Positions 1-64,000 of a DNA stretch of 64,000 bases are shown one piece after another. Where the stretch lies: contig NZ_LT703001.1 in assembly GCF_900149705.1 (NCBI RefSeq), positions 2,722,001-2,786,000 on the forward strand. The letters run 5' to 3'. The first letter of the stretch is position 1. Every line of letters begins with the position of its first letter. Below the pieces are notes generated by a model that saw only the letters and a program-made list of their open reading frames with translations, was not told the origin of the DNA and made no database searches. This DNA comes from Sphingorhabdus sp. Alg231-15 (lineage in GTDB: Bacteria > Pseudomonadota > Alphaproteobacteria > Sphingomonadales > Sphingomonadaceae). The translations under genes and the position numbers were made by a program.

Positions 1-2
1 GA

Positions 3-299
3 CGCTATGAAACCTCCCTGAAGGTGGCGGCTTCCAAATATTATGCCGACGGCAAGGGCAAGGAAACAGCATCGGTCTTGATGGATGATATTGATGTGGG
101 CCTGTTCACCGCCCGTCCGGGAATTGGCGCGTTTGGCAAAGAGGACGTGATCAGCATGGAGCGCAAGCGGATAAAATCCGGCGATCAGGTGATCCGCATC
201 ATCTCTACCAAAGAGCCGAAATTTGTCGGTGTCGATCCTTATAACAAATATGTGGACCGCAACAGCGATGATAATGTGGTGGCGGTTTCGGACAGCTAA
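3..299 (+). CDS. C-terminal end of an M1-peptidase / ABC-permease-like protein (5' partial)
   Basis: The reading frame is open from base 3, so the start lies outside the window; the GTG at 24 is an internal codon, not a likely start. About 98 residues remain, ending at TAA 297-299. The tail has the pattern VGVDPYNKYVDRNSDDN, which I associate from memory with the C-terminus of sphingomonad ABC-permease / M1-aminopeptidase fusion proteins. No catalytic motif is left in the visible part, so the family call rests on this tail alone. It is convergent with the Oar-like receptor gene and separated from it by a strong hairpin. Confidence 0.55.
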   Translation, partial: RYETSLKVAASKYYADGKGKETASVLMDDIDVGLFTARPGIGAFGKEDVISMERKRIKSGDQVIRIISTKEPKFVGVDPYNKYVDRNSDDNVVAVSDS

Positions 300-325
300 G
301 CTGCTCTTCTCGCAATAACCAAAAG

Positions 326-359
326 AAAAACGGCGGCGCTTTTCAGCACCGCCGTTTTT
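326..359. terminator. Bidirectional rho-independent terminator
   Basis: Arms 326-339 and 346-359 form a 14-bp stem with one C-A mismatch, a GC-rich core (CGGCGGCGC / GCACCGCCG) and a 6-base loop. An A-run on the left and a T-run on the right let it work on both strands. It sits between the two convergent genes ending at 299 and 395. Confidence 0.9.
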
Positions 360-394
360 TCTGACCGATCAAAATCGGCTTGTAAGAATCTGCA

Positions 395-3300
395 TCAGAA
401 CTCGTAGCGAACGCCGAGCTGAATCCGCCATGCCGAGCTGGACACGGTTACGTCATTGTCGTCATCCGGATTGAAGCCGGTGATGATGTAACGTCCCTGT
501 GCATCAACTCCGCCATCAACGACGTCAACAAGATCGCCGCGGCTCCGGGCTTCGTTCCACTCACCGTCGATAAGGTTGAGGACATTGTCAAAATCGGCAA
601 ACAGCTCAATTTTGTCTTCAACACCGAACAGTCGTCCTGGACCAGGGATCTCCTGGCTGAGGCGCATATCCATGTCGAAGGTCCAGTCATTGCGACAGGT
701 ATTGCGTCGGATGGACTGACCAGCTGTGAAGCCACAATTTGTCCCATTCACATAGTCAATCAGTGACTGAACAGCGGCCGGATCACTCGAAGGTGATACA
801 TTCGCGTCGCTTACACCTGATGGAATGTATAGCAATGCGTTGTCCGTACCCGATGCGCGATCGTTGAAGACGCTGCCGCCATCAAAAGTCAAGCTGTAAG
901 GCCGACCGGACCGTGCTGTGAAGAACATCGCCAGCTGCGTATCGAAGTCGTCAATGAACTGCTCTTCAAACGTCGTGGCAAACGTGAAGTTGTGCCGTGT
1001 CTGGAAGTTAGACGTCGAGGTTGCAGGATTCTGACGGTCGAAAGCAGCCGTCACATCAAAGTTTGATGTTGCGGTCGAGCTGCCGACGTTGCGGAAGTTG
1101 TTTGATTCCGTAAACGCATAACCCATGTTGATCGAAACGCTGCCACCATCCGTGAAGATGCCTTCATTAAAGCGCTTGGACAGGGCCACAGAGAAAACGT
1201 GGCTGTCATAGGAACGACCGTTGGTCAGCTGGATGAAGTCATCCAGGCCGGTATTGAAGCAGGTGTCGCCTGGAACAATGCCGGTATATGTTGGAGGAGT
1301 GCCTCCACCATTTTGCAATTGCGCATTACAACCAGCGTTGAGCGGATCAATCGCATCGTAAATTGGTCGGCCATCGACGGTAAAGCCGTTCAGTCCGACA
1401 TTTGGATTGACCACCTGCACCAGATCGACAAAGTTCAGCGGATCATTGAACCGAGAGTAAATATAATCGAGGTTCAGGTTCCAGTCTGAGAAAAAGCCGC
1501 CATCGGTGCCGAACTGTGTCGATAGACCCAAGTTAGCACGAAACACCGTTGGAACATCCAGGTCAGGACTGGTCGACTGCACATCACCGCCGCCTGCTGC
1601 TGCTCGATTTGAAGCAGCCTGTACTGCGCACTGCGGGAAGCCGGTGAACTGGCCAGCACCGTCGAGAACATTGAAGCTGCCATCCGGGTTTACCAGGCCA
1701 GCACATTCACCGCTGAATGTATTGCCATCCACCGAAGAGAAACCGTTGTTCGAGAAAGCGTTGGAGAAGAAAACAACCGGGTCGCCGCCAGAGAACCAAC
1801 CAATGCCGCCGGTGATCGAGGTGTTCCGGAAGAACCCGTCATTGTCCAAGTCATATGTCGCTGCCAGACGTGGCAAGATGACAGTATCGATGCTGCTGAA
1901 CGGGCTGGCATTTGTAATACCAAAGCGCTGAAGGAAGGATGGATTGGCACGTGGTGCGTCGCCATCATATAGCTGCACCCGGATACCGGCTGTCACATTA
2001 AGCTGATCTGTTGCTTGCCACTCATCCTGAGCATAGAAAGAGTAGATCTGCCGACCGAACAAGGCTGCCGCTTCGTTGATATCACCAGATGGTGTTGATC
2101 GAATGGTTGCGCCACCCAATGCGCCGCTGATCAGATCATCAGATCCTGCAAAGACGCTCGAGAACCCGCCGCTTGCTACGTCACCATTCTGAAAGTCAGT
2201 CAGGTTGCGGAAGAAGATCGTCCCGGTCGCATTGATTGCGAACAAGTTGAATACTTCCAGATCGTTAAGCTCTGCGCCCAGCTTGAAGCGGTGATCGCCG
2301 GCATCAATATTCATTTGGAATTTATACTGATCGACTGTTTGATCCAGCTGGTTTGCGGAACGGAAAATGCCCGGGCCAGTTGAGAGGCGGCCATTTTCAG
2401 TGGTCTGTCCGGCAACTGGCGTTACGCCAACTGAAAGACGTACAATCGGGTTATCCGATTGTGCTTCACCGCCGCCAACAGGGCCCTGAACATCACCAAC
2501 TTCGGAACGGGAAAGACGCAGTTCCGTTGAAATATTATCTGTCCAGTCCGAAAAGAGACGGAGAGAATAATAGTCTGAGATCGTGCCTTCATCTTCAAAA
2601 CTGTTAAGACCCGTAAGTTCCTGTCCACCAAAATCGGTTTCGACATTGGTTTCTTCGAGACGCTGATAGGTCGCTTCCAGACGGTGGTCTTGGGTAATAT
2701 AAGCATCCAGACGACCGAAATAGCGAACGCTGGATTCTGGCAGCGCACGAGGATAGCCTCCAACATCAATGCCATAAACGCTCTGCGCAATCTGGGCGAA
2801 CTGGTCAAACTGACCTTGGGTTACGAAATCTGCTTCATTGGGAAATCCAGAACCGGTCGGGCCGAAGTCGTTAGAATCGCCAAGATCGGTTTCTTCATAG
2901 CCTGCGAAGAAGAACAGACGATCCGGAATGATTGGACCAGAAAGGGTCGCACCCCAACGTTTCTCCTGGAACGCCGCTGGAACGAATGATTCGCCGCCAG
3001 CTGTGTCGCCGCGGAGACCTTCGTCACGGAAGGTGAAGAAAGCGCTGCCGTGGAATTGATTTTGGCCCGATTTGGTGACCACGTTAACGGCACAGCCGGT
3101 AAAGTCGGAATATTCAACATCAAATGGCGCAAATTCAACCGAGGTTTCACGAATGGCATCAAATGGCAGTGGCAAGGCATTACGCGCTGCGAAAGGTGTG
3201 CCGTTCAAGCCAAAGGTATCAGCTTGAACGATACCATCGACAGTGAATGTGTTAGAGCGATCATTGCCGCCCAAGCAGCTGATACGATCGACTTCATTGG

Positions 3301-3814
3301 CGCGGTCAAGGCTGACGCGTGGGTCAATACGAATGATATCGCGAACGTCGCGAGAGATGCTCGGGAACGCTTCCAGCGTATCCACACCAAAGGACTGACC
3401 GGGGCCAACAGCAAGCTGCGTAACGTTAGCGCGTGTGCCCGTCACGACGATCACTTGGTCGGAACCGCCTGCAGCCAGTTCAAAAGTGAATTCGGTGTCA
3501 CCTTGAAGGTTGATAAACACGTCTTCTACGGTCTGGCCTTCAAAATCAGGTGCCGTAGCTGTAATTGTATATGGTCCGCCTGGTACCAAAGATGCCGAAC
3601 GAAACTGGCCGTTGCCGGAAGTGGTAACCGTCCGGGACTGGCCGGTACGCGTATCGGTAATCGTAACCGAAGCGCCGCTGATTGCGTTACCGGCATCATC
3701 TCTGACCTGGCCTTCGATACCAGATGTAATTTGTTGCGCCGAAGCTGGCGTGGCCATCAAGCCTGCAGTGGAAAGACTGACAACACTGGCAGCCAAGAGA
3801 TATTTAATTTTCAT
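395..3814 (-). CDS. Oar-like TonB-dependent receptor with N-terminal carboxypeptidase-regulatory-like domain
   Basis: Outer-membrane protein of about 1139 residues. A signal peptide (MKIKYLLAAS...) is probably cut after ATPASAQ. A carboxypeptidase-regulatory-like beta-sandwich follows at roughly residues 30-115 (IEGQVRDDAGNAISGASVTI), then a plug and a long barrel ending in the terminal aromatic strand motif GVRYEF. This matches Oar/OmpA-related TonB-dependent transporters; the ligand is unknown. I prefer the ATG at 3814 because GGGGAA lies about 8 nt upstream of it and the signal peptide starts there. An in-frame ATG at 3829 is the alternative. The roughly 230-bp upstream gap should hold its promoter; I see no clear operator there. 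Confidence 0.88.
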   Translation of the reverse strand: MKIKYLLAASVVSLSTAGLMATPASAQQITSGIEGQVRDDAGNAISGASVTITDTRTGQSRTVTTSGNGQFRSASLVPGGPYTITATAPDFEGQTVEDVFINLQGDTEFTFELAAGGSDQVIVVTGTRANVTQLAVGPGQSFGVDTLEAFPSISRDVRDIIRIDPRVSLDRANEVDRISCLGGNDRSNTFTVDGIVQADTFGLNGTPFAARNALPLPFDAIRETSVEFAPFDVEYSDFTGCAVNVVTKSGQNQFHGSAFFTFRDEGLRGDTAGGESFVPAAFQEKRWGATLSGPIIPDRLFFFAGYEETDLGDSNDFGPTGSGFPNEADFVTQGQFDQFAQIAQSVYGIDVGGYPRALPESSVRYFGRLDAYITQDHRLEATYQRLEETNVETDFGGQELTGLNSFEDEGTISDYYSLRLFSDWTDNISTELRLSRSEVGDVQGPVGGGEAQSDNPIVRLSVGVTPVAGQTTENGRLSTGPGIFRSANQLDQTVDQYKFQMNIDAGDHRFKLGAELNDLEVFNLFAINATGTIFFRNLTDFQNGDVASGGFSSVFAGSDDLISGALGGATIRSTPSGDINEAAALFGRQIYSFYAQDEWQATDQLNVTAGIRVQLYDGDAPRANPSFLQRFGITNASPFSSIDTVILPRLAATYDLDNDGFFRNTSITGGIGWFSGGDPVVFFSNAFSNNGFSSVDGNTFSGECAGLVNPDGSFNVLDGAGQFTGFPQCAVQAASNRAAAGGGDVQSTSPDLDVPTVFRANLGLSTQFGTDGGFFSDWNLNLDYIYSRFNDPLNFVDLVQVVNPNVGLNGFTVDGRPIYDAIDPLNAGCNAQLQNGGGTPPTYTGIVPGDTCFNTGLDDFIQLTNGRSYDSHVFSVALSKRFNEGIFTDGGSVSINMGYAFTESNNFRNVGSSTATSNFDVTAAFDRQNPATSTSNFQTRHNFTFATTFEEQFIDDFDTQLAMFFTARSGRPYSLTFDGGSVFNDRASGTDNALLYIPSGVSDANVSPSSDPAAVQSLIDYVNGTNCGFTAGQSIRRNTCRNDWTFDMDMRLSQEIPGPGRLFGVEDKIELFADFDNVLNLIDGEWNEARSRGDLVDVVDGGVDAQGRYIITGFNPDDDNDVTVSSSAWRIQLGVRYEF

Positions 3815-4046
3815 GATCACATTCCCCATGGTGGTCTTCGAATTTTTGACAACTCATGATTGGAACAGCGCCCTCTGCGATCCCAACCATCCGCACGAAT
3901 TGCTCTTAGGAGGCTAAAATGACAGTTTTGTCTCAACCGCAACCACTTTATTTTGCATTGCAGCAATTAGTTTTTATCCACAATTTATCAAGGGCTTGGA
4001 ATTTCGCCCTGATATCCGGATGATCGCAAATTTGTGGAGTTCTATC

Positions 4047-4667
4047 TTATTGAATTATATTGTTTATTGCTTCTGTGACCATTGTAAAATCGTCAGAAAT
4101 CGAATTTTCTGACTGTTGTGAATATATCACTATATCTGCATGGGCCTGTGAAGGTTCGACATACTTATCATGCATGGGGTCGACCTGATTGGCAAAGACT
4201 TCCCGGACCGAGTCGGCGGTACGTCCTCTTTCCCTGACATCGCGTTCCAGACGCCTTTCAAAACGGGTACTACTTTCGCAACGGACGAAGACGGACAAAT
4301 CAAATAGCTGCCGCAAGGGCGCATGATGCAGGATCAATATGCCGTCGACCAAGATGAGAGGTCTTGGCTCTGTCAGCGCTGTTTCGGCCTTTGGCATATG
4401 AGTGGGAAAATCATAAAGGGGGCGATGGATGGGCTGGCCCTGTTTGAGCATTGCCAACTGGACGCACATTTTGTCAAAATCGACCGCATCGGGGTGATCG
4501 AAATTGGGCCCGCCTTTTCCTTCAGGTGCTTCGCCATAGCCAAAGAAGTAATCGTCCTGTGGCAAGATCACACATCGTTCGGGACCGAGTGTTCCGAATA
4601 CATGAGCAGCGAGCGTCGATTTGCCCGAACAGCTGCCGCCGCTAATGCCCACTATTTTTGGAGTCAT
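4047..4667 (-). CDS. udk: Uridine kinase
   Basis: Cytosolic P-loop kinase of 206 residues, the usual size for uridine/cytidine kinase, which phosphorylates uridine or cytidine to the 5'-monophosphate in pyrimidine salvage. The Walker A motif GGSCSGKS is at residues 10-17. LPQDDYFF follows at about 35-42 and a Walker-B-like ILVDGILIL near 105. It is the last gene of a leftward operon: its ATG overlaps the stop of the oxygenase gene by 4 nt, and a NupC-type nucleoside transporter lies further upstream, which supports a nucleoside salvage role. A phosphoribulokinase-like activity is less likely given the context. Confidence 0.85.
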   Translation of the reverse strand: MTPKIVGISGGSCSGKSTLAAHVFGTLGPERCVILPQDDYFFGYGEAPEGKGGPNFDHPDAVDFDKMCVQLAMLKQGQPIHRPLYDFPTHMPKAETALTEPRPLILVDGILILHHAPLRQLFDLSVFVRCESSTRFERRLERDVRERGRTADSVREVFANQVDPMHDKYVEPSQAHADIVIYSQQSENSISDDFTMVTEAINNIIQ

Positions 4668-5608
4668 GCCAAGCCGATTTCGCGCAGGCGTTCCATCAAA
4701 TAGTCATGTGCTGTGATCGGTTCCGGATAGAGATCGGGATGATCTTCATCAACACATTCTGGCAACGTCTCGATCAGATAGTCTGGCCGGAAATGCAGGA
4801 AGAATGGCATTGAATAGCGTGAATGTCCGCGCCGTTCCGGTGCGGGATTGACCACCCTGTGGGTCGTCGATGGCAACCGGTTGTTGGTCAGCCGCTGCAG
4901 CATGTCACCGATATTGACTGCCAGCTCCCCCGGCTTCGGTGTCACGGCACGCCAATTGCCCTGCTTGTCGAGCAACTCCAGTCCCGCCTCTTCCGCCCCG
5001 ATCAACAGCGTGATGGTGTTGATATCTTCATGAGCCGCAGCGCGGACCGCAGGCGAATCTGCCGGAACAGGCGGATAGTGGATCAGGCGTAATATACTGT
5101 TGCCATCGCGGACCGTGTCATCAAAAAAATCGGGGTCCATGTTCAGAAAGCGGGCAATGCCCTCCAGGATCCGTTGACCGGCCCGGTCAAAGGCGGCGAA
5201 AAGATCCAGATAACAATCACGAAAGCCGTCCACTTCTTCGGGCCAGATATTTGTACTCATAAAAGGTTCAAACGCATGACCGCCGGGCAGTTGTCGACCG
5301 ATATGCCAGAATTCCTTCAGGTCATGTATGTCGGAATCCTTCGCGGCCTCCGTGCCAAAGGGCGTGTAACCTCGGGCGCCGCCGCCGCCAGGAACATGAT
5401 ATTTTCGTTTCACATCATCGGGAAGCGCAAAAAAGGTCCGTGACATTTTTTCTGCCTTGTCGATCAGATCATCCGATATCCCGTGATCCGCAACAATGGC
5501 AAAGCCCCAGTCGGAAAAGGATCGACCAATGCTGGCCGCAAATGCATCCTTGTCCTGATCGGCCAAGGCCAGAGAGATTGATGATAGGGTATCGTTGGTG
5601 TCTGACAT
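4664..5608 (-). CDS. 2-oxoglutarate/Fe(II)-dependent oxygenase, isopenicillin-N-synthase superfamily
   Basis: 314 residues with the N-terminal DIOX_N region (about 5-120) and a C-terminal 2OG-Fe(II) domain. Iron ligands read as H193, D195 and H250. The 2-oxoglutarate binding pair RxS is R264 and S266, so the site is complete. The enzyme should couple 2-oxoglutarate decarboxylation to oxidation of an unknown substrate. It lies between a nucleoside transporter (43-nt gap) and uridine kinase (4-nt overlap). Fungal thymine-7-hydroxylase belongs to the same superfamily, so a nucleoside or base substrate is a reasonable inference. No direct evidence fixes the substrate. Confidence 0.85.
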   Translation of the reverse strand: MSDTNDTLSSISLALADQDKDAFAASIGRSFSDWGFAIVADHGISDDLIDKAEKMSRTFFALPDDVKRKYHVPGGGGARGYTPFGTEAAKDSDIHDLKEFWHIGRQLPGGHAFEPFMSTNIWPEEVDGFRDCYLDLFAAFDRAGQRILEGIARFLNMDPDFFDDTVRDGNSILRLIHYPPVPADSPAVRAAAHEDINTITLLIGAEEAGLELLDKQGNWRAVTPKPGELAVNIGDMLQRLTNNRLPSTTHRVVNPAPERRGHSRYSMPFFLHFRPDYLIETLPECVDEDHPDLYPEPITAHDYLMERLREIGLA

Positions 5609-5651
5609 GACTCTATGATGCTCTGCTTATCCGTTTTGTCAATCTATCGGG

Positions 5652-6887
5652 TCAACCGAGGCTTAACAATAGGCCAGCCAGGGCTGCGCTCATCAGATTG
5701 GCCAGCGATCCAGCCGCCAGCGCCCTGATGCCAAGCCGTGCAATGACCGGACGCTGGTTGGGCGCTAGGCCGCCTGTGACGGCCAACTGAATGGCGATCG
5801 ACAGGAAATTGGCAAATCCGCACAAGGCAAAGGTCACGATCGCTACCGTAAGCGGAGAGAGCTCTCCGCTCATGCCACCCAGATCGCTAAAGGCGACAAA
5901 CTCATTGATAACAACTTTGGTGCCGAACAAGCCGCCGGCAGCCAAGGCTTCATCCCACGGTACACCGAGCAGGAACATGATCGGCGCGAAGATATAACCG
6001 ATAATCTGCTGGAAGCTGAGTTCAGGTTGGCCAAACCAACCACCGATCCCGCCCAATATACCGTTGGCAAGCGCCACCAGCGCGACAAAGGCTAAAACCA
6101 TGGCGCCGACCGCAACAGCAATTTTGACGCCGGTCTGAGCGCCCATTGACGCCGCCATTATGATATTGGCCGGCTTTTCTTCTTCATAGTCCACGGCAGC
6201 CACTAGCTCTTCCGGTGCTTCGGAATCGGGATCGTCGGGCATGATAATCTTGGCCATCAAGATGCCGCCGGGCGCCGACATGAACGCCGCCGCCAGAAGA
6301 TAGTCGATTTTGATACCCATGGACGCATAGGCAGCCAATATCGTTCCCGCGACGCCGGCCATGCCGACGCTCATCACTGTAAACAGCTGGGACTCAGTAA
6401 GTTTTGCAAGATAGGGGCGGATGACCAGTGGGGATTCTGACTGACCGACAAATATGTTCGCAGCGGCGCACAGGGATTCGACTTTGGATATCCCGGTGAC
6501 TTTCTGAATTCCGCCGCCCACCCATTTGATGATGAATTGCATCACCCCAAGATAATAGAGGATGGAAATAAGCGCGGAGAAGAAGATAATGACCGGTAGC
6601 GCAGAGATGGCAAAGCTGGCGCCGCCAAGATCGGCATCGGCCAGCGGACCGAAAATGAACTTCGTTCCCTCGCTCGAGTAGCTTAGCAATTGCGATACAC
6701 CAGTCGACATGGCGCTGATAACCCGTTTCCCCCAGGGCACATAGAGTACCAATATTGCGATACTGGCCTGCAGGGCGAAGGCCGCAGCTACGACCCGAAG
6801 GCGGATATTCTTTCGTCCGGTTGAAAGGGTGAAGGCGAGCAGCAATATAACCGCCATGCCAGCGATGCTTGTCAGAATAGAGATCAT
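5652..6887 (-). CDS. Concentrative nucleoside transporter (CNT/NupC family)
   Basis: Inner-membrane protein of 411 residues with about ten hydrophobic segments. It has the three-part CNT architecture: an N-terminal helical segment, a gate-like region, and a C-terminal core with FVGQSESPLVIRPYL and the downstream NEFVAF motif typical of the family. It should import nucleosides with a cation gradient. It is 22 nt downstream of the LOG gene and 43 nt upstream of the oxygenase gene, in one leftward operon ending with uridine kinase. Confidence 0.88.
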   Translation of the reverse strand: MISILTSIAGMAVILLLAFTLSTGRKNIRLRVVAAAFALQASIAILVLYVPWGKRVISAMSTGVSQLLSYSSEGTKFIFGPLADADLGGASFAISALPVIIFFSALISILYYLGVMQFIIKWVGGGIQKVTGISKVESLCAAANIFVGQSESPLVIRPYLAKLTESQLFTVMSVGMAGVAGTILAAYASMGIKIDYLLAAAFMSAPGGILMAKIIMPDDPDSEAPEELVAAVDYEEEKPANIIMAASMGAQTGVKIAVAVGAMVLAFVALVALANGILGGIGGWFGQPELSFQQIIGYIFAPIMFLLGVPWDEALAAGGLFGTKVVINEFVAFSDLGGMSGELSPLTVAIVTFALCGFANFLSIAIQLAVTGGLAPNQRPVIARLGIRALAAGSLANLMSAALAGLLLSLG

Positions 6888-6909
6888 AGCCGCAGTGTCC
6901 CGACTTTTA

Positions 6910-7479
6910 CTACCATGTCACTTCCCCCTCGGATCCGGTAAATTCAGATGTCAGCTGGTCCAAAATGTCGCCAATGTCTTCGCTCAGGATAAGCTGTTTT
7001 CGGCGGGCTTCTGACATGAAGCCGTGCCCCGCGACATTGTCCAGAAAAGCGGTGAGCGAATCCCAATAGCCATCGACATTGAGCAACCCAATCGGCTTGC
7101 CGTGGTAGCCGAGCGCTTTCCAGGTCCATGCTTCAAACAGTTCGTCCAACGTCCCGATACCGCCGGGTATGGCAACAAATCCATCGGTCAGCTCTGTCAT
7201 TTTTGCCTTGCGCTCATGCATGGAGGTAACGACATGCAGTTCAGTCAGACCGGTATGGGCGACCTCATGATCTTTCAGCATTTCAGGTATGACGCCGTAG
7301 ACTTTCCCGCCGCCATCAAGCACGGCATCGGCAATAATACCCATCAGGCCCAGGCGACCGCCGCCAAAGACCAGATCGATGTTACGCTGAGCCATGGTCT
7401 GGCCTAATATTTTTGCTGTCTCGGCGAAAACAGGGTCCCCCCCAGCGCTCGCGCCACAATAAACCGCTAGTCTTTGCAC
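6910..7479 (-). CDS. LOG-family nucleoside 5'-monophosphate phosphoribohydrolase (TIGR00730)
   Basis: 189 residues with a Rossmann-type fold. GGGRLGLMG is near residues 39-47 and the signature PGGIGTLDE is near 104-112; the Arg and Glu of these motifs are intact. The family hydrolyses purine or cytokinin riboside monophosphates to free base and ribose 5-phosphate, and was formerly annotated as lysine decarboxylase. It is the first gene of the leftward nucleoside operon. The promoter must lie in the 157-bp divergent gap to the YhhQ-type gene. Confidence 0.87.
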   Translation of the reverse strand: MQRLAVYCGASAGGDPVFAETAKILGQTMAQRNIDLVFGGGRLGLMGIIADAVLDGGGKVYGVIPEMLKDHEVAHTGLTELHVVTSMHERKAKMTELTDGFVAIPGGIGTLDELFEAWTWKALGYHGKPIGLLNVDGYWDSLTAFLDNVAGHGFMSEARRKQLILSEDIGDILDQLTSEFTGSEGEVTW

Positions 7480-7546
7480 AAATTCCCCTTTGGACCGAAC
7501 TTTGCCCCCAGATGCGTCTGGCTAGCTAAACCAGAACTCTATTGAT

Positions 7547-7589
7547 TCCTCCCTAGAGGAAAATCGCGGAGAGTCACGATTCCTTTTTT
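7547..7589 (+). promoter_or_regulatory. Candidate attenuator: two mutually exclusive hairpins before the YhhQ-type gene
   Basis: Hairpin 1 pairs TCCTC (7547-7551) with GAGGA (7556-7560). Hairpin 2 pairs GGAAAATCG (7558-7566, two bases bulged) with CGATTCC (7577-7583) and is followed by six T. They share bases 7558-7560, so both cannot form together. Two further T-runs follow up to about 7616. This looks like a leader terminator with an alternative fold. I could not match it to a known preQ1 riboswitch class. Confidence 0.35.
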
Positions 7590-7636
7590 CCTGTTTGTTT
7601 TTGGTGCTTTTTTTTCCGTCGCGACCGCGCTAGGCA

Positions 7637-8284
7637 ATGAAGATGACAGCGATTTCAGAAACAAAACACATCCCCCGCGGGCTCTTTATCATTTGCGTTC
7701 TTTATGGCGGAATGGCCAGTCTGGCGGGAATTTTGGGTAATAAACTGGTGGCGCTGGGGCCATTGGCGGTGGAAGCGGGCATATTCGCTTTCATCCTGTT
7801 GGTGGTGCTGGCAGGAGCGGTGGCCGAAGTTTATGGGCGGGCCACGGCAAACCGAATAGTTGTTTTTGGATTCGTTCCGATCATCATGTCGATGATTCTG
7901 ATCCAGCTGGTCCTGGCCTTGCCGCCTGCTTCCTTTTGGGAAGAAGAAAAGCGCGTCGCCTTTGACATCATATTGAACCAGTCGACCCGGCTGATGTTTG
8001 CCGGGATCATCGCTTATGGCACATCCCAGCTGCTCAATGTCTTCATCATTACCCGACTGAAAGGGGAGAGCGGTAAGCTGCTGTGGCTTCGCAGCATGAT
8101 TGCTGGCGTTGTGAGCCAGGCCGTCGATACGGTGATATTTATTACGGTCGCCTTTTACGGTGTTGCGCCGCTTTTGAAAATCATGCCGGGGCAATTGCTT
8201 GCCAAGGTAATTTTGTCGGCGGTATTCGTACCGCCGCTGATCTATGGCATCGTAAGGATGGCCAAACGACTTGACGCGGAGTGA
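7637..8284 (+). CDS. Queuosine precursor transporter (YhhQ / VUT family)
   Basis: Inner-membrane protein of 215 residues with about six hydrophobic segments. It has the family patterns VAEVYGR (near 71-77) and QLLNVFIITRLK followed by LWLRSMIAGVVSQAVDT. The family imports preQ0/preQ1 for queuosine synthesis; E. coli YhhQ is the studied member. A T-rich leader with competing hairpins lies upstream. Its stop overlaps the GTG start of the next gene by 4 nt. An ATG at 7643 is an alternative start. Confidence 0.85.
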   Translation: MKMTAISETKHIPRGLFIICVLYGGMASLAGILGNKLVALGPLAVEAGIFAFILLVVLAGAVAEVYGRATANRIVVFGFVPIIMSMILIQLVLALPPASFWEEEKRVAFDIILNQSTRLMFAGIIAYGTSQLLNVFIITRLKGESGKLLWLRSMIAGVVSQAVDTVIFITVAFYGVAPLLKIMPGQLLAKVILSAVFVPPLIYGIVRMAKRLDAE

Positions 8285-9069
8285 AGCTTTTTAGGTTCTC
8301 CTTGTTCACATGGCCACTATTCGGATGCCTGGCTGTCATTGCAGCCTGCTCAGCACCCGCGGAACAATCCGCGCCGTCCCCGGATAGCAATATTGTCACG
8401 ATAGTTGGAGCGATCCATGGCCAGCATCGCCGCAGCGAAGCTTATTCCCTGGCCGTCTTACAGGCAGCCATCGACAAATTTGATCCCGATATCATCATGG
8501 TCGAACTCCCACCTGAGCGCTTTGCCAAGGCATCCGCAAATTACGAGAAATTTGGTGAAGTCAGGGAAAGCCGCGCTGATGACTTTCCTGAACTGATCGA
8601 TGTCGTTTTTCCAATGCGAAAAGAGATGGGCTTTCAGATGATTCCGGTGGCGGCCTGGACACAGAAAATTGCCGATGATCGGCGCGCTGCGTTAGCGCGA
8701 TTGCAGAAAGATGCTGCGCGCACCAGCGACTGGTCCGCGCATCAGGCGGCCAACCGAGCCTATAGCCGGACGGTGAGCGGGCGTTCCGATGATCCGTTGT
8801 TCATTCATAGTGAGGCTTATGATCAAGCGGTGAAATTGCGGCAGGAAACTTATGAAGAGCTGTTCGGCAAAGATCTGGGACCGGGTGGCTGGAAAAATAT
8901 CAATGCAGCCCATTTTATGAAAATTGCGGCTGCGCTGGATGAGTTGAAGGGGCAGAAAAAGCGGATTCTCATCCTCTATGGCGCCTGGCACAAATATTGG
9001 TTTCTGGAACAGTTGCAGAAGCGTGATGATATTCAGCTTGTCAGTGCAGCAGCCTTGTTTGAGGATTAA
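8281..9069 (+). CDS. Lipoprotein with TraB/GumN/ChaN-like fold, function unknown
   Basis: 262 residues from a GTG start that overlaps the preceding stop (GTGA). The signal peptide ends in a lipobox VIAAC with the lipid-modified Cys at residue 23, so it is probably membrane-anchored on the periplasmic side. IVGAIHGQHRRSEAY near 38-52, an EL(P)xxR-type motif (VELPPERF) and a late ILILYGAWHKYW segment recall the GxxH / ExxxR / G-x-x-H pattern of the TraB/GumN/ChaN group. Members of that group are putative metal-dependent hydrolases or haem-binding proteins. I give no specific function. It converges with the MocA-like gene, sharing 4 nt. Confidence 0.6.
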   Translation: MKLFRFSLFTWPLFGCLAVIAACSAPAEQSAPSPDSNIVTIVGAIHGQHRRSEAYSLAVLQAAIDKFDPDIIMVELPPERFAKASANYEKFGEVRESRADDFPELIDVVFPMRKEMGFQMIPVAAWTQKIADDRRAALARLQKDAARTSDWSAHQAANRAYSRTVSGRSDDPLFIHSEAYDQAVKLRQETYEELFGKDLGPGGWKNINAAHFMKIAAALDELKGQKKRILILYGAWHKYWFLEQLQKRDDIQLVSAAALFED

Positions 9070-9674
9070 GTTTCCGGGCCTTTGCGGTTTTCAATCTCCA
9101 GCATTTCGGCTGTATCGATATCCAGCAAAATATCCTTCTCTGCTGGAACAAGATGGGCGGTTCTCAGAAGCTTTCGAGCCCCCTGATCGCCCTGCAACTG
9201 TTGTATGGCTCCAAATTGATCTGCTGGAAAAATGGCAGGTGGCATGGCATTGCCATCGTAGCTTGAAGCAACAATCTGGTTGCGATCAACAACTTCAAAG
9301 CTTTGCAAAAGCGTTTCGATATGGCGGCCGGTTATATAGGGCATGTCGGCCAGGCACAGGCAGAGCGCGGTGACGCCGGATGCCAAGGCATGTTCGACAG
9401 CGCATTGCACCGATGTCGCTTGTCCCTGATCAGCCCGTTCATTGATAATGATATCATAGCCGAGAATGGACCAGTCGGCTGCACAGGGATGATTTTCATC
9501 GGACGCAATGACGATCCGGTGATCAAAAGGCGGCCTAGCCAATGTCGCCGCAGCATGCAGTCCCAACATCTTGCCCCGTAATAGGGCGGTCAGCTTGTCA
9601 TTATCTCCAAAACGCCGGGACTGGCCTGCCGCAAGCAGAGCCAGCATGATTCCATTACCGGCGGCTTTGCTCAA
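9066..9674 (-). CDS. MocA-like molybdenum cofactor cytidylyltransferase / MobA-type NTP transferase
   Basis: 202 residues with the nucleotidyltransferase signature LLAAGQSRRFG at about 13-23, the binding Lys in DNDKL, and LCLADMPYI in the middle. MocA attaches CMP to molybdopterin, giving the cytosine-dinucleotide cofactor used by xanthine-oxidase-family hydroxylases. It is the last gene of the operon that encodes such a hydroxylase (iorA-like, iorB-like, cytochrome c) and overlaps the cytochrome stop by 4 nt. That context favours MocA over MobA (GMP) activity. Confidence 0.8.
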   Translation of the reverse strand: MSKAAGNGIMLALLAAGQSRRFGDNDKLTALLRGKMLGLHAAATLARPPFDHRIVIASDENHPCAADWSILGYDIIINERADQGQATSVQCAVEHALASGVTALCLCLADMPYITGRHIETLLQSFEVVDRNQIVASSYDGNAMPPAIFPADQFGAIQQLQGDQGARKLLRTAHLVPAEKDILLDIDTAEMLEIENRKGPET

Positions 9675-10156
9675 TTGGCGGAAGCGTCTTCAATATAGGC
9701 GATGATCGCTTCGCGTCTTCCCGCATCGCTAATAGCGCCCGCCATCATGGTGGTGCCTGGTACTTTAGCGGCCGGGTTGGAAAGATAGCTGTCCAGTTCT
9801 TCTTTGGTCCAGGTAATACCGGAAGAGGCCATGGCATCAGAATATTTGAATCCATCGACGCTGGCAGCAGCCTGCCCGATAATGCCATGAAGATTAGGGC
9901 CGATGCGGTTCGCACCACCATCTTCGATCACATGACAGGCAATGCATGTGTTGAACGCAGATTTGCCCGCGGCGATCAGACCATCCGTGGCTTCGTCCGC
10001 CGGTTCCGGGGCAGCGCCATCCGCACTACTATCACTGTCGGTACCGGCTTCGCGAACGACAATCTGTTCGGTAGGCTCTGGTGCGGGGTCCGATCCACAT
10101 GCCGCCAATGCGATGGCCAGAACGGGAGCGGATGCGCGAAACACTGCTTTCATCAA
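9671..10156 (-). CDS. Lipoprotein class I cytochrome c
   Basis: 161 residues. A lipobox ALAAC places the anchored Cys at residue 20. An acidic Pro/Glu/Asp-rich linker (about 22-58) precedes a cytochrome c domain with haem motif CIACH (71-75) and a distal Met in PGTTMM. It should accept electrons on the periplasmic side from the adjacent Moco hydroxylase and pass them to the respiratory chain. The separate cytochrome c replaces the haem domains fused to the large subunit in NicB-type enzymes. It follows the large-subunit gene by 31 nt and overlaps the MocA-like gene by 4 nt. Confidence 0.85.
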   Translation of the reverse strand: MMKAVFRASAPVLAIALAACGSDPAPEPTEQIVVREAGTDSDSSADGAAPEPADEATDGLIAAGKSAFNTCIACHVIEDGGANRIGPNLHGIIGQAAASVDGFKYSDAMASSGITWTKEELDSYLSNPAAKVPGTTMMAGAISDAGRREAIIAYIEDASAN

Positions 10157-10187
10157 TCTATCCTTATAAATGTCAGCACGAATGGCT

Positions 10188-12437
10188 TTAGACGAAGTTC
10201 ACTTTGCTTAATGGCAGTTCGCGGACGCGTTTGCCAGTGGCTGCGAATATCGCATTGGTAACGGCTGGTGCCAAAGGAGGCAATCCCGGTTCACCGGCAC
10301 CGCCCAAACGCTTGTGATCGCCATTGATAATCCCCACTTCCACTTCCGGCATCTCGTTGATGCGCAAAATTGGATAGTCATGGAAATTACTCTGCTGGAC
10401 AGCGCCATCCTTGACCGAGATTTCACCGTAGAGCGTGGCGGTGAGACCGTAAGCAATGCTGCTTTCCATCTGCGCAGCAAAGCCATCAGGATTGACCGCA
10501 AAGCCGGGGTCGGCCGCCACGTAGATTTTCTTCACCTTCGGTTTTGCGCCGGTCATGTCAACTTCCGCCACTTCCGCAACAATGGTCCCGAATGAAGGCA
10601 CAAAGGCAATACCCCTGCCGTGGCCTTCAGGCATTGGTGTGTCCCAACCCGACATCTCGGCCGCCTTGTCGAGAACCGCCAGATGGCGCGCCGATCCAGC
10701 GAGTAATTCGCGGCGATAGGCATAGCCATCCTTGCCGGCAGCATGAGCCAATTCGTCAACGAAGCTTTCAATGAAATAGCCATGCTGGCTATGATCGACA
10801 GACCGCCACGGACCGAAGCGCAAATGGGTCGGAACATCAATTTTGCGAATCTTGTGATTGGCAATATTGTAATAAGGCACGGTGGGTGCTTCTTGCGGGT
10901 CGAACAGATGCGTATGGATATTGCTCCAGCTTACCGCCTTGCCGTCCTTGTCGAGTCCGGCCTGGAACCGGCTGGTGGCCGATGGGCGATAATGATCCTG
11001 CATGGTGTCCTCTTCACGCGACCAGATCATCTTCACCGGATAGGGTACCGCCTTTGCAATACGGGTCGCCATGATAATCACATCACTTTCGGATCGCCGT
11101 CCGAAGCCGCCGCCGAGATAGGCGTTGTGATATGTCACGGCATCCGTATCAATGCCAAGTGTTTCCGCTGCCGCTTTACGGGCCATAAGTGGAGCCTGGT
11201 GACCTGACCAAACATCGCATTTTCCATCCCGTACCCAGGCGGTACAGTTCATTGGTTCCATCGTGGCATGAGCGAGGAAGGGGACCTTATATTCCGCTTC
11301 GACCTTGGTTGCCGCATTGGCAAAAGCCTCGGTGACGTCGCCTTGCTCGGTCTCGACATCGCCGCCATCATCGCCGGCCTCGTCCAGCACTGACGCATAG
11401 CGTGCAAATAGGGCATCCTGATTGAGCTTGTCGCCTTCAGTTTTTGAATATTTAGCGTCGATCGTACCGAGTGCCTGCTGGGCCTGCCAATATCCATCAG
11501 CAACCACAGCGATAAAATCACCCATGTTCAGGATTTGCAGGACCCCGGGCATTGCTTTGGCAGACTCGACATTCATGGATTCGACCGTAGCGCCGACGAC
11601 GGGCGCGGCGCGAACCGCAGCGTATTTCATGCCCGGCAAATCCGCATCAATGCCAAATAGCGCGGCGCCATTGGATTTCTCGGGAATATCATGACGCGCC
11701 ATCGCCTTGCCCATCAGCTTATAATCTTTCGGCGATTTCAGCTTAGGCTTGTTCGGAAGGCCTTGGTCCGCCGCAGCTGCAGCAAAATCTGCAAACGGGG
11801 CCGATTTACTGCTCTTGTCGTGCAGGATCATGCTGTTTTCCGCACGCAATTCACCGGCCGGAACATTCCATTCTTCCGCCGCTGCAGCGATTAGCATTTC
11901 TTTCGCAGCCGCTCCGGCCACCCGCATGGCACGCTGACCGGTTCCGCGAACCGAGAAACTGCCACCGGTAATCTGCAAGTTCATTGCCGTTGCAAGTTGC
12001 AAAAAGGTTCCGCCAACCGTTGGCTCCAATATGGCCGGGACTTCGAGATTGGGGGCAAGAAATTCGCGGCCAATATCATGGGAGACATATTTTGCGTCTG
12101 CCGGCGCCTCCAGAATCCGGACCTTGCTCCAGTCCGCATCGAGCTCGTCGGCGAGCATCTGCGCCAACGAGGTGAAAATCCCCTGACCCATTTCGACATG
12201 GGGAATGATAGCCGTGACAATATTGTCGGCATCAATTTTAACCCAGGCATTGATCAATTGCTCGCCCTTGCCCTTGGCGACCATTGGGCTAAGCCGGTCA
12301 ACCGGATTGTCTGGGCGAACCGCAACGCCGACAACCAGTGCGCCGCCTGCAACCACACCGGCGCCAATGAAGGCACGGCGTGTCCATTTGCCCTTTTTGG
12401 GCGCTGTTTCAGAAACCTGTTTGTCCGCCATGATCAA
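10188..12437 (-). CDS. Molybdopterin-binding large subunit of a periplasmic aldehyde/heterocycle hydroxylase (IorB-like)
   Basis: 749 residues of the xanthine-dehydrogenase/aldehyde-oxidoreductase family, isoquinoline-1-oxidoreductase beta type. The N-terminus has a twin-arginine signal (TRRAFIGAG, near 19-27), so it should be exported folded with cofactor. Later motifs include [13 protein letters not shown] and [14 protein letters not shown], which holds the catalytic Glu of the family. With the 2Fe-2S subunit (4-nt overlap upstream) and lipoprotein cytochrome c (downstream) it forms a complete electron path. The substrate may be an aldehyde or an N-heterocycle; the sequence does not decide. 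Confidence 0.88.
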
Positions 12438-12910
12438 GCCTCCTGCGTTTCAGAGGGTACACCCGCGGCGGTTTTGATCGCCTTGCGTATCCGCACATAG
12501 GTTCCGCATCGACAGATATTGCCTGCCATGGCGGCGTCAATCTGTTCATCACTGGGATTGGGGTTATTCTTGAGCAAGGCTGTCGCCGACATGATCTGGC
12601 CTGACTGGCAATAGCCGCATTGGGCTACTTGCTGATCAACCCATGCCTGCTGGACCTTGCTGAACGTCCCGTCTTCTTCGGCTAGACCTTCGATGGTGGT
12701 GATCGCTTTGCCATCGGCTTCGGAAACCGGGGTCGAACAGGAGCGGACCGGCTTACCGTCGAGATGGACAGTGCAGGCACCGCAAAGGGCAACACCACAG
12801 CCAAATTTTGTTCCGGTCATTTTCAAGTTTTCGCGCACAACCCAAAGGATCGGCGTTGCGGGATCGACATCGACCTCCTTCACCTGACCGTTAACGTTCA
12901 ATGTAACCAT
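12434..12910 (-). CDS. 2Fe-2S small subunit of the Moco hydroxylase (IorA-like)
   Basis: 158 residues with two 2Fe-2S centres: the plant-ferredoxin-type cluster in [16 protein letters not shown] and the second in QCGYCQSGQ plus ICRCGTY. All eight cysteines appear present. There is no export signal; it would be carried across with the Tat-signal large subunit. It is the first gene of the leftward operon. GTGAGG lies a few bases upstream of the ATG at 12910, and an inverted repeat lies upstream at 12928-12940. Confidence 0.9.
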
Positions 12911-12927
12911 GATAGCCTCACCCTAAT

Positions 12928-12940
12928 ATTGAATATCAAT
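12928..12940. promoter_or_regulatory. Inverted repeat upstream of the Moco hydroxylase operon
   Basis: ATTGA-ATA-TCAAT is a perfect 5-bp inverted repeat, 17 bases upstream of the iorA-like start. Position and symmetry suit an operator, but it is short and AT-rich, so chance is possible. Confidence 0.25.
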
Positions 12941-12999
12941 TTGCAACCTATACCGCAGGTAGCGAATTAAGCAAAGAGGTACGATGGGACAGGGCCTGT

Positions 13000-13761
13000 T
13001 TATGCGAAGATATCCTCCAACGCATCGGTCAGCGGGCCTTCTTTGACCGTGCGCAATTCTATATAAACGGCCGCAATTCCGGCGGCTTGCACGGCTGCGA
13101 TAGCCGTTTCCGCGATTATCGTGATCAGAACCGAGGCGGTGACGCTGAAAAAGCCGATCCCCTCTGCCATGCCGGATAGCGTGCCCGATGCCAGAAGAAA
13201 GATGATGACCAGCAAGAACATCATACCCTTCGACCCGTCTGTCAGTTCGACACTGCGTCCCAGTGAGTTAAGGATCCCGCGGTCTTCCACGACCATGACC
13301 GGCGCTGCAATCATCCACATCAGTGACAGGATGATGCCAGGCACGACCAGGAGCATGAAGCCCAAGATTATGCCCAGCAATGAGACCAGCGCCAATCCGA
13401 TCAGGGGAAGAAACCGCCGAAGCGCCTCTGCGAAGCACTGGCCTATGTCGACGTCCTGACTGCGCATGTCGCGAATGGTTGCAACAATCAGCATGGCCTG
13501 CAACAGCACCATCAAGACAAAGTAAAAGATAAATATGGTGGTGCCGCCCACAATCCAGCCGATCCAGGCATTTTCTAGGCCCGAACTGGTTATCAATTCC
13601 TCGCTGAATACCGACATCCAGAGGTCGGGGCTCAGGGCGAAATATTGGGTCAAGCCATAGGGCAGTCCTGCGACGATCAGCGACAGGCCGAGAAAGACCA
13701 CGGGATGGCGGGCAATTACCGCGAAGGTTGCACTCATTACGCGGCCGATATCGAATGTCAT
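13000..13761 (-). CDS. Polytopic membrane protein, glycerophosphodiester-phosphodiesterase membrane-domain-like
   Basis: 253 residues with about six hydrophobic segments and a central LLVVPGIILSLMWMIAAPVMVVEDRG stretch (about 135-160). That stretch resembles the membrane domain found in the GPDPase_memb / DUF975 group. No catalytic phosphodiesterase domain is present, so an enzymatic role is not supported. AGGGGC lies upstream of the ATG. It is divergent from the six-gene MoxR operon. Similar membrane proteins accompany such operons, but I infer no function. Confidence 0.6.
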   Translation of the reverse strand: MTFDIGRVMSATFAVIARHPVVFLGLSLIVAGLPYGLTQYFALSPDLWMSVFSEELITSSGLENAWIGWIVGGTTIFIFYFVLMVLLQAMLIVATIRDMRSQDVDIGQCFAEALRRFLPLIGLALVSLLGIILGFMLLVVPGIILSLMWMIAAPVMVVEDRGILNSLGRSVELTDGSKGMMFLLVIIFLLASGTLSGMAEGIGFFSVTASVLITIIAETAIAAVQAAGIAAVYIELRTVKEGPLTDALEDIFA

Positions 13762-13909
13762 TAATTTGGCGCCCCTTATGTCGAAGGGAGTATATTCCTG
13801 TTCCCGCCGCCGCTGTCAATTGAGCCGCGAGGTCATGGCAGATCAAAAGCTGTCAGCCTGAACGATCTTCACGCTTGCCCCTGCCTGCGGTTTCTGCAAC
13901 ATCGGACCT

Positions 13910-14584
13910 GTGGCAGAAGACGCAGTAGAACAGGGTAATGATGGAAACGCTTCTTTTGACGCCGCGTGGAAAGACGTGCGTGCGGATGAGGATATTCAAT
14001 TCACCAACATTCCAGCCAAGCCACCTGAAAAACCACCGCAATGGTGGACGGATTTTCTCGAATGGTTAAGCGACGCGCTGGCTCCGGCAGCGGAAGGAAT
14101 AGCTGCGGCCTGGCCTGCGCTCAGAATTGTTCTGCTGGTGCTACTAGCGATCGGCGTATTGGCCCTACTGTGGGTGATCCTGTCGCCCTATCTTGAGGAC
14201 TGGCGGAGACGCAAGCCCAAGCTGGAAGAAGAATGGCGACCGGATCAGAGCATGGCAAGGCGCTTGCTTGAGGAGGCCGATGCGCTGGCTGGCAAAGGGC
14301 AGTTTGATGAAGCCGCCCATCTTTTGCTGTTTCGCAGCATCGAGGATATTGAAAAGCGCCGTCCCGATCTGCTGCGCCCGTCCAACACATCTCGTGAGAT
14401 TGAACGGTTCGACAGCTTGCCCGAGAAAGCCCGGTCAATGTTTTCTGTGATCGCGGGCCATGTCGAACGCGGTATTTTCGCGGCAACACCAATTGGCGAG
14501 GAAGGCTGGACCGCATCGCGCAATGCCTATGGTGAATTCGCCCTGGCAGAGAGTTGGCGCAAACCAAAGTCCGGCCTGAAATGA
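13910..14584 (+). CDS. DUF4129-domain membrane protein
   Basis: 224 residues with a Pro-rich start, one transmembrane helix at about 70-92 and a C-terminal DUF4129-like region (SMARRLLEEADALAGKGQFD, then LRPSNTSREIE). The first available start after the in-frame TGA near 13858 is the GTG at 13910; no convincing ribosome-binding site precedes it. It opens a rightward operon of six genes running to 20179 with gaps of at most 10 nt. Confidence 0.75.
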   Translation: MAEDAVEQGNDGNASFDAAWKDVRADEDIQFTNIPAKPPEKPPQWWTDFLEWLSDALAPAAEGIAAAWPALRIVLLVLLAIGVLALLWVILSPYLEDWRRRKPKLEEEWRPDQSMARRLLEEADALAGKGQFDEAAHLLLFRSIEDIEKRRPDLLRPSNTSREIERFDSLPEKARSMFSVIAGHVERGIFAATPIGEEGWTASRNAYGEFALAESWRKPKSGLK

Positions 14585-14594
14585 GTATGTTCCG

Positions 14595-15905
14595 ATGAGT
14601 GTTCAGGCCAACCCGTTTAAACGCACGACGATCATCATCATGTTCGCGATCGGCTTTGCAGCCTTTGTTGCGCTCCTTTACGGATTAGGCACTGGTGATC
14701 GCCTGGCATCCGGCAAAAATGGACAGGCGCATGGAGCTTCGAACAGTCTTGTTGGATATAAGGCTCTCGCCGATATCATGCGCAAGACCGGCACGGAGGT
14801 GCAATATTCCCGGTCGGCTGCCGGGATTGACAATCCGGGTCTGCTAATCCTGACCCCCAATCCCTATGCGGATGCCGAAGATCTGGATCAGGTCATACAA
14901 GACCGTGCCTATGCGGGGCCGACGATGATAATCTTGCCCAAATGGCAGGTGATGGCGGTTCCCGATCCACGCCTGAAAAAAGGATGGGTCCAGCGCATTG
15001 GAATAATAGGTGGCGATTCCGGCCAGTCGATGCTGAAGGAAATTGTCGATGTTGAAGTCAATGTCGCTCCAAGAGATCCTGAAAAGGCAGAAACGCCATC
15101 GAAAAAGCGGCCTTTGACCGTTTCTGCTGTCGGCGGACCTGTGAAAATACCGGAGACTCCGGTTGCCATGACCGGTGACTATGTCCGCACCATATTGCCC
15201 GGTCCGGAGGGGCAGGGTGCGCTGATTGCCTATCTCGACGATGGCGGGGTTTATGCACAACTGGATAGTCTGGATGAATCGCAGATTACCGATGAAGAGG
15301 ATATTGATTCATCCTATTTTCCGGTGGTGTTGGTTGCCGATGCTGACCTCATGAACAATACCGGCATGGCGGACAAGCAGACCGCCGAGCATGCGCTCGC
15401 CTTGATCGCGGCGACAGGCATAGGGGCAGGTGACACGGTGACTTTCGATCTCACCTTCAACGGCCTTGGAACAACGGAAAACCTGCTTACGCTTGCTTTC
15501 CAGCCACCGTTTTTATCGGCGACAATCTGTTTGATCATCGCGGCGCTTGCGGCAGCCTGGATGGCATTTAACCGTTTCGGCCCAGCAGTGCGCGAACAGC
15601 GCAGCATTGGTTTTGGCAAGACCGCATTGGTCAACAACAGCGCTGGTTTCATCCACCGTATGCAGCGCGGCTATCTGGTTGCTGATCCTTATGGCGAGAT
15701 GATCCGGAGCGCCGCAATCCAAGCCATCGGTCTTTCGCCCGCGGCCGATCGCGAAGAGTTAAATCGCAAGCTGGATATGCTTGGCGAGATCAACGGCAGC
15801 CGGTTTACGGCCTTGCTAAACAATCTCAATCACGCCGAGAATTCGTATGAAACGGCGGAACATGCTGCGGCGCTCTATAATTGGAAAAAGGAAATCATTG
15901 GATGA
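14595..15905 (+). CDS. DUF4350-domain membrane protein
   Basis: 436 residues with an N-terminal hydrophobic helix (about 12-33), a large soluble domain with the start pattern [17 protein letters not shown] typical of DUF4350, and a second helix near 300-320. Its stop overlaps the MoxR start (ATGA). The family usually sits between DUF4129 and MoxR genes, as here; its biochemical role is unknown. Confidence 0.78.
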
Positions 15906-16858
15906 AAATCGGGGAATTGAAAACGCTGGCGGACAATATCCGCACCGAAGTGGCCAAGGCGATTATCGGGCAAGAAGAGATTGTTGATCATCTGCTGATC
16001 GCACTATTCTCCTCCGGCCATGTGCTGCTCGAAGGGCCTCCAGGAACCGCCAAAACCTTTCTCGCGCAGTGTTTTTCCGCAACACTCAGCCTCGATTTTG
16101 GCCGGATCCAGTTCACCCCCGATCTCATGCCTGGTGATATTGTCGGTTCCAACCTGTTCAACTTCCAGACCAGCACGTTCACGCTGACTCGCGGTCCGAT
16201 CTTCTGCGATCTGTTGCTGGCCGATGAAATAAACCGCACCCCTCCAAAAACCCAGGCCGCGATGCTCGAAGCGATGCAGGAGCGCGCCGTCACTATTGAT
16301 GGTGAGACCCATGACCTGTCTTCCCGTTTCATGGTTGTCGCAACCCAGAATCCGATCGAACAGCAAGGCGTATATCCTCTGCCTGAAGCGCAGCTGGACC
16401 GGTTTTTGTTCAAGTTGCTGATCGCCTATCCCGATGCCGAAGAAGAGAAAAAAATTGTCAGGCAATATGGCGAGCGCACAGGGGCGCCCGGACCAAAGGA
16501 TTTTGGAATCTCCACACAGGCTGATGAAAAGACCTTGATTGCCGCCGCAGAAGCGGTGAAATCAGTAAAGCTGGTGGAAGACGTGACTGACTATATCGTC
16601 CGTCTGGTGCGCGCGACCCGTGAAACTGCCGATCTTGAAAATGGTGCCAGCCCAAGGGCCGCGATCATGCTCGCAACTGCGGCCCGTGCGCGCGCAGCTA
16701 TATCGGGAAGAGACTATGTCGTGCCGGACGATGTAAAAACACTGGCACCGTCAGTATTGCGTCACCGCACCTTATTGTCGCCGGCAGCCGAAATTGAAGG
16801 CCGGCAGGTTGATACAATCATTGAAGCTCTGGTCGAACGGACGGAAGCACCGCGTTGA
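15902..16858 (+). CDS. MoxR-family AAA+ ATPase
   Basis: 318 residues. It has Walker A GPPGTAKT, Walker [10 protein letters not shown], and the sensor-type [12 protein letters not shown] of the MoxR class. These ATPases act as chaperones that mature or regulate partner proteins, commonly with DUF58/VWA proteins encoded next to them. I place the start at the ATG at 15902, which overlaps the previous stop by 4 nt; a TTG-type extension to 15881 is unnecessary. The next gene starts with TTG overlapping this stop. Confidence 0.92.
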
Positions 16859-18174
16859 TCTATCCGACTGCCAAGGCCGTTTTCCTGATCGCGATAGGTG
16901 CACCCGTTGCGGCTGTGCTGGCTGCGCTCATGCCCAATTTGTGGGCAATCGGAATTGCCTGGGCAGTGATGCTGTTGTTGCTGTTGGTCATTGATGGCTT
17001 GATCGCGGCTAAGGTGAACAAGGTCCAGTTGGCCGTGCCCAAGTCATCAGAAATCGGGGCGCCGCTGGAGCTTGCCGTGCAGGCTGAATTTGCGGGGCTG
17101 ATGGCCCCGCGCCAGGTGAGCGGCAATCTCGGCGTGGACGACCGGATTTCTGCAAATGGCCGGATGGAGTTCACACTGAATCGCAACGAAGCGACTGCAA
17201 GGGACTATAGCGGCTCGGCCACAACAACGCCGGCTCGGCGCGGCACCGGAAAGATAGGCAATCTCTGGCTACGCTGGAAAGGGCCGCTGGGCCTGGCATG
17301 GCGGCAAACGTCGAAACAGAGCGATCAGACCATTGCGGTCATGCCCAATATTTCCGCTGTCCGTAGCCCAACCGTCCAGATGTTCTTGCGCGATTCAGTC
17401 TTTGGCCTGCTGGCCCGCAAATTTCGCGGCGAGGGCAGCGAATTCGAGGCGCTGGCCGAATATCAACCGGGCATGGATCGCCGCAGCATTGACTGGAAAG
17501 GGTCTGCACGGCACAGCAAATTGCTGGCCAAAGAATATGATACTGAACGCAACAATCAGATCATATTTGCGCTGGATTGCGGGTCGGCAATGTGTGAACC
17601 CATAGACGGCTTGCCGCGCATTGACCGTGCCGTATCCGCAGCGCTACTGACAGCTTATATCACATTGAAATCCGGCGATAAAACAGGCCTGTTCAGCTTT
17701 GCCGCAAAACCGGAACTCTCCACGCCCTTTTTGTCGGGGAGCCGTAATTTCTATCGCCTGCAGCAGGATGCAGCGACGATCGATTACCGGCACCAGGAAA
17801 GCAATTATACGTTGGCTCTGTCGGCCTTGTCTAATCGTCTGCAGCGGCGGTCGTTGATTATCATCTTTACCGATTTTACCGACCCGACCAGCGCAGACCT
17901 GATGCTGGATGCTGCGGGGCGATTGATCGACAAGCATCTGGTGTTGTTTGTTGTGCTGGAAGATGAAGAATTGTCCGAATTTATAAACAAAGAGCCGGAA
18001 ACTGCCGAGGACGTGGCGCGCAGCGTTACCGCGCAGAGTCTGCTCGACCAGAAAAGATTAGTCGTTACCCGCCTACAGCATATGGGCATCGATGTGATCG
18101 AAGGCGCACATCAGAATATCGGAACGCAGTTGATCAATAGTTATCTCAAGATCAAACGGCGGGGGCAGATCTGA
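16855..18174 (+). CDS. DUF58-domain protein with VWA-like fold
   Basis: 439 residues. Two N-terminal transmembrane segments (about 5-45) are followed by the DUF58 hallmark [18 protein letters not shown] and a VWA-like region starting [11 protein letters not shown], where the MIDAS-like DxGS is close to the DxSxS form. It starts with TTG at 16855 inside the MoxR stop region (TTGA). It is the expected client or partner of the MoxR ATPase. Confidence 0.88.
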
Positions 18175-19232
18175 TGGCGAGTATCGCGACCGACCTTGCC
18201 GCACAGCAGGCGATTGAAACTGCTGCGTTGAAAAGCGACCGTTTTCGTCTGGAGCGGGAGGCCGACTGGATCCGGCTCGACGAAATTGTCACCAAAATGG
18301 AAAAAGGGAAAACGCGGCGCCTGAGTGATGACGATGTGCTTGCGCTCCCGACCTTGTATCGAACCTTGCTGTCCAGTCTGTCCATCGCTCGCGAGAGCTC
18401 GCTTGATGCAGGAATGATCGACTATCTCGAAGGTCTCGCCTTGCGGTCCTATTTCATGGTTTACGGAACCCAGACAAGTTTTGGGCGCTGGTTTAAGGGC
18501 TTTTTCGGAGGTGGGTGGAGCCAGGCGGTTCGGGATATAAAACTGGATATCTGGATTGCACTTTTTGTGATGATCGCAGGCACCTTGATCGGTTATGCCC
18601 TGGTTGCTGGCGACAGCGACTGGTATTATGCACTGGTGCCGGGCAATTTTGCCGATGTTCGCGTGCCTGGTGCAAGCGAAGCGGCGCTCCGCGGCACGCT
18701 TTTTGGGACGGAAAACCAAGACGGATTGGGGGTATTCGCCGCCTATCTGTTCAGTAACAACGCGCAGGTTGCAATACTGGCGTTCGCCCTCGGATTTGCT
18801 TTCGCGATACCCAGTATATTGCTGCTCATTCACAATATGGCGCTGTTGGGCGCGATGCTATGGGTTTTTGCTCAACGCGGACTTACGGTCGAATTTGTTG
18901 GCTGGTTGTCGATTCACGGCACCACAGAATTATTCGCGATCCTTTTGGCCGGTGCTGCCGGTATTCATGTTGGCCGTTCGATTGCCTTTCCCGGAGCCAA
19001 ATCCCATCTGACTGCAGCCAGTGACGCGGGCAAGCGTTCTGCTCTGGTGATGGCCGGCGTCGTTATCATGCTTATCTGCGCAGGATTGCTCGAAGGATTC
19101 GCGCGGCAACTCATCAACGATACCGGCTTGCGCTATCTGGTCGGCGGCGCGATGCTGACCTTTTGGCTGGCCTATTTCTTCCTATTTGGCCGCAGAAAAG
19201 CCGATGCGATGAACAGCGGGAAGACCGCATGA
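18174..19232 (+). CDS. SpoIIM-family (stage II sporulation protein M-like) membrane protein
   Basis: 352 residues. An N-terminal cytoplasmic helical part (1-110) is followed by several membrane segments, including LFSNNAQVAILAFALG and IHGTTELFAILLAGAAG, which are characteristic of the SpoIIM family outside spore formers. Start and previous stop share one base (TGATG). It belongs to the MoxR operon; no sporulation role is implied. Confidence 0.85.
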   Translation: MASIATDLAAQQAIETAALKSDRFRLEREADWIRLDEIVTKMEKGKTRRLSDDDVLALPTLYRTLLSSLSIARESSLDAGMIDYLEGLALRSYFMVYGTQTSFGRWFKGFFGGGWSQAVRDIKLDIWIALFVMIAGTLIGYALVAGDSDWYYALVPGNFADVRVPGASEAALRGTLFGTENQDGLGVFAAYLFSNNAQVAILAFALGFAFAIPSILLLIHNMALLGAMLWVFAQRGLTVEFVGWLSIHGTTELFAILLAGAAGIHVGRSIAFPGAKSHLTAASDAGKRSALVMAGVVIMLICAGLLEGFARQLINDTGLRYLVGGAMLTFWLAYFFLFGRRKADAMNSGKTA

Positions 19233-20179
19233 GCGGCACAGCGACTGAACCCTGGATCAGGCGATCGGCCAATCCCAAGCTTGATCGGGTGATGGTTTCA
19301 CCTGAAGGTGTGCCGCTCAATGTTACAGTTGCAACAGCGGGCGCGCGCGCCGGTGCGCTGACTCTGGATATTATCATAATAATGGGACTCATTCTCGGCG
19401 TTTCGTTGATCGGCTTGCTGATTCTGTGGGCCTTTGAATCCGCATTCGGCAGTGGAGTATCGCTGGAACAAAGTGGACCCTTAAATGTCGTTGCAGTGCT
19501 CTGGATCATTGCTGTCTTCCTGTTTCGTAATGCCTATTTTCTTTACTTTGAGCTGGGCGAGCGTGCCGCCACCTGGGGCAAGCGTGCGGTTGGTATCCGC
19601 GTGGCGGCCCGCGATGGTGGGCGGTTGACCGCAGAAGCGGTCATTGCCCGCAACATCATTCGCGATATTGAACTGTTCCTGCCTCTGGTCTTTCTATCTT
19701 CTGGTGAGGCCAGTGGAAATATGACCGAATTCACTGCCTGGGCGGGCTTTCTATGGGTGTTGATGTTCCTGCTCTTTCCATTGTTCAACAAGGATCGACT
19801 TCGCTGCGGAGATCTAATTGCGGGGACCTGGGTTATCCAGAATGTAAAGCGCAATCTGGACGGCGTGGTCGCGCCTTCGGCGGACGTCAGTACCGACCCG
19901 GCGAATGGAAAAGAGACCAGTCGTTACGAGTTTTCCGATGCCGACCTCGCCGTTTATGGTGAATATGAATTGCAAACATTGGAGAGTGTGCTGCGAACCG
20001 GAACCGACGAAGCCCTGCTGACGGTGACCAGTTCAATATGCAATAAAATCGGATGGGAGCCTGGCGTCGGCGACGAGCGGAATTTTCTAGAGGCCTATTA
20101 CACAGCGCTTCGGGCCAAGCTGGAGCGCGGTATGCGTTTCGGAAAACGCCGCAAGGATAAGTTCTCAGCTGATATTTAA
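19229..20179 (+). CDS. RDD-family membrane protein
   Basis: 316 residues from the ATG at 19229, which overlaps the SpoIIM stop by 4 nt. The N-terminal RDD region has RAGALTLDIIIIMGLILG and ELGERAATWGKRAVGIRV, giving two to three membrane helices. The C-terminal third (about 215-316) is soluble and includes FSDADLAVYGEYELQTLES, which I do not recognise. It is the last gene of the MoxR operon. Confidence 0.85.
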   Translation: MSGTATEPWIRRSANPKLDRVMVSPEGVPLNVTVATAGARAGALTLDIIIIMGLILGVSLIGLLILWAFESAFGSGVSLEQSGPLNVVAVLWIIAVFLFRNAYFLYFELGERAATWGKRAVGIRVAARDGGRLTAEAVIARNIIRDIELFLPLVFLSSGEASGNMTEFTAWAGFLWVLMFLLFPLFNKDRLRCGDLIAGTWVIQNVKRNLDGVVAPSADVSTDPANGKETSRYEFSDADLAVYGEYELQTLESVLRTGTDEALLTVTSSICNKIGWEPGVGDERNFLEAYYTALRAKLERGMRFGKRRKDKFSADI

Positions 20180-20240
20180 TGAGTCGGTTAAATCTATGCG
20201 CAGGCTTTACAGGCCGAATAGCGGGCGCAAGCCGCGCTTG

Positions 20241-20261
20241 CCGTAGCGTCATCTGCTACGG
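20241..20261 (+). terminator. Possible terminator after the MoxR operon
   Basis: CCGTAGC (20241-20247) pairs perfectly with GCTACGG (20255-20261) around a 7-base loop, followed by TCTTTC. It sits 62 nt after the RDD stop. The T-run is weak, so efficiency is uncertain. Confidence 0.4.
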
Positions 20262-20332
20262 TCTTTCGACCAGCTTGTTTTCTGCGGTTTTTGGCCTATG
20301 TTGGCGCCAAATTCATCATTGGAGAGTCGGTC

Positions 20333-21529
20333 ATGAACCTGGAGTTCACTGCAGAAGAAATAGCTTTTCGCGACGAAGTGCGCAATTTTATCGAGAATAA
20401 TTACCCGCAAAATATCGAACGTGCGGCGGTTCAGGATGATATGACCCCTGACGATATGACCGCATGGCATAAGATACTGGGTGAAAAAGGATGGTCCGTT
20501 CCGGCTTGGCCCGAACAATATGGCGGCACGGGCTGGACCCCAACACAACGCTATATCTGGTCAGAGGAAAATGCGCGCGTCAATGCCGTCATGCCGCTGC
20601 CTTTCGGCGTCGCCATGGTTGGCCCGGTTATCTACACATTCGGCAATGAAGAACAGAAAGCCAAGCATCTGCCTGGCATCAAAAGCGGCAACACATGGTG
20701 GTGCCAGGGCTATTCCGAGCCCGGTGCTGGTTCCGACCTCGCATCGCTGAAAACAACCGCTGTTCGTGACGGCGATGACTATATTATCAATGGCCAGAAA
20801 ACATGGACGACCTTGGCGCAGCATGCCGATTGGGGTTTCTTCCTGTGCCGTACAGATCCCGACGCTCCGAAGCCGCAACAGGGTATCAGCTTCATTCTTG
20901 TGGACATGAAAACGCCAGGTATCGAAGTGCGTCCGATCAAGCTGATTGATGGCGGTTATGAAGTCAACGAAGTGTGGCTCACCGATGTCCGCGTACCAGC
21001 GGAAAATCTGATTGGCGAAGAGAATAAGGGTTGGACCTACGCGAAATTCCTGCTGGCGCATGAACGCTCCGGCATTGCTGGCGTGGCGCGTTCGAAACGC
21101 GGTGTCGAGCAACTGAAAGAAATTGCCACACATGAGATGCTGGATGGCGAGCCGTTGCTTCAGGACATGGGTTTCGCGACCAAGATCAGCCAGCTGGAAA
21201 TTGATCTGGCGGCCCTGGAGATTACCGAGCTCAGGACATTGGCCGGCGAGCAGGCCGGCAAAGGTCCTGGCCCTGAAAGCTCTTTGCTGAAAGTGAAGGG
21301 TACAGAAATTCAGCAGCGCCTGACCGAATTGACGCTGGAAGCGGTCGGCCATTATGGCACGCCTGATTTCCGAAGCTTCCCGGCGGATGGCTCCAACGAC
21401 TTCCCGATTGGGCCGGACTATGCGCACAGCGCTGCACCGACCTATTTCAATATGCGCAAAACCTCGATCTACGGGGGATCGAACGAGATTCAGCGTAACA
21501 TCATCACCAAAATGGTCCTCGGACTTTAG
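20333..21529 (+). CDS. Acyl-CoA dehydrogenase family protein, large-type subunit of a pair
   Basis: 398 residues from the ATG at 20333, which has GGAGAG about 7 nt upstream. The three-domain acyl-CoA dehydrogenase layout is clear: helical N-terminus, middle beta domain with YSEPGAGSDLASLKT, and C-terminal SIYGGSNEIQRNII for FAD binding. The position of the MCAD-type catalytic Glu reads Gly (YGGS), so the base would have to lie elsewhere or in the partner. A second acyl-CoA dehydrogenase starts 34 nt downstream, as in heteromeric enzymes of the pimeloyl-CoA or steroid side-chain type. Confidence 0.87.
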   Translation: MNLEFTAEEIAFRDEVRNFIENNYPQNIERAAVQDDMTPDDMTAWHKILGEKGWSVPAWPEQYGGTGWTPTQRYIWSEENARVNAVMPLPFGVAMVGPVIYTFGNEEQKAKHLPGIKSGNTWWCQGYSEPGAGSDLASLKTTAVRDGDDYIINGQKTWTTLAQHADWGFFLCRTDPDAPKPQQGISFILVDMKTPGIEVRPIKLIDGGYEVNEVWLTDVRVPAENLIGEENKGWTYAKFLLAHERSGIAGVARSKRGVEQLKEIATHEMLDGEPLLQDMGFATKISQLEIDLAALEITELRTLAGEQAGKGPGPESSLLKVKGTEIQQRLTELTLEAVGHYGTPDFRSFPADGSNDFPIGPDYAHSAAPTYFNMRKTSIYGGSNEIQRNIITKMVLGL

Positions 21530-21563
21530 ATCCAACCCGCAAATATAATAAGAAAGCGAAACT

Positions 21564-22703
21564 ATGGATTTCAACTTTTCTGACGAACAGAATATGGTTC
21601 GTGACGGTATCTCACGGCTTGTTCGGGAACAATATGACTGGGATACACGCCGTGCCGTGATCTCTAGCGAATCTGGCTGGCGGCCGGAATTCTGGGCGCA
21701 GCTTGCCGAACTGGGCATGCTGGCGGCACCCTTCTCTGAAGAAGATGGTGGCTTTGGCGGCGGTGCGGTCGAAACCATGCTGATCATGGAAGAATTTGGC
21801 AAAGGCCTGGTGGTCGAGCCGTTCATTCCCAGCGTGGTCTGTGCGGGCGGTTTCTTGAAGCATGCCGGGACCGCAGCGCAGAAGGAAGAATATCTCAGCG
21901 CTATCATTGCCGGCGAGAAAGTTTTTGCCTTTGCCTATGCTGAGCCGCAAGGGCGCTATGACCTGGCCAACCTGACGACCACGGCAAAGAAAGACGGGGA
22001 CGGTTACTCGCTCAACGGCCAGAAAGCCGTCGTGATCGGTGCGCCCTGGGCAACGCATCTTGTTGTGACGGCGCGGACCTCTGGCGGACAGTCGGATGCA
22101 GGCGGTGTATCGGTGTTTATCGTTGCGAAGGACGCCGACGGTGTCAGCTTGCGCGATTATGCAACCGTCGATGGTCGTCGCGCTTCGGAAGTCTATTTCG
22201 AGAATGTTTCAGTGTCGGGTGATGCCTTGATCGGTGAGCTGGATAACGGCCTGCCCTTGATTGAAACAGTTGTCGATGAAGCCACAGCGGCGGTTTGTGC
22301 GGAAGCTACCGGTGCTATGCAGGTGACCCATGCCATGACTCTGGAATATGCGAAACAGCGCAAGCAGTTCGGCGTGCCGATCAGCAGTTTTCAGGTGCTC
22401 CAGCACCGCATGGTCGATATGTTCATGGAATATGAGCAGTCGATTTCCATGTCCTATCTCGCAACGATCAAGCTTGCCGAAGACGAAGCGGAACGCAAAC
22501 ATGCAGTTTCGTCAGCCAAAGTCCGCGTTGGACAATCGGCGCGCTTTGTTGGCCAGTCGGCTGTGCAGACCCATGGCGGCATGGGTGTCACCGACGAAAC
22601 CGCTGTTGGCAGCTATTTCAAGCGGCTGTCGATCATTGAAAGTGAATTTGGCAGTGTCGATCATCATATGCGGCGGCATGTCAAACTGACCGCTGCGCAG
22701 TAA
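21564..22703 (+). CDS. Acyl-CoA dehydrogenase family protein, second subunit of the pair
   Basis: 379 residues with an acyl-CoA dehydrogenase fold (LAAPFSEEDGGFGGG, then YAEPQGRYDLANLTTTAK, then YAKQRKQFGVPISSFQ). The C-terminal FAD-contacting YxGTxxIQR motif seen in the upstream partner is absent; instead the region reads FKRLSIIESEFGS. This asymmetry fits a heteromer in which one chain supplies FAD contacts and the other different site residues. That is an inference from known heteromeric families. It is followed by a strong terminator. Confidence 0.85.
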   Translation: MDFNFSDEQNMVRDGISRLVREQYDWDTRRAVISSESGWRPEFWAQLAELGMLAAPFSEEDGGFGGGAVETMLIMEEFGKGLVVEPFIPSVVCAGGFLKHAGTAAQKEEYLSAIIAGEKVFAFAYAEPQGRYDLANLTTTAKKDGDGYSLNGQKAVVIGAPWATHLVVTARTSGGQSDAGGVSVFIVAKDADGVSLRDYATVDGRRASEVYFENVSVSGDALIGELDNGLPLIETVVDEATAAVCAEATGAMQVTHAMTLEYAKQRKQFGVPISSFQVLQHRMVDMFMEYEQSISMSYLATIKLAEDEAERKHAVSSAKVRVGQSARFVGQSAVQTHGGMGVTDETAVGSYFKRLSIIESEFGSVDHHMRRHVKLTAAQ

Positions 22704-22726
22704 GACAGCCATTATAGCCCTATCAT

Positions 22727-22764
22727 AAAAGGGGGTGCGGTCAGGCTGGCTGCGCCCCCTTTTT
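22727..22764 (+). terminator. Rho-independent terminator after the acyl-CoA dehydrogenase pair
   Basis: AAAAGGGGGTGC (22727-22738) pairs with GCGCCCCCTTTT (22752-22763) with one G-T wobble, a 13-base loop and a T-run. It ends transcription before the MFS gene, which has its own start region. Confidence 0.88.
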
Positions 22765-22795
22765 CACGTTATCCCAGTTCCTTCCCAGGGAGGGG

Positions 22796-24103
22796 ATGAG
22801 TATGGTTCAGCAGTCTGCCGCAATGCCGGGTAAAACGACGGGCAATATATACCGCTATTATATCCTATTTGTGATGATGCTGACCTATATGTTCAACATC
22901 ACCGATCGCATGGTCATGTCGATCCTGATCGAGGATATCAAGGCAGACTTTGTCCTGACCGACACACAGATCGGTTTGTTGGCTGGAACGGCCTTCACGC
23001 TTTTCTACGTGCTGCTCGGGATACCAGCGGGACGACTGGCGGATCGCACAAACCGCAAGAAAATGGTTTCGATTGCCGTTAGCTTGTGGAGCCTGATGAC
23101 GGCGCTTTGCGGCGTTGCGACCGGTTTCTGGACCTTGTTTCTGGCCCGTTTGGGCGTCGGTGTTGGAGAAGCAGGTGGAAACCCGCCAGCCATTTCCATT
23201 CTCACCAACTATTTTCAATCGCATGAGCTCTCCAGAGCCATGGGGATATTCTCAGTCGGAGCGGTGCTTGGCCCCGTGATCGGATTTGTCGCGGGCGGAT
23301 TGCTTGCTGAAGCCTATGGCTGGCGTTGGACGTTCATCATTCTCGGACTGCCGGGTGTCCTGCTCGGTTTGTTAATCTATCTAACCGTCCGTGAACCGGA
23401 TCGCAGCCAGTTTTCAAATGCTGGAGAAGAGACCAAAGCGACGACACAAGAACCATTTGCTACAACCATGACCTCACTTTGGAAGAACCGGATATTCATC
23501 CGCGTCGCTTTGGCCAATGCACTGGCGGTAACGGCCTCTTATGCCTTTGCCATCTGGTTAGCACCCATCCTGATCCGCAACTTTGAAATTCCGGTGTCAC
23601 AGGTGGGAATCTATCTCGGAATCGTCTGGATCGCGGGCGGGGTCCCGGGCATGATCATTGGCGGATTTGTGACAGACAAGCTGGCCCTTAGAAATCCGAA
23701 ATGGCGGGCATGGTATTGCGCGATTGTTGTCCTAATCGCGTTGCCGCTTCTCTGTCTGTGTTTGCTCACCGACAATCTTGTGCTGGCTCTGATCCTTTAT
23801 GCGATCGGCTATGGGGTGCATTCGTCTACGCAAGGGCCTGCCATAGCTATGATGCAATCGTCGGTATCACCAACCGAACGGGGAACCGCCTCGTCTATCG
23901 CCAGCCTGTCCGCAACTTTTCTGGGCTATTTCATTGGCCCTGCCGTGGCCGGCGCGATTAGCGACAGTTTGGCGCCGGACCATGGCACTTTATCGCTCAA
24001 CTATGCCGTTATCGGTATCACGATACTGAGCCTGACCTTGGCGATACTGGCTTATCTCTATGCCGCCAGAGCCGTGCCTGAAAAACCACTGCAAAAAGCT
24101 TAG
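22796..24103 (+). CDS. MFS transporter, spinster-like
   Basis: 435 residues with twelve predicted membrane segments. The N-half has FNITDRMVMSILIEDIK and the loop 2-3 motif GRLADRTNRKK, typical of the spinster-like MFS subgroup common in sphingomonads. The substrate is unknown. AGGGAGGGG sits directly before the ATG at 22796, so the ATG at 22802 may be used instead. It ends exactly where the next, convergent gene ends (24103/24104). Confidence 0.85.
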   Translation: MSMVQQSAAMPGKTTGNIYRYYILFVMMLTYMFNITDRMVMSILIEDIKADFVLTDTQIGLLAGTAFTLFYVLLGIPAGRLADRTNRKKMVSIAVSLWSLMTALCGVATGFWTLFLARLGVGVGEAGGNPPAISILTNYFQSHELSRAMGIFSVGAVLGPVIGFVAGGLLAEAYGWRWTFIILGLPGVLLGLLIYLTVREPDRSQFSNAGEETKATTQEPFATTMTSLWKNRIFIRVALANALAVTASYAFAIWLAPILIRNFEIPVSQVGIYLGIVWIAGGVPGMIIGGFVTDKLALRNPKWRAWYCAIVVLIALPLLCLCLLTDNLVLALILYAIGYGVHSSTQGPAIAMMQSSVSPTERGTASSIASLSATFLGYFIGPAVAGAISDSLAPDHGTLSLNYAVIGITILSLTLAILAYLYAARAVPEKPLQKA

Positions 24104-24634
24104 TTACCGCTCCACTGACATTGACCAACCAGCAAACGGACGCGGTTTGTCACCATGTTCGGGATAGCTCAGATGTCCGTTAATACGCAAACCACCATAA
24201 TCGTAGCGCAGCTCGGTTATGGGGCTGCCCGGTTCGAAGAGGACGCGATAGGCGCGGCCGCGATGTTCGATCTCACCAGACGTATCCTGATATTCCAACA
24301 GCCCACGATATTCCTTGCCATCAGACATTTGCAATATTGCACGGCTGGCACAGCGCTCGACAGGGAATTCCATCGCCTTGGTCAACGGCGTAGCTTCGAC
24401 ACCTAGCACCATCCAATGCGCGGTCTCGTTCTTTTCATCCTGTTTCCCTGACATAGTGATGATGCGAAAAAAATCATGGGCCAGACTCAGGCCCAATTGC
24501 TCTTTTTCGGTAAGCGGCTTGCGGTCTCCGCAATCTGTAGAGGCGCTATATTGATCGTAGTGATACCCCTCAGCGTTGGCTGCTTGAACGGAAGCCGCAA
24601 TCATCAGTGATAGCAGTGCTGATGCAGCCATCAT
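24104..24634 (-). CDS. Hypothetical secreted protein
   Basis: 176 residues with a probable signal peptide (MMAASALLSLMIAASVQAANA). I do not recognise the mature domain; it has two cysteines (in STDCGDR and VERCASR) that could pair in the periplasm and a beta-rich second half. The start overlaps the stop of the upstream SDR gene by 4 nt, so the two are translated together, an unexplained pairing of a cytosolic enzyme with an exported protein. Confidence 0.6.
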   Translation of the reverse strand: MMAASALLSLMIAASVQAANAEGYHYDQYSASTDCGDRKPLTEKEQLGLSLAHDFFRIITMSGKQDEKNETAHWMVLGVEATPLTKAMEFPVERCASRAILQMSDGKEYRGLLEYQDTSGEIEHRGRAYRVLFEPGSPITELRYDYGGLRINGHLSYPEHGDKPRPFAGWSMSVER

Positions 24635-25371
24635 AATAGCAAACCACCATCAGCGATAAGTGTCTGCCCGACAACATAGCTGGCCAGCGGAGAGGCCAAA
24701 AACAGTGATAATCCCGCCATATCCTCGGGATCGCCAATACGGCCGACTGGAATACTCCGGATTGTAGCGTCTCGGCGTTTGGGATTTTCCGTTGTCACAG
24801 CGGTCATCTTGGTGGCGATCAAGCCCGGAGCAATGCCGTTTACGCGGATACCATCCGGAGCCCATGCCTTGCCCAAGGTGCGGGTCAGTCCCATCGCCCC
24901 TGTTTTCGACGCATTATAGGCAGGATTGCCGACGGTAGCGTGGAAAGCGGCGGTCGAGCTAATGATGATCAGCGAGCCGCCGGCTTCTTTAAGCAGATCG
25001 TGAAAGTTTCCGGCAAAGGTCATCAGGCTGTTGAGATTGACCTGTATCACCTTGGTGAAATTTTCCGGTTCGAATTCCTGCCGCTTGTAAAGTACCATGC
25101 CTTGCGAACAGATCAACACATCCAGCCTGTCGAAAGTCTGGCGATAGGCGGCAATGGCGGCATCATCAGCAGCATCGACCTGCGCATAGTGCAGACCTTC
25201 CAGATCAGAGCCTTCATCCTTTGAATAATCATCCGGTCCCGCACGCGTGCCGGTAACATGGACCTCAGCGCCGCATCCTCGAAAGGCTTGTGCGGTAGCA
25301 TTGCCAATCCCGCTGGAGCCGCCAACGACGGACACTATTTTGCCTTCATAACTCAGAGATGCGTTGATCAT
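24631..25371 (-). CDS. Short-chain dehydrogenase/reductase (SDR)
   Basis: 246 residues from the ATG at 25371, which has AGAGGA about 7 nt upstream; a longer frame to 25593 is open but has no domain content. Cofactor motif VVGGSSGIGNA is at about 12-22. The catalytic set is Ser in IISSTAAF and Tyr-Lys in AYNASK. The C-terminus ends VVGQTLIADGG as in classical FabG-like SDRs. The substrate is unknown. Divergent from another SDR across a 101-bp gap. Confidence 0.85.
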   Translation of the reverse strand: MINASLSYEGKIVSVVGGSSGIGNATAQAFRGCGAEVHVTGTRAGPDDYSKDEGSDLEGLHYAQVDAADDAAIAAYRQTFDRLDVLICSQGMVLYKRQEFEPENFTKVIQVNLNSLMTFAGNFHDLLKEAGGSLIIISSTAAFHATVGNPAYNASKTGAMGLTRTLGKAWAPDGIRVNGIAPGLIATKMTAVTTENPKRRDATIRSIPVGRIGDPEDMAGLSLFLASPLASYVVGQTLIADGGLLL

Positions 25372-25472
25372 GTCTATCCTCTTTCTTTTTGCCCCTATGT
25401 AAAGCGATATTGGCCGAGCCGATAGCGATGGTCTAGAGCCTATTGTGATAACGCATAAGCCAAAGGACAGAT

Positions 25473-26243
25473 ATGAACATTCCCTTTTCACTTGCAGGCC
25501 GGACTGCGCTGATCGCCGGGGCATCATCGGGACTGGGCGCTCATTTCGCGGAACTATTTGGCGCAGCAGGTGCCAATGTGGTGCTGGGTGCAAGGCGTAC
25601 GGACCGTACAGCTGCCGTAGCCGACAAGATTATAGCTGCGGGCGGCGATGCGCTGGCCGTGCCTCTGGATGTGACGGACGAGGCTTCTGTTATCGCGGCT
25701 TATGATGCAGCCGAGGCAAGATATGGCGTGGTGGATTCGATTGTGGCCAATGCCGGGTTCAGTGAGCCAGGGCGGACCACTGAATTACCGGTGCCTGATG
25801 TCCAGCGGCTAGTGAACACAAATTTTATGGGTGTTTATGTGGCCGCTCGCGAAGGGGCCAAGCGTCTGATCGCCAGTGGCAGCCGTGAACGGGAAAACGG
25901 ACGCATCACCATTGTCGGTTCAATAACATCGCGGCTGACCGCCAATGGCGACAGCGCCTATGCCGCAACAAAGGCGGGCGTGACCCATCTGGGACGCAAT
26001 ATGGCGCGCGAATGGGTGCGGCAGGGGGTGAATGTGAACACGATTCATCCCGGTTATATCGCCACTGAGATTCAGGGCGATTGGTATCAGACCGAGGGCG
26101 GCAAAGCCCAGATAGCCGGATTTCATCGCCGCCGCTTGCAGGAAATGACATCGCTCGACGCGATGATGCTCTATTTTTCATCTGACGCGTCCAAAGCGGT
26201 GACGGGTTCGGATATGGTTGTCGATGACGGCCAATCTCTTTGA
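25473..26243 (+). CDS. Short-chain dehydrogenase/reductase (SDR)
   Basis: 256 residues. Cofactor motif IAGASSGLGAH is near 14-24, NAG is in IVANAGFSEPG, the catalytic Ser is in VGSITSRL and Tyr-Lys in AYAATKAG. The classical SDR site is complete. It is a single rightward gene facing the XdhC-like gene 8 bp away. Substrate not deducible. Confidence 0.86.
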   Translation: MNIPFSLAGRTALIAGASSGLGAHFAELFGAAGANVVLGARRTDRTAAVADKIIAAGGDALAVPLDVTDEASVIAAYDAAEARYGVVDSIVANAGFSEPGRTTELPVPDVQRLVNTNFMGVYVAAREGAKRLIASGSRERENGRITIVGSITSRLTANGDSAYAATKAGVTHLGRNMAREWVRQGVNVNTIHPGYIATEIQGDWYQTEGGKAQIAGFHRRRLQEMTSLDAMMLYFSSDASKAVTGSDMVVDDGQSL

Positions 26244-26251
26244 GACAGTTC

Positions 26252-27214
26252 CTATAGGGCGATCGTATCGTGCATGCGGCTGAACTTGCTGTGATAGGTT
26301 TCGATAATCTCCGTCAGGGTGGACAGCGCTAGCGTCGCTGGATCACGGGTGGACGGGATGATGCCAATTGGTGCTTTCATGCGCTTTATATTTTCGTCGC
26401 TGACGCCAATGTCACCGAGTAAAGCCTTGCGCGTGTCGTGGGTTTTGAAACTGCCCATCGCGCCAATGTAAAAGGCTGGTGAAGCCAGCGCCTGTTTCAT
26501 CAGCTCCGCCTCCCAGTCATGATCATGAAAATAAAAGACACAGGCGGTCCAGGGATCTGTCTGATAAAGATCGGTGGCCGCCGGGGTTTTCAGCTGACTG
26601 GCGGTCACGCCCTGATTGGTGGCGCTCTGAACAATGTCGGCATCAGGCGTTAGGATTTCGCAGTCCAGTCCATAAGAGATCGTGAGATTGGCGAGGTTTT
26701 CGACCACAGCACCGTGGCCCAGAATGACGATCTTTGCCGCCGGGACATGATTGACATGCACCCATGATCCATCGCTGACAACGGCCTGATCCTGCTCCGC
26801 CGGTGACCATTTTAACGCCGCTGTTTCGCGATCCATGCTGATCGTAAAAGGTTGCCTTTCGGTCACCGCATTGAACAGCTCTGCTGCGGCGCGCGCATCA
26901 GGCACAGGCGTGAAAAGCAAATCTATGCCGCCGCCGCAGGGCAAACGAATGTCGAGATAGGGCGATCCAGCGCCAAAGCGGACTTCGCGAGGGGCATTTA
27001 TACTGATGCAATCCACTGCTTCAGCGATGACGGCTGTTTCGATACAGCCACCGGAAAAGGAGCCCGCCGCACTGCCGTCCGCTGCGACGGCCATATGGGC
27101 ACCGGGATTGCGGGTGGAAGCGCCGGTGACTGCCGTCAGTGTCACAAGGGCACAGTCCAGACCGGCCGCGGTCTTGTCTTTCAGAAACTGGAATATCGGA
27201 AATATGTTGTTCAA
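26252..27214 (-). CDS. XdhC/CoxI-family maturation factor for molybdenum hydroxylases
   Basis: 320 residues. The N-terminal XdhC part has GASTRNPGAHMAV and SGGCIETAV. The C-terminal Rossmann part has AKIVILGHGAV and FYIGAMGSFKTHDTR. XdhC binds and helps sulfurate the molybdenum cofactor and inserts it into xanthine-oxidase-family enzymes. The likely client is the IorAB-like hydroxylase 14 kb to the left. The start is TTG at 27214: an in-frame TAG lies 12 nt before it, and no ATG or GTG is available near the N-terminus. Confidence 0.82.
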   Translation of the reverse strand: MNNIFPIFQFLKDKTAAGLDCALVTLTAVTGASTRNPGAHMAVAADGSAAGSFSGGCIETAVIAEAVDCISINAPREVRFGAGSPYLDIRLPCGGGIDLLFTPVPDARAAAELFNAVTERQPFTISMDRETAALKWSPAEQDQAVVSDGSWVHVNHVPAAKIVILGHGAVVENLANLTISYGLDCEILTPDADIVQSATNQGVTASQLKTPAATDLYQTDPWTACVFYFHDHDWEAELMKQALASPAFYIGAMGSFKTHDTRKALLGDIGVSDENIKRMKAPIGIIPSTRDPATLALSTLTEIIETYHSKFSRMHDTIAL

Positions 27215-27281
27215 GCGCGCCGCAATCTATTGTTTCACAGATGCTAGCGCAGTTTGGCAGATGCCTGCAATCTTTCCTTTG

Positions 27282-28055
27282 CTAACGGCCTCCGGTTACA
27301 AACAGGCATTGACCGGTTACCCAGCTGGCGGCAGGCGAGGCCATATAGATGACGGCTGCGGCGATATCGTCTTCGGTGCCATAGCGTTGCAGCGGGATGC
27401 CGATATGTTTGAGCAGTTTTTCCCGGTCCTCTTCAGATTTTACGCCCATGGATTCGTCGAAATTCTCGGTCGGGATCGGGCCCGGGGCCACGGCATTGAC
27501 CCGGATTTTTGGCGCGAGTTCGAGCGACAAAGTGCTGGTCAGGCTGTTCACCGCCGCTTTCGATGCGCCATAGGGGCCGTTTTTCACCTGCCCGCCAAAG
27601 GATGCACGGGACGAGGTGTTGATGATCACGCCGCCGTCATCCTTCATATGTTTGGCCGCGACGACAGCACCCATCCAGACGCTTTTGAGATTGAGGTCAA
27701 TTTGCGCATCCCAATTGGCCTCCGGCGTTTTGGTCAGATAGCGCGGCGTGCCGTCCGGCAGCCCTCCGGCATTGCTGACCCAAATGGTGAGCTTGCCCAA
27801 TTCCGTGACGGTGCGCTCGGCCAGATGTTCAAGCGCCTCCATATTGGTGACATCGGTGGCGACCGTGATGGCGCGCCTGCCCAGCGCACGAATCTCGTCC
27901 GCCACGGCTTCCAGATCAGCCGCTGTGCGGGCAGCGAGTGCCACGTCTGCGCCGGCTTCTGCGAGACCCAGTGCGATCGCGCGGCCAATACCCTTGCCTG
28001 CGCCGGTGACAATGGCAACATCGCCTTCCAGCTTGAAATTGTCCAATATGCTCAT
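27282..28055 (-). CDS. Short-chain dehydrogenase/reductase (SDR)
   Basis: 257 residues from the ATG at 28055, with AAGGAGAGG about 7 nt upstream. Motifs are VTGAGKGIGRA, NAGG, NTSSRASF and Tyr-Lys in PYGASKAAV, the standard SDR active site. It is the last gene of the leftward operon lyase - HyuA - HyuB - SDR. A hairpin lies directly before its ribosome-binding site. Probably oxidises or reduces an intermediate of the HyuAB pathway. Confidence 0.87.
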   Translation of the reverse strand: MSILDNFKLEGDVAIVTGAGKGIGRAIALGLAEAGADVALAARTAADLEAVADEIRALGRRAITVATDVTNMEALEHLAERTVTELGKLTIWVSNAGGLPDGTPRYLTKTPEANWDAQIDLNLKSVWMGAVVAAKHMKDDGGVIINTSSRASFGGQVKNGPYGASKAAVNSLTSTLSLELAPKIRVNAVAPGPIPTENFDESMGVKSEEDREKLLKHIGIPLQRYGTEDDIAAAVIYMASPAASWVTGQCLFVTGGR

Positions 28056-28070
28056 GGGCGAACCTCTCCT

Positions 28071-28095
28071 TTGCCGCCGTGATGATCGGCGGCAA
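28071..28095 (-). other. Intercistronic hairpin between hyuB-like and SDR genes
   Basis: TTGCCGCCG (28071-28079) and CGGCGGCAA (28087-28095) form a perfect 9-bp stem with a 7-base loop, ending next to the SDR ribosome-binding site. No T-run follows on the transcribed strand. It may stabilise mRNA or limit SDR translation rather than terminate. Confidence 0.45.
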
Positions 28096-28141
28096 GGGGG
28101 AAGTCCACTAACAGAAGCACTGGTGGTTAGGCAGCGGCTGG

Positions 28142-30007
28142 CTAGGCGGCGGCATGGCCCGGTTGCACTGGCGCGGGCAGACCGGTTTCTTCCAGACAAT
28201 TGGCGCGCAGCGTATCGATATCCGGTCCGAAGTTAAACGGGCTGTCCGTTTCGGGAATCTGGCTCGCCATATCCGCGCGCAAACTTTCTGTAGCGCCTGT
28301 GTCAACTTTGCTGTCGTCCCCGATAACCACGCCATATTCGCGCGCGCCGTCAATGGTGACCAGGCCTTGACGGATTTCCAGGGCGACCAGCTCGGGATCG
28401 CGCTCCAGCGGGCTGCCCCATCCGCCGCCACCCCAGGTGATGAAGTGCAACTGATCACCCTCTGCTACCGTGACGTCTTCGATCTTGTTGCTGACGATTG
28501 ATCGAGTGCCGTCTGCTTTTTCAAGAATTTTGCGGGCACGCTTGCCGGGTTCACCACCGTTCACGCCCCAAGGTGGAACGAACCAGCGGTCATCATGGAT
28601 TGAGATCGTGCCGGCGGCAAGGAAACGATAGGTGAGATATATGCCATTGCCACCGCGATGTAGTCCCGCGCCGCCGCTATCCGGCGCGGTTTCATAGCGC
28701 TCGATACGCAGCGGGAAATAACGTTCCAGAAACTCGTTCGGTACATTGGTGAAGCCGGGCCATAGCGAATGGCCATCTGGTCCGTCGCCCAGCGGCCGCC
28801 CCGGTATGCCGCCAAAACCAATTTGAAAGAGCTGAAACCAGTCGCCCTTTTTATCATTGCCGGAATAGAAGAGGTGCGGGGAAGATGAGAAGCCTGCAGC
28901 GTTCAGGAATTCGGGCGTCTTCTGACCAAGCAGTCCGCCTAAAATATCAAAAATACGCCCCAGTGCGTGAGTACGGCCGGAAAGAGCTGCTGGAAATTTC
29001 GGTTTGAGTAGCGATCCTTCGGGAATTTTCACTTCGATCAGGTCATAGAATCCGTCATTGAACAGGATCTGTGGATCGAAAACCATGATCATGTAGATTC
29101 CAAAGAACATCTTGAACATATTTTCGTTCAGGAAGAAGTTGATGGAAGCGCCACTTTGTGGATCGGTTCCTTCGAAATCTAGGATGACCTTGTCGCCCTC
29201 ACGCCGCATGGTGCATTTTATCTTGTACGGACCAGCACCAATGCCATCGTCGCAGATATAGTCTTCAAAGCTGACCGGCTCTTCGCCAATTGCCTGACCG
29301 ATCAGTGTCTTCATCGCGCGATGATTACGTGCGAGCAGTTCCTGCGTTGCTGAAACATAGACATCATCGCCGAAACGTTCTGCCATTTCAATGACCCGAC
29401 GCGCAGCGACGCGGCAGGATGCAATCAGTGCGTTGAGATCGGCCTGACACCAATCCGGTTTTCTTGTCTGGTGCATAACGAGCTTCATCAAATCTTCGTT
29501 ATATTCACCCTTTTTCCAGATCTTTACGGGCGGGATGCGCACACCTTCCTCAAAGATGGATTTGGCATCAATGGGCATGGAGCCCACCACTTTGCCGCCA
29601 ATGTCAGACTGGTGCCCGAACATGGCAGTATAGGCGATCAAGCGACCATCCTTGAATATGGGCAGCAATATGAGCCAGTCATTATTGTGGCTGACGGCGC
29701 CTTCACAGCTATAAGGATCGGACAGGAAAATCATGTCCCCATCTTCGAGTGTGCCATCAAACTGTTCCAGAAAGCCGCCAATAAAACTACCAAACTGGCC
29801 GACGATCATCTTCCCAGTATGATCAGCAATCAGAGGGAAGGCATCGCCTTGTTCCCGGATGCCGGGAGACATGGCTGTCCGAACAAGTGTCGCATCCATC
29901 TCGATCCGCGCATTGCGCAGGGCGTTTTCAATAATATCCAGCGTGACTGGATCAATGTCGATTTTCTCGAACGGCGTTGCATTGGTTTCAATAATTGTTG
30001 CAGGCAT
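28142..30007 (-). CDS. Hydantoinase B / oxoprolinase family subunit (HyuB-like)
   Basis: 621 residues, full length for HyuB. Opening DPVTLDIIENALRNARIEMD, then SPGIREQGDAFPLIADHTGKM, and IFLSDPYSCEGAVSHNND are family hallmarks. With HyuA it forms an ATP-dependent complex that opens cyclic amides (N-methylhydantoin, 5-oxoproline) or, in the acetone/acetophenone carboxylase branch, carboxylates ketones. No gamma (AcxC/zinc) subunit is nearby, which favours amide hydrolysis. It follows hyuA-like by 1 nt. Confidence 0.85.
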   Translation of the reverse strand: MPATIIETNATPFEKIDIDPVTLDIIENALRNARIEMDATLVRTAMSPGIREQGDAFPLIADHTGKMIVGQFGSFIGGFLEQFDGTLEDGDMIFLSDPYSCEGAVSHNNDWLILLPIFKDGRLIAYTAMFGHQSDIGGKVVGSMPIDAKSIFEEGVRIPPVKIWKKGEYNEDLMKLVMHQTRKPDWCQADLNALIASCRVAARRVIEMAERFGDDVYVSATQELLARNHRAMKTLIGQAIGEEPVSFEDYICDDGIGAGPYKIKCTMRREGDKVILDFEGTDPQSGASINFFLNENMFKMFFGIYMIMVFDPQILFNDGFYDLIEVKIPEGSLLKPKFPAALSGRTHALGRIFDILGGLLGQKTPEFLNAAGFSSSPHLFYSGNDKKGDWFQLFQIGFGGIPGRPLGDGPDGHSLWPGFTNVPNEFLERYFPLRIERYETAPDSGGAGLHRGGNGIYLTYRFLAAGTISIHDDRWFVPPWGVNGGEPGKRARKILEKADGTRSIVSNKIEDVTVAEGDQLHFITWGGGGWGSPLERDPELVALEIRQGLVTIDGAREYGVVIGDDSKVDTGATESLRADMASQIPETDSPFNFGPDIDTLRANCLEETGLPAPVQPGHAAA

Positions 30008-30008
30008 T

Positions 30009-32066
30009 TTACTGTCCCTCCGCCAGATTGATGAGGATATTGCCGACCGCGTCCACTTCGCCGATGCAGCCTGTTTCGATCAGGGTGGTGGAGTCCATCT
30101 CCACCACGATGGCGGGGCCTGTGATGACATCACCTTGTTTGAGTTTGGCGCGATCATAAATCGCACCATTCTGTTCTGCACCATCCATCCACAATTTGTG
30201 GTCCCGGATTTTTGCGTCTGATGGATCGCCATTGCCCTTGGGTAGCTCTGCAGCGGGCAGATTGAGTGACTGGCCCATGGCGACAGCACGCAGGTTCACA
30301 ATCTCATGCGGTGTGTCCATGTTGAAGGTAAACAATCGATGATGCTCTTCATCGAAGCGAGCCAATATGCCTTCGATGCCGTCCTGTTCGAGTACTTCCG
30401 GCGTGATCGTGAGAGGCACTTCAAAAGCCTGCCCAGCATAACGGACATCGACTTCAAATTCGCTGGCAATATCCTCTTCTGCGACACCGTCTGACAGCAA
30501 TTCTGCACGAGTCTGGTCAGCCATGTCTTTCAAAATACCGATCAATTCTGACGCATCGGTATTGGTGGCTAGCTTTGAGAAGGACCGCGCCGTCTCCGTG
30601 CGCATCCGAGTTGTTGCATCACCTAAGGCGCAAAGCACGCCGGGCGAAACTGGCGATACCGCTGGCCAGCTGCCCATAAGTCTGGCGACCGCGTTGACAT
30701 GCAGTGGCCCGGCTCCTCCAAAGCCCATGAGGGCAAAGTGCCGCGGGTCATAGCCTTGCTGAACGGAGATCATCCGCAGTGCCCCGAACATATTTTCGTT
30801 CACAATATCGATGATGCCGCGCGCCGCCGCCATCAGGTCAATGCCCAGCGCATCTGCGATTTTCTGGACCGACTTTTTCGCGCCTTCGCGATCGAGCTGG
30901 AAAGAGCCACCGAGCAGGTTCTCCGGCAGATAGCCTAGCACGACATTAGCATCGGTAACCGTCGGCTCCTCGCCGCCCTTGCCATAGGCTACCGGGCCCG
31001 GCACTGCGCCCGCCGATTGCGGACCAACGCGCAAGGCTCCGGTCAGTTCCGGCACATAGGCAATCGAACCACCGCCAGCGCCTACTGTTTTCACGTCCAG
31101 CGAAGAAGCACGCACGGAAAGATGACCGACCTCAGTCGTTCGAACCCGCCGCGGTTCAAGATTTTCAATCAACGCCACGTCGGTCGAGGTCCCGCCAACG
31201 TCGAGCGTCAGGATATTTTTCAGTCCTGCATTTTTCGCTACCCAGACAGCTCCGGTGACGCCGCCTGCAGGACCGGACATCAGGATGTTGACCGGATGCT
31301 CTTCCGCTTTTTGCGATGACATCAAACCGCCATCAGAGCGCAGCAGCGAGAAGCGCCCCGCCATGCCGGCATCAGCCAGCTTGGCGCGCAGATTGGAGAC
31401 ATAGTGGCCGACCACTGGCCGCACGGCTGCGTTGGCGACCGTTGTCAGCGTCCGCTCATATTCCTGCATTTCGGGAAGCACTTCGTGGCTCAATGAATAG
31501 GGCACGTCTGGCATTTCCGCCGCAATCATCTCGCCGATCCGGCTTTCATGCGCGCCATTGGTATAGGCGTTCATCAACGAGACCGTGACCGCTTCCACCC
31601 CTTGTTTTTTGAGATATTCGATAGCCGTCGTAACGCTGGCTTCATCCAAAGGCCGCACCTCATTGCCATCGGCATCCATACGTTCCTTCACGGTCACCGT
31701 ATCTTCCAGCGCCGCCAGAGGCTGTGGCTTGGGCCAGATAATCCAAGCAGCAAGCCCGCCAGGTACAAAGCTCCGCGCAATCTGCATGATATCGCGATAG
31801 CCCTCGGTCGTGATCAGACCGACTTTTGCGCCTTTGCCTTCCAGCACGGCATTGGTGGCGACGGTGGTGCCGTGCAGGAAATATTCTATCTCACTGGCCT
31901 TAACATTGGCATCATCGCAAATGGCGTTCACGCCATTTAATATGCCTTCTGAACTGTCATGGGGTGTGGACGGCGTTTTGGTTCGCCAGAATTGTCCGGT
32001 TTCATCATTGAACAGCAATAGATCGGTAAAGGTTCCCCCGACATCAACGCCTAGTCGATACCCCAT
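30009..32066 (-). CDS. Hydantoinase A / oxoprolinase family ATPase subunit (HyuA-like)
   Basis: 685 residues. The nucleotide-binding start YRLGVDVGGTFTDLLLF and the second phosphate motif LDVGGTSTDVALIE are intact, as is FLHGTTVATNAVLEG. This subunit hydrolyses ATP to activate the cyclic amide substrate for the HyuB partner. It is encoded 30 nt after the HMG-CoA-lyase-like gene in the same leftward operon. The exact substrate is open; a hydantoin, lactam or imide is the likeliest class. Confidence 0.87.
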   Translation of the reverse strand: MGYRLGVDVGGTFTDLLLFNDETGQFWRTKTPSTPHDSSEGILNGVNAICDDANVKASEIEYFLHGTTVATNAVLEGKGAKVGLITTEGYRDIMQIARSFVPGGLAAWIIWPKPQPLAALEDTVTVKERMDADGNEVRPLDEASVTTAIEYLKKQGVEAVTVSLMNAYTNGAHESRIGEMIAAEMPDVPYSLSHEVLPEMQEYERTLTTVANAAVRPVVGHYVSNLRAKLADAGMAGRFSLLRSDGGLMSSQKAEEHPVNILMSGPAGGVTGAVWVAKNAGLKNILTLDVGGTSTDVALIENLEPRRVRTTEVGHLSVRASSLDVKTVGAGGGSIAYVPELTGALRVGPQSAGAVPGPVAYGKGGEEPTVTDANVVLGYLPENLLGGSFQLDREGAKKSVQKIADALGIDLMAAARGIIDIVNENMFGALRMISVQQGYDPRHFALMGFGGAGPLHVNAVARLMGSWPAVSPVSPGVLCALGDATTRMRTETARSFSKLATNTDASELIGILKDMADQTRAELLSDGVAEEDIASEFEVDVRYAGQAFEVPLTITPEVLEQDGIEGILARFDEEHHRLFTFNMDTPHEIVNLRAVAMGQSLNLPAAELPKGNGDPSDAKIRDHKLWMDGAEQNGAIYDRAKLKQGDVITGPAIVVEMDSTTLIETGCIGEVDAVGNILINLAEGQ

Positions 32067-32096
32067 ATATCAGTCTCTCTCTTATAATTTATGCAT

Positions 32097-33017
32097 TCAG
32101 GCTTCGGCCCTTGCGACAAGCGATGGCAAAGGGCGTTTCATTATTGTCTCGAACCATTGGTTGGTAGAGATGGCTTTTGCCAGATCGACACCATGATTGA
32201 TTGCCGAACGGTCAAGCAGGTTGATTAGATCCTCGGTTGCGATATTGCCGGTCGCATTGGGAGCGAACGGGCAGCCACCAAGACCTCCAAGGCTTGCATC
32301 CAGTGTGGATACGCCCGACCGGACCGCAGCCCAGGCATTGGCAATACCGGTATTGCGTGTGTCATGGAAATGTGCGCGCATCGTGATGTGATCGGGCAAT
32401 ATCTCTTTGAGACGGCCAAATAATTCTTCGACCTGACCCGGAACACCAACACCAATAGTGTCAGCAAGTGCGATTTCGAGCGGTTCTTCTTCTGCCATTT
32501 CACTGGCAATGTTGAGGACGGTTTCGGGCGGGACATGGCCCTCAAAGGGGCAGCCAAAGGCGGCAGAGATGGTGACCTGCGCTTTCAAGCCCTCTCCCTT
32601 GGCGAAGCGGATCATCTCGCGATTCTCCCTTATACCTTCTTCGATGGTCTGGCCCTGATTCTTCTCGCCGAAAGTATCGCTGGCGACGATCACACAACCA
32701 GCTTCGTCAATACCGCGATTGCCTCCCTCTTTCGTCGCAAGTCCCCGCAAGACACCGCGTTTGTTGAGGCACAGCCCAATATAGGACATGTCTTCGCGGT
32801 CAGGCAGTCCGGCGATAACAGCTTCTGCATCTGCCATTTGTGGAACGCGCTTGGGATGGACGAAACTTGCTACCTCCATGCGACGGATACCCGCATCGAT
32901 CATGTGATTGATCAGACCCAGCTTGTCGGCCGTGGATATGATATCCGGCTCGTTCTGGAGCCCGTCACGCGGACCGACTTCGACGATATCGACAGATATG
33001 GGGTTTTCATGTGCCAT
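32097..33017 (-). CDS. HMG-CoA-lyase-like enzyme (first copy)
   Basis: 306 residues of the DRE-TIM metallolyase family: VEVGPRDGLQ near the start carries the metal-binding Asp, MRAHFHDTRNTG the metal-binding His pair, and LGGCPFAPNATGN the signature Cys loop. It should cleave a 3-hydroxyacyl-CoA of HMG-CoA or citramalyl-CoA type to acetyl-CoA plus a keto acid. I choose the ATG at 33017; a frame extension to 33065 runs through the operator. No ribosome-binding site precedes 33017, so the mRNA may be leaderless. First gene of the HyuAB operon. Confidence 0.85.
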   Translation of the reverse strand: MAHENPISVDIVEVGPRDGLQNEPDIISTADKLGLINHMIDAGIRRMEVASFVHPKRVPQMADAEAVIAGLPDREDMSYIGLCLNKRGVLRGLATKEGGNRGIDEAGCVIVASDTFGEKNQGQTIEEGIRENREMIRFAKGEGLKAQVTISAAFGCPFEGHVPPETVLNIASEMAEEEPLEIALADTIGVGVPGQVEELFGRLKEILPDHITMRAHFHDTRNTGIANAWAAVRSGVSTLDASLGGLGGCPFAPNATGNIATEDLINLLDRSAINHGVDLAKAISTNQWFETIMKRPLPSLVARAEA

Positions 33018-33021
33018 AGAA

Positions 33022-33033
33022 ATTGTATACAAT
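33022..33033. promoter_or_regulatory. Palindromic operator ATTGTATACAAT, probable GntR/FCD site
   Basis: A perfect 12-bp palindrome lying 4 bp before the lyase start and 47 bp before the divergent CoA-transferase start. Its core TTGTATACAA recurs at 34991-35000 next to the GntR gene, and FadR-subfamily operators have the TnGT..ACnA form. A degenerate neighbour (GCTTTGTATAGCAAAAGC, 33043-33060) may be an auxiliary site. Confidence 0.7.
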
Positions 33034-33080
33034 CCATGTTGTGCTTTGTATAGCAAAAGCATCATGCAGGAGGTTTTTTA

Positions 33081-34262
33081 ATGGCGCAAGGGGCACTTAC
33101 CGGACTCCGGTTGATCGAAATGGGGCAACTTATTGCCGGTCCCTTTTGTGGTCAGCTGATGGGTGACCATGGCGCAGAGGTCATAAAGATTGAACCGCCT
33201 AAGGTCGGCGATGCGATGCGCAGTTGGGGGCAGGGAATTCCGCTTTGGTTCTCCGTCGTCGGGCGCAATAAAAAGTCCATCACTCTAAATTTGCGTGAGA
33301 AAGAAGGGCAAGAGATTGTCAAAAAGCTGGTCGAAAAAAGCGATTTTTTGCTCGAAAATTTCCGCCCCGGTACAATGGAAAAATGGGGCCTTGGTTATGA
33401 TGCGCTAAGCGCAATTAATCAGGCGCTGATCATGATTCGCGTTTCCGGCTATGGCCAGACCGGGCCCTATGCCTCGCGCGCAGGCTATGGCTCTATTGGC
33501 GAAGCCATGGGCGGCATGCGCTATATTGCGGGTGAACCAGATCGTCCGCCAAGCCGTGCAGGCCTGTCTATTGGCGACTCGTTAGCGGCGACCTATGCCT
33601 GTCTTGGCGCGATGATGGCGCTGCATCACCGGCACGTGACTGGCAAGGGGCAAGTGGTCGATTCTGCCATCTATGAAGCTGTGCTCGCCAATATGGAGTC
33701 CACCGTTGCGGAATATACTGTTGCCGGCCATATCCGCGAGCGCACTGGCTCGATTCTTCCGAAAATTGCGCCGTCTAATGTTTATGAGACCAGAGATGGC
33801 AGCGTCCTGATCGGCGGAAACCAGGACAGTGTCTGGAAGCGTATGTCGGCGATGATGGGGCAACCAGAGCTTGGTGATGATCCACGCTATGCGACACATG
33901 TCGCCCGCGGTGAGCATCAGACCGAGCTTGACGTGATCGTCAACAACTGGACCAAAACGCTTTCCAGTCAGGAAGTGCTTGATTTATGTGAAAAAAATGG
34001 AGTTCCTGCGGGTAATATATATCGCGCGCCCGAAATGCTGGCCGACCCGCATTTCGAAGCGCGCGACGCCTTGGTCGCGATGGATCATCCGCAGCATGAA
34101 AACTTCGTGATGCAGAATGTTGCTCCAAAATTGTCTGACACGCCAGGAAAGATCGAGACCATTGGTCCTGAACTGGGGGCTCATAATGAAGCGATTTATG
34201 GCGAGCTACTCGGCATGGACAGCACCAAGCTGGCGGATCTGCAAGATCGCGGTATCATCTGA
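33081..34262 (+). CDS. Family III CoA transferase (CaiB/BaiF), first copy
   Basis: 393 residues, normal for the family. It starts LIEMGQLIAGPFCGQLMGD, has EVIKIEPP, the GRNKKSITLNL segment and the probable catalytic Asp in AGLSIGDS near 170. It transfers CoA between carboxylates, here probably activating a diacid or hydroxyacid for the divergently encoded lyase. AGGAGG sits 7 nt before the ATG. It shares the operator region with the lyase-HyuAB operon and converges with the GntR gene, 1 bp apart. Confidence 0.88.
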   Translation: MAQGALTGLRLIEMGQLIAGPFCGQLMGDHGAEVIKIEPPKVGDAMRSWGQGIPLWFSVVGRNKKSITLNLREKEGQEIVKKLVEKSDFLLENFRPGTMEKWGLGYDALSAINQALIMIRVSGYGQTGPYASRAGYGSIGEAMGGMRYIAGEPDRPPSRAGLSIGDSLAATYACLGAMMALHHRHVTGKGQVVDSAIYEAVLANMESTVAEYTVAGHIRERTGSILPKIAPSNVYETRDGSVLIGGNQDSVWKRMSAMMGQPELGDDPRYATHVARGEHQTELDVIVNNWTKTLSSQEVLDLCEKNGVPAGNIYRAPEMLADPHFEARDALVAMDHPQHENFVMQNVAPKLSDTPGKIETIGPELGAHNEAIYGELLGMDSTKLADLQDRGII

Positions 34263-34263
34263 T

Positions 34264-34926
34264 TTACTGGGGTTTCGAGACGGCTGTCATGCTGAACGAA
34301 TGAAATGCCCGTCGGATATGGCTCGTCATCACTGATTTGGCCCAATCTTCATCTTTGGCGGTAAAAGCGGCGATCAGTTCGTCATGGTCAACAGCAGACT
34401 GGTTGAGCTGAGTCTTTGTATATTGATGTGCCGTTTGCCGCACAACAGGCTGCTCGACCAATGCGGGCATCAGCTTGCTTAAGCGTGGCGATTGCGCGCA
34501 TTCCAAAATCAGATCATGAAAGCGACGGTTGGCTTCCAGAAAGGATGTTATATCAGGTGGAGACTGATTGACGGCATCCTTCAGCTCGGTGTTGATGTTG
34601 TGCAACAGTTCTAGCGTGTCGTCGTCAATCCGGCGCGCCGCTCGGGCAGCAGCATGGGCTTCCAACATGGCACGCAGAGTAAACATCTCATCGACTTCAC
34701 CTTCGGACCAGTCAGCCACAAACAGTCTCTTGGAAGCGCTGCGGACAACCAGCATTTCGTTTTCCAACCGCCGGACGGCATCACGCACCGGGGTCCGCGA
34801 TACACCTGATATTTCCGACAGTTTCTCCTCGGTCAATTGCATGCCTGGGATAGCCTGGCCTTGCAGGATGAAAGTACGGATCTTTTGATAAGCAGTTTCG
34901 GAAGCGGGCATCATTGGATCGATCAT
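34264..34926 (-). CDS. GntR-family transcriptional regulator, FCD (FadR) subfamily
   Basis: 220 residues: an N-terminal winged helix (about 10-75; MQLTEEKLSEISGVSRTPVRDAVRRLE is the recognition region) and a C-terminal FCD effector domain with FHDLILECAQSPRL and DHDELIAAF, whose His and Asp residues commonly bind a metal and a carboxylate effector. It is the only transcription factor gene I find in the window. TTGTATACAA palindromes lie at both divergent promoters around it, so it probably controls the HyuAB/lyase, CoA-transferase and racemase-like operons and its own gene. Confidence 0.9.
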   Translation of the reverse strand: MIDPMMPASETAYQKIRTFILQGQAIPGMQLTEEKLSEISGVSRTPVRDAVRRLENEMLVVRSASKRLFVADWSEGEVDEMFTLRAMLEAHAAARAARRIDDDTLELLHNINTELKDAVNQSPPDITSFLEANRRFHDLILECAQSPRLSKLMPALVEQPVVRQTAHQYTKTQLNQSAVDHDELIAAFTAKDEDWAKSVMTSHIRRAFHSFSMTAVSKPQ

Positions 34927-34990
34927 ATTTGTTGGAGGGTTGGACTAGTCTTAGTTGCAGTACGAACAGTTTCTGCTTGACGGAGCGATT

Positions 34991-35000
34991 TTGTATACAA
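34991..35000. promoter_or_regulatory. Palindromic operator TTGTATACAA, probable GntR/FCD site
   Basis: A perfect 10-bp palindrome in the 104-bp gap between the divergent gntR (start 34926) and racemase-like (start 35031) genes. The core is identical to the site at 33022-33033. A TTGACG at 34977-34982 could be a -35 box, but spacing to any -10 is not ideal. Expected to give autoregulation and control of the rightward operon. Confidence 0.68.
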
Positions 35001-35030
35001 TAGAAGTGCAATAGGGAGATTTGTCAACCT

Positions 35031-35783
35031 ATGCCTGATCCAAAACGCATCAAAGTCATCGTTCCGATCCCGATGGATGAAGCCGGTGTCTCTGCCCGTG
35101 CCGAACAATTGCCTGCCGATTTTGTTCGTGGCGGTTTCGCGCCTGAATTCGTGGCCGTCCCATGGGGCGCCGCTCTGGGCGACAGCTATCATGATACGAT
35201 GTTAATGGATTGGACCGTTTTTCAGGCCGGTATCAAGGCGGAAGAGGAAGGCTATGCTGGTGTTCTGATTGATACCGTCAGCGACAGTGGAATGCGGGCC
35301 TTGCGTTCCCGGCTTTCAATTCCTGTCGTCGGTCCTGGTGAAGCGGCATTTGCCGCCGCGATGATGCTGGGCAAGAAATTCACAGTGCTAACGATGTGGC
35401 CAGAATGGTTCCCGCTCTATGAGAAAACCCTGACCGAATATGGTTGGTGGGAACGGGTTGCGTCACTGCGGTCGATTGAAACACGCCCTGACGTTACCGA
35501 GTTGCTTGCCGGTAAGGAAGAAGTGATCTTCGACAAGTTGAAAGCCGAGGCTACGGCGGCAATGGAAGAAGACGGCGCGGATGTCATCGTGCTGGGCTCC
35601 ACTACAATGCATCAGTCGGCAAAATATCTTGATGACAACCTGCCTATACCGGTGCTGAATCCGGGACAGGTTGCCTATAAATTTCTCGAGACGCTGATCG
35701 AGCTCGGCCTGACTCACAGCAAGAAGGCATTTCCGGCACCTGAAGTGCCCAAAGATGATGATATCAGAAAAGGATGGTATTAA
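35031..35783 (+). CDS. Asp/Glu/hydantoin racemase superfamily protein lacking both catalytic cysteines
   Basis: 250 residues of the Asp/Glu racemase fold that also includes hydantoin racemase, maleate isomerase and arylmalonate decarboxylase. The first catalytic Cys position reads Thr82 (LIDTVSDSG) and the second reads Ser190 (VIVLGSTTMH). The whole protein contains no Cys. Racemisation by the two-Cys mechanism is therefore unlikely; the true reaction is open. It starts the rightward operon with two SnoaL-like genes (1-nt overlaps) and a TonB receptor. Its last base is the first base of the next start. Confidence 0.8.
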   Translation: MPDPKRIKVIVPIPMDEAGVSARAEQLPADFVRGGFAPEFVAVPWGAALGDSYHDTMLMDWTVFQAGIKAEEEGYAGVLIDTVSDSGMRALRSRLSIPVVGPGEAAFAAAMMLGKKFTVLTMWPEWFPLYEKTLTEYGWWERVASLRSIETRPDVTELLAGKEEVIFDKLKAEATAAMEEDGADVIVLGSTTMHQSAKYLDDNLPIPVLNPGQVAYKFLETLIELGLTHSKKAFPAPEVPKDDDIRKGWY

Positions 35784-36214
35784 TGGCTGACTGGACTCCA
35801 GGCATGGCAGGGCAGGTTCCGCTGCCTTATCCCTTTTACATCGATATTGTAACAAAGCGCTATTTCGACGGTGTCGATAACAAGAACATGACGCAGGTGC
35901 TGAACTGTTTCGCGCCGGACGCGATCTTGCATGAAGCGACTTCCAACACAATCCACGAAGGTCGCGATGCGATCCGCGCGATGTTCGAAAAGCTGTTCGC
36001 GGATTTTGAGTCAATCTGGCATGGGAATTTCGTCCATACAGCTGACCCCGATACCAATGCAGTCTGTTCGCAGTTCACAGTATTGATCACCCCCAATGGT
36101 GGTGAGCAATTGCGTTACGAAAATTGCAACCGTTTCTATTGCAAGGACCGGCTGTTCCAGCATGTCTTTGTCTATATGAGCGGTGACAACCTGCTCAAAG
36201 AGGGAGACGCCTGA
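35783..36214 (+). CDS. SnoaL/NTF2-like protein
   Basis: 143 residues with an NTF2-like cone fold: KRYFDGVDNKNMTQVLNCFAPDAILHEATS is the typical first helix and strand. Such proteins act as small isomerases, cyclases or hydratases. The start shares one base with the previous stop (TAATG). The next gene is a paralogue, suggesting a heteromer. Specific activity unknown. Confidence 0.78.
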   Translation: MADWTPGMAGQVPLPYPFYIDIVTKRYFDGVDNKNMTQVLNCFAPDAILHEATSNTIHEGRDAIRAMFEKLFADFESIWHGNFVHTADPDTNAVCSQFTVLITPNGGEQLRYENCNRFYCKDRLFQHVFVYMSGDNLLKEGDA

Positions 36215-36612
36215 TGCAGTATGAACCCGGCTTGTCTCGCGCAGCATTGATTGAATTTGCGACAAAAACCTATTTCGGCAATGTTGATGCAAAAAACATG
36301 GACGCTGCGTTGGCATGTTTTCATGACGAAGCTTTGTTCTGCGTCCAGACCAGCTTCACTCGCCACTCGGGCAAGGCTGAAATCAAGCGTATGTTCGAGG
36401 ATTTTTTTGGAGCCTATGAAACGATCGTCCACCGCGATTTCAATTGCACGGTTGATGAAGCCAACGGCCGGATTGCAGCCAGCTTTGTCGCTGAGCTGAC
36501 CGATGCGGACGGCAATGTAACATTGCTCAACAACACCAATTTCTGGCGTATGCGCGATGGCAAATTTCAAGAAGTCTATGTCTACATGAGCGGAGAGAAC
36601 GTCCTCGTATAA
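36214..36612 (+). CDS. SnoaL/NTF2-like protein, second copy
   Basis: 132 residues, related to the upstream protein: KTYFGNVDAKNMDAALACFHDEALF corresponds to its opening helix, and both end with VYMSG(D/E)N(L/V)L. The start overlaps the previous stop by 1 nt (TGATG), so the two are made in equal amounts and may form a mixed dimer. Role unknown. Confidence 0.77.
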   Translation: MQYEPGLSRAALIEFATKTYFGNVDAKNMDAALACFHDEALFCVQTSFTRHSGKAEIKRMFEDFFGAYETIVHRDFNCTVDEANGRIAASFVAELTDADGNVTLLNNTNFWRMRDGKFQEVYVYMSGENVLV

Positions 36613-36671
36613 AATCAATGTGACGGGCCACAAGGTCTGCACATCATTCCATTCAGGGAAGGAAAAACAAC

Positions 36672-39197
36672 ATGTATCGCTTCAAAACAGCTCTTTCACT
36701 TTCAGCAGGATTTGCTGCTCTGGTGAGCTTCAACCCGGCTCTGGCCCAATCAGCTAACGATCAGGCTGCCAGCGAAGGCGATGATAGCAATGTCATTATC
36801 GTCACGGCCCGGCGACAGGATGAATTGCTGGCCGAGGTGCCTGCATCCATCACGGTGTTCACGGCCGAAACGCTTGAACGGACCGGTATCGAGCAGGCCG
36901 ATGAGTTTGTTCAACTCACCGCTGGGGTCACCATCGTCAGTGGCACCGCAGAGGCCGGTGATACCCAGATTAATATTCGCGGCATTAACGGCGCACGTGA
37001 CGCTGAAAGCTCGGTTGCTCTTGTGGTGGATGGCATCCTGAAAACCAATACTGCGCAACTCAATCAGGATCAGGGCACCTTGCGCCAGATCGAAATTCTG
37101 AAAGGTCCGCAAGGAGCGCTTTACGGTCGCAATGCGGCGGCCGGTGCGATTGTCATTCAAACCTTGAAACCAGGTGATGAATTGGAAGGCGGGGTTCGGT
37201 TGAGCGCAGCGGAAGACAATACCTACAAAGCATCCGCTTATGTCTCAGCGCCCATTGGGGACAGTGCAGGTGTTGTGCTTTCTGGCTCCTACAATACCAC
37301 AGACGGCTTTTACCGGAACAGCTTCCTTGATAACCGCAAAGTGGTTGATGATCAGGAGACTTGGTCGGTTGACGGACGCTTTGTTGCTGAACTCGGTCCT
37401 GACACGGAAGTGGATGTGAAAGCCCGCTATGCGGATCTCTCAGGCGCGTCGATCAATTTCAATGCCGCATTTCATCTGCCCAATTTCGCAGCGACTAACC
37501 CGGCCTTCTTTGAAGACGTGAACGATCACCCGTTCAACTATTATTCCAATATTCGTCCGACTAATGAACAGCAGACATTTGAAGCCTCTGTGAAACTCAC
37601 CCATGAGTTTGATTTTGCGACATTGACAGCTTGGGCGCTTTATGCCGATGTTGATCAGGCGCTGACCGCTGATGGTACGTCTGCTGATTTCGCACGATAT
37701 ACTTTCCCGGGTGCGACACAGGCTTCGATAGATGCCTCCAACAATTGCTTCGGTTCAACCGCAGCGCTGACAGGCTTTCCGGTCAATCAGCCCGGGTTTA
37801 TCGGCACGAGCCCGGTACCGTTTATATTTGATCCGGCCAATGGTTCGACATTTGGGCCTTATAGTCCGACAACTTGCGACGGCACCCAATTCCAGATTCG
37901 CGAACAGACCGATATCAGTGCCGAAGTCCGCCTGGCGTCCAATGGCGATGGCCCGCTCGGTTGGCAGATTGGCGGTTATTTCCTGAATATCGACCGCGAT
38001 GTTGGGGTCAGCCTGGGGGCAGATCTAGGGCAGGGCGTGATCCGCGAGCTGTTCAACGATCCCAATAGTGCCAATCCGACATCCCAACTATTCGCCGATA
38101 ACTTCAACACCAATGTTTATGCTGTATTTGGTTCACTGGACTACGAGGTTGCGGACAATTTCGACATCGGATTGGCCTTGCGCTATGACATTGAAGACCG
38201 TGAAGTCTCAAGTCAGGTTCCGCTGGCAACTGACCCGATTACAGGAACGCCAATCAACCCGGGCCAGGCTTTTGGCGCCATTCCTGACCAGTCGGAAACA
38301 TTCAAGCAGCTTCAGCCCAAATTGTCGCTGCGTTACGGGCTGACCGATGATATCAATTTCTATGCAAACTGGGGCATTGGATTTAAATCCGGTGGTTTCA
38401 ACAATCAGGGTTCAGCTGCAATTGTGGATCAGAATTTCAACCAGTTCATTGGCACAAATGTCCTGATCAACGATATCTTCCGCAAGGAAACATCCAGTGC
38501 GTTTGAAGCCGGTTTTAAAGGGTCAGTTGCCAATGGCCGAATTACCTTCGATCTGGCGGGCTATTATACCGATGTCGATGACATGCAGTTTTTCGAGTTC
38601 TTCGTCGGCGGTTTCGGTCTTTTGCGTGTGGTTTCCAATATCGATGAAGTCGAGCTATACGGTTTGGAATTCAACGCAAATGCCGAAATCGTGGAAGGCT
38701 GGGACATATTCGGTGCGGTTAACGTGACCGAGAGCGAGATCAAGGCCAATGCCTCGCGTCCCAATACCGTGGGCAACAAATCGCCTTACACCGCGGACTA
38801 TACGATAAATATCGGAACACAGGTTGTCGCACCGATTGCGAATGACTTTGATCTTGTCATGCGTGCGGATTATCGGATTACCGGTCCGACATGGTTCCAC
38901 TCGGTTCAGAATAATACCAGTCCAACCCTGTTTAGCGGGTTACTGCCTGGTTCTGCTCTGGCGCTACCAGCCTTTGTTGGTGATGCGGATTATTCAATAA
39001 CCGAACGGGAAGCTTTCGGTGTACTCGACCTGCGCTTTGGTCTTGAAGGAGACAACTGGAATATCACAGCATTTGCCGACAATCTGCTCAACCGCAAATA
39101 TCTCAACGAAGTTATTCCTGCGATCGAATTTGGCGGGTCATTCCTGTCACCGGGCAATCTGCGGCGCTTTGGAGTAGAAGTCGGGTATAAATTCTGA
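36672..39197 (+). CDS. TonB-dependent receptor
   Basis: 841 residues. The signal peptide probably ends at NPALAQ, a TonB-box-like VIIVTARR follows, then the plug (VPASITVFTAETLERTG, INIRGINGARD, LKGPQGALYGRNAAAGAI) and a 22-strand-type barrel ending GVEVGYKF. GGAAGGAAAAAC precedes the ATG. It imports an unknown substrate across the outer membrane; operon position after the racemase-like and SnoaL genes and before an isochorismatase-like gene ties it to module A. Confidence 0.9.
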   Translation: MYRFKTALSLSAGFAALVSFNPALAQSANDQAASEGDDSNVIIVTARRQDELLAEVPASITVFTAETLERTGIEQADEFVQLTAGVTIVSGTAEAGDTQINIRGINGARDAESSVALVVDGILKTNTAQLNQDQGTLRQIEILKGPQGALYGRNAAAGAIVIQTLKPGDELEGGVRLSAAEDNTYKASAYVSAPIGDSAGVVLSGSYNTTDGFYRNSFLDNRKVVDDQETWSVDGRFVAELGPDTEVDVKARYADLSGASINFNAAFHLPNFAATNPAFFEDVNDHPFNYYSNIRPTNEQQTFEASVKLTHEFDFATLTAWALYADVDQALTADGTSADFARYTFPGATQASIDASNNCFGSTAALTGFPVNQPGFIGTSPVPFIFDPANGSTFGPYSPTTCDGTQFQIREQTDISAEVRLASNGDGPLGWQIGGYFLNIDRDVGVSLGADLGQGVIRELFNDPNSANPTSQLFADNFNTNVYAVFGSLDYEVADNFDIGLALRYDIEDREVSSQVPLATDPITGTPINPGQAFGAIPDQSETFKQLQPKLSLRYGLTDDINFYANWGIGFKSGGFNNQGSAAIVDQNFNQFIGTNVLINDIFRKETSSAFEAGFKGSVANGRITFDLAGYYTDVDDMQFFEFFVGGFGLLRVVSNIDEVELYGLEFNANAEIVEGWDIFGAVNVTESEIKANASRPNTVGNKSPYTADYTINIGTQVVAPIANDFDLVMRADYRITGPTWFHSVQNNTSPTLFSGLLPGSALALPAFVGDADYSITEREAFGVLDLRFGLEGDNWNITAFADNLLNRKYLNEVIPAIEFGGSFLSPGNLRRFGVEVGYKF

Positions 39198-39200
39198 TCG

Positions 39201-39830
39201 ATGACGGATGGTCCGGCGGATAATTACGGGGGGGTCTTCGACGGATCAATGGGATTTGGTGCAAAACCTGCACTGATACTCATTGATTTCGTCGAAGCCT
39301 ATTTTGATCCGTCCTGCGCGCTTTACGCTGGGGTTGAGGATGCACTGCAAAACGCATTGAAACTCCGTAATGCGGCGCGTCATGCGGGCCTCCTGATTAT
39401 CTATACCAATGTAAGCTATACCCAATCGATGATTGATGGTGGTCGGTTTGCGCAGAAAGTCCCACCGCTAGAGAATTTTGTTGCTGGTCATCCAATGGGC
39501 GCCTGGCCCAGCGGGCTGGAGCCCTCGGACGATGAATTGGTGATCACCAAACATTATCCCAGTGCATTTTTCGGCACATCGCTGGCGTCGACGCTCACAG
39601 CCAACGGCAATGACAGCCTGATCATTACCGGCCTGTCGACCAGCGGCTGTGTGCGGGCAAGCTGCGTCGATTGTTGTTCGCACGGCTTCATTCCGATCAT
39701 CGCCGAGGATGCGGTGGGCGATCGGCATGAGGCTCCCCACAAAGCCAATTTGTTTGATATGCAGGCGAAATATGCGGATGTCATGCCGAGTGCAAAAATC
39801 ATCGAATATCTGGACCAGGTGAGGCTCTGA
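39201..39830 (+). CDS. Isochorismatase-family cysteine amidohydrolase
   Basis: 209 residues with the full triad: D29 (ALILIDFVEAYF), K117 (VITKHYPS) and C150 (GLSTSGCVRAS). The cis-peptide region GLSTSGC matches N-carbamoylsarcosine amidase and maleamate amidohydrolase (NicF) rather than isochorismatase proper. It probably hydrolyses a half-amide or N-carbamoyl compound. It starts 3 nt after the receptor stop. A second family member lies at 48624-49304. Confidence 0.85.
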   Translation: MTDGPADNYGGVFDGSMGFGAKPALILIDFVEAYFDPSCALYAGVEDALQNALKLRNAARHAGLLIIYTNVSYTQSMIDGGRFAQKVPPLENFVAGHPMGAWPSGLEPSDDELVITKHYPSAFFGTSLASTLTANGNDSLIITGLSTSGCVRASCVDCCSHGFIPIIAEDAVGDRHEAPHKANLFDMQAKYADVMPSAKIIEYLDQVRL

Positions 39831-39875
39831 TCACTCACGCGACAGATTTTGGAAGCAGAACAATCGATCCGCCCA

Positions 39876-40820
39876 CTAGGTGGCTGTTTGCATGCCAGCC
39901 ATTCTAATCTTAAGCGCTGGATCGACTGGATCGGTCCAATCCTGCTTCGCTGCCCACTCTGCCAGTGGTGTCGGCCGGGTTTTGAAAAATTTTGCCATTT
40001 CATCGATATCAGCAATGAGCGGCGATATCGGTTGCTCATTGTAAAAGCTGTAGAAGCTCGCCATGCCGCTATAAATGGATTTGGGTTCGACCGTCGCTGA
40101 ACCGGTAACCAACAAGCTCATGGCGGACGCAAACTCATCCGGTGACATGCTTTTAAAGGTGACTGGTTTGTCAGCCACTTCGCTGAGAATCTCGGCAACC
40201 TCATCGCCGATCAAGGCTTGTGGTCCGCCAATAGCATAACGCCCGCTGGACAGATCATCATTTTGCAGGGCTTCGACCATGAAGGCGGCGACGTCATCGA
40301 GGCAGATCCATGAAATCTTCAAGTCCGGTTTCGCCGGATAAGCAAATATTGAACTATTGACGATCGAGGGTTTGTTCCAACTGCGGATCATGTTGTCCAT
40401 GAAGACCTTAGTTTCAAAAATCGCATATTCCACACCGCTATCGATAATCGCTTGTTCAATCGCCCGGCGTCCATCATGGGCCGGGTTGCCATTGTCTTCA
40501 TCAGCGACATAACAGCTTGTGTTGAAAACAATTTTCCGGACGCTGCTATCCTTGACGGCAGCTGCGACGTTGCGGCCCAACTGGGCGGCCTTTTTCAGGT
40601 CAAAGACGAAGGGCAGATGCATGGCAATGGCATCCATGTCCTGTGCTGCGGCGATCAAGGACTGCTTGTCATACAGATCGGCAGATACGGTTTGGACATC
40701 AGCAAATGATGTGTTGGCAAGTGCTGCCGGGTTACGCAATGCTGCAACAGGATGCATGCCCGCTTCCAACAGTCGCTGGAGCAATGGATGTCCTTGGTCG
40801 CCAGTCGCGCCGATGGTCAA
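39876..40820 (-). CDS. NmrA-like NAD(P)-binding protein
   Basis: About 314 residues with an atypical-SDR nucleotide motif TIGATGDQGHPLL and later FETKVFMDNMIRSW, as in NmrA/HSCARG-like or quinone-reductase proteins. The only ordinary start codon is TTG at 40820, but that would cut the first beta strand. An AUC at 40827-40829 would restore the strand (IKILTIGATG) and sits about 7 nt after GAGGA, so it may be the true start. It follows the flavoprotein gene by about 35-44 nt. Enzyme or redox sensor, undecided. Confidence 0.7.
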   Translation of the reverse strand: MTIGATGDQGHPLLQRLLEAGMHPVAALRNPAALANTSFADVQTVSADLYDKQSLIAAAQDMDAIAMHLPFVFDLKKAAQLGRNVAAAVKDSSVRKIVFNTSCYVADEDNGNPAHDGRRAIEQAIIDSGVEYAIFETKVFMDNMIRSWNKPSIVNSSIFAYPAKPDLKISWICLDDVAAFMVEALQNDDLSSGRYAIGGPQALIGDEVAEILSEVADKPVTFKSMSPDEFASAMSLLVTGSATVEPKSIYSGMASFYSFYNEQPISPLIADIDEMAKFFKTRPTPLAEWAAKQDWTDPVDPALKIRMAGMQTAT

Positions 40821-40864
40821 TATCTTGATAGTCCTATCCTCTTCTTAGGTATCTTTGATTTCGT

Positions 40865-42484
40865 TCAGATGTTGGAACGCCGCGCTGCTGCACGCCCGGC
40901 TATATATCCAAAGGTCAGCGCCGGACCGAGTGTTCCGCCAGCCCCTGCGTAAATGCCGCCAGTCGGACAGCTGATCACATTGCCCGCGCCGAACAGCCCA
41001 GGGATCGGTTCTCCGTTATGATCGAGTATTTGCGCTGATCCGTCAGTTCTTGCCCCGCCATTGGTGCCCAGTGTTCCCATGCGGATTTCCACTGCATAAA
41101 ATGGGCCGGTGGTAATTGGACCTAATGTCGCGGACGCTCCTTCCCTCGAGCGGTCGCCATAGAACCGGTCATAGTCACTTTCACCGCGACCAAAATCGGG
41201 ATCATGGCCCTTAATGGCGTGGGCGTTGAATCTGGTGACGGTTTGCTCCAGCTCCACGCTGTCCACACCGATTTTTTCTGCGAGGTCTTGCACAGTTTCG
41301 GCGCTTGCGATCCAATCCGGCACGGGGTCACCCGGCATGACCGAGGCGATTGGATAGCGGGACAGATATTGCTGATCAAAAATCAGATATGCCGGTAAAT
41401 TGGGGCGTGAGTAAGTTGCAGGATCGAACTGATGGAAAGCACCAGCCAAAGCGGAATAGTTATTGGCCTCATTGCAAAAACGTTGGCCGGAACGGTTGAC
41501 CAGGATCGTGTGCGGTAAGGTGCGTTCAATCAGTACCGGCATCGCACGCTGCTCCCCTCCTTCCCATTTCGCCTCGGGCATGGAGAGGGTGGGCATCCAC
41601 CATGCGCTGGTCATATTTCCGAGACTTGCTCCGGCAGCCATCGCCATTTTCAGACCATCACCCTGGTTTCCCGGCGGAGAAGCGGGGGCGTCCAAGGGTC
41701 CGCGGAGAAAAGCCTGTCTCAGTTCTTCATTCCATTCGAAGCCGCCAGTGGCGATAATCACACCCTGTTGTGCATGGATGGTGATCTCTTCATCATTCTG
41801 ATGCACAGTTGCTCCGGTTACCCGGCCATTCTCGACAATCAGACGGTAACCACCAACATCGAGCAACGGTTCGATATTCCGGTCGAGGCACGCTTTTAGC
41901 AAGCGTCCAATCAAAGCTTGACCCCAGCCACGCAGATCGCCGGATTCGCGGCGCGCCATCTCGGCAGGATCGACTTGGCCTGTGCCGCCCCCCAGCGGCG
42001 TTTCGCGCAGCATCATGCGGGGGGCGGGCCCATGTTCAAAAATCTTGCTTGCCCAATCACCAAGCGCTGAAAAATCGAACAGGTCATTGTCGAGTGCGCG
42101 GCCGCCATCTGGTTTGGCTCCGGGCCGATCAAGATAATAGTCAGGATAGCCTTCGAGCAGGCTCAGGCGGGCAGCATCGAGGTCTTCAAGAAAAGCAAGT
42201 GCGCTGGGGCCTTCTTTGACAAAAGCGGATAAGGTGGCGTCATCAATATCACCTTGGTCCAGGGAACGGAAATAGGCGAGCGCATCTGCCGAGCTGTCTT
42301 CAATGCCGTGAACGCGCATTTGCCGGTTGCCTGGTATCCAGACGATTCCGCCGGATATAGCGGCTGTGCCGCCCAGCTTCGGCTGCTTTTCGATGATCGT
42401 GACGCTGGCACCTGATTCATGAGCAGCCAGCGCTGCACTCAATCCTGCCGCGCCTGCGCCGATGATGAGGACATCCGTGGTCAT
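40865..42484 (-). CDS. FAD-dependent oxidoreductase, 3-ketosteroid-dehydrogenase / fumarate-reductase-like
   Basis: 539 residues. FAD motif VLIIGAGAAGLSAALAAHESG starts at residue 5, and the C-terminal second FAD contact is FGAGNVISCPTGGIYAGAGG. The middle RFCNEANNY segment is also typical of KstD / flavocytochrome-c flavoprotein relatives. It should introduce or saturate a C=C bond next to a carbonyl. It lies 85 nt after the CoA transferase stop, with a small hairpin between, so it may be part of the same leftward operon. GGGGAGA precedes the ATG. Confidence 0.82.
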   Translation of the reverse strand: MTTDVLIIGAGAAGLSAALAAHESGASVTIIEKQPKLGGTAAISGGIVWIPGNRQMRVHGIEDSSADALAYFRSLDQGDIDDATLSAFVKEGPSALAFLEDLDAARLSLLEGYPDYYLDRPGAKPDGGRALDNDLFDFSALGDWASKIFEHGPAPRMMLRETPLGGGTGQVDPAEMARRESGDLRGWGQALIGRLLKACLDRNIEPLLDVGGYRLIVENGRVTGATVHQNDEEITIHAQQGVIIATGGFEWNEELRQAFLRGPLDAPASPPGNQGDGLKMAMAAGASLGNMTSAWWMPTLSMPEAKWEGGEQRAMPVLIERTLPHTILVNRSGQRFCNEANNYSALAGAFHQFDPATYSRPNLPAYLIFDQQYLSRYPIASVMPGDPVPDWIASAETVQDLAEKIGVDSVELEQTVTRFNAHAIKGHDPDFGRGESDYDRFYGDRSREGASATLGPITTGPFYAVEIRMGTLGTNGGARTDGSAQILDHNGEPIPGLFGAGNVISCPTGGIYAGAGGTLGPALTFGYIAGRAAARRSNI

Positions 42485-42524
42485 CGTTCTTTTTCTCCCC
42501 TGTTGAAGGAGAAGATAAGGGAGA

Positions 42525-42541
42525 TGGCCCCGATCGGGCCA
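42525..42541 (-). other. Small hairpin between CoA-transferase and flavoprotein genes
   Basis: TGGCCC (42525-42530) and GGGCCA (42536-42541) form a 6-bp stem with a 5-base loop in the 85-bp gap. No T-run follows on the transcribed strand, so it is more likely an mRNA feature than a terminator. Confidence 0.35.
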
Positions 42542-42569
42542 CTGTTAGTTTTGATCTAAGATTGTTGTG

Positions 42570-43745
42570 CTATTCGACGGTACCTGCGTCTCTTAGTGCA
42601 CGTATCTCTTCGGTGCCCAACCCGAGTTCAGTCAAAATGCTATCGCTATGCTCTCCGACATCCGAAAGGCTGGCGGGAGAAGATGGCCGAGATCCGCTCA
42701 TTTCGATAGGAAGCGATGGCAGCTTGGTTTGCCCGCCACTAGCGAGCGTTACAGGTTCCAGTCCACCGCTTGCATTGAGGTGCGGATCGTCAAACATATC
42801 TTCAGGACGCGCGATCGGTGCAAATGGCAGGCCTGTGCCCTCGAGTTTTGCTATTAGTTCATCGCGGCTAAAGCCAGCGATAAGATCGCGAATCTCGGGC
42901 ATAATCCGGTCGCGTGCGGCCACACGGTTGTTATTTTCACGGATGCTTTCATCGGCCCACAGATGATCTAGCCCGAACAGCCTGCAGAATTTTTCCCATA
43001 ATGCATCAGTGACCACGCCGATGAAGATCGGTTCGTCCTTGGTCTGAAACACATCATAAATCGCCCAGGCGGAAATCCGTGCAGGCATCGGATCAGCCGC
43101 TTTGCCGGTCACGGCCAGTTGCGCCATATGCTGTCCGATCAAGTAGACGGTTGTTTCAAAGAGTGAGCTTTGAACCTTCTGTCCCTTGCCGGTGCGATGG
43201 CGTTCTTCGACCGCTGCCAGTATCGCGATTACCCCGAACATCCCGCCGGTTACGTCGATGACACTGGACCCTGCACGTAGCGGTTGTCCGGGTGGTCCGG
43301 TCATATAGGCGAGGCCGCCCATCATTTGAGCCACCTCATCAAGGGCAGTGCGATTTTCATAAGGGCCTGGGAGGAAGCCTTTTTCCGAGGCGTAGATGAG
43401 CCGCTCATTGGTTCTGGAGAGTTCCTCATAACCAAGACCCAACCGGTCCATCGCACCCGGCCGGTAGTTTTCCACCAGAATATCCGCGCTTTCGACTAGC
43501 TGCTTTGCGATACCAAGCCCGTCCGGATCTTTCAGGTTGAGCGATATGCTTTTCTTATGCCTGTTATACATTGGGAAATAGCCAGAACCGGAGCCTACCA
43601 GATTGCGGGTCCGGTCGCCCCCAATAGGTTCGATCCGGGTCACTTTTGCTCCGAGGGATGCCAGGATCGCGCCAACCGCTGGTCCCATTACCATATGGGT
43701 AAACTCAATGACCTTAAGGCCGGCTAATGGTGTGGGAGCGCTCAT
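42570..43745 (-). CDS. Family III CoA transferase (CaiB/BaiF), second copy
   Basis: 391 residues: LKVIEFTHMVMGPAVGAIL, KVTRIEPIGGDRTRN, RHKKSISLNLKDPDG and the probable catalytic Asp in AGSSVIDVTGG. It overlaps the upstream lyase by 4 nt and is translated with LeuC/LeuD-like and lyase genes. In that setting an R-citramalate (or related hydroxydiacid) CoA transferase is the best guess. Clearly a separate paralogue from the copy at 33081. Confidence 0.87.
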   Translation of the reverse strand: MSAPTPLAGLKVIEFTHMVMGPAVGAILASLGAKVTRIEPIGGDRTRNLVGSGSGYFPMYNRHKKSISLNLKDPDGLGIAKQLVESADILVENYRPGAMDRLGLGYEELSRTNERLIYASEKGFLPGPYENRTALDEVAQMMGGLAYMTGPPGQPLRAGSSVIDVTGGMFGVIAILAAVEERHRTGKGQKVQSSLFETTVYLIGQHMAQLAVTGKAADPMPARISAWAIYDVFQTKDEPIFIGVVTDALWEKFCRLFGLDHLWADESIRENNNRVAARDRIMPEIRDLIAGFSRDELIAKLEGTGLPFAPIARPEDMFDDPHLNASGGLEPVTLASGGQTKLPSLPIEMSGSRPSSPASLSDVGEHSDSILTELGLGTEEIRALRDAGTVE

Positions 43746-44674
43746 GCTGCCGCGCTCTCAAAGCCCAGCGGGAGACCGGCGTCCGGCGTGAAGCCATAAA
43801 GCGGTTCGCCAGGCAGGGCCTCTGCAATGATATCTCTTACTTTCAATAACTTATCGAGATTGATTCCCGTATCAAGGCCCATTGCTTCAAGCATGAAAAC
43901 CAGATCCTCCGTGACAATATTGCCCGACGCGCCAGGTGCGAACGGACAACCGCCCAAGCCGCCCAGGGAAGCATCAAAGGTGGTAATGCCCTCTGCCAGG
44001 CCGGCCATGACGTTGGCGAGGCCGAGGCCGCGGGTATTGTGCAAATGCAGTGTGTTGAGCTTGTCGCTGCCGATCGTTGCCTTGATCTGCCGCACCATGC
44101 GCGTGACTTGTGCTGGATTGGCATAGCCAGTGGTATCGGAGAGGCCGACCTCGGCAACACCGGCCTCCATGGCTGCTTCTGCAAGCCGTGCAACTTGGTC
44201 TTCGCTTACAGTTCCTTCCAACGTGCAGCCAAAAGCCGTGGAAAGGCCCACTTCAAAATGAGGGCGCTGTCCATCCGGCTGGGCGGCGACCAGCTCCGCA
44301 ATAGCCTTGATCTCGGCGAGCATTGCTCGATGATCCTTACGCACATTCTTGATGCTATGAGTTTCGGACATGGAAAATGGGATCGACATTTTGTCGACAC
44401 CAACGGCGATGGCTCGTTCTGCGCCTTTCAGGTTCGGGATCAGCGTGACGACATCAAGGTCAGGGAGCGTCTTGGCATAGGCGACAATCTCCGCCGTATC
44501 CGCCATTTGAGGGAGCAGCGCAGGCGGTACGAAGCTGCCCACTTCAATCTCGCTGACACCGGCGTCTGCTTCCGCCTTGATCCAGGCCTTTTTGGCTTCG
44601 GTCGGCATAACAGCATCCACGCTTTGTAAGCCGTCGCGCGGTCCCACTTCGCTGATTGTTACGGAAGTTGTCAT
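43742..44674 (-). CDS. HMG-CoA-lyase-like enzyme (second copy), candidate citramalyl-CoA lyase
   Basis: 310 residues from the ATG at 44674 (AGGAG 7 nt upstream; overlaps the LeuD-like stop as ATGA). DRE-TIM motifs are ISEVGPRDGLQ, LHLHNTRGLGLANV with the metal His pair, and LGGCPFAPGASGN. HMG-CoA lyase relatives also act as R-citramalyl-CoA lyases, giving acetyl-CoA and pyruvate. Neighbouring hydratase subunits and CoA transferase make that reaction plausible; substrate choice is inferred from context only. Confidence 0.84.
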   Translation of the reverse strand: MTTSVTISEVGPRDGLQSVDAVMPTEAKKAWIKAEADAGVSEIEVGSFVPPALLPQMADTAEIVAYAKTLPDLDVVTLIPNLKGAERAIAVGVDKMSIPFSMSETHSIKNVRKDHRAMLAEIKAIAELVAAQPDGQRPHFEVGLSTAFGCTLEGTVSEDQVARLAEAAMEAGVAEVGLSDTTGYANPAQVTRMVRQIKATIGSDKLNTLHLHNTRGLGLANVMAGLAEGITTFDASLGGLGGCPFAPGASGNIVTEDLVFMLEAMGLDTGINLDKLLKVRDIIAEALPGEPLYGFTPDAGLPLGFESAAA

Positions 44675-45288
44675 TGATTGGCTCCTAGGTAAATCCATGG
44701 TCGCTTTGCACGGTCAGCCGCTTGCCAACTGGCAATGTCCTCGGCCATTTTTAAACTGAGGTCGATCGCGTCCAGCCCCTCCAGCAACATTGCCTTGGCT
44801 TCGTCGTCAATCGGGAAGGACCAGCTCTGTTCATTGTCGATGCTGATCTTCTGCGTTGGCAAGTCGATGGTAACGGTACGGTCGGCTTTTGCCATCATCG
44901 CAATGGCATCCGCATTAATCACGGCTGGCAATATGCCGTTGCGGACACAATTGCCCGCAAAAATCGGAGCGAAACTTGGGGCGATGACCGCGCGAAATCC
45001 ATATTCCGCCAAAGCCCAGACGGCATGCTCGCGGCTCGACCCACAACCGAAATTTGCGCCGCCAAGGATGATCTGGCTGTTTGCATAGTCGGGATCATTC
45101 AGAACGAAAGTGGCGTCGGCTTCGCGACCGCCGATGCTTGTATAGCGCCATCCAGCAAACAGACCATCAGCAAGACCTGTCTTGCCGGTGCTTTTCATCT
45201 CTCGTGAGGGGATGATCTGGTCCGTGTCGATATTATCGCGCATCAGCGGCATCGCCAGCGAGGTAAGGGAGGTGAACGGTTCTGCCAT
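44671..45288 (-). CDS. LeuD-like small subunit of an aconitase-family hydro-lyase
   Basis: 205 residues with DNIDTDQIIPSREM, the swivel-domain signature, and GGANFGCGSSREHAVWAL, which carries the substrate-binding Ser/Arg loop. It would pair with the LeuC-like protein as isopropylmalate isomerase, citraconate hydratase or dimethylmaleate hydratase. ATG at 45288 shares a base with the LeuC-like stop (TGATG); a GTG at 45291 is an alternative. Absence of leuA/leuB and presence of CoA transferase and lyase argue for a catabolic role. Confidence 0.85.
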   Translation of the reverse strand: MAEPFTSLTSLAMPLMRDNIDTDQIIPSREMKSTGKTGLADGLFAGWRYTSIGGREADATFVLNDPDYANSQIILGGANFGCGSSREHAVWALAEYGFRAVIAPSFAPIFAGNCVRNGILPAVINADAIAMMAKADRTVTIDLPTQKISIDNEQSWSFPIDDEAKAMLLEGLDAIDLSLKMAEDIASWQAADRAKRPWIYLGANQ

Positions 45289-46688
45289 CACAATAGCTCC
45301 CGGACATCGGAAATCGCTCCGGCCAGCGCACTAGCGACAACCGTTTCCGGGCTCGCAATATGGGTTTTGACGCCCGGCCCCTGACGACTTTCAAAATTGC
45401 GGTTGGTCGTTGATATGACCCGCGATCCGGCATCAAAACTCTCGCCGCCAGCATAGAAGCACATCGAGCAACCGCTTTCCCGCCATTCAAACCCGGCATC
45501 GCGGAAAATCACGTCTATCCCTTCCGCTTCCGCTTCGCGTTTGACGCGGGAAGAGCCCGGGACGCAGATGGCTTTGATCTGATTGGCAATTTTTTTGCCT
45601 TTCAGTAATGCGCTGGCTCGCCGCAGATCGGACAGGCGGCTGTTGGTGCAGCTTCCAATGAAGGCGGCGTCAATTGGTGTTCCGGCAAGGCCTTGCCCCT
45701 TTTGCAATGCCATATAATCGAGCGGTTGCTGGCTTGCGTCGTCCGGGATAGACCCACTTATACTGATGCTGTGTTCTGGACTGGTTCCCCAACTTACCAT
45801 TGGAGTTATGTCACCGGCATCGATTTCAATATCGGTGTCGAAAACAGCGTTTGTGCCACTTGTCAGTTTTTTCCAATGCTCAACTGCCTGCTTCCAATCT
45901 GAACCCTTCGGCGCATAATGACGATCCTCAAGATATGCGAAAGTTTTGACATCAGGAGCAATAAACCCGGACATTGCGGAAAATTCCGTGGCCATATTAC
46001 ACAGGGTCATCCGTCCTTCCATATCCAGTGCCCGAACAGCGTCTCCGGCAAATTCGACCGCGTGCCCCTTGCCACCGGCAGCGCCATGCCGGGCGATCAA
46101 GGTCATGATCATGTCCTTGGGCGTGACGCCTTTTGATAGTGCGCCAGAAAACCGAACCCGCATGGACTTTGGCTTGTTCAATCGCAGCGTTCCGGTTGTC
46201 ATCGCATGTTCTGCTTCCGACGAGCCGATTCCCCATGCGAGCGCTCCAAAGGCGCCTTGGGTGCACGTATGGCTATCGGGCGCCACCAATGTACAACCTG
46301 GTAACACGATCCCCATTTCCGGTGAAATCACGTGGACAATGCCTTGATCGGGATCGTTTACATCAAACAAGGTAATCCCAGCGGCTTTCGTGGCAGCTCT
46401 AGTCTCGGTAATGAACGCCTGCCCTCCAGGCATAAGGGTCCTATCTGTCCGCCCCGACCGCGTGTCGACAATATGGTCAGTAACGGCAAAGACACGCGCA
46501 GGGTCGGCTACTGTCCGCCCCGCTTCCGCCAGCGCGTTCAATGCGGACGCGCCGGTGCGCTCGTGCAGAAACACCCGATCAATCGCCAGCAATGCGCCCC
46601 CGCCTGGCAAGGCGGAGATCACATGGCTATCCCATAATGCATCAAACAGGGTGGATGGTTCAGGCAGAAGCAGCCTCCATTTCCGCAT
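45288..46688 (-). CDS. LeuC-like large subunit of an aconitase-family hydro-lyase
   Basis: About 466 residues. The 4Fe-4S cysteines appear in FIGSCTNSR and in SGCSMCFYAG; the substrate site DSHTCTQGAFGALAWGIGSSE is intact. Start choice is uncertain: ATG at 46688 gives an N-terminus overlapping the previous gene by 29 nt, whereas a CTG at 46665-46667 lies 6 nt after GGAGG and would give the usual LeuC start just before TLFDALWDSHVI. Function with the LeuD-like protein: reversible (de)hydration of a branched diacid. Confidence 0.85.
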   Translation of the reverse strand: MRKWRLLLPEPSTLFDALWDSHVISALPGGGALLAIDRVFLHERTGASALNALAEAGRTVADPARVFAVTDHIVDTRSGRTDRTLMPGGQAFITETRAATKAAGITLFDVNDPDQGIVHVISPEMGIVLPGCTLVAPDSHTCTQGAFGALAWGIGSSEAEHAMTTGTLRLNKPKSMRVRFSGALSKGVTPKDMIMTLIARHGAAGGKGHAVEFAGDAVRALDMEGRMTLCNMATEFSAMSGFIAPDVKTFAYLEDRHYAPKGSDWKQAVEHWKKLTSGTNAVFDTDIEIDAGDITPMVSWGTSPEHSISISGSIPDDASQQPLDYMALQKGQGLAGTPIDAAFIGSCTNSRLSDLRRASALLKGKKIANQIKAICVPGSSRVKREAEAEGIDVIFRDAGFEWRESGCSMCFYAGGESFDAGSRVISTTNRNFESRQGPGVKTHIASPETVVASALAGAISDVRELL

Positions 46689-47160
46689 CAACACCGCGCC
46701 AGTCCTTGGTCACAAAAGTCTCCTGTATCGCGGTCCGCGTTTCCAACAAGCCGTTTCTAATCCAGTGCCATGTTCGGCAACGATTCTGGCCCTCGTCGGA
46801 AATCTGGATCTGTTCATAGAGATAAAGCGATGGATCGCCTTGCCGCTGCCAATATAGCATCACAGTGCGATTATATTCGTCCAGCGGCACTTCTGCAGCC
46901 CAGCCCTTGATCAGGTCATTGTCCCACCATACGCGTTTGTCTCGATATTCTGCTGGAAACTCACGTATCTCTGTTTTGCCATCAGCCCATGTATAATGGT
47001 TGGTCTGATGATAAGGTATATCACCGTCGTCCGGGAATCGACAAAGCAGGCGAGAGGCATGCTCGTCAATTTTCTCATTCTGCGCATTGAAATAGGTGTA
47101 GGTACCATTCCAGACGCCTTCGTGGCGGGCCAAAAGCGGCATGTCTTCTCTGATTCCCAT
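46660..47160 (-). CDS. DUF3598-like beta-barrel protein
   Basis: 166 residues. HEGVWNGTYTYFNAQNEKID near the N-terminus and YWQRQGDPSLYLYEQIQIS resemble the lipocalin/fatty-acid-binding-like DUF3598 group; I am moderately sure. No catalytic motif seen. Start and previous stop share one base (TAATG), and its 3' end overlaps the LeuC-like gene. Possibly a binding protein for a pathway intermediate. Confidence 0.6.
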   Translation of the reverse strand: MGIREDMPLLARHEGVWNGTYTYFNAQNEKIDEHASRLLCRFPDDGDIPYHQTNHYTWADGKTEIREFPAEYRDKRVWWDNDLIKGWAAEVPLDEYNRTVMLYWQRQGDPSLYLYEQIQISDEGQNRCRTWHWIRNGLLETRTAIQETFVTKDWRGVDAEMEAASA

Positions 47161-48539
47161 TAGTTTTCCTTTTGTCTTGATTGGAGGGCAATATGATATT
47201 GTCTGGCGCTGTGACCGTTGATCAAGGCAAGATGCTCTGCGGCCAGATTTCCAGGCTCTAGATGCTGTTCATCGAAAGCAACCGCGTGATCGGTATCGAC
47301 CGTGTACCAAGGCGCAAACATATGACGAGCACGCACAATCTGCCATGCCATGTTAAGATAATTACCGAAGCGATCAGGCGACAGATCGGGATAAAGTTTC
47401 TCTGGTTCGCCGATGGGTAGCGTGGGATAGACGATCTCACTGGTGCCAAGGGAACCGGCGACGGCAGCGATGACCGCATCCCAGGAAGCCCAGGTTACAG
47501 GCGTATCATCGGCCCAATTGTCTGACAGGCCGTGGCCAGGCAGATCAATGGCAATCTGTCCTGCTGGTTGGTTGCCCGCCACAGCATAGGATGGGGCGTG
47601 CAAGTCAAGCTTGTCGCCAGTGCGATCACCGCGCCAGTGGATCAGGCCGTCAAAACCCTTTGTGTGGATCGCCACAAAGCCTTCATCACTGGCCTCAGGC
47701 AAATGATCAACCATTGGCGTTTCTGTGACGAGCAGATGAGAGAGACTGACCGCCTGATGATCTGCTGGTGTCGCAACTTTTTGTGCGTTCCAGCTGGCAG
47801 GCATCTGTCCCAGACGATCGATATGCTCCTGCAAAGGATCACCATCATATGCGCTGATCAGGCAAGGCGGGACATCGGCGTCCACGGCTGGAATATCACG
47901 CGGCGCGCGCAGTACGGCGCCATAGCCGGCTTGATAAGCATTACCGGCATCAAGCATTTCCCGGACAATCGCATCGACCCGAGCGGGGTCATCATTGGCA
48001 ACGGAAAGCCGATGGGCATCATCAGTTGCAAACCATGGGAAGAACCAGCTTTGTTCCAGAATGCGGTTCCACAACCATGTCAGATGTTCACCATAATCGG
48101 AGGGGTGAAACTCGGGTAAATAGCGATCACTGAAAAGCGCCATTTCTTCGGGCGTCCAGATTGCATAGCCGCCAACCGCCAGGGTCGTGATTCGACTCGG
48201 ATGACGCTTGACCGCCGTTACCAAAATGATTCCACCGGAATGGAAACCATAAGCTGCACATTTTTTTATGCCCAGCGCGTCAAGAAAATCGATAACTGCA
48301 TCTGCATATTCGACGATTTCTGGATGACCTGAGAGCGGATCAGATTGACCAAAACCCGGCGTATCAGGGGCAATGCAGGTGAAATGTGCTGCCCATTTTT
48401 CCATTAGTGCTTCATATTCTTTCGAGCTGCGTGGGCTTTGATGCACCATCAACAGCGGAGGGCCACTACCGGCCTTGCGATAATGGACGCGGCGTATGTT
48501 GCCGCTATGGTCAATGTCTATAAAGTGGCGTGTGATCAT
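47160..48539 (-). CDS. Alpha/beta hydrolase with a second, degenerate hydrolase-like half
   Basis: 459 residues from the ATG at 48539; the frame extends to 48560 only by running through the operator. The first half is a standard alpha/beta hydrolase: oxyanion region MVHQSPRSSKEYE, IAPDTPGFGQSD, nucleophile elbow YGFHSGG. The second half repeats parts of it: IAIDLPGHGLSD, then SPDRFGNYLNMAWQI aligning with HPSDYGEHLTWLWNRI, then FAPWYTVDTDH with FFPWFATDDAH. No nucleophile elbow is left in this half. First gene of the long leftward operon; NicD-like amide or ester hydrolysis is possible. Confidence 0.8.
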   Translation of the reverse strand: MITRHFIDIDHSGNIRRVHYRKAGSGPPLLMVHQSPRSSKEYEALMEKWAAHFTCIAPDTPGFGQSDPLSGHPEIVEYADAVIDFLDALGIKKCAAYGFHSGGIILVTAVKRHPSRITTLAVGGYAIWTPEEMALFSDRYLPEFHPSDYGEHLTWLWNRILEQSWFFPWFATDDAHRLSVANDDPARVDAIVREMLDAGNAYQAGYGAVLRAPRDIPAVDADVPPCLISAYDGDPLQEHIDRLGQMPASWNAQKVATPADHQAVSLSHLLVTETPMVDHLPEASDEGFVAIHTKGFDGLIHWRGDRTGDKLDLHAPSYAVAGNQPAGQIAIDLPGHGLSDNWADDTPVTWASWDAVIAAVAGSLGTSEIVYPTLPIGEPEKLYPDLSPDRFGNYLNMAWQIVRARHMFAPWYTVDTDHAVAFDEQHLEPGNLAAEHLALINGHSARQYHIALQSRQKEN

Positions 48540-48545
48540 TTTTCC

Positions 48546-48574
48546 AATTTGTCCGGACAAATTTGTCTCGACAA
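48546..48574. promoter_or_regulatory. 18-bp palindromic operator plus adjacent half-conserved copy
   Basis: AATTTGTCCGGACAAATT (48546-48563) is a perfect 18-bp palindrome 7 bp before the hydrolase start. TTGTCTCGACAA (48563-48574) follows with the same TTGT..ACAA arms but an imperfect centre, 14 bp centre to centre. The same 18-mer recurs at 55788-55805. It lies between two large divergent operons, so the regulator probably controls both. Confidence 0.78.
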
Positions 48575-48623
48575 GTCTTTTTTGCAGATTATTGTATTTT
48601 TATCGAATCCGGAGAGAGATATT

Positions 48624-49304
48624 ATGACGCTTGTCGGCACAAAAATGGTTTCTGATAGCCGCACGGCGCGGGAGATCTTTGAAGAAGTCATTGGTAACCC
48701 CGCACGAAAGAAATTCGGTTTCGGCGATAAGCTCGCCATCGTCAATGTCGATGTCCAGCAATCTTATACGCGGACCGACATGTTCAAGACGGCCTATGAG
48801 ACCGATCCGAATCAGATTGATTATATTAACCGGATTTCGTCCCTGGCGCGGGCCAAAGGCATGCCGGTCATCTGGAGCCGAGTGGCCTATAAGGACGACG
48901 CTGCAGATGCTGGAGTCTGGGGCACGCGAACGGATACCGAAGATTCGCTGCAGAATATCAAATATGACAGCGAGCGACATCTGCTTGATCCGCGCTGCGA
49001 AGTGGACGCCGATGATCTGGAATATACCAAGCGCATGCCCAGTGCCTTTTTTGAAACGCCGCTTGCGAGCTATTTGACCTGGCATAAAGTCGATACAGTT
49101 GTTGTGACAGGTGGCTCCACATCTGGCTGTGTACGGGCCACAGCGGTGGATGCGCTGAGCCACGGGTATCGCACGATCGTCCCGATCGAAACCTGCGCAG
49201 ACAAGCATGAAAGCTATCATTTCGCCAACCTGACCGACTTGCAGTTGAAATATGCCGATGTGGAACCGGTACAAACCGTGATTGACTGGCTGGAGGCGCG
49301 CTAG
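48624..49304 (+). CDS. Isochorismatase-family cysteine amidohydrolase, second copy
   Basis: 226 residues from the ATG at 48624, with GGAGAGAG about 6 nt upstream. Triad: D43 (IVNVDVQQSY), K136 (YTKRMPSAFF) and C169 (GGSTSGCVRATA). It resembles N-carbamoylsarcosine amidase / maleamate amidohydrolase. It is the first gene of a seven-gene rightward operon with overlaps throughout, followed by two deacetylase-like genes. A half-amidase acting after ring opening is a fair inference. Confidence 0.86.
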   Translation: MTLVGTKMVSDSRTAREIFEEVIGNPARKKFGFGDKLAIVNVDVQQSYTRTDMFKTAYETDPNQIDYINRISSLARAKGMPVIWSRVAYKDDAADAGVWGTRTDTEDSLQNIKYDSERHLLDPRCEVDADDLEYTKRMPSAFFETPLASYLTWHKVDTVVVTGGSTSGCVRATAVDALSHGYRTIVPIETCADKHESYHFANLTDLQLKYADVEPVQTVIDWLEAR

Positions 49305-50197
49305 TGTCCGAAGTACAGAAATCCGATCCAGGGTTATATGACTATCTGCCCTATCGTGGCCGCCCGAAAATCGAATGGCCGGATGGTAAGACCTGCGCGG
49401 TCTGGGTAGCGCCCAATCTCGAGTTTTATGAACTGGACCCGGCAGTGAATCCTCATCGGAAAAGCTGGCCAAAGCCGCATCCCGACGTGGTCGGTTATAG
49501 CCATCGTGATCATGCCAATCGCGTGTCCCATTGGCGCATGGCGGAGATGATGACTAAGCATGGCTTTCCGGGATCGGTGAGCTTATCGGTGGCGCTGTGT
49601 GACCATATTCCTGAAGTTGTTGAAGATGCTAGCCAGCGTGGCTGGGAGTTTTTCAGCCACGGTATTTACAATACGCGCTACTCTTATGGCATGGATGAAG
49701 CCCAGGAACGTGCAATTATTGAGGACTCGATCACAACTGTGGAGCGCGCCACAGGTCAGCGGATTCGAGGGTGGCTGGCTCCGGCGCTGACCCATACGCC
49801 TCGTACGCTCGATCTGCTCGCCGAATATGGATTGGATTATACCTGCGACCTTTATCATGATGACCAGCCGACCGATGTGAAGGTGAAATCCGGCCAGCTG
49901 ACTGCCATTCCTTACAGCTTGGAGGTCAATGATCATTACGGCTTCTTCATCTACAATATGTCGCCGCGGGAATATGCCGATACGCTGATCCGTCAATATA
50001 ACAGACTGGCCGCAGAAGGCATACAATCGGGAACTGTGATGTGCATACCGTTGCACAGCTATTTAATTGGTCAGCCCCACCGCATTGGTCCGTTTGAAGA
50101 GGTTCTTGAGCATATCGCCGCTGATGGACGGGCATGGATCACCAAAGCCGGCGATATAGTGGACTGTTTCCGGAAGCAGACGGGAGGTGCCTTATGA
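49304..50197 (+). CDS. Polysaccharide-deacetylase-fold, allantoinase (PuuE)-like hydrolase
   Basis: 297 residues from a GTG that shares a base with the previous TAG. NodB-type fold: WVAPNLEFYELDP, metal-binding His in FFSHGIYNTRYSYGMDEAQE, GWLAPALTHTPRTLDLL, and a late His in CIPLHSYLIGQPHR. The layout fits cofactor-independent allantoinase PuuE and cyclic-amide hydrolases rather than sugar deacetylases, and no sugar genes are nearby. A homologous gene follows directly. Confidence 0.83.
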   Translation: MSEVQKSDPGLYDYLPYRGRPKIEWPDGKTCAVWVAPNLEFYELDPAVNPHRKSWPKPHPDVVGYSHRDHANRVSHWRMAEMMTKHGFPGSVSLSVALCDHIPEVVEDASQRGWEFFSHGIYNTRYSYGMDEAQERAIIEDSITTVERATGQRIRGWLAPALTHTPRTLDLLAEYGLDYTCDLYHDDQPTDVKVKSGQLTAIPYSLEVNDHYGFFIYNMSPREYADTLIRQYNRLAAEGIQSGTVMCIPLHSYLIGQPHRIGPFEEVLEHIAADGRAWITKAGDIVDCFRKQTGGAL

Positions 50198-51117
50198 GCC
50201 TTGACCCCAGCTATCTGGACTATCCCAAACGCGGCCGCGGGATGGATCATGACTATTATCCCTATAGCAGCTTGTTTGATCGCAAACCGTTGCAGTGGCC
50301 CGATGGCAAAAAACTGCTCATCTGGCCTGTCATCAGCCTGGAATATTTTCCGATGGTACCGAACGATGACCCATTCCGGGCGCCAGGACACATGCAGACG
50401 GCTTATCCCGATTATCGCCATTATACTGCGCGGGAATATGGCACGCGGATTGGAATCTACCGGTTGCTAGATGCGTTTGAAAAGGTTGGTGCAACGGTTT
50501 CGGTAGCGGCCAACAGCGTCATTGCTGATCGTTACCCACAGTTAATTGAGGAAATTATCGCCAGTGGTCATGAAATCATCGCGCATAGTATAGACATGAA
50601 CGGCACAATTGCTAGCGGTATGGATGAAGCGGATGAGAAGGCCTTGATCGAGGACACGCTTTCAACGCTCGAAAGAACAATCGGAAAGCGGCCACGTGGG
50701 TGGTTGTCGATAGCGCGTTCGCAGAGCTTTAACACCGCAAAATTTCTTGCCGAGGCAGGCGTTGAGTATATGTGTGACTGGGCCAATGACGAATTGCCTT
50801 ATGGGTTCCAGACCGACGGTGGAGCGATCACCAATATCCCGCTCAATCATGAACTTTCAGACCGCCACATTATCAACGTCCAGCAGCAATCGGTTGATAG
50901 CTATGCGCAGCAGATGCACGATGCTGCTGATTGGTTGCTGAAGGAAACCGAACAATATGGTGGTCGGATGCTGCCGATGCATTTGACACCTTATATCATG
51001 GGATTGCCTTATCGTATCAGCAGTTTTGAGACTTTGATCGCGGATTTTGCCAAGCACAAGAATATTGGGTTCGCTCGAGGTGATACGGTACTTGACAGCT
51101 GGAAGGCGCAGCAATGA
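50194..51117 (+). CDS. Polysaccharide-deacetylase-fold, allantoinase-like hydrolase, second copy
   Basis: 307 residues from the ATG at 50194 (GGGAGG upstream, ATGA overlap). It parallels the previous protein: PDGKKLLIWPVISLEYF, HEIIAHSIDMNGTIASGMDEAD, RGWLSIARSQSFNT, and LPMHLTPYIMGLPYR. The two may form a heteromer or act on related substrates. Probable role: opening of a cyclic amide or imide; this is inferred from the PuuE-like fold and the amidase next to it. Confidence 0.83.
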   Translation: MSLDPSYLDYPKRGRGMDHDYYPYSSLFDRKPLQWPDGKKLLIWPVISLEYFPMVPNDDPFRAPGHMQTAYPDYRHYTAREYGTRIGIYRLLDAFEKVGATVSVAANSVIADRYPQLIEEIIASGHEIIAHSIDMNGTIASGMDEADEKALIEDTLSTLERTIGKRPRGWLSIARSQSFNTAKFLAEAGVEYMCDWANDELPYGFQTDGGAITNIPLNHELSDRHIINVQQQSVDSYAQQMHDAADWLLKETEQYGGRMLPMHLTPYIMGLPYRISSFETLIADFAKHKNIGFARGDTVLDSWKAQQ

Positions 51118-52535
51118 AGATACGCAATCCGCGCTCCGGCCAAGCAGATTACGAGATCGCACCGTTTAGCAGCAAGGCAGTGGAAGAAGAGGCGAACCGA
51201 TTGCGCGGAGCGCAAAGTGATTGGGCGACTAAAAAGCCTGAAGAGCGCGGCGCGATATTGCTGCAATGGGCGGATGCGATAGAAGCTGATCTTAGTGCTA
51301 TCATTCCGGCCCTCACGGCGGACACAGGACGCGGCGGAATTTCGAAAATTGAGGCGGCTGGAGTGCCGGGGCAAATTAGGCGATGGGCGACCATGGCACC
51401 GCAACTGATTGCTGAAGGACAACCCGTCGAGCAACCAACATCGGTGCCGAAAATTACCACATCGACACGATTAGTGCCTTATCAATTGGTCGGGGTTATC
51501 AGCCCGTGGAATTTCCCGATGACTCTCGCGTTGATCGATGCGATTCCAGCGTTAATGGCGGGATCAGCCGTGCTGGTTAAACCGTCCGAAGTGACCCCGC
51601 GCTTTATCAAACCGCTAATGGAAACCGTGCGGAAAATCCCGGAATTGGCTGCTGTGCTGTCAATTATCGAAGGCGATGGCGCAACGGGTTCGGCAATGGT
51701 CGATCAGGTCGACTATATTTGCTTCACTGGATCGGTAGCCACCGGGCGTAAGGTAGGCGAGGCGGCCGCAAAATCATTTATCCCCGCAAGCCTGGAATTG
51801 GGGGGTAAAGATCCAATGATCATTCTTGCCAGTGCCAATCCAGAAAAGGCGGCTGCCACAGCTCTCAGAGCCAGTATTGTCAATACGGGTCAGGCCTGCC
51901 AGTCGATCGAGCGAGTCTATGTGGCGCGGGAGATTGCGGAACCGTTTCTCGCCAGTCTGACCGCTCAAGCGGAGGCGGTCCGGCTTAACCACCCTGATAT
52001 CAATCAAGGACATATCGGCCCGTTTATCTTTGAAAAACAAGCGAAGATTGCACAGAGTCAGATTGATGATGCGATCCAAAAAGGCGCGAAACTGATCACC
52101 GGCGGAACGGTCGAGAATCTCGGCGGCGGGCTGTATCTCAGGCCGACCATACTCACCGACGTCTCGCCGGATTCCGTCATCATCTGCGAGGAAAATTTCG
52201 GGCCCGTTATCCCGGTCGTCATCTATGATCAGATTGAACAGGCGATTGCGCAGGCGAATGACAGTATCTTCGGATTATCTGCTGCGGTTGTTGGCGGATC
52301 GGTGACAGAGGCGGAACAGATAGCTGTGCGTCTGAAAGCAGGCGCGGTGTCGATTAATGACGGTTCGCTGACGTCGATGGTCTGGGAAGCCGAAAAATCG
52401 AGCTTCGGCTACTCGGGCCTTGGTGCATCGCGGATGGGTGCCAGCGGATTGATGCGCTTTTTCCGCAAGCAGGCGCTGATCCGGCAATCAGGTGAAGCGG
52501 CGCGGATAGAGGCTTTTGCAGAGGAGAATTTCTGA
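51114..52535 (+). CDS. Aldehyde dehydrogenase family protein
   Basis: 473 residues. LVGVISPWNFPMTLALIDAIPAL, the nucleotide region FTGSVATGRKVGEAA, catalytic Glu in LELGGKDPMI and catalytic Cys in NTGQACQSIERVYV are all present. It should oxidise an aldehyde intermediate with NAD(P)+. Start overlaps the previous stop by 4 nt; the next gene overlaps by 1 nt. Confidence 0.9.
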   Translation: MKIRNPRSGQADYEIAPFSSKAVEEEANRLRGAQSDWATKKPEERGAILLQWADAIEADLSAIIPALTADTGRGGISKIEAAGVPGQIRRWATMAPQLIAEGQPVEQPTSVPKITTSTRLVPYQLVGVISPWNFPMTLALIDAIPALMAGSAVLVKPSEVTPRFIKPLMETVRKIPELAAVLSIIEGDGATGSAMVDQVDYICFTGSVATGRKVGEAAAKSFIPASLELGGKDPMIILASANPEKAAATALRASIVNTGQACQSIERVYVAREIAEPFLASLTAQAEAVRLNHPDINQGHIGPFIFEKQAKIAQSQIDDAIQKGAKLITGGTVENLGGGLYLRPTILTDVSPDSVIICEENFGPVIPVVIYDQIEQAIAQANDSIFGLSAAVVGGSVTEAEQIAVRLKAGAVSINDGSLTSMVWEAEKSSFGYSGLGASRMGASGLMRFFRKQALIRQSGEAARIEAFAEENF

Positions 52536-53722
52536 TGGGCGTGGAATTACAGCATCCGATGAAACCGGAACTAACCGCCGAGGAAGCGGCGCGCGGACGA
52601 TTTGTTTCGGGTATCAGGGCGTTTATCCTCAATGATCTCGCCGGCGATTTGCGCACCGCTTATGACAAGCGGGCCGCTCCTGCCTTTGCCCGTGAGCAGG
52701 GCCGCGCGCCGAAAACTAGCAATGAAGCGCATCAGGCACTGCGCGGCGACCCGGCGTTCAATATCTATTCGGCCATGCGGGTACAGGCGCAAAAAATGGT
52801 CTGGCATGCTTCCGGCAATGTGGTCGCGCGCGATCTCGAACGGTTGGAGGCGGAAGCGGAAAATGTTGCTGACCGGCCCGGTTCGGTGAAACTGAACCCT
52901 AGTCTCGACATCCCGCGCAATGTCGATGCGATCGAAGTGCATTTGATGCCGGGCAGCTATACGCGCGGCGGTGAAACGCTAGAGGCTGGAGCGGTCTATG
53001 ATCAAGGTCTGGCTGTGTTTTCCATGGGCCTAATGGGTGCCAATCTTGATGATATCGGCCTGTCCATGGCTGCTTATGTGAAGGGTAAGTTTCCGGACTT
53101 CAACCCGCAGAGCATTCTCGATACGGGCTGTACCATCGGTCACAATACTTTGCCGTGGAAACAGACCTATCCTGACGCGAAGGTCGAAGCGATTGACGCA
53201 GCGGCTGGCGGCCTGCGCTATGCTTCCGCGCGGGCCAAAATGCAGGGGCAGGACGTTCATTTCACCCAAATGTCGGCCGATGCGCTCGACTATCCCGACG
53301 CCAGTTTTGGCCTCGTCTTTTCTTCGATGTTTCTCCATGAACTATCGAAAAAGGCACGGGCGGCGGCGTTTAAGGAAGCGTACCGGGTTCTCAAACCCGG
53401 CGGTTTGTTGCTTCATATGGAGTTACCGCCCAATGACCAGATGAATGCCTTTGACGGCTTTTATCTCGATTGGGACAGCTGGTATAATTCGGAACCTTTC
53501 TACAAAGGCTATCGCGACGAAAGCCCGTCGGAATTGTGCCAGGTAGGCGGCTTTGGTGCAGACGACTATTTCCAGTTCGTTGTGCCAAGCATCGGCATCT
53601 ATGGCGAGGAAGCGGTCGCGCAAGCTATAGCGGATGAGACTGCCAATGCGGTTGATAGCGAAACCACCGGGCGGCTAGCCGAAGGTATCATGTGGTTTGG
53701 ATTTGGAGCCTGGAAAAGATGA
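52535..53722 (+). CDS. Class I SAM-dependent methyltransferase with extra N-terminal domain (copy 1)
   Basis: 395 residues. An unrecognised N-terminal domain (1-190) contains HLMPGSY at 136-142. A Rossmann methyltransferase domain follows with a variant motif I, DTGCTIGHN (196-204), acidic residue in EAIDAAAGG, and RVLKPGGLLLHME. The last Gly of the usual GxGxG is kept, but the middle one is replaced. A paralogue is at 57451-58725 and shares MPGSY, the N-terminal domain and the TxGHN motif. It is coupled (4-nt overlap) to a small partner gene in both places. Confidence 0.85.
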   Translation: MGVELQHPMKPELTAEEAARGRFVSGIRAFILNDLAGDLRTAYDKRAAPAFAREQGRAPKTSNEAHQALRGDPAFNIYSAMRVQAQKMVWHASGNVVARDLERLEAEAENVADRPGSVKLNPSLDIPRNVDAIEVHLMPGSYTRGGETLEAGAVYDQGLAVFSMGLMGANLDDIGLSMAAYVKGKFPDFNPQSILDTGCTIGHNTLPWKQTYPDAKVEAIDAAAGGLRYASARAKMQGQDVHFTQMSADALDYPDASFGLVFSSMFLHELSKKARAAAFKEAYRVLKPGGLLLHMELPPNDQMNAFDGFYLDWDSWYNSEPFYKGYRDESPSELCQVGGFGADDYFQFVVPSIGIYGEEAVAQAIADETANAVDSETTGRLAEGIMWFGFGAWKR

Positions 53723-54000
53723 GTGGTGAGACCGCAAATCCCGGTCCGGCATTCAAACCTGACGATACGCCGAAGGAAATTTACGGCCCGGATGGCAAGC
53801 CGCAGTTTTTCGATGATCCCGGCATGGATCGTTTTGTAGCGGTGGCAATGAACATGGCACAGGAAATGTGGGTGCAGGAAGAGCGATTAATGGCGCTCGA
53901 AGGATTAAAAGCATCGGAAGCGGATCGCGAAGCAAAGCTGAAAGAGTTTATCGACCGCATTTTTGCGCCACTGCGCGAACAAGGGAGTGATGACGCATGA
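53719..54000 (+). CDS. Small helical partner of the methyltransferase (copy 1)
   Basis: 93 residues from the ATG at 53719 (ATGA overlap with the methyltransferase stop). PQFFDDPGMDRFVAVAMNMA is followed by a helical stretch ending in a Lys/Glu-rich tail, probably a coiled coil (about 36-85). The protein at 57092-57454 has the corresponding FDDP..(D/E)R pattern and also accompanies a methyltransferase. I know no family name; a small regulatory or structural subunit is the simplest idea. Confidence 0.72.
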   Translation: MSGETANPGPAFKPDDTPKEIYGPDGKPQFFDDPGMDRFVAVAMNMAQEMWVQEERLMALEGLKASEADREAKLKEFIDRIFAPLREQGSDDA

Positions 54001-55016
54001 AGGCATGGCAAATCGGATCCAGAACCGGCATTGGCGGGTTGCAGCTTGCCGACCATCCCGATCCGGAACCCGGGCCGGATGAGGTTCTGGTCAAAGTCAC
54101 TGCCGCCGGTCTCAACTATCGCGACCTGATGGTGCTGCGCGGCGATTATGGGACAGATTTGCCCGAAGATCGCGTGCCTTTGTCCGACGGCGTCGGCGTG
54201 ATCGAAGCTGTCGGCGCTGAGGTTACCGGACTGGATGTCGGCATGCGCGTGATGGCGCCGCATTTTGCCACTTGGTTGAATGGAGCCTATAGTTTTGCCG
54301 TATTTGGCAGGGACCTCGGCGTAACTGCCAATGGCTGGCTCGCCGAGAAAATCATTCTTCCTGCAAATGCCGCTATCGTGGTGCCGGAAAATGTCAGTGA
54401 CAGCAGCGCGGCGACCTTCTCGGTCGTCGGCAGCACCGTTTGGCATGCGATGATGGCTTTTGGAGACGCCAAGCCGGGTGATCTTGTGCTCGCACAGGGA
54501 ACCGGCGGGGTGTCGATATTCACCCTGCAGTTGGCCAAAGCGATGGGCATGGATTTTGCGATCACGTCATCGAGTGACGAAAAACTGGCGCGTGCAAAAG
54601 AAATGGGTGCCGATTACGGCATCAACTATCGCGATCGGCCGGATTGGGGGGCGGCATTGCTGGAAGCCACCGGAGGTCGCGGTGCAGATGTGGTTGTCGA
54701 TACACTAGGCTTTCCGGCGCTGGGTGAAACCGTCGAGGCATGCGGCGTCAATGCGCGCATCGGATCCTTGGGCGCGCTGTCTGGAACACCGCAGGACCAG
54801 TCCAGCGCCAGTCAAGGAGCGCTTATTGGCAAGAATATAGCGATCAAGGGCATCGCGTCCGGCAACCGTGAAATGCTGCAACAGGCGCTGGATGTGGTCG
54901 CGCAAAATAATATCGAACTGCTGGTTGAAAGCGTGTTCGATTTCGATGATGCACCAGCGGCCTTCACTCATCTCGAAAGCGGCAGCCATATGGGCAAGGT
55001 GATGATTACCGTTTAA
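53997..55016 (+). CDS. Quinone-oxidoreductase / zinc-type alcohol dehydrogenase family (MDR) protein
   Basis: 339 residues. GroES-like N-domain with AAGLNYRDLMVLRGDYG, VMAPHFATW, and a nucleotide-binding GTGGVSIFTLQLAKAMG. The usual catalytic-zinc Cys/His set is absent, which fits the zinc-free NAD(P)H quinone/enone reductase branch of the MDR superfamily. It is the last gene of the rightward operon that begins at 48624. Its 3' end overlaps the convergent gene by 11 bp. Confidence 0.85.
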   Translation: MKAWQIGSRTGIGGLQLADHPDPEPGPDEVLVKVTAAGLNYRDLMVLRGDYGTDLPEDRVPLSDGVGVIEAVGAEVTGLDVGMRVMAPHFATWLNGAYSFAVFGRDLGVTANGWLAEKIILPANAAIVVPENVSDSSAATFSVVGSTVWHAMMAFGDAKPGDLVLAQGTGGVSIFTLQLAKAMGMDFAITSSSDEKLARAKEMGADYGINYRDRPDWGAALLEATGGRGADVVVDTLGFPALGETVEACGVNARIGSLGALSGTPQDQSSASQGALIGKNIAIKGIASGNREMLQQALDVVAQNNIELLVESVFDFDDAPAAFTHLESGSHMGKVMITV

Positions 55017-55734
55017 GTTCGACCAGCTCGTACCAGGTCATCATATAACCGCCAACGCCGCCCTGTACGAATATGCCATCGTCATCATCGGTAATCCACA
55101 CATCATAGGCGGGATGTTCGCCCGCCATTCCGCCGGTACCTGGCACGATACTGGCATCATCAATAAATTGCAGATGTTTGCACTGGAAGGTACCGGCGGG
55201 CACGGTGACTTCTTCCTTGCCGATATAGACAGCCCCGATTTTAACCTGCGCAATTTGCGGCGGCGTCGCACCGCGATGATCGGGGGAGGGCAGGTAGCAG
55301 TTCAGTAAGCGTTTGGTTTCTTTGTCCCAATCCTTCGTCGAGAGCATATAACCGTCTGAAACAATCGGATGGGTGCCAAAACCGTCGAGCGGCAATTCGG
55401 CCGCGACACGCTGAGACAGGCGTCCGATTGAGGGGCCATAGGATTCCATCTCGACATGCGATCCGTCAAACCGCATCCAGCCTGATCCCATAAATGCATC
55501 ACCGACTGTCAGCCGGACATGACAATCCATCGGCTGCTTATGCTCGTCCATAGCGTAAATGATATCGCGCATCACCGTTGGCTCTGGCTCGTAAATCTCA
55601 CAATGCGCCCGCATCGTGACCTTGCCGTCGCTATGATGGGTGAACATGAAGGTTTCGAAACCACGATTTTGGCCCTCCATTTCCGGTTTACGCGACGTAT
55701 ATTCCAGACGGCCTTCGATAATGCGGTGCTTCAT
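55006..55734 (-). CDS. Hypothetical beta-rich protein
   Basis: 242 residues, no signal peptide and no membrane segment. Alternating hydrophobic strands (HCEIYEPEPTVMRDIIY, CHVRLTVGDAFMGSGWMRFDG, CKHLQFIDDAS) suggest a two-domain beta barrel. I do not recognise a catalytic motif. It is a single gene whose start is 54 bp from the 18-bp palindrome at 55788-55805, so it should share control with module B. Confidence 0.6.
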   Translation of the reverse strand: MKHRIIEGRLEYTSRKPEMEGQNRGFETFMFTHHSDGKVTMRAHCEIYEPEPTVMRDIIYAMDEHKQPMDCHVRLTVGDAFMGSGWMRFDGSHVEMESYGPSIGRLSQRVAAELPLDGFGTHPIVSDGYMLSTKDWDKETKRLLNCYLPSPDHRGATPPQIAQVKIGAVYIGKEEVTVPAGTFQCKHLQFIDDASIVPGTGGMAGEHPAYDVWITDDDDGIFVQGGVGGYMMTWYELVELKR

Positions 55735-55787
55735 GCCTATTCTCCTCGCTTTTCTTCATGCCAGTGCATTTTTCTCTTGCCAAGAGG

Positions 55788-55805
55788 AATTTGTCCGGAC
55801 AAATT
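55788..55805. promoter_or_regulatory. 18-bp palindromic operator, second exact copy
   Basis: AATTTGTCCGGACAAATT, identical over all 18 bases to the site at 48546-48563. It lies in the 109-bp gap between divergent genes starting at 55734 and 55844, the right place for an operator or activator site serving both. Confidence 0.82.
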
Positions 55806-55843
55806 ACATATAGCTATTTACACGGTCTGGGAGGACGTTGGTA

Positions 55844-56536
55844 ATGGAATTTCTCACAACAAATGAACTGAGCATTTTGCGATGGATACACATCCTGGCG
55901 ATGGTTTACTGGCTGGGCGGTGAATGGGGTGTTTTCCAGACCAGCTATAATGTCACAAATCGCAATCTGTCGCTGGAAGAACGGCGTCGGCATATGGAAA
56001 CAGCCTATCGGATCGACATATTGGCGCGCACCGGCATTGTTCTATTGCTTCCGCTCGGTCTGCATATGGGCAAGCTATATGGTTTTGTGCCTTCGCTCGA
56101 TGGTCCGGGAATCTGGTGGATGTGGCTGTTTTTTGCGATCTGGCTGGCAATGACCTGGACCGCGTTTATCAAGCGTGAAACCGATATCGGTGTCAAGGTG
56201 ACTAAAATCGAGGAGATGCTCCGCTATCCTCTCATCGCTATCCTGTTTATCGTCACCTTCATGGCGCTGGAAGGCAGCGGACCGATTACCTCCGGGGAGG
56301 GCAATCACTGGTATCCTGCGAAAATTGGTCTTTATGCCTTTGCCCTGTGTATCGGTCTGTTCCTGCGCGTGGTCATGCGCCGCTGGACCGTACGGTTTCG
56401 AAAATTGGCAGAGGGGCCAGATGCAGCCGAAGAAAATGCGCTAGAACGGGAAATCGGACAAGCGCGGATCGCCGCTTATATCTATTGGATCACGATTGCC
56501 GGCGTGTGTTTTCTGGGGGCCGTCAAGCCGTTCTGA
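55844..56536 (+). CDS. Polytopic inner-membrane protein, DUF2214/CopD-like
   Basis: 230 residues with about six hydrophobic segments. LRWIHILAMVYWLGGEWGVF at the start (His and Trp in the first helix) recalls the haem-binding-like CopD/DUF2214 membrane families; I am not certain. GGGAGGA lies 8 nt upstream of the ATG at 55844. It is followed 22 nt later by the VOC gene and is divergent from the gene at 55734 across the operator. Confidence 0.65.
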   Translation: MEFLTTNELSILRWIHILAMVYWLGGEWGVFQTSYNVTNRNLSLEERRRHMETAYRIDILARTGIVLLLPLGLHMGKLYGFVPSLDGPGIWWMWLFFAIWLAMTWTAFIKRETDIGVKVTKIEEMLRYPLIAILFIVTFMALEGSGPITSGEGNHWYPAKIGLYAFALCIGLFLRVVMRRWTVRFRKLAEGPDAAEENALEREIGQARIAAYIYWITIAGVCFLGAVKPF

Positions 56537-56558
56537 TCATTGGTTTGGAGGGCTTATT

Positions 56559-57095
56559 GTGCGCAAATACCGTCAATTGATCATATCGTTGGTCGCGGCT
56601 TTTCTGGTTTCGGCCTCACCTGTTCAAGCGGAAACGTCGGGTACCGCCCGGTTTGATCGGGCTTCGTTGATCGTTAAGGACATGGAGCAATCACTTCTGT
56701 TCTGGCGTGACGTGATGCAATTTGACCTGCTTTTCGAGCCGCGGCAATTACCGCCGCTTGAGAACGAATATCTGGGTTGGACAAAGAATGCCGTGCTGAC
56801 ATTTGCTCGTCTGCAATCTCCGGACGGTGCGGGCATCGGTCTAATGGAAATCAAGCAACCCGGATTTCCCGATCTGGAATTGGAAAAGTACCCTAATGCT
56901 CATGGCAGCGTGATTTTTGTGCATGTCGCAAAAGATATAGAAGCGCTGCATAATCGCGCACTTGCAGCAGGGACTGTGCTGAAACCATTGGGATTGTCCC
57001 GCTCCGGAAGATCCAGGCAAATGTACTTGCGATCCCCAAGCGGTCATGTGTTGGAGATTTATGAGCTGCTGCCGACTGAGGAAAAACCGAATTAA
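56559..57095 (+). CDS. Exported VOC-superfamily (glyoxalase-like) protein
   Basis: 178 residues from a GTG at 56559 with GGAGGG 8 nt upstream. A signal peptide (about 1-24, ending SPVQA) precedes a VOC domain: FDRASLIVKDMEQSLLFWRDV and the closing YLRSPSGHVLEIYEL, which supplies a metal Glu. VOC proteins are glyoxalases, dioxygenases or binding proteins; export to the periplasm is unusual for the family. Its stop overlaps the convergent gene by 4 bp. Confidence 0.75.
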   Translation: MRKYRQLIISLVAAFLVSASPVQAETSGTARFDRASLIVKDMEQSLLFWRDVMQFDLLFEPRQLPPLENEYLGWTKNAVLTFARLQSPDGAGIGLMEIKQPGFPDLELEKYPNAHGSVIFVHVAKDIEALHNRALAAGTVLKPLGLSRSGRSRQMYLRSPSGHVLEIYELLPTEEKPN

Positions 57096-57454
57096 ATCTC
57101 CTTCAGCTCCCGACTGACCTCTTCAACCGGCGGTTCCGCCTGTTGCAATTCCTCCACCATCTGGTGGGGTCCGCGCATCACCCGGTAGATATATTCACGG
57201 ATCATCGCACCGCGCTCATAGGCTGCCTGCTTGTCGGGTGTGTAACTCTCAATGTCATCGCGGCTGATTGTGCCCTTGGCATCGAGCAGCCTTTCGACCG
57301 TATCCATGCGTTCGCGCAATACGGACACTTCGCCGACCACAGCCATCAGGATTGAGAGCATCCGTTCATCCTCGGGATCGTCAAAATATTCCGGGCGCTT
57401 GCCCTTGGCCTTTTTATTCGCCGCAGCCATCCAGTCGAAAGGGGTATCGGTCAT
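57092..57454 (-). CDS. Small helical partner of the methyltransferase (copy 2)
   Basis: 120 residues from the ATG at 57454, overlapping the methyltransferase stop (ATGA). RPEYFDDPEDERMLSILMAV followed by VLRERMDTVERLLDAKG parallels PQFFDDPGMDRFVAVAMNMA and its helix in copy 1. The C-terminal third (about 75-120) is extra. A helical or coiled-coil subunit is likely; function unknown. Confidence 0.72.
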   Translation of the reverse strand: MTDTPFDWMAAANKKAKGKRPEYFDDPEDERMLSILMAVVGEVSVLRERMDTVERLLDAKGTISRDDIESYTPDKQAAYERGAMIREYIYRVMRGPHQMVEELQQAEPPVEEVSRELKEI

Positions 57455-58725
57455 TCCGCAGCCTCCTGAATCTGGTCGGCGTTTTTCCACGCTCCATAAG
57501 CATGCCAGTAAGCCGCGCGGCCATGATCTTCATCCGCCCCGGTTGGTGCCTCTGGGAAAATTTCCTTATCCACAACCGCTCGGACACCCGTTTCGAAAAG
57601 CTCTTCGCGATCAAAACCAGCCGTGACCATCTCGTCTTTCATATCCAGCGCATGCATGGAGGACCAGAACGGCTCATTGTTATTAAACGCATCCCAGTCA
57701 CGCAGGAACTGCTCAAATAATGGCATGGCATCGGAATATTCCGGCTGTTCTAGGTGAAGCATCAAGCCATTGTTGGCGAGTACCCGGTACCCCTCGGCGA
57801 TAATTTTCGGCAACGCCTTGCCGCTGGTTTCATGTAGGAACATCGTGGTCTGTACCCAGTCAAATGTTCCATCATCCCAGCGGGTCAGATCCTCTGCATT
57901 GGCTTGAATGAACCTGATATTGATCGCACCGAGCGATTGCGCGCGGGCGTGGGCATAGCGCAATATCGGCGCGGCGGTGTCGATCGCGATAAATTCGCAA
58001 TCGGGAAAAGCGAGTGCCAGCGGCACGATATTATGGCCGACAGTGGTGCCGATATCGAGCATCCGTCGTGGCTGCCAGCCAGGGCGTTCTTTTTTGATCC
58101 AGTCGACGAGGGCTTGGCCTCCGCCGTCCGAAAGCGCGCCAAGTCCGCCTGCTGTGGTTGCAAAGATACCGCAATCATAATTGGCACCGGCCGATATATC
58201 GCCGGACAGCTCTTCACCATGATAGCTGCCGGGCATGCAGTGGATATCGACGGCGCTTTGGTAGCGCGGCACTTCAATTTCCGGATGTAGCTCCAGCGTG
58301 TCGCGACCCTCATTAAACTGCCGTGCTTTGGCATTGAGTTCACCAATCTGGCGCAGCACCATAGACCGGCCATTTTGCTGGCGCATTTCCATCGAGTTGC
58401 GCTTGAGCGCGGACCAAAATTTGTGGAACGAATCGTCGTTCATCGCGCGGCGGATTTCAAACCGGTCCTGCGGTTCCCGGCCATGCTCTTTCAGAAAGGC
58501 CGGCAGGACGCGTCTGTCATAGGCCAACTGGTTTCCCGGGCCCAGGGTGCCAGAAAGGAATTTGTTGAAATTGGCGAGGAAGTCAAAGCGCGCCACTTCG
58601 TCATGCGACGGTGTCGGGGATACGCCGTGACGTGCCACTGCATTATAGGGCGGCGCGACGTCCAACTTCTGATCGGCCAACTTCTGGTCAGCCAACTTCT
58701 GGTCAGGCGGTGTGCTGCTGCTCAT
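57451..58725 (-). CDS. Class I SAM-dependent methyltransferase with extra N-terminal domain (copy 2)
   Basis: 424 residues. The N-terminus has three tandem DQKLA-type repeats (8-22), then the same N-terminal domain as copy 1 with HCMPGSY (162-168), variant motif I DIGTTVGHN (224-232), FIAIDTA and RVLANNGLMLHLEQ. It overlaps the upstream nitrilase-like gene and the downstream small partner by 4 nt each. Sequence divergence from copy 1 is large, so this is an old duplication or separate acquisition, and the substrates probably differ. Confidence 0.83.
   Translation of the reverse strand: MSSSTPPDQKLADQKLADQKLDVAPPYNAVARHGVSPTPSHDEVARFDFLANFNKFLSGTLGPGNQLAYDRRVLPAFLKEHGREPQDRFEIRRAMNDDSFHKFWSALKRNSMEMRQQNGRSMVLRQIGELNAKARQFNEGRDTLELHPEIEVPRYQSAVDIHCMPGSYHGEELSGDISAGANYDCGIFATTAGGLGALSDGGGQALVDWIKKERPGWQPRRMLDIGTTVGHNIVPLALAFPDCEFIAIDTAAPILRYAHARAQSLGAINIRFIQANAEDLTRWDDGTFDWVQTTMFLHETSGKALPKIIAEGYRVLANNGLMLHLEQPEYSDAMPLFEQFLRDWDAFNNNEPFWSSMHALDMKDEMVTAGFDREELFETGVRAVVDKEIFPEAPTGADEDHGRAAYWHAYGAWKNADQIQEAAE
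58662..58706. repeat. Three tandem 15-bp repeats inside the methyltransferase N-terminus
   Basis: Units at 58662-58676, 58677-58691 and 58692-58706 (CCAACTTCTGGTCAG, the first differing at two bases) encode the DQKLA repeats on the minus strand. Copy number could change without a frameshift. Confidence 0.88.
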
Positions 58726-59876
58726 ATCAAGCCCTCCTTTATCATGCGCTCTATCGTTTCTTCCTGTGTGCGCAGGAAATAATCGCGATCAGGGGTCTTA
58801 AGTTCATTGACCTCGATCAAACCATTGGCTTTTTGTACGGACAAATTACCATAAGTGGCGGCAAAAAGCTCCAGTCGCTGGCGCGCAAGGAAATTGGTCA
58901 TGGCCGGTTTGCGCCGCGCCGCGCGTAAGGCACCGACATCGATATCGGCAAAGGCGGTGAAAGTCTCGCCGCTGTTCGATTCTGCCATCACCCGACCCTT
59001 ATAGTCGACGACCATGCTGTTGCCGTCGGCCGAGGCCAGGGGCAGGGTCGTGTTTTCAATGCCAGCGGTGTTGGCAGACACGACATAGGCCATATTTTCC
59101 TGCGCCCGCGCGCGCTTGCCGATATCCTTGGGCGTGTCGAGCGGGGAACCGATTTCCGAAGAGCTATGCACGAAAATCTCGGCGCCGCGCAGCGCATGGG
59201 CGCGGGCGATTTCGGGATAGAGAATCTCTTCCGATGCAATGGCGGCAAGATTGCCAATCTCGGTCCTGGCCACCGGAAACACCCCGTCGAGGCCATAAAT
59301 ATCAAGATATTTCGTCCAGACATCATGCGGCGTTGGCGCGAACATGGAATTCAGCCGGCGATAGCGCAGCACCACGTCCCCGGACGGCGCGACCACGAAA
59401 CTGGTCTGAAAATAGATGCTGGGAAAATTCGTATCCAATTCGTAAGCATTACCGGCAATGAACATCTTTAGTCGCTGCGCCATCGCGCCCAGTGCTTCAT
59501 ATTCCGGGCCATCCACTTCCAACGCCGCCTTATCGGCAAAATCGGGAATGGAAATGCGCCCCGGATAGCTGGTCAGCAGATATTCGGGCAGCACCGCCAG
59601 CTTGACAGGGTTGCCGGCATATTGCTGAATGAAAATCATCGCGGAACGGATCTTCGTCTCGATCTCACTGATCATCGCCAGCATTTGCGCGCGGGCAGCG
59701 GCCTTGTCCGGTGTCTTTTCAATTGAACGCGCGGCCAATTGCATCGCGACGGCGGCGTAATTTTTGGTTTCGATCATAATGTTATCTTTATCATTCTTTC
59801 CGGTCGCGGCAAAAGCAGGCGGTGTGACAGTGGCACAGAGTGCTGCGGCCATCATCTGTCTGCGGTCAAAATCCAT
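58722..59876 (-). CDS. Nitrilase-superfamily (carbon-nitrogen hydrolase) protein with altered triad, exported
   Basis: 384 residues. RRQMMAAALCATVTPPAFA at the start looks like a Tat-type signal. Nitrilase fold landmarks: E98 in VLPEYLL, the Lys position reads Arg (VVLRYRRLN, about 171-175), and the Cys position reads Ser215 in IASEEILYPE. Glu-Lys-Cys is thus Glu-Arg-Ser, so ordinary amidase or nitrilase chemistry is doubtful. It lies between an FAD-linked oxidase gene and the second methyltransferase gene in one leftward operon. Confidence 0.75.
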   Translation of the reverse strand: MDFDRRQMMAAALCATVTPPAFAATGKNDKDNIMIETKNYAAVAMQLAARSIEKTPDKAAARAQMLAMISEIETKIRSAMIFIQQYAGNPVKLAVLPEYLLTSYPGRISIPDFADKAALEVDGPEYEALGAMAQRLKMFIAGNAYELDTNFPSIYFQTSFVVAPSGDVVLRYRRLNSMFAPTPHDVWTKYLDIYGLDGVFPVARTEIGNLAAIASEEILYPEIARAHALRGAEIFVHSSSEIGSPLDTPKDIGKRARAQENMAYVVSANTAGIENTTLPLASADGNSMVVDYKGRVMAESNSGETFTAFADIDVGALRAARRKPAMTNFLARQRLELFAATYGNLSVQKANGLIEVNELKTPDRDYFLRTQEETIERMIKEGLI

Positions 59877-59888
59877 CTTGGCTTCACT

Positions 59889-61439
59889 CTATAAACCGAG
59901 CGATCCCGGATTCATAAGCCCCTTTGGATCAACGGTTTTCTTTAAATCTTGCAGCAAGCCATCAGCGGCGGGATCGAGGCTGTCGCGGTAGCGATAGGTT
60001 CTCCCGATCTGCAGATGCGACGCACCCTGATCGTGGAACAGGTCAACCAGTGCCTGTTTCAGTGTCTGAGTCAGTTCCCAAGCGGCGCTGTTGCTATCCA
60101 ACGCCGGAAGCTTAGCGAAATGTGCAGATTCTATGGTTGCCTCATGGACCGGGTTCGATGCATCCGGCCAGTATAGGCAGGGCTCGATAATCGCGCCGGA
60201 ACCGCTGACCGCCGACACCAGTATGCCGGTGAAGATGCCATGCTGGTCCATCTCTTCACGATGCTCTTCAAACAATGCGAGGATCGCGTCGTAACAAGCA
60301 ACTGCCCGGCTATGCGGTAACAAACCATGTACTGGTGCCCAGCGTTCGCCCTGCGGCCCCAACATGCTGTTCAGCGGCCCAAACGGATTGGCGCGAATGA
60401 TCTTGGGAATCGTGTTCTCGGTCTCTGTTGCACCATTTCCCAAAGCAATTTTTCTTGCGCGTTTCAGATCGTCATCCGCTGCTGCCTGAATGCGCGCTTC
60501 GGTCAGCACGTGGAGCGAGAATTTCGCCTCGTCCATAAAATCCCGGCCCGCGGCCACAACCTTTGCGCCTTCCTTGAGCGCCCCCCAGACGCTGCCCTGT
60601 TTCTTCATCATCTGACCCAGCGCCTTGGCATCGCTGCCGAGGCTGTCGCGCTGCATGCGAATGGCGTTCAGACTGGGGTCAAAACCGAAACATTCCGTTG
60701 ACACACCCGAACGTTCAATGGCTCCCATTGCGGTCAGGATGTCGTCGTGATTTTCAAAGGTGAAGCTGGCATAGCCATGTGCCTCGGCCTCTGGAATCAT
60801 CCGCAAGGTGATAGTCGCTTTCATTCCAAGCGCACCCGTATCAGCGAGGAACAGGCCGGTCAGGTCCGGCCCGTAAGGCCGCGTGAAATTGGCGCCCGTG
60901 TTCATGACTGTGCCGTCAGCGAGCACGACTTCCATCGCTATGCAGCTTTGCGCGGCGGTACCATAGCGCCCCGATCCCCAGAAAAGGCAATTCTGGCTCA
61001 TGCCGCCACCGATTGATGCTTTCAGACCAGATAGCGTTCCCCAAAAGGGCGTACGCAATCCCTTGGGCGCAAGCGTTTCATATAGTTTCGCCCAAGTGCA
61101 GCCGGCTTCCACCGTGACCGTCATATCAGTCTCGTTAATCTCCAGTATCCGGTCCATCGCGGCCAGATCAAAAAGCACCGCACCAGCCTTGTCCGTGGTA
61201 TAGCCGCCGGTATAGCTCATCCCGCCACCGCGCGGGATTACTGGAATATTCTGCGTCGTTGTTGCGGCAATCGCGGCAGAGAGTTCGTCGGTATTTTTCG
61301 GGCGAACAACCGCCAACAGATCTGCACCGCGCTGATAGACATCATGGGCATAGAAATTGAGTGTATCGGCGTCGGTCAGGACTTCGGCACCGGTTTCGGA
61401 TATATATTCAATAGCGGTCAGATTGGCTTTCGTGGCCAT
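59889..61439 (-). CDS. FAD-linked oxidase (GlcD / D-lactate-dehydrogenase-like)
   Basis: 516 residues. The PCMH-type FAD domain has VIPRGGGMSYTGGYT, VEAGCTWAKLYETL and ASIGGGMSQNCLFWGSGRYG; the C-terminus ends KKTVDPKGLMNPGSLGL as in vanillyl-alcohol-oxidase/GlcD relatives. It should oxidise a hydroxyacid or phenolic substrate. ATG at 61439 shares a base with the MFS stop (TGATG). 12 nt separate it from the nitrilase-like gene. Confidence 0.85.
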   Translation of the reverse strand: MATKANLTAIEYISETGAEVLTDADTLNFYAHDVYQRGADLLAVVRPKNTDELSAAIAATTTQNIPVIPRGGGMSYTGGYTTDKAGAVLFDLAAMDRILEINETDMTVTVEAGCTWAKLYETLAPKGLRTPFWGTLSGLKASIGGGMSQNCLFWGSGRYGTAAQSCIAMEVVLADGTVMNTGANFTRPYGPDLTGLFLADTGALGMKATITLRMIPEAEAHGYASFTFENHDDILTAMGAIERSGVSTECFGFDPSLNAIRMQRDSLGSDAKALGQMMKKQGSVWGALKEGAKVVAAGRDFMDEAKFSLHVLTEARIQAAADDDLKRARKIALGNGATETENTIPKIIRANPFGPLNSMLGPQGERWAPVHGLLPHSRAVACYDAILALFEEHREEMDQHGIFTGILVSAVSGSGAIIEPCLYWPDASNPVHEATIESAHFAKLPALDSNSAAWELTQTLKQALVDLFHDQGASHLQIGRTYRYRDSLDPAADGLLQDLKKTVDPKGLMNPGSLGL

Positions 61440-62746
61440 CAACTTGACTCCATTGCTAGCTTGTCGGTGGGGGAGGGATCAGTTTCCGGTAGGCTCTCCG
61501 GATAGCGTCCGAGTAGCAGCAGCAAGCCACCGCCAATCACGAAACCGAAAATCGCCACGCCCAGGATCGGATCATAGCTGCCCATATTGTCGCGCACACT
61601 GGCGTAGATGATCGGTGACAGGGCCGAGAAAAAGCCGAAGGGCATATAGAGCATGCCGTAGATCTTACCATAATTGGCCATGCCGAAATAGCGTCCGGTA
61701 AGATAAGCAATCAGGTCGCTTTCCGCACCGGCCGCAAAGCCAAGCAGAAATGCCGCTAGTGCGGCCAGCGGAAAGGTAATGCTGTCGCCGAGCAGAACGT
61801 AACAGGAGATGGCTGGCAGGCAGAGCAGGGGAAAAGCCACAAAGCCTTGCCAGAACCCGTCGAGAAGTGCGCCGGTGATGATCCGGCCCAACAATATGCC
61901 AATACCCAAAACACCCATGACGGTGGCCGCAGTTTGGGCATCCAGTCCGCGGTCGCCGAGCATCGTTGGCAAGTTGATAAACGCGCCCCCAAAGGCCGTT
62001 GCGATCACCGCAATCGACAGCCAGATCAGCCAGAACCGGTAGTCTTTCAGCGCCACACCCAAGGTGACACCAGTCAGGTTGCCGCTATCGCTCAATATTG
62101 CCTTGGGCCGTTCTTCCGGGCGCGGCTCGCGAAACAGGAAATAGCCTAGCGGTAAGGCGACGAAAAGCGGCAAGGCGGCGACAATCGCAAACATCGCTCG
62201 CCAGCCATAGTTTTCGATACCCCAAACGGCGAGCTTGGGAACGGTAATCGCTGCGAGGCTGGTGCCTAGCAGCAATATGCCAAGCGCGAGTCCGCGATTT
62301 TTGTAAAACCATAAATTGATTGCGCGGCTCCAGCTGACCGGCGTTGAACCAATGCCGATAAGACCGACCAGAACCCATAAAGCATAGTAAATGTAGAGCG
62401 TGGATGTGACCTGCGCGGTAGGTGTGAAGGAAATGGCTGCAAAAGACAGACCAAAGGCGAGCAGTGAATAGAGCGCGACTTTCCGCACACCATATTTGTC
62501 GGCCAGTGATCCGAAAAACGGTGCCAGCAAAGACGCGATAATGCCGAAAATTGTGATCGGGATTAATATCTGGGTCCGGGTCCAGCCAAATTCTTCAATC
62601 AGCGGTTCGACGGTGAAACCGATGACGTTAAACGGTATCGGTGATGCCCCGCAGGCCACACCAAGGACACCTGCCAGCAGGACCTTCCAGCCCATGGCAA
62701 ATTCACTCCGCTCGGGATCGTTCACTGATGGTTGTGACATACTCAT
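61439..62746 (-). CDS. MFS transporter, monocarboxylate / oxalate-formate-antiporter-like
   Basis: 435 residues with twelve hydrophobic segments. FNVIGFTVEPLIEEFGWTRTQ at helix 1 and SLADKYGVRKV in the 2-3 loop match the OFA/MCT-like MFS group that moves carboxylates. It is the first gene of the leftward operon MFS - FAD oxidase - nitrilase-like - methyltransferase - small protein, so it probably imports the substrate of that set. ATG at 62746 or at 62740. Confidence 0.86.
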   Translation of the reverse strand: MSMSQPSVNDPERSEFAMGWKVLLAGVLGVACGASPIPFNVIGFTVEPLIEEFGWTRTQILIPITIFGIIASLLAPFFGSLADKYGVRKVALYSLLAFGLSFAAISFTPTAQVTSTLYIYYALWVLVGLIGIGSTPVSWSRAINLWFYKNRGLALGILLLGTSLAAITVPKLAVWGIENYGWRAMFAIVAALPLFVALPLGYFLFREPRPEERPKAILSDSGNLTGVTLGVALKDYRFWLIWLSIAVIATAFGGAFINLPTMLGDRGLDAQTAATVMGVLGIGILLGRIITGALLDGFWQGFVAFPLLCLPAISCYVLLGDSITFPLAALAAFLLGFAAGAESDLIAYLTGRYFGMANYGKIYGMLYMPFGFFSALSPIIYASVRDNMGSYDPILGVAIFGFVIGGGLLLLLGRYPESLPETDPSPTDKLAMESS

Positions 62747-62856
62747 TGCGCGATTGTGCCTCTCCGATGAATGACAGGCAAGATATGATTGCTCCGGACA
62801 TGTGCGCCGACATGATTTACGTGCATAGCACCCGGCCTATCGCCTGAAATTAAATA

Positions 62857-62894
62857 TTCCGCTGGCACCGGGCTTGCGCACGGTGCCAGCGGAA
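62857..62894 (-). terminator. Strong hairpin terminator of the TonB receptor gene
   Basis: TTCCGCTGGCACCG (62857-62870) pairs perfectly with CGGTGCCAGCGGAA (62881-62894): a 14-bp stem with a 10-base loop, followed on the minus strand by TATTTAATTT. It begins 32 bp after the receptor stop and insulates the MFS promoter. Confidence 0.8.
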
Positions 62895-62926
62895 AAGGAT
62901 ATTTGGGACCTTGCTTCCTTTTGCCG

Positions 62927-64000
62927 TTAAAAATCAAAGCGCCCTTTGATCAAGAAGGTCCGTGGTGGATTCAGATAGCTGTAATTGGCTAATGTTGATT
63001 CCACCGATTCCTCATCAAAGCAGTTTTTGCACTCTGCCGTAATCGACCAGCCAGACTCGCTTTTCAGCGCCAGTCCGGCATTGACGATCCACCGGTCTTC
63101 CGAAAAGCTACCGGTTATGACATCGCCATTGCCGAGCGTGTTTGATGGGAAAACCGTTCCGGACGGGCCGGTTATCGGCTGATCAAACAGAGTAACTTCG
63201 CTGGTGCCGGTTTCACTGTCGCTGCGCCAGTTAGCGTTGATCGAAGGAACAAGCGACAATCCGCCACCAAATTCGGCGGTATAGCTCGCGCCAATCGCGA
63301 TGGTGAAATCAGGCGTTCTGACGGGTTCGGCGATGCTGCCATCCGGTGCAACAATGCCAACGCCGCAAGAGGCCGCCGTGTCGGCTCCGGCCGCATTGGG
63401 AATCAATCCGCCAGCCAGTTGGGCCTGACAGGCTGCCTGCTGAGCATTGACGGATTGTACGCCGAAGGGGTCGAGCGCAGCGGCATTGCGATCAATACGG
63501 TAATTATCGTCCTGATAGCCCAATGATGCAAAGATATTCAGGCCATCATAGAGCGCTGTGTTAAGTTCGACTTCGATCCCGCGGTTGCGATAATCAGCAA
63601 AATTGCGAGTGATGAAGGCTAGCGATCCATCGGGCCGGATAAAGGCGGAAGGGGTTTGTAAGCCATCGATATCGAGCTGAAAGGCGGTGATATTCAACCG
63701 AACGCGGCGATCAAACAATTCCGATTTGAATCCGGCCTCATAGCTCCATGCCTTTTCAGGACCAAACGGCAGTAGCTCACTGGGCGATGTTCCGCGCGCA
63801 TTCCAACCGCCTGATTTGAAGCCACGGGTAGCGGATGCAAAAATCAGAATGTCATCCGACACGTCATAATTTATCGCAAAGCGCGGGGTCCAGATTTTGA
63901 CATTCTGCTCCTGCGGAATCGCAGCCCCGTTATTCGCAACCAGATTGGCGCTGTCGATACAGGTGCTGGGACCGAATTGAAAAGGCCCAAAGCAGGTATT
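62927..64000 (-). CDS. TonB-dependent receptor, C-terminal part (5' partial)
   Basis: The frame is open to the right edge, so the start lies outside; the GTG at 63862 is internal (the upstream residues KIWTPRFAINYDV are ordinary barrel sequence). 357 residues are visible: outer-membrane strands such as IFASATRGFKSGGWNARG and YRNRGIEVELN, ending IKGRFDF with the terminal Phe needed for barrel assembly. It flanks the right end of the catabolic island, as the receptor at 36672 does in the middle. Ligand unknown. Confidence 0.88.
   Translation of the reverse strand, partial: NTCFGPFQFGPSTCIDSANLVANNGAAIPQEQNVKIWTPRFAINYDVSDDILIFASATRGFKSGGWNARGTSPSELLPFGPEKAWSYEAGFKSELFDRRVRLNITAFQLDIDGLQTPSAFIRPDGSLAFITRNFADYRNRGIEVELNTALYDGLNIFASLGYQDDNYRIDRNAAALDPFGVQSVNAQQAACQAQLAGGLIPNAAGADTAASCGVGIVAPDGSIAEPVRTPDFTIAIGASYTAEFGGGLSLVPSINANWRSDSETGTSEVTLFDQPITGPSGTVFPSNTLGNGDVITGSFSEDRWIVNAGLALKSESGWSITAECKNCFDEESVESTLANYSYLNPPRTFLIKGRFDF

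Follow-up and report, generated by a model that had tools for sequence, protein, structure and literature searches.

NagR (YvoA) and DasR, with their dre-sites, combine a GntR winged-helix domain with a UTRA domain and use a palindromic operator of the form GT-N4-AC. This is the usual operator spacing in the HutC subfamily (PMC4494728). In NagR-DNA crystals Arg48 reads the G at -4 and Arg38 reads the G at -5, as described in PMC4333415. The histidine-utilisation repressor HutC (TIGR02018) has a published operator with the centre MTAK. The phosphonate regulator PhnF (TIGR02325) is of the same subfamily and its operator has a GTC-N2-GAC core. GntR/HutC proteins are reportedly referred to as repressors in the title of one paper.

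The window (the whole stretch of 64,000 nucleotides from Sphingorhabdus sp. Alg231-15 that was analysed) carries two exact copies of a perfect 18-bp palindrome, AATTTGTCCGGACAAATT. It has the GT-N4-AC spacing of HutC-subfamily operators and the same GTC-N2-GAC core as the PhnF operator. It is very probably the DNA site of one GntR/HutC-type protein that would switch a large cluster of degradation genes. The features are listed in Table 1.

Table 1. Sites, genes and candidate regulator (window numbering)
Feature	Coordinates	Strand	Remarks
FAD-dependent dehydrogenase and NmrA-like protein	39876..42484	-	possible end of leftward operon, membership putative; named by reading
CaiB-type (family III) CoA-transferase	42570..43745	-	below named cut-offs
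HMG-CoA-lyase-like protein	43742..44698	-	NF004283, 281.3 bits (cut-off 246)
LeuD-like hydratase small subunit	44671..45291	-	NF002458, 228.8 bits (cut-off 167)
LeuC-like hydratase large subunit	45288..46694	-	NF009116, 651.6 bits (cut-off 531)
Conserved protein without name, 166 aa	46660..47160	-	similar-sized protein at L016:3697-4197
Alpha/beta-hydrolase-family protein	47160..48539	-	first gene of leftward operon; family scan on 47160-48536
O1, perfect 18-bp palindrome (putative operator)	48546..48563	.	between leftward and rightward operons
Imperfect copy	48563..48574	.	right half CTCGACAA is the conserved part
Predicted promoter of rightward operon	48568..48595	+	TCGACA, 16-bp spacer, TATTGT
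Isochorismatase-fold amidohydrolase	48624..49304	+	nearest solved: isochorismatase family and N-carbamoylsarcosine amidohydrolases
PuuE-type hydrolase 1 (polysaccharide-deacetylase fold)	49304..50197	+	below PuuE equivalog cut-off
PuuE-type hydrolase 2	50194..51117	+	below equivalog cut-off; scanned as 50134-51117
Aldehyde dehydrogenase	51114..52535	+	
Methyltransferase-fold protein and small partner	52535..54000	+	
Zinc-type alcohol dehydrogenase/quinone reductase family	53997..55016	+	
242-aa protein	55006..55734	-	leftward from O2; no Pfam match
O2, identical 18-bp palindrome (putative operator)	55788..55805	.	
Membrane-type protein	55844..56536	+	rightward from O2; no Pfam match
Glyoxalase-like protein	56496..57095	+	named by reading
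Small protein, methyltransferase-fold, nitrilase-like, FAD oxidase, MFS and TonB-receptor genes	57092..64000	-	
Weak match, 3 mismatches (doubtful)	58830..58847	.	inside nitrilase-like gene, ~105 bp upstream of next gene start
GntR/UTRA protein (putative regulator)	74059-74838		G000:C1:2796059-2796838; inside cluster, 10 kb past window end

Palindromic sites in the genome

O1 and O2 each lie between divergent genes, as had been described. Three matches with 0 to 3 mismatches are found in the window, versus a shuffle mean of 0.03, and three was reached in none of 100 shuffles; the earlier view that a chance origin is very unlikely is borne out. A search of the 3.62-Mb genome at 0 to 3 mismatches, as the preliminary description had suggested, returned 14 places versus 1 for the reversed-pattern control. 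Thirteen of them fall inside 53,150 bp, in one catabolic cluster that extends past the window end. The core TTGTCYRGACAA occurs at 11 places in the genome (control, 2), and the cluster accounts for 10 of these. This core was used for the count in place of TTGTCNNGACAA, which with one mismatch gave 140 forward matches versus 109 for the control in a listing that omitted known sites. The operator form is TTGT-CCGG-ACAA, with a centre that is mostly CCGG and at some sites has TG or CA in the middle. Ten intergenic regions over 53 kb carry TTGTC-N2-GACAA-type sites, and in each region one site ends 6 to 69 bp before a start codon (starts as judged by us). We take the ATG at 48539 as the start codon of the leftward gene, and O1 ends 6 bp from it. 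A TTG would give this gene its longest possible frame, which would overlap O1.

Candidate GntR/UTRA regulator

The regulator of these sites is very probably the GntR/UTRA protein encoded inside the cluster. The protein has an N-terminal GntR winged-helix domain (PF00392, 60.9 bits; cut-off 27) and a C-terminal UTRA domain (PF07702, 55.7 bits; cut-off 23.8). The preliminary description had proposed one regulator at both promoters with its gene outside the window, and this protein supports the proposal. Its similarity to NagR (E 1e-14) and DasR (E 1e-8) is remote. The equivalents of Arg48 and of the wing glycine of NagR are kept, whereas Ser stands at the Arg38 equivalent. Among 64 sequences the Arg48 equivalent is present in all and the Arg38 equivalent in one. 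The operator bases agree with these contact positions: G is found at -4, and T at -5 in contrast to the G of the dre-type operator.

The best-scoring NCBIfam model is that of HutC, with the same domain order. HutC equivalog identity was nevertheless rejected (93.1 bits vs the cut-off of 220), and the mostly CCGG centre differs from MTAK. PhnF equivalog identity was also rejected (66.8 vs 156.8 bits). Among the genes scanned, none for N-acetylglucosamine, histidine utilisation or phosphonate was recognised.

On reading the genes between 2764.5 and 2826 kb we saw no regulators besides the GntR protein and a LysR-type protein, and no small unlisted regulator was seen among the remaining ORFs (at least 60 aa) in the cluster gaps. 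In this genome 26 bp separate the gntR start from a divergent gene, and no palindrome is found upstream of gntR.

Distribution of the palindrome and the regulator

An orthologue of the GntR/UTRA protein is found in 39 other members of the order. The orthologue of Parasphingorhabdus marina DSM 22363 shows 78% identity. All 39 genomes have palindrome matches (median of 8; 300 in total at 0 to 3 mismatches vs 9 for the reversed pattern). Nineteen genomes of the family that do not encode the orthologue have 0 to 1 palindromes each, 7 in total versus 4 for the reversed pattern. Thirty of 40 gntR loci have a site at a distance of 5.4 to 5.8 kb from gntR, and the one in this genome stands at the head of an operon of HpcH, MaoC, ACAD and CaiB genes. 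Several genomes with distant orthologues (G233, G002, G014, G385, G155, G396, G397 and G408) have sites ~15 to 125 bp ahead of the aligned start of gntR. G293 and G355 encode the orthologue and have only 1 and 2 genome matches, respectively, none of them near gntR. Much of the cluster is gone from G293. G345, of the same genus, has seven three-mismatch matches and no orthologue down to E 1e-15. G019, which does not encode the regulator, contains the 10-base core 6 times versus 0 for the reversed pattern.

The palindrome might instead be read by the LysR-type regulator adjoining site 2787513, whose gene ends ~90 bp from a site, or by a LuxR-type protein at 2832.6 kb. This is very improbable. 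Only 8 of the 39 genomes with the GntR protein also have the LysR orthologue (E<=1e-40), and palindrome matches occur in all 39; LysR was rejected as the binder by this co-occurrence. The usual LysR box is not a compact 12-bp dyad. The LuxR gene is 9 kb outside the last site.

The exact 18-mer was also followed in public sequences. At least one homologue of this cluster is present in 70 of the 80 public loci listed. Sixty-three of the 80 listed copies lie <=300 bp upstream of a cluster homologue, versus 18% of random positions, and none lies inside an aligned cluster homologue, versus 58% of random positions. Public loci with diverged flanks have O1 at a junction that corresponds fully or on one side, and 10 public loci have O2 at the same junction as here.

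One relative, G105, shows a different pattern: the core TGTCCGGACA is present there in 95 copies, versus none for the reversed control, and 18 of 21 longer matches examined are inside mechanical ORFs. The palindrome could on this evidence be a structural or repeat element (an RNA hairpin, a mobile repeat or a genome-wide motif) and not an operator, a reading that we find scarcely credible for the window's genome, where nearly all of the longer matches fall in a single cluster. The scatter inside coding regions that the preliminary description named as counter-evidence is seen in G105 and not in this genome. At the O1 junction the 18 bases are intact and the flanking positions match the majority in only 46 to 54%, although the rows were selected for the exact 18-mer and the intactness is not independent.

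The repeated string can be treated as a testable regulatory unit, made up of a candidate regulator together with an operator consensus and a large proposed regulon. The operator would allow this regulon to be recognised across alpha-, beta- and gammaproteobacteria, and it very probably tags related gene clusters in proteobacteria other than the one studied here.

Predicted promoter at O1 and probable mode of action

A second, imperfect copy beside O1 had been described, and it is present in this sequence. Of 25 rows compared (the window and 24 public loci), 22 retain its right half and 4 retain the left one. We therefore rejected it as a conserved second operator; across species it is chiefly the -35 hexamer of the predicted rightward promoter. 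For the hexamer at spacing 16, the comparison over 23 rows shows T1 in 19, A2 in 18 and T6 in 18. It is the conservation across species, and not the sigma-70 scan, that makes the O1 promoter credible; the scan gave values near the shuffle means (one match at O1 vs 0.5, none at O2 vs 0.3). Transcription of the rightward operon is predicted to begin near 48602, and that of the leftward operon, which would be leaderless, at or near 48540.

By our reckoning the centre of O1 is near -47 of the rightward promoter, immediately before the -35/-10 pair, which most O1-type rows conserve. This position would suit activation of the operons by the same GntR/HutC protein, which we consider improbable. The end of O1 6 bp from the leftward start codon fits blocking better, as do sites at other promoters that end 13 to 24 bp before start codons, and NagR is described as blocking transcription (PMC4333415). 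With good confidence we favour an operator of the cluster-encoded GntR/HutC UTRA factor, most likely repressing and released by an effector. A dimer would bind the sites in the ten intergenic regions. The effector-free regulator would most likely repress the adjoining operons by covering the promoter or the transcription start, and a pathway compound on the UTRA domain would release it from the DNA.

Genes of the proposed regulon and possible pathway

By operon reading, O1 and O2 would control ~18 genes, close to the ~17 estimated before; the regulon itself is much larger than that estimate, with 13 sites over 53 kb. The genes at 57092..64000 form a possible operon under site G000:C1:2787513, 1.5 kb past the window. 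A protein resembling the membrane-type protein next to O2 is found at L016:4288-4974, and it also has a site.

For the MaoC- and HpcH-like proteins of the regulon, the best scores were obtained with RipB and RipC of itaconate degradation. Both scores are below the equivalog cut-offs (RipB, 237.7 vs 340 bits; RipC, 229.5 vs 375 bits). Itaconate equivalog identity was therefore rejected and a substrate other than itaconate is likely. Literature searches, including by the 12-mer, found no published description of the regulon. The operator may be used to trace the whole uncharacterised degradation pathway, including parts on other contigs, because the listed exact copies are mostly at these genes. 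The ligand of the regulator would point to the substrate.

We tentatively suggest, as a rather doubtful assignment, that an undescribed catabolic regulon of proteobacteria is defined by the palindrome and the HutC-type regulator, and that it deals with cyclic imide- or lactam-type nitrogen heterocycles, for example substituted maleimides from chlorophyll, heme or bilin breakdown. The tetrapyrrole idea draws on the gene content and on two papers, one on a cyclic imidase related to PuuE followed by an amide hydrolase (PMC9304392) and one on mono- and dipyrrolic chlorophyll products in leaves (PMC7318184). In such a pathway the PuuE-type hydrolases would open the ring, and the isochorismatase-fold and other amidases would free ammonia. 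LeuCD-like hydratases, CoA-transferases and HpcH/HMG-CoA-lyase-like enzymes would then cut the dicarboxylic skeleton. The sphingomonad TonB receptors may import a larger parent compound, and TRAP carriers in some other lineages may take up a small acid.

Distribution of the palindrome in the genome

By searching the window, we recovered the two exact copies of the 18-bp palindrome (O1 and O2) given in the preliminary description, and a third match was found when 0-3 mismatches were allowed (shuffle mean 0.03). The proposed genome-wide search with the same tolerance (genome size 3.62 Mb; the window covers positions 2722001-2786000 on contig 1) found 14 places, and one for the reversed pattern. 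Thirteen of the 14 fall in one cluster, in which sites extend ~38 kb beyond the window end; this confinement has a probability of 2e-20 (anchored binomial, post-hoc). The shorter core TTGTCYRGACAA is found at 11 genome places, 10 of them inside the cluster (two for its reverse). With the gene starts judged likely, 12 of the 13 cluster sites are intergenic, spread over ten intergenic regions, and the weak third window copy is the only one within a gene; mechanical longest frames overlap some sites, including O1.

The cluster encodes TonB receptors and MFS carriers (named by reading, like some further genes), PuuE-type hydrolases, amidases, nitrilase-like enzymes, hydratases (LeuCD-like and MaoC), an acyl-CoA dehydrogenase (ACAD), CaiB CoA-transferases, a PaaK-like ligase, and HpcH/CitE-like and HMG-CoA-lyase-like proteins. 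It also includes DUF1838, two MmgE/PrpD proteins (one of them scanned) and several products that match no Pfam family. Besides the regulators in the table, none was seen by reading the leftover ORFs of at least 60 aa in 2764.5-2826 kb.

Coordinates of sites, regulators and other features
Feature	Position	Remark
O1, exact palindrome	48546-48563	window
O2, exact palindrome	55788-55805	window
Third match, weak	58830-58847	window
Sequence beside O1	48563-48574	window
Thirteen clustered matches	2770546-2823696	genome
Remaining match	424885	genome
GntR/UTRA protein (gene gntR)	2796059-2796838	genome, minus strand
LysR protein	2787.6-2788.6 kb	genome
LuxR-type protein		9 kb past last site
GntR/FCD protein	34264-34926	window
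Second catabolic block	28142-35783	window
Small proteins	53692-54000; 57092-57490	window
Membrane-type proteins	55838-56536; L016:4288-4974	window; locus L016

Exact copies in public genomes

A scan of 84,980 species genomes for the exact 18-mer gave 111 stretches, of which the 80 listed were analysed with 56 cluster proteins as queries (E≤1e-25); about four copies are expected by chance (an estimate for 18 bases in 257 billion of uniform composition). Among the 80 listed loci, 70 carry at least one cluster homologue and 63 carry at least two at ≥35% identity. The site lies within 300 bp upstream of an aligned homologue start in 63 of the 80 (random positions, 18%) and inside an aligned homologue in none (random positions, 58%). 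Ten listed loci lack a homologue. Six of them bear the titles Bacteroidota, Flavobacteriaceae, Faecalitalea, Oscillibacter or Clostridiales; for two others, L119 and L144, the source records carry the pathway elsewhere (L165 and L166). The window's junction of hydrolase, site and isochorismatase-fold gene is found, whole or one-sided, in up to 24 loci, including L165 (hydrolase match only 36%) and L137 (diverged flanks). The junction flanks match the majority base at 46-54%.

Two loci with an exact copy are titled as MAGs. L131 (Klebsiella pneumoniae) has an ACAD homologue and its genome, G400, a GntR homologue; for L111 (Flavobacteriaceae), the GntR homologue of genome G416 is on the site's own contig. 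Perhaps these contigs are misbinned or misnamed. Genome G105 contains TGTCCGGACA 95 times (reversed pattern, 0), and 18 of the 21 longer matches examined fall within mechanical ORFs. This looks like a palindrome over-represented genome-wide and separate from the operators.

The GntR/UTRA protein as candidate regulator

At E≤1e-40 the GntR/UTRA protein was found in 40 of the 396 genomes of the order, counting the window's genome. The other 39 hold 300 matches at 0-3 mismatches (reversed pattern, 9), with a range of 1-28 and a median of 8 per genome. In the 19 listed family members that lack the protein there are seven matches, one in each of seven genomes (control, 4). G345, from the window's genus and also without the protein, has seven, each with three mismatches (control, 0). 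Among these 20 GntR-negative genomes only G035 has a homologue at E≤1e-15 (31%). Single genera show this contrast as well: in genus g4, G232 has 10 sites versus one each in G019 and G025; in genus g10, G203 has six versus none in G065. The LysR protein is present (E≤1e-40) in just 8 of 59 genomes, every one GntR-positive, and therefore 31 of the 39 GntR-positive genomes hold the palindrome without it.

The 40 gntR loci (760,954 bases) contain 103 matches at 0-3 mismatches, spread over 36 loci; reversed and scrambled palindromes gave zero in the same loci. Thirty of the 40 have a site at a distance of 5.4-5.8 kb from the aligned start of gntR (all gntR distances are measured to the aligned protein part, and real starts may be nearer). 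In the window's genome and G128 this site heads an HpcH-MaoC-ACAD-CaiB-CaiB operon that converges tail to tail with gntR. Among the other ten loci, those of G242 and G243 do contain sites, at other positions. Upstream of gntR itself there is a site at 58-92 bp in G233 and G002, at 69 bp in G385, at 15 bp in G014 (TTGTACGCACAA) and, as a weak form with five mismatches, at 54 bp in G155. A five-mismatch form sits between MmgE and gntR in G238. No clear site was seen in the gntR locus of G293, where much of the cluster is lost, or G355, where gntR is in a different context.

From the 80 listed loci we chose 24 genomes that lie outside the sphingomonads or have an odd title or content. A GntR homologue (E≤1e-15) is present in 18 of them. 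Sites lie 26-121 bp upstream of its gene in G396, G397 and G408, and ~1.3 kb upstream in seven genomes (G401, G402, G403, G406, G407, G412 and G413); in the three whose gene order was closely read (G402, G403 and G407), the latter site heads the gene preceding gntR. At 0-2 mismatches, four of the 18 (G400, G410, G411 and G416) have a single site, and the six genomes without the homologue have one each except G415, with three. In loci from outside the sphingomonads, AATATGTCCGGACAAATT, which carries an A in one arm, is a frequent form of the gntR-proximal operator (L259, L262, L263, L266 and L270).

The predicted regulator belongs, on both domains, to the GntR/HutC subfamily, and the palindrome spacing is of the HutC type. 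The protein scores under the cut-off of all NCBIfam models shown for it. PMC4333415 describes NagR-DNA crystals in which Arg48 reads G-4, Arg38 reads G-5 and wing Gly69 contacts the minor groove. In NagR numbering, positions -4 and -5 of our palindrome are G and T, respectively. Across 64 aligned sequences (40 gntR loci and 24 public loci, the latter including second homologues, possibly paralogues), the equivalents of Arg48 (Arg in 64/64) and Gly69 (Gly in 63/64) are shared with NagR, whereas that of Arg38 is nearly absent (Arg in 1/64). Literature searches on the regulon returned no description; the available part of PMC5343134, which treats HutC proper plus other proteobacterial regulons, does not describe it.

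Placement of the predicted operators and the O1 promoter

In each of the ten regions some site ends 6-69 bp ahead of a start codon (hand-counted): 6 bp (left) and 60 bp (right) at O1, 53 bp (left) and 38 bp (right) at O2, and 13, 17, 19, 20, 24, 40, 47, 48 and 69 bp elsewhere. These short distances favour predicted operators that act by blocking initiation or the earliest elongation. The rightward O1 promoter is conserved. In 22 of 25 rows CTCGACAA begins 3 bases past the site; a TATNGT-like hexamer follows this -35 box at a spacing of 16. The sequence beside O1, described preliminarily as a second, imperfect palindrome copy, is therefore chiefly the -35 box.

Possible substrates and neighboring genes

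The cluster's PuuE-type enzymes beside amidases are reminiscent of fungal nicotinate breakdown, where an imidase is paired with an amide hydrolase (PMC9304392), and its RipB/RipC-like enzymes are reminiscent of C5 dicarboxylate cleavage. A tetrapyrrole-derived maleimide is a guess that fits as the cluster substrate. For loci L269 and L267 a small acid is suggested because a TRAP carrier in L269 has a site upstream and L267 also encodes a TRAP protein, farther from its site.

The second catabolic block in the window (HyuA/HyuB-like, HMG-CoA-lyase-like, CaiB and racemase-like, by reading) contains its own GntR/FCD regulator and no palindrome copy. The two small proteins each adjoin a methyltransferase-fold gene. 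Neither of the two membrane-type proteins matches a Pfam family; each has its own predicted operator, and their homologues adjoin an exact site in other genomes.
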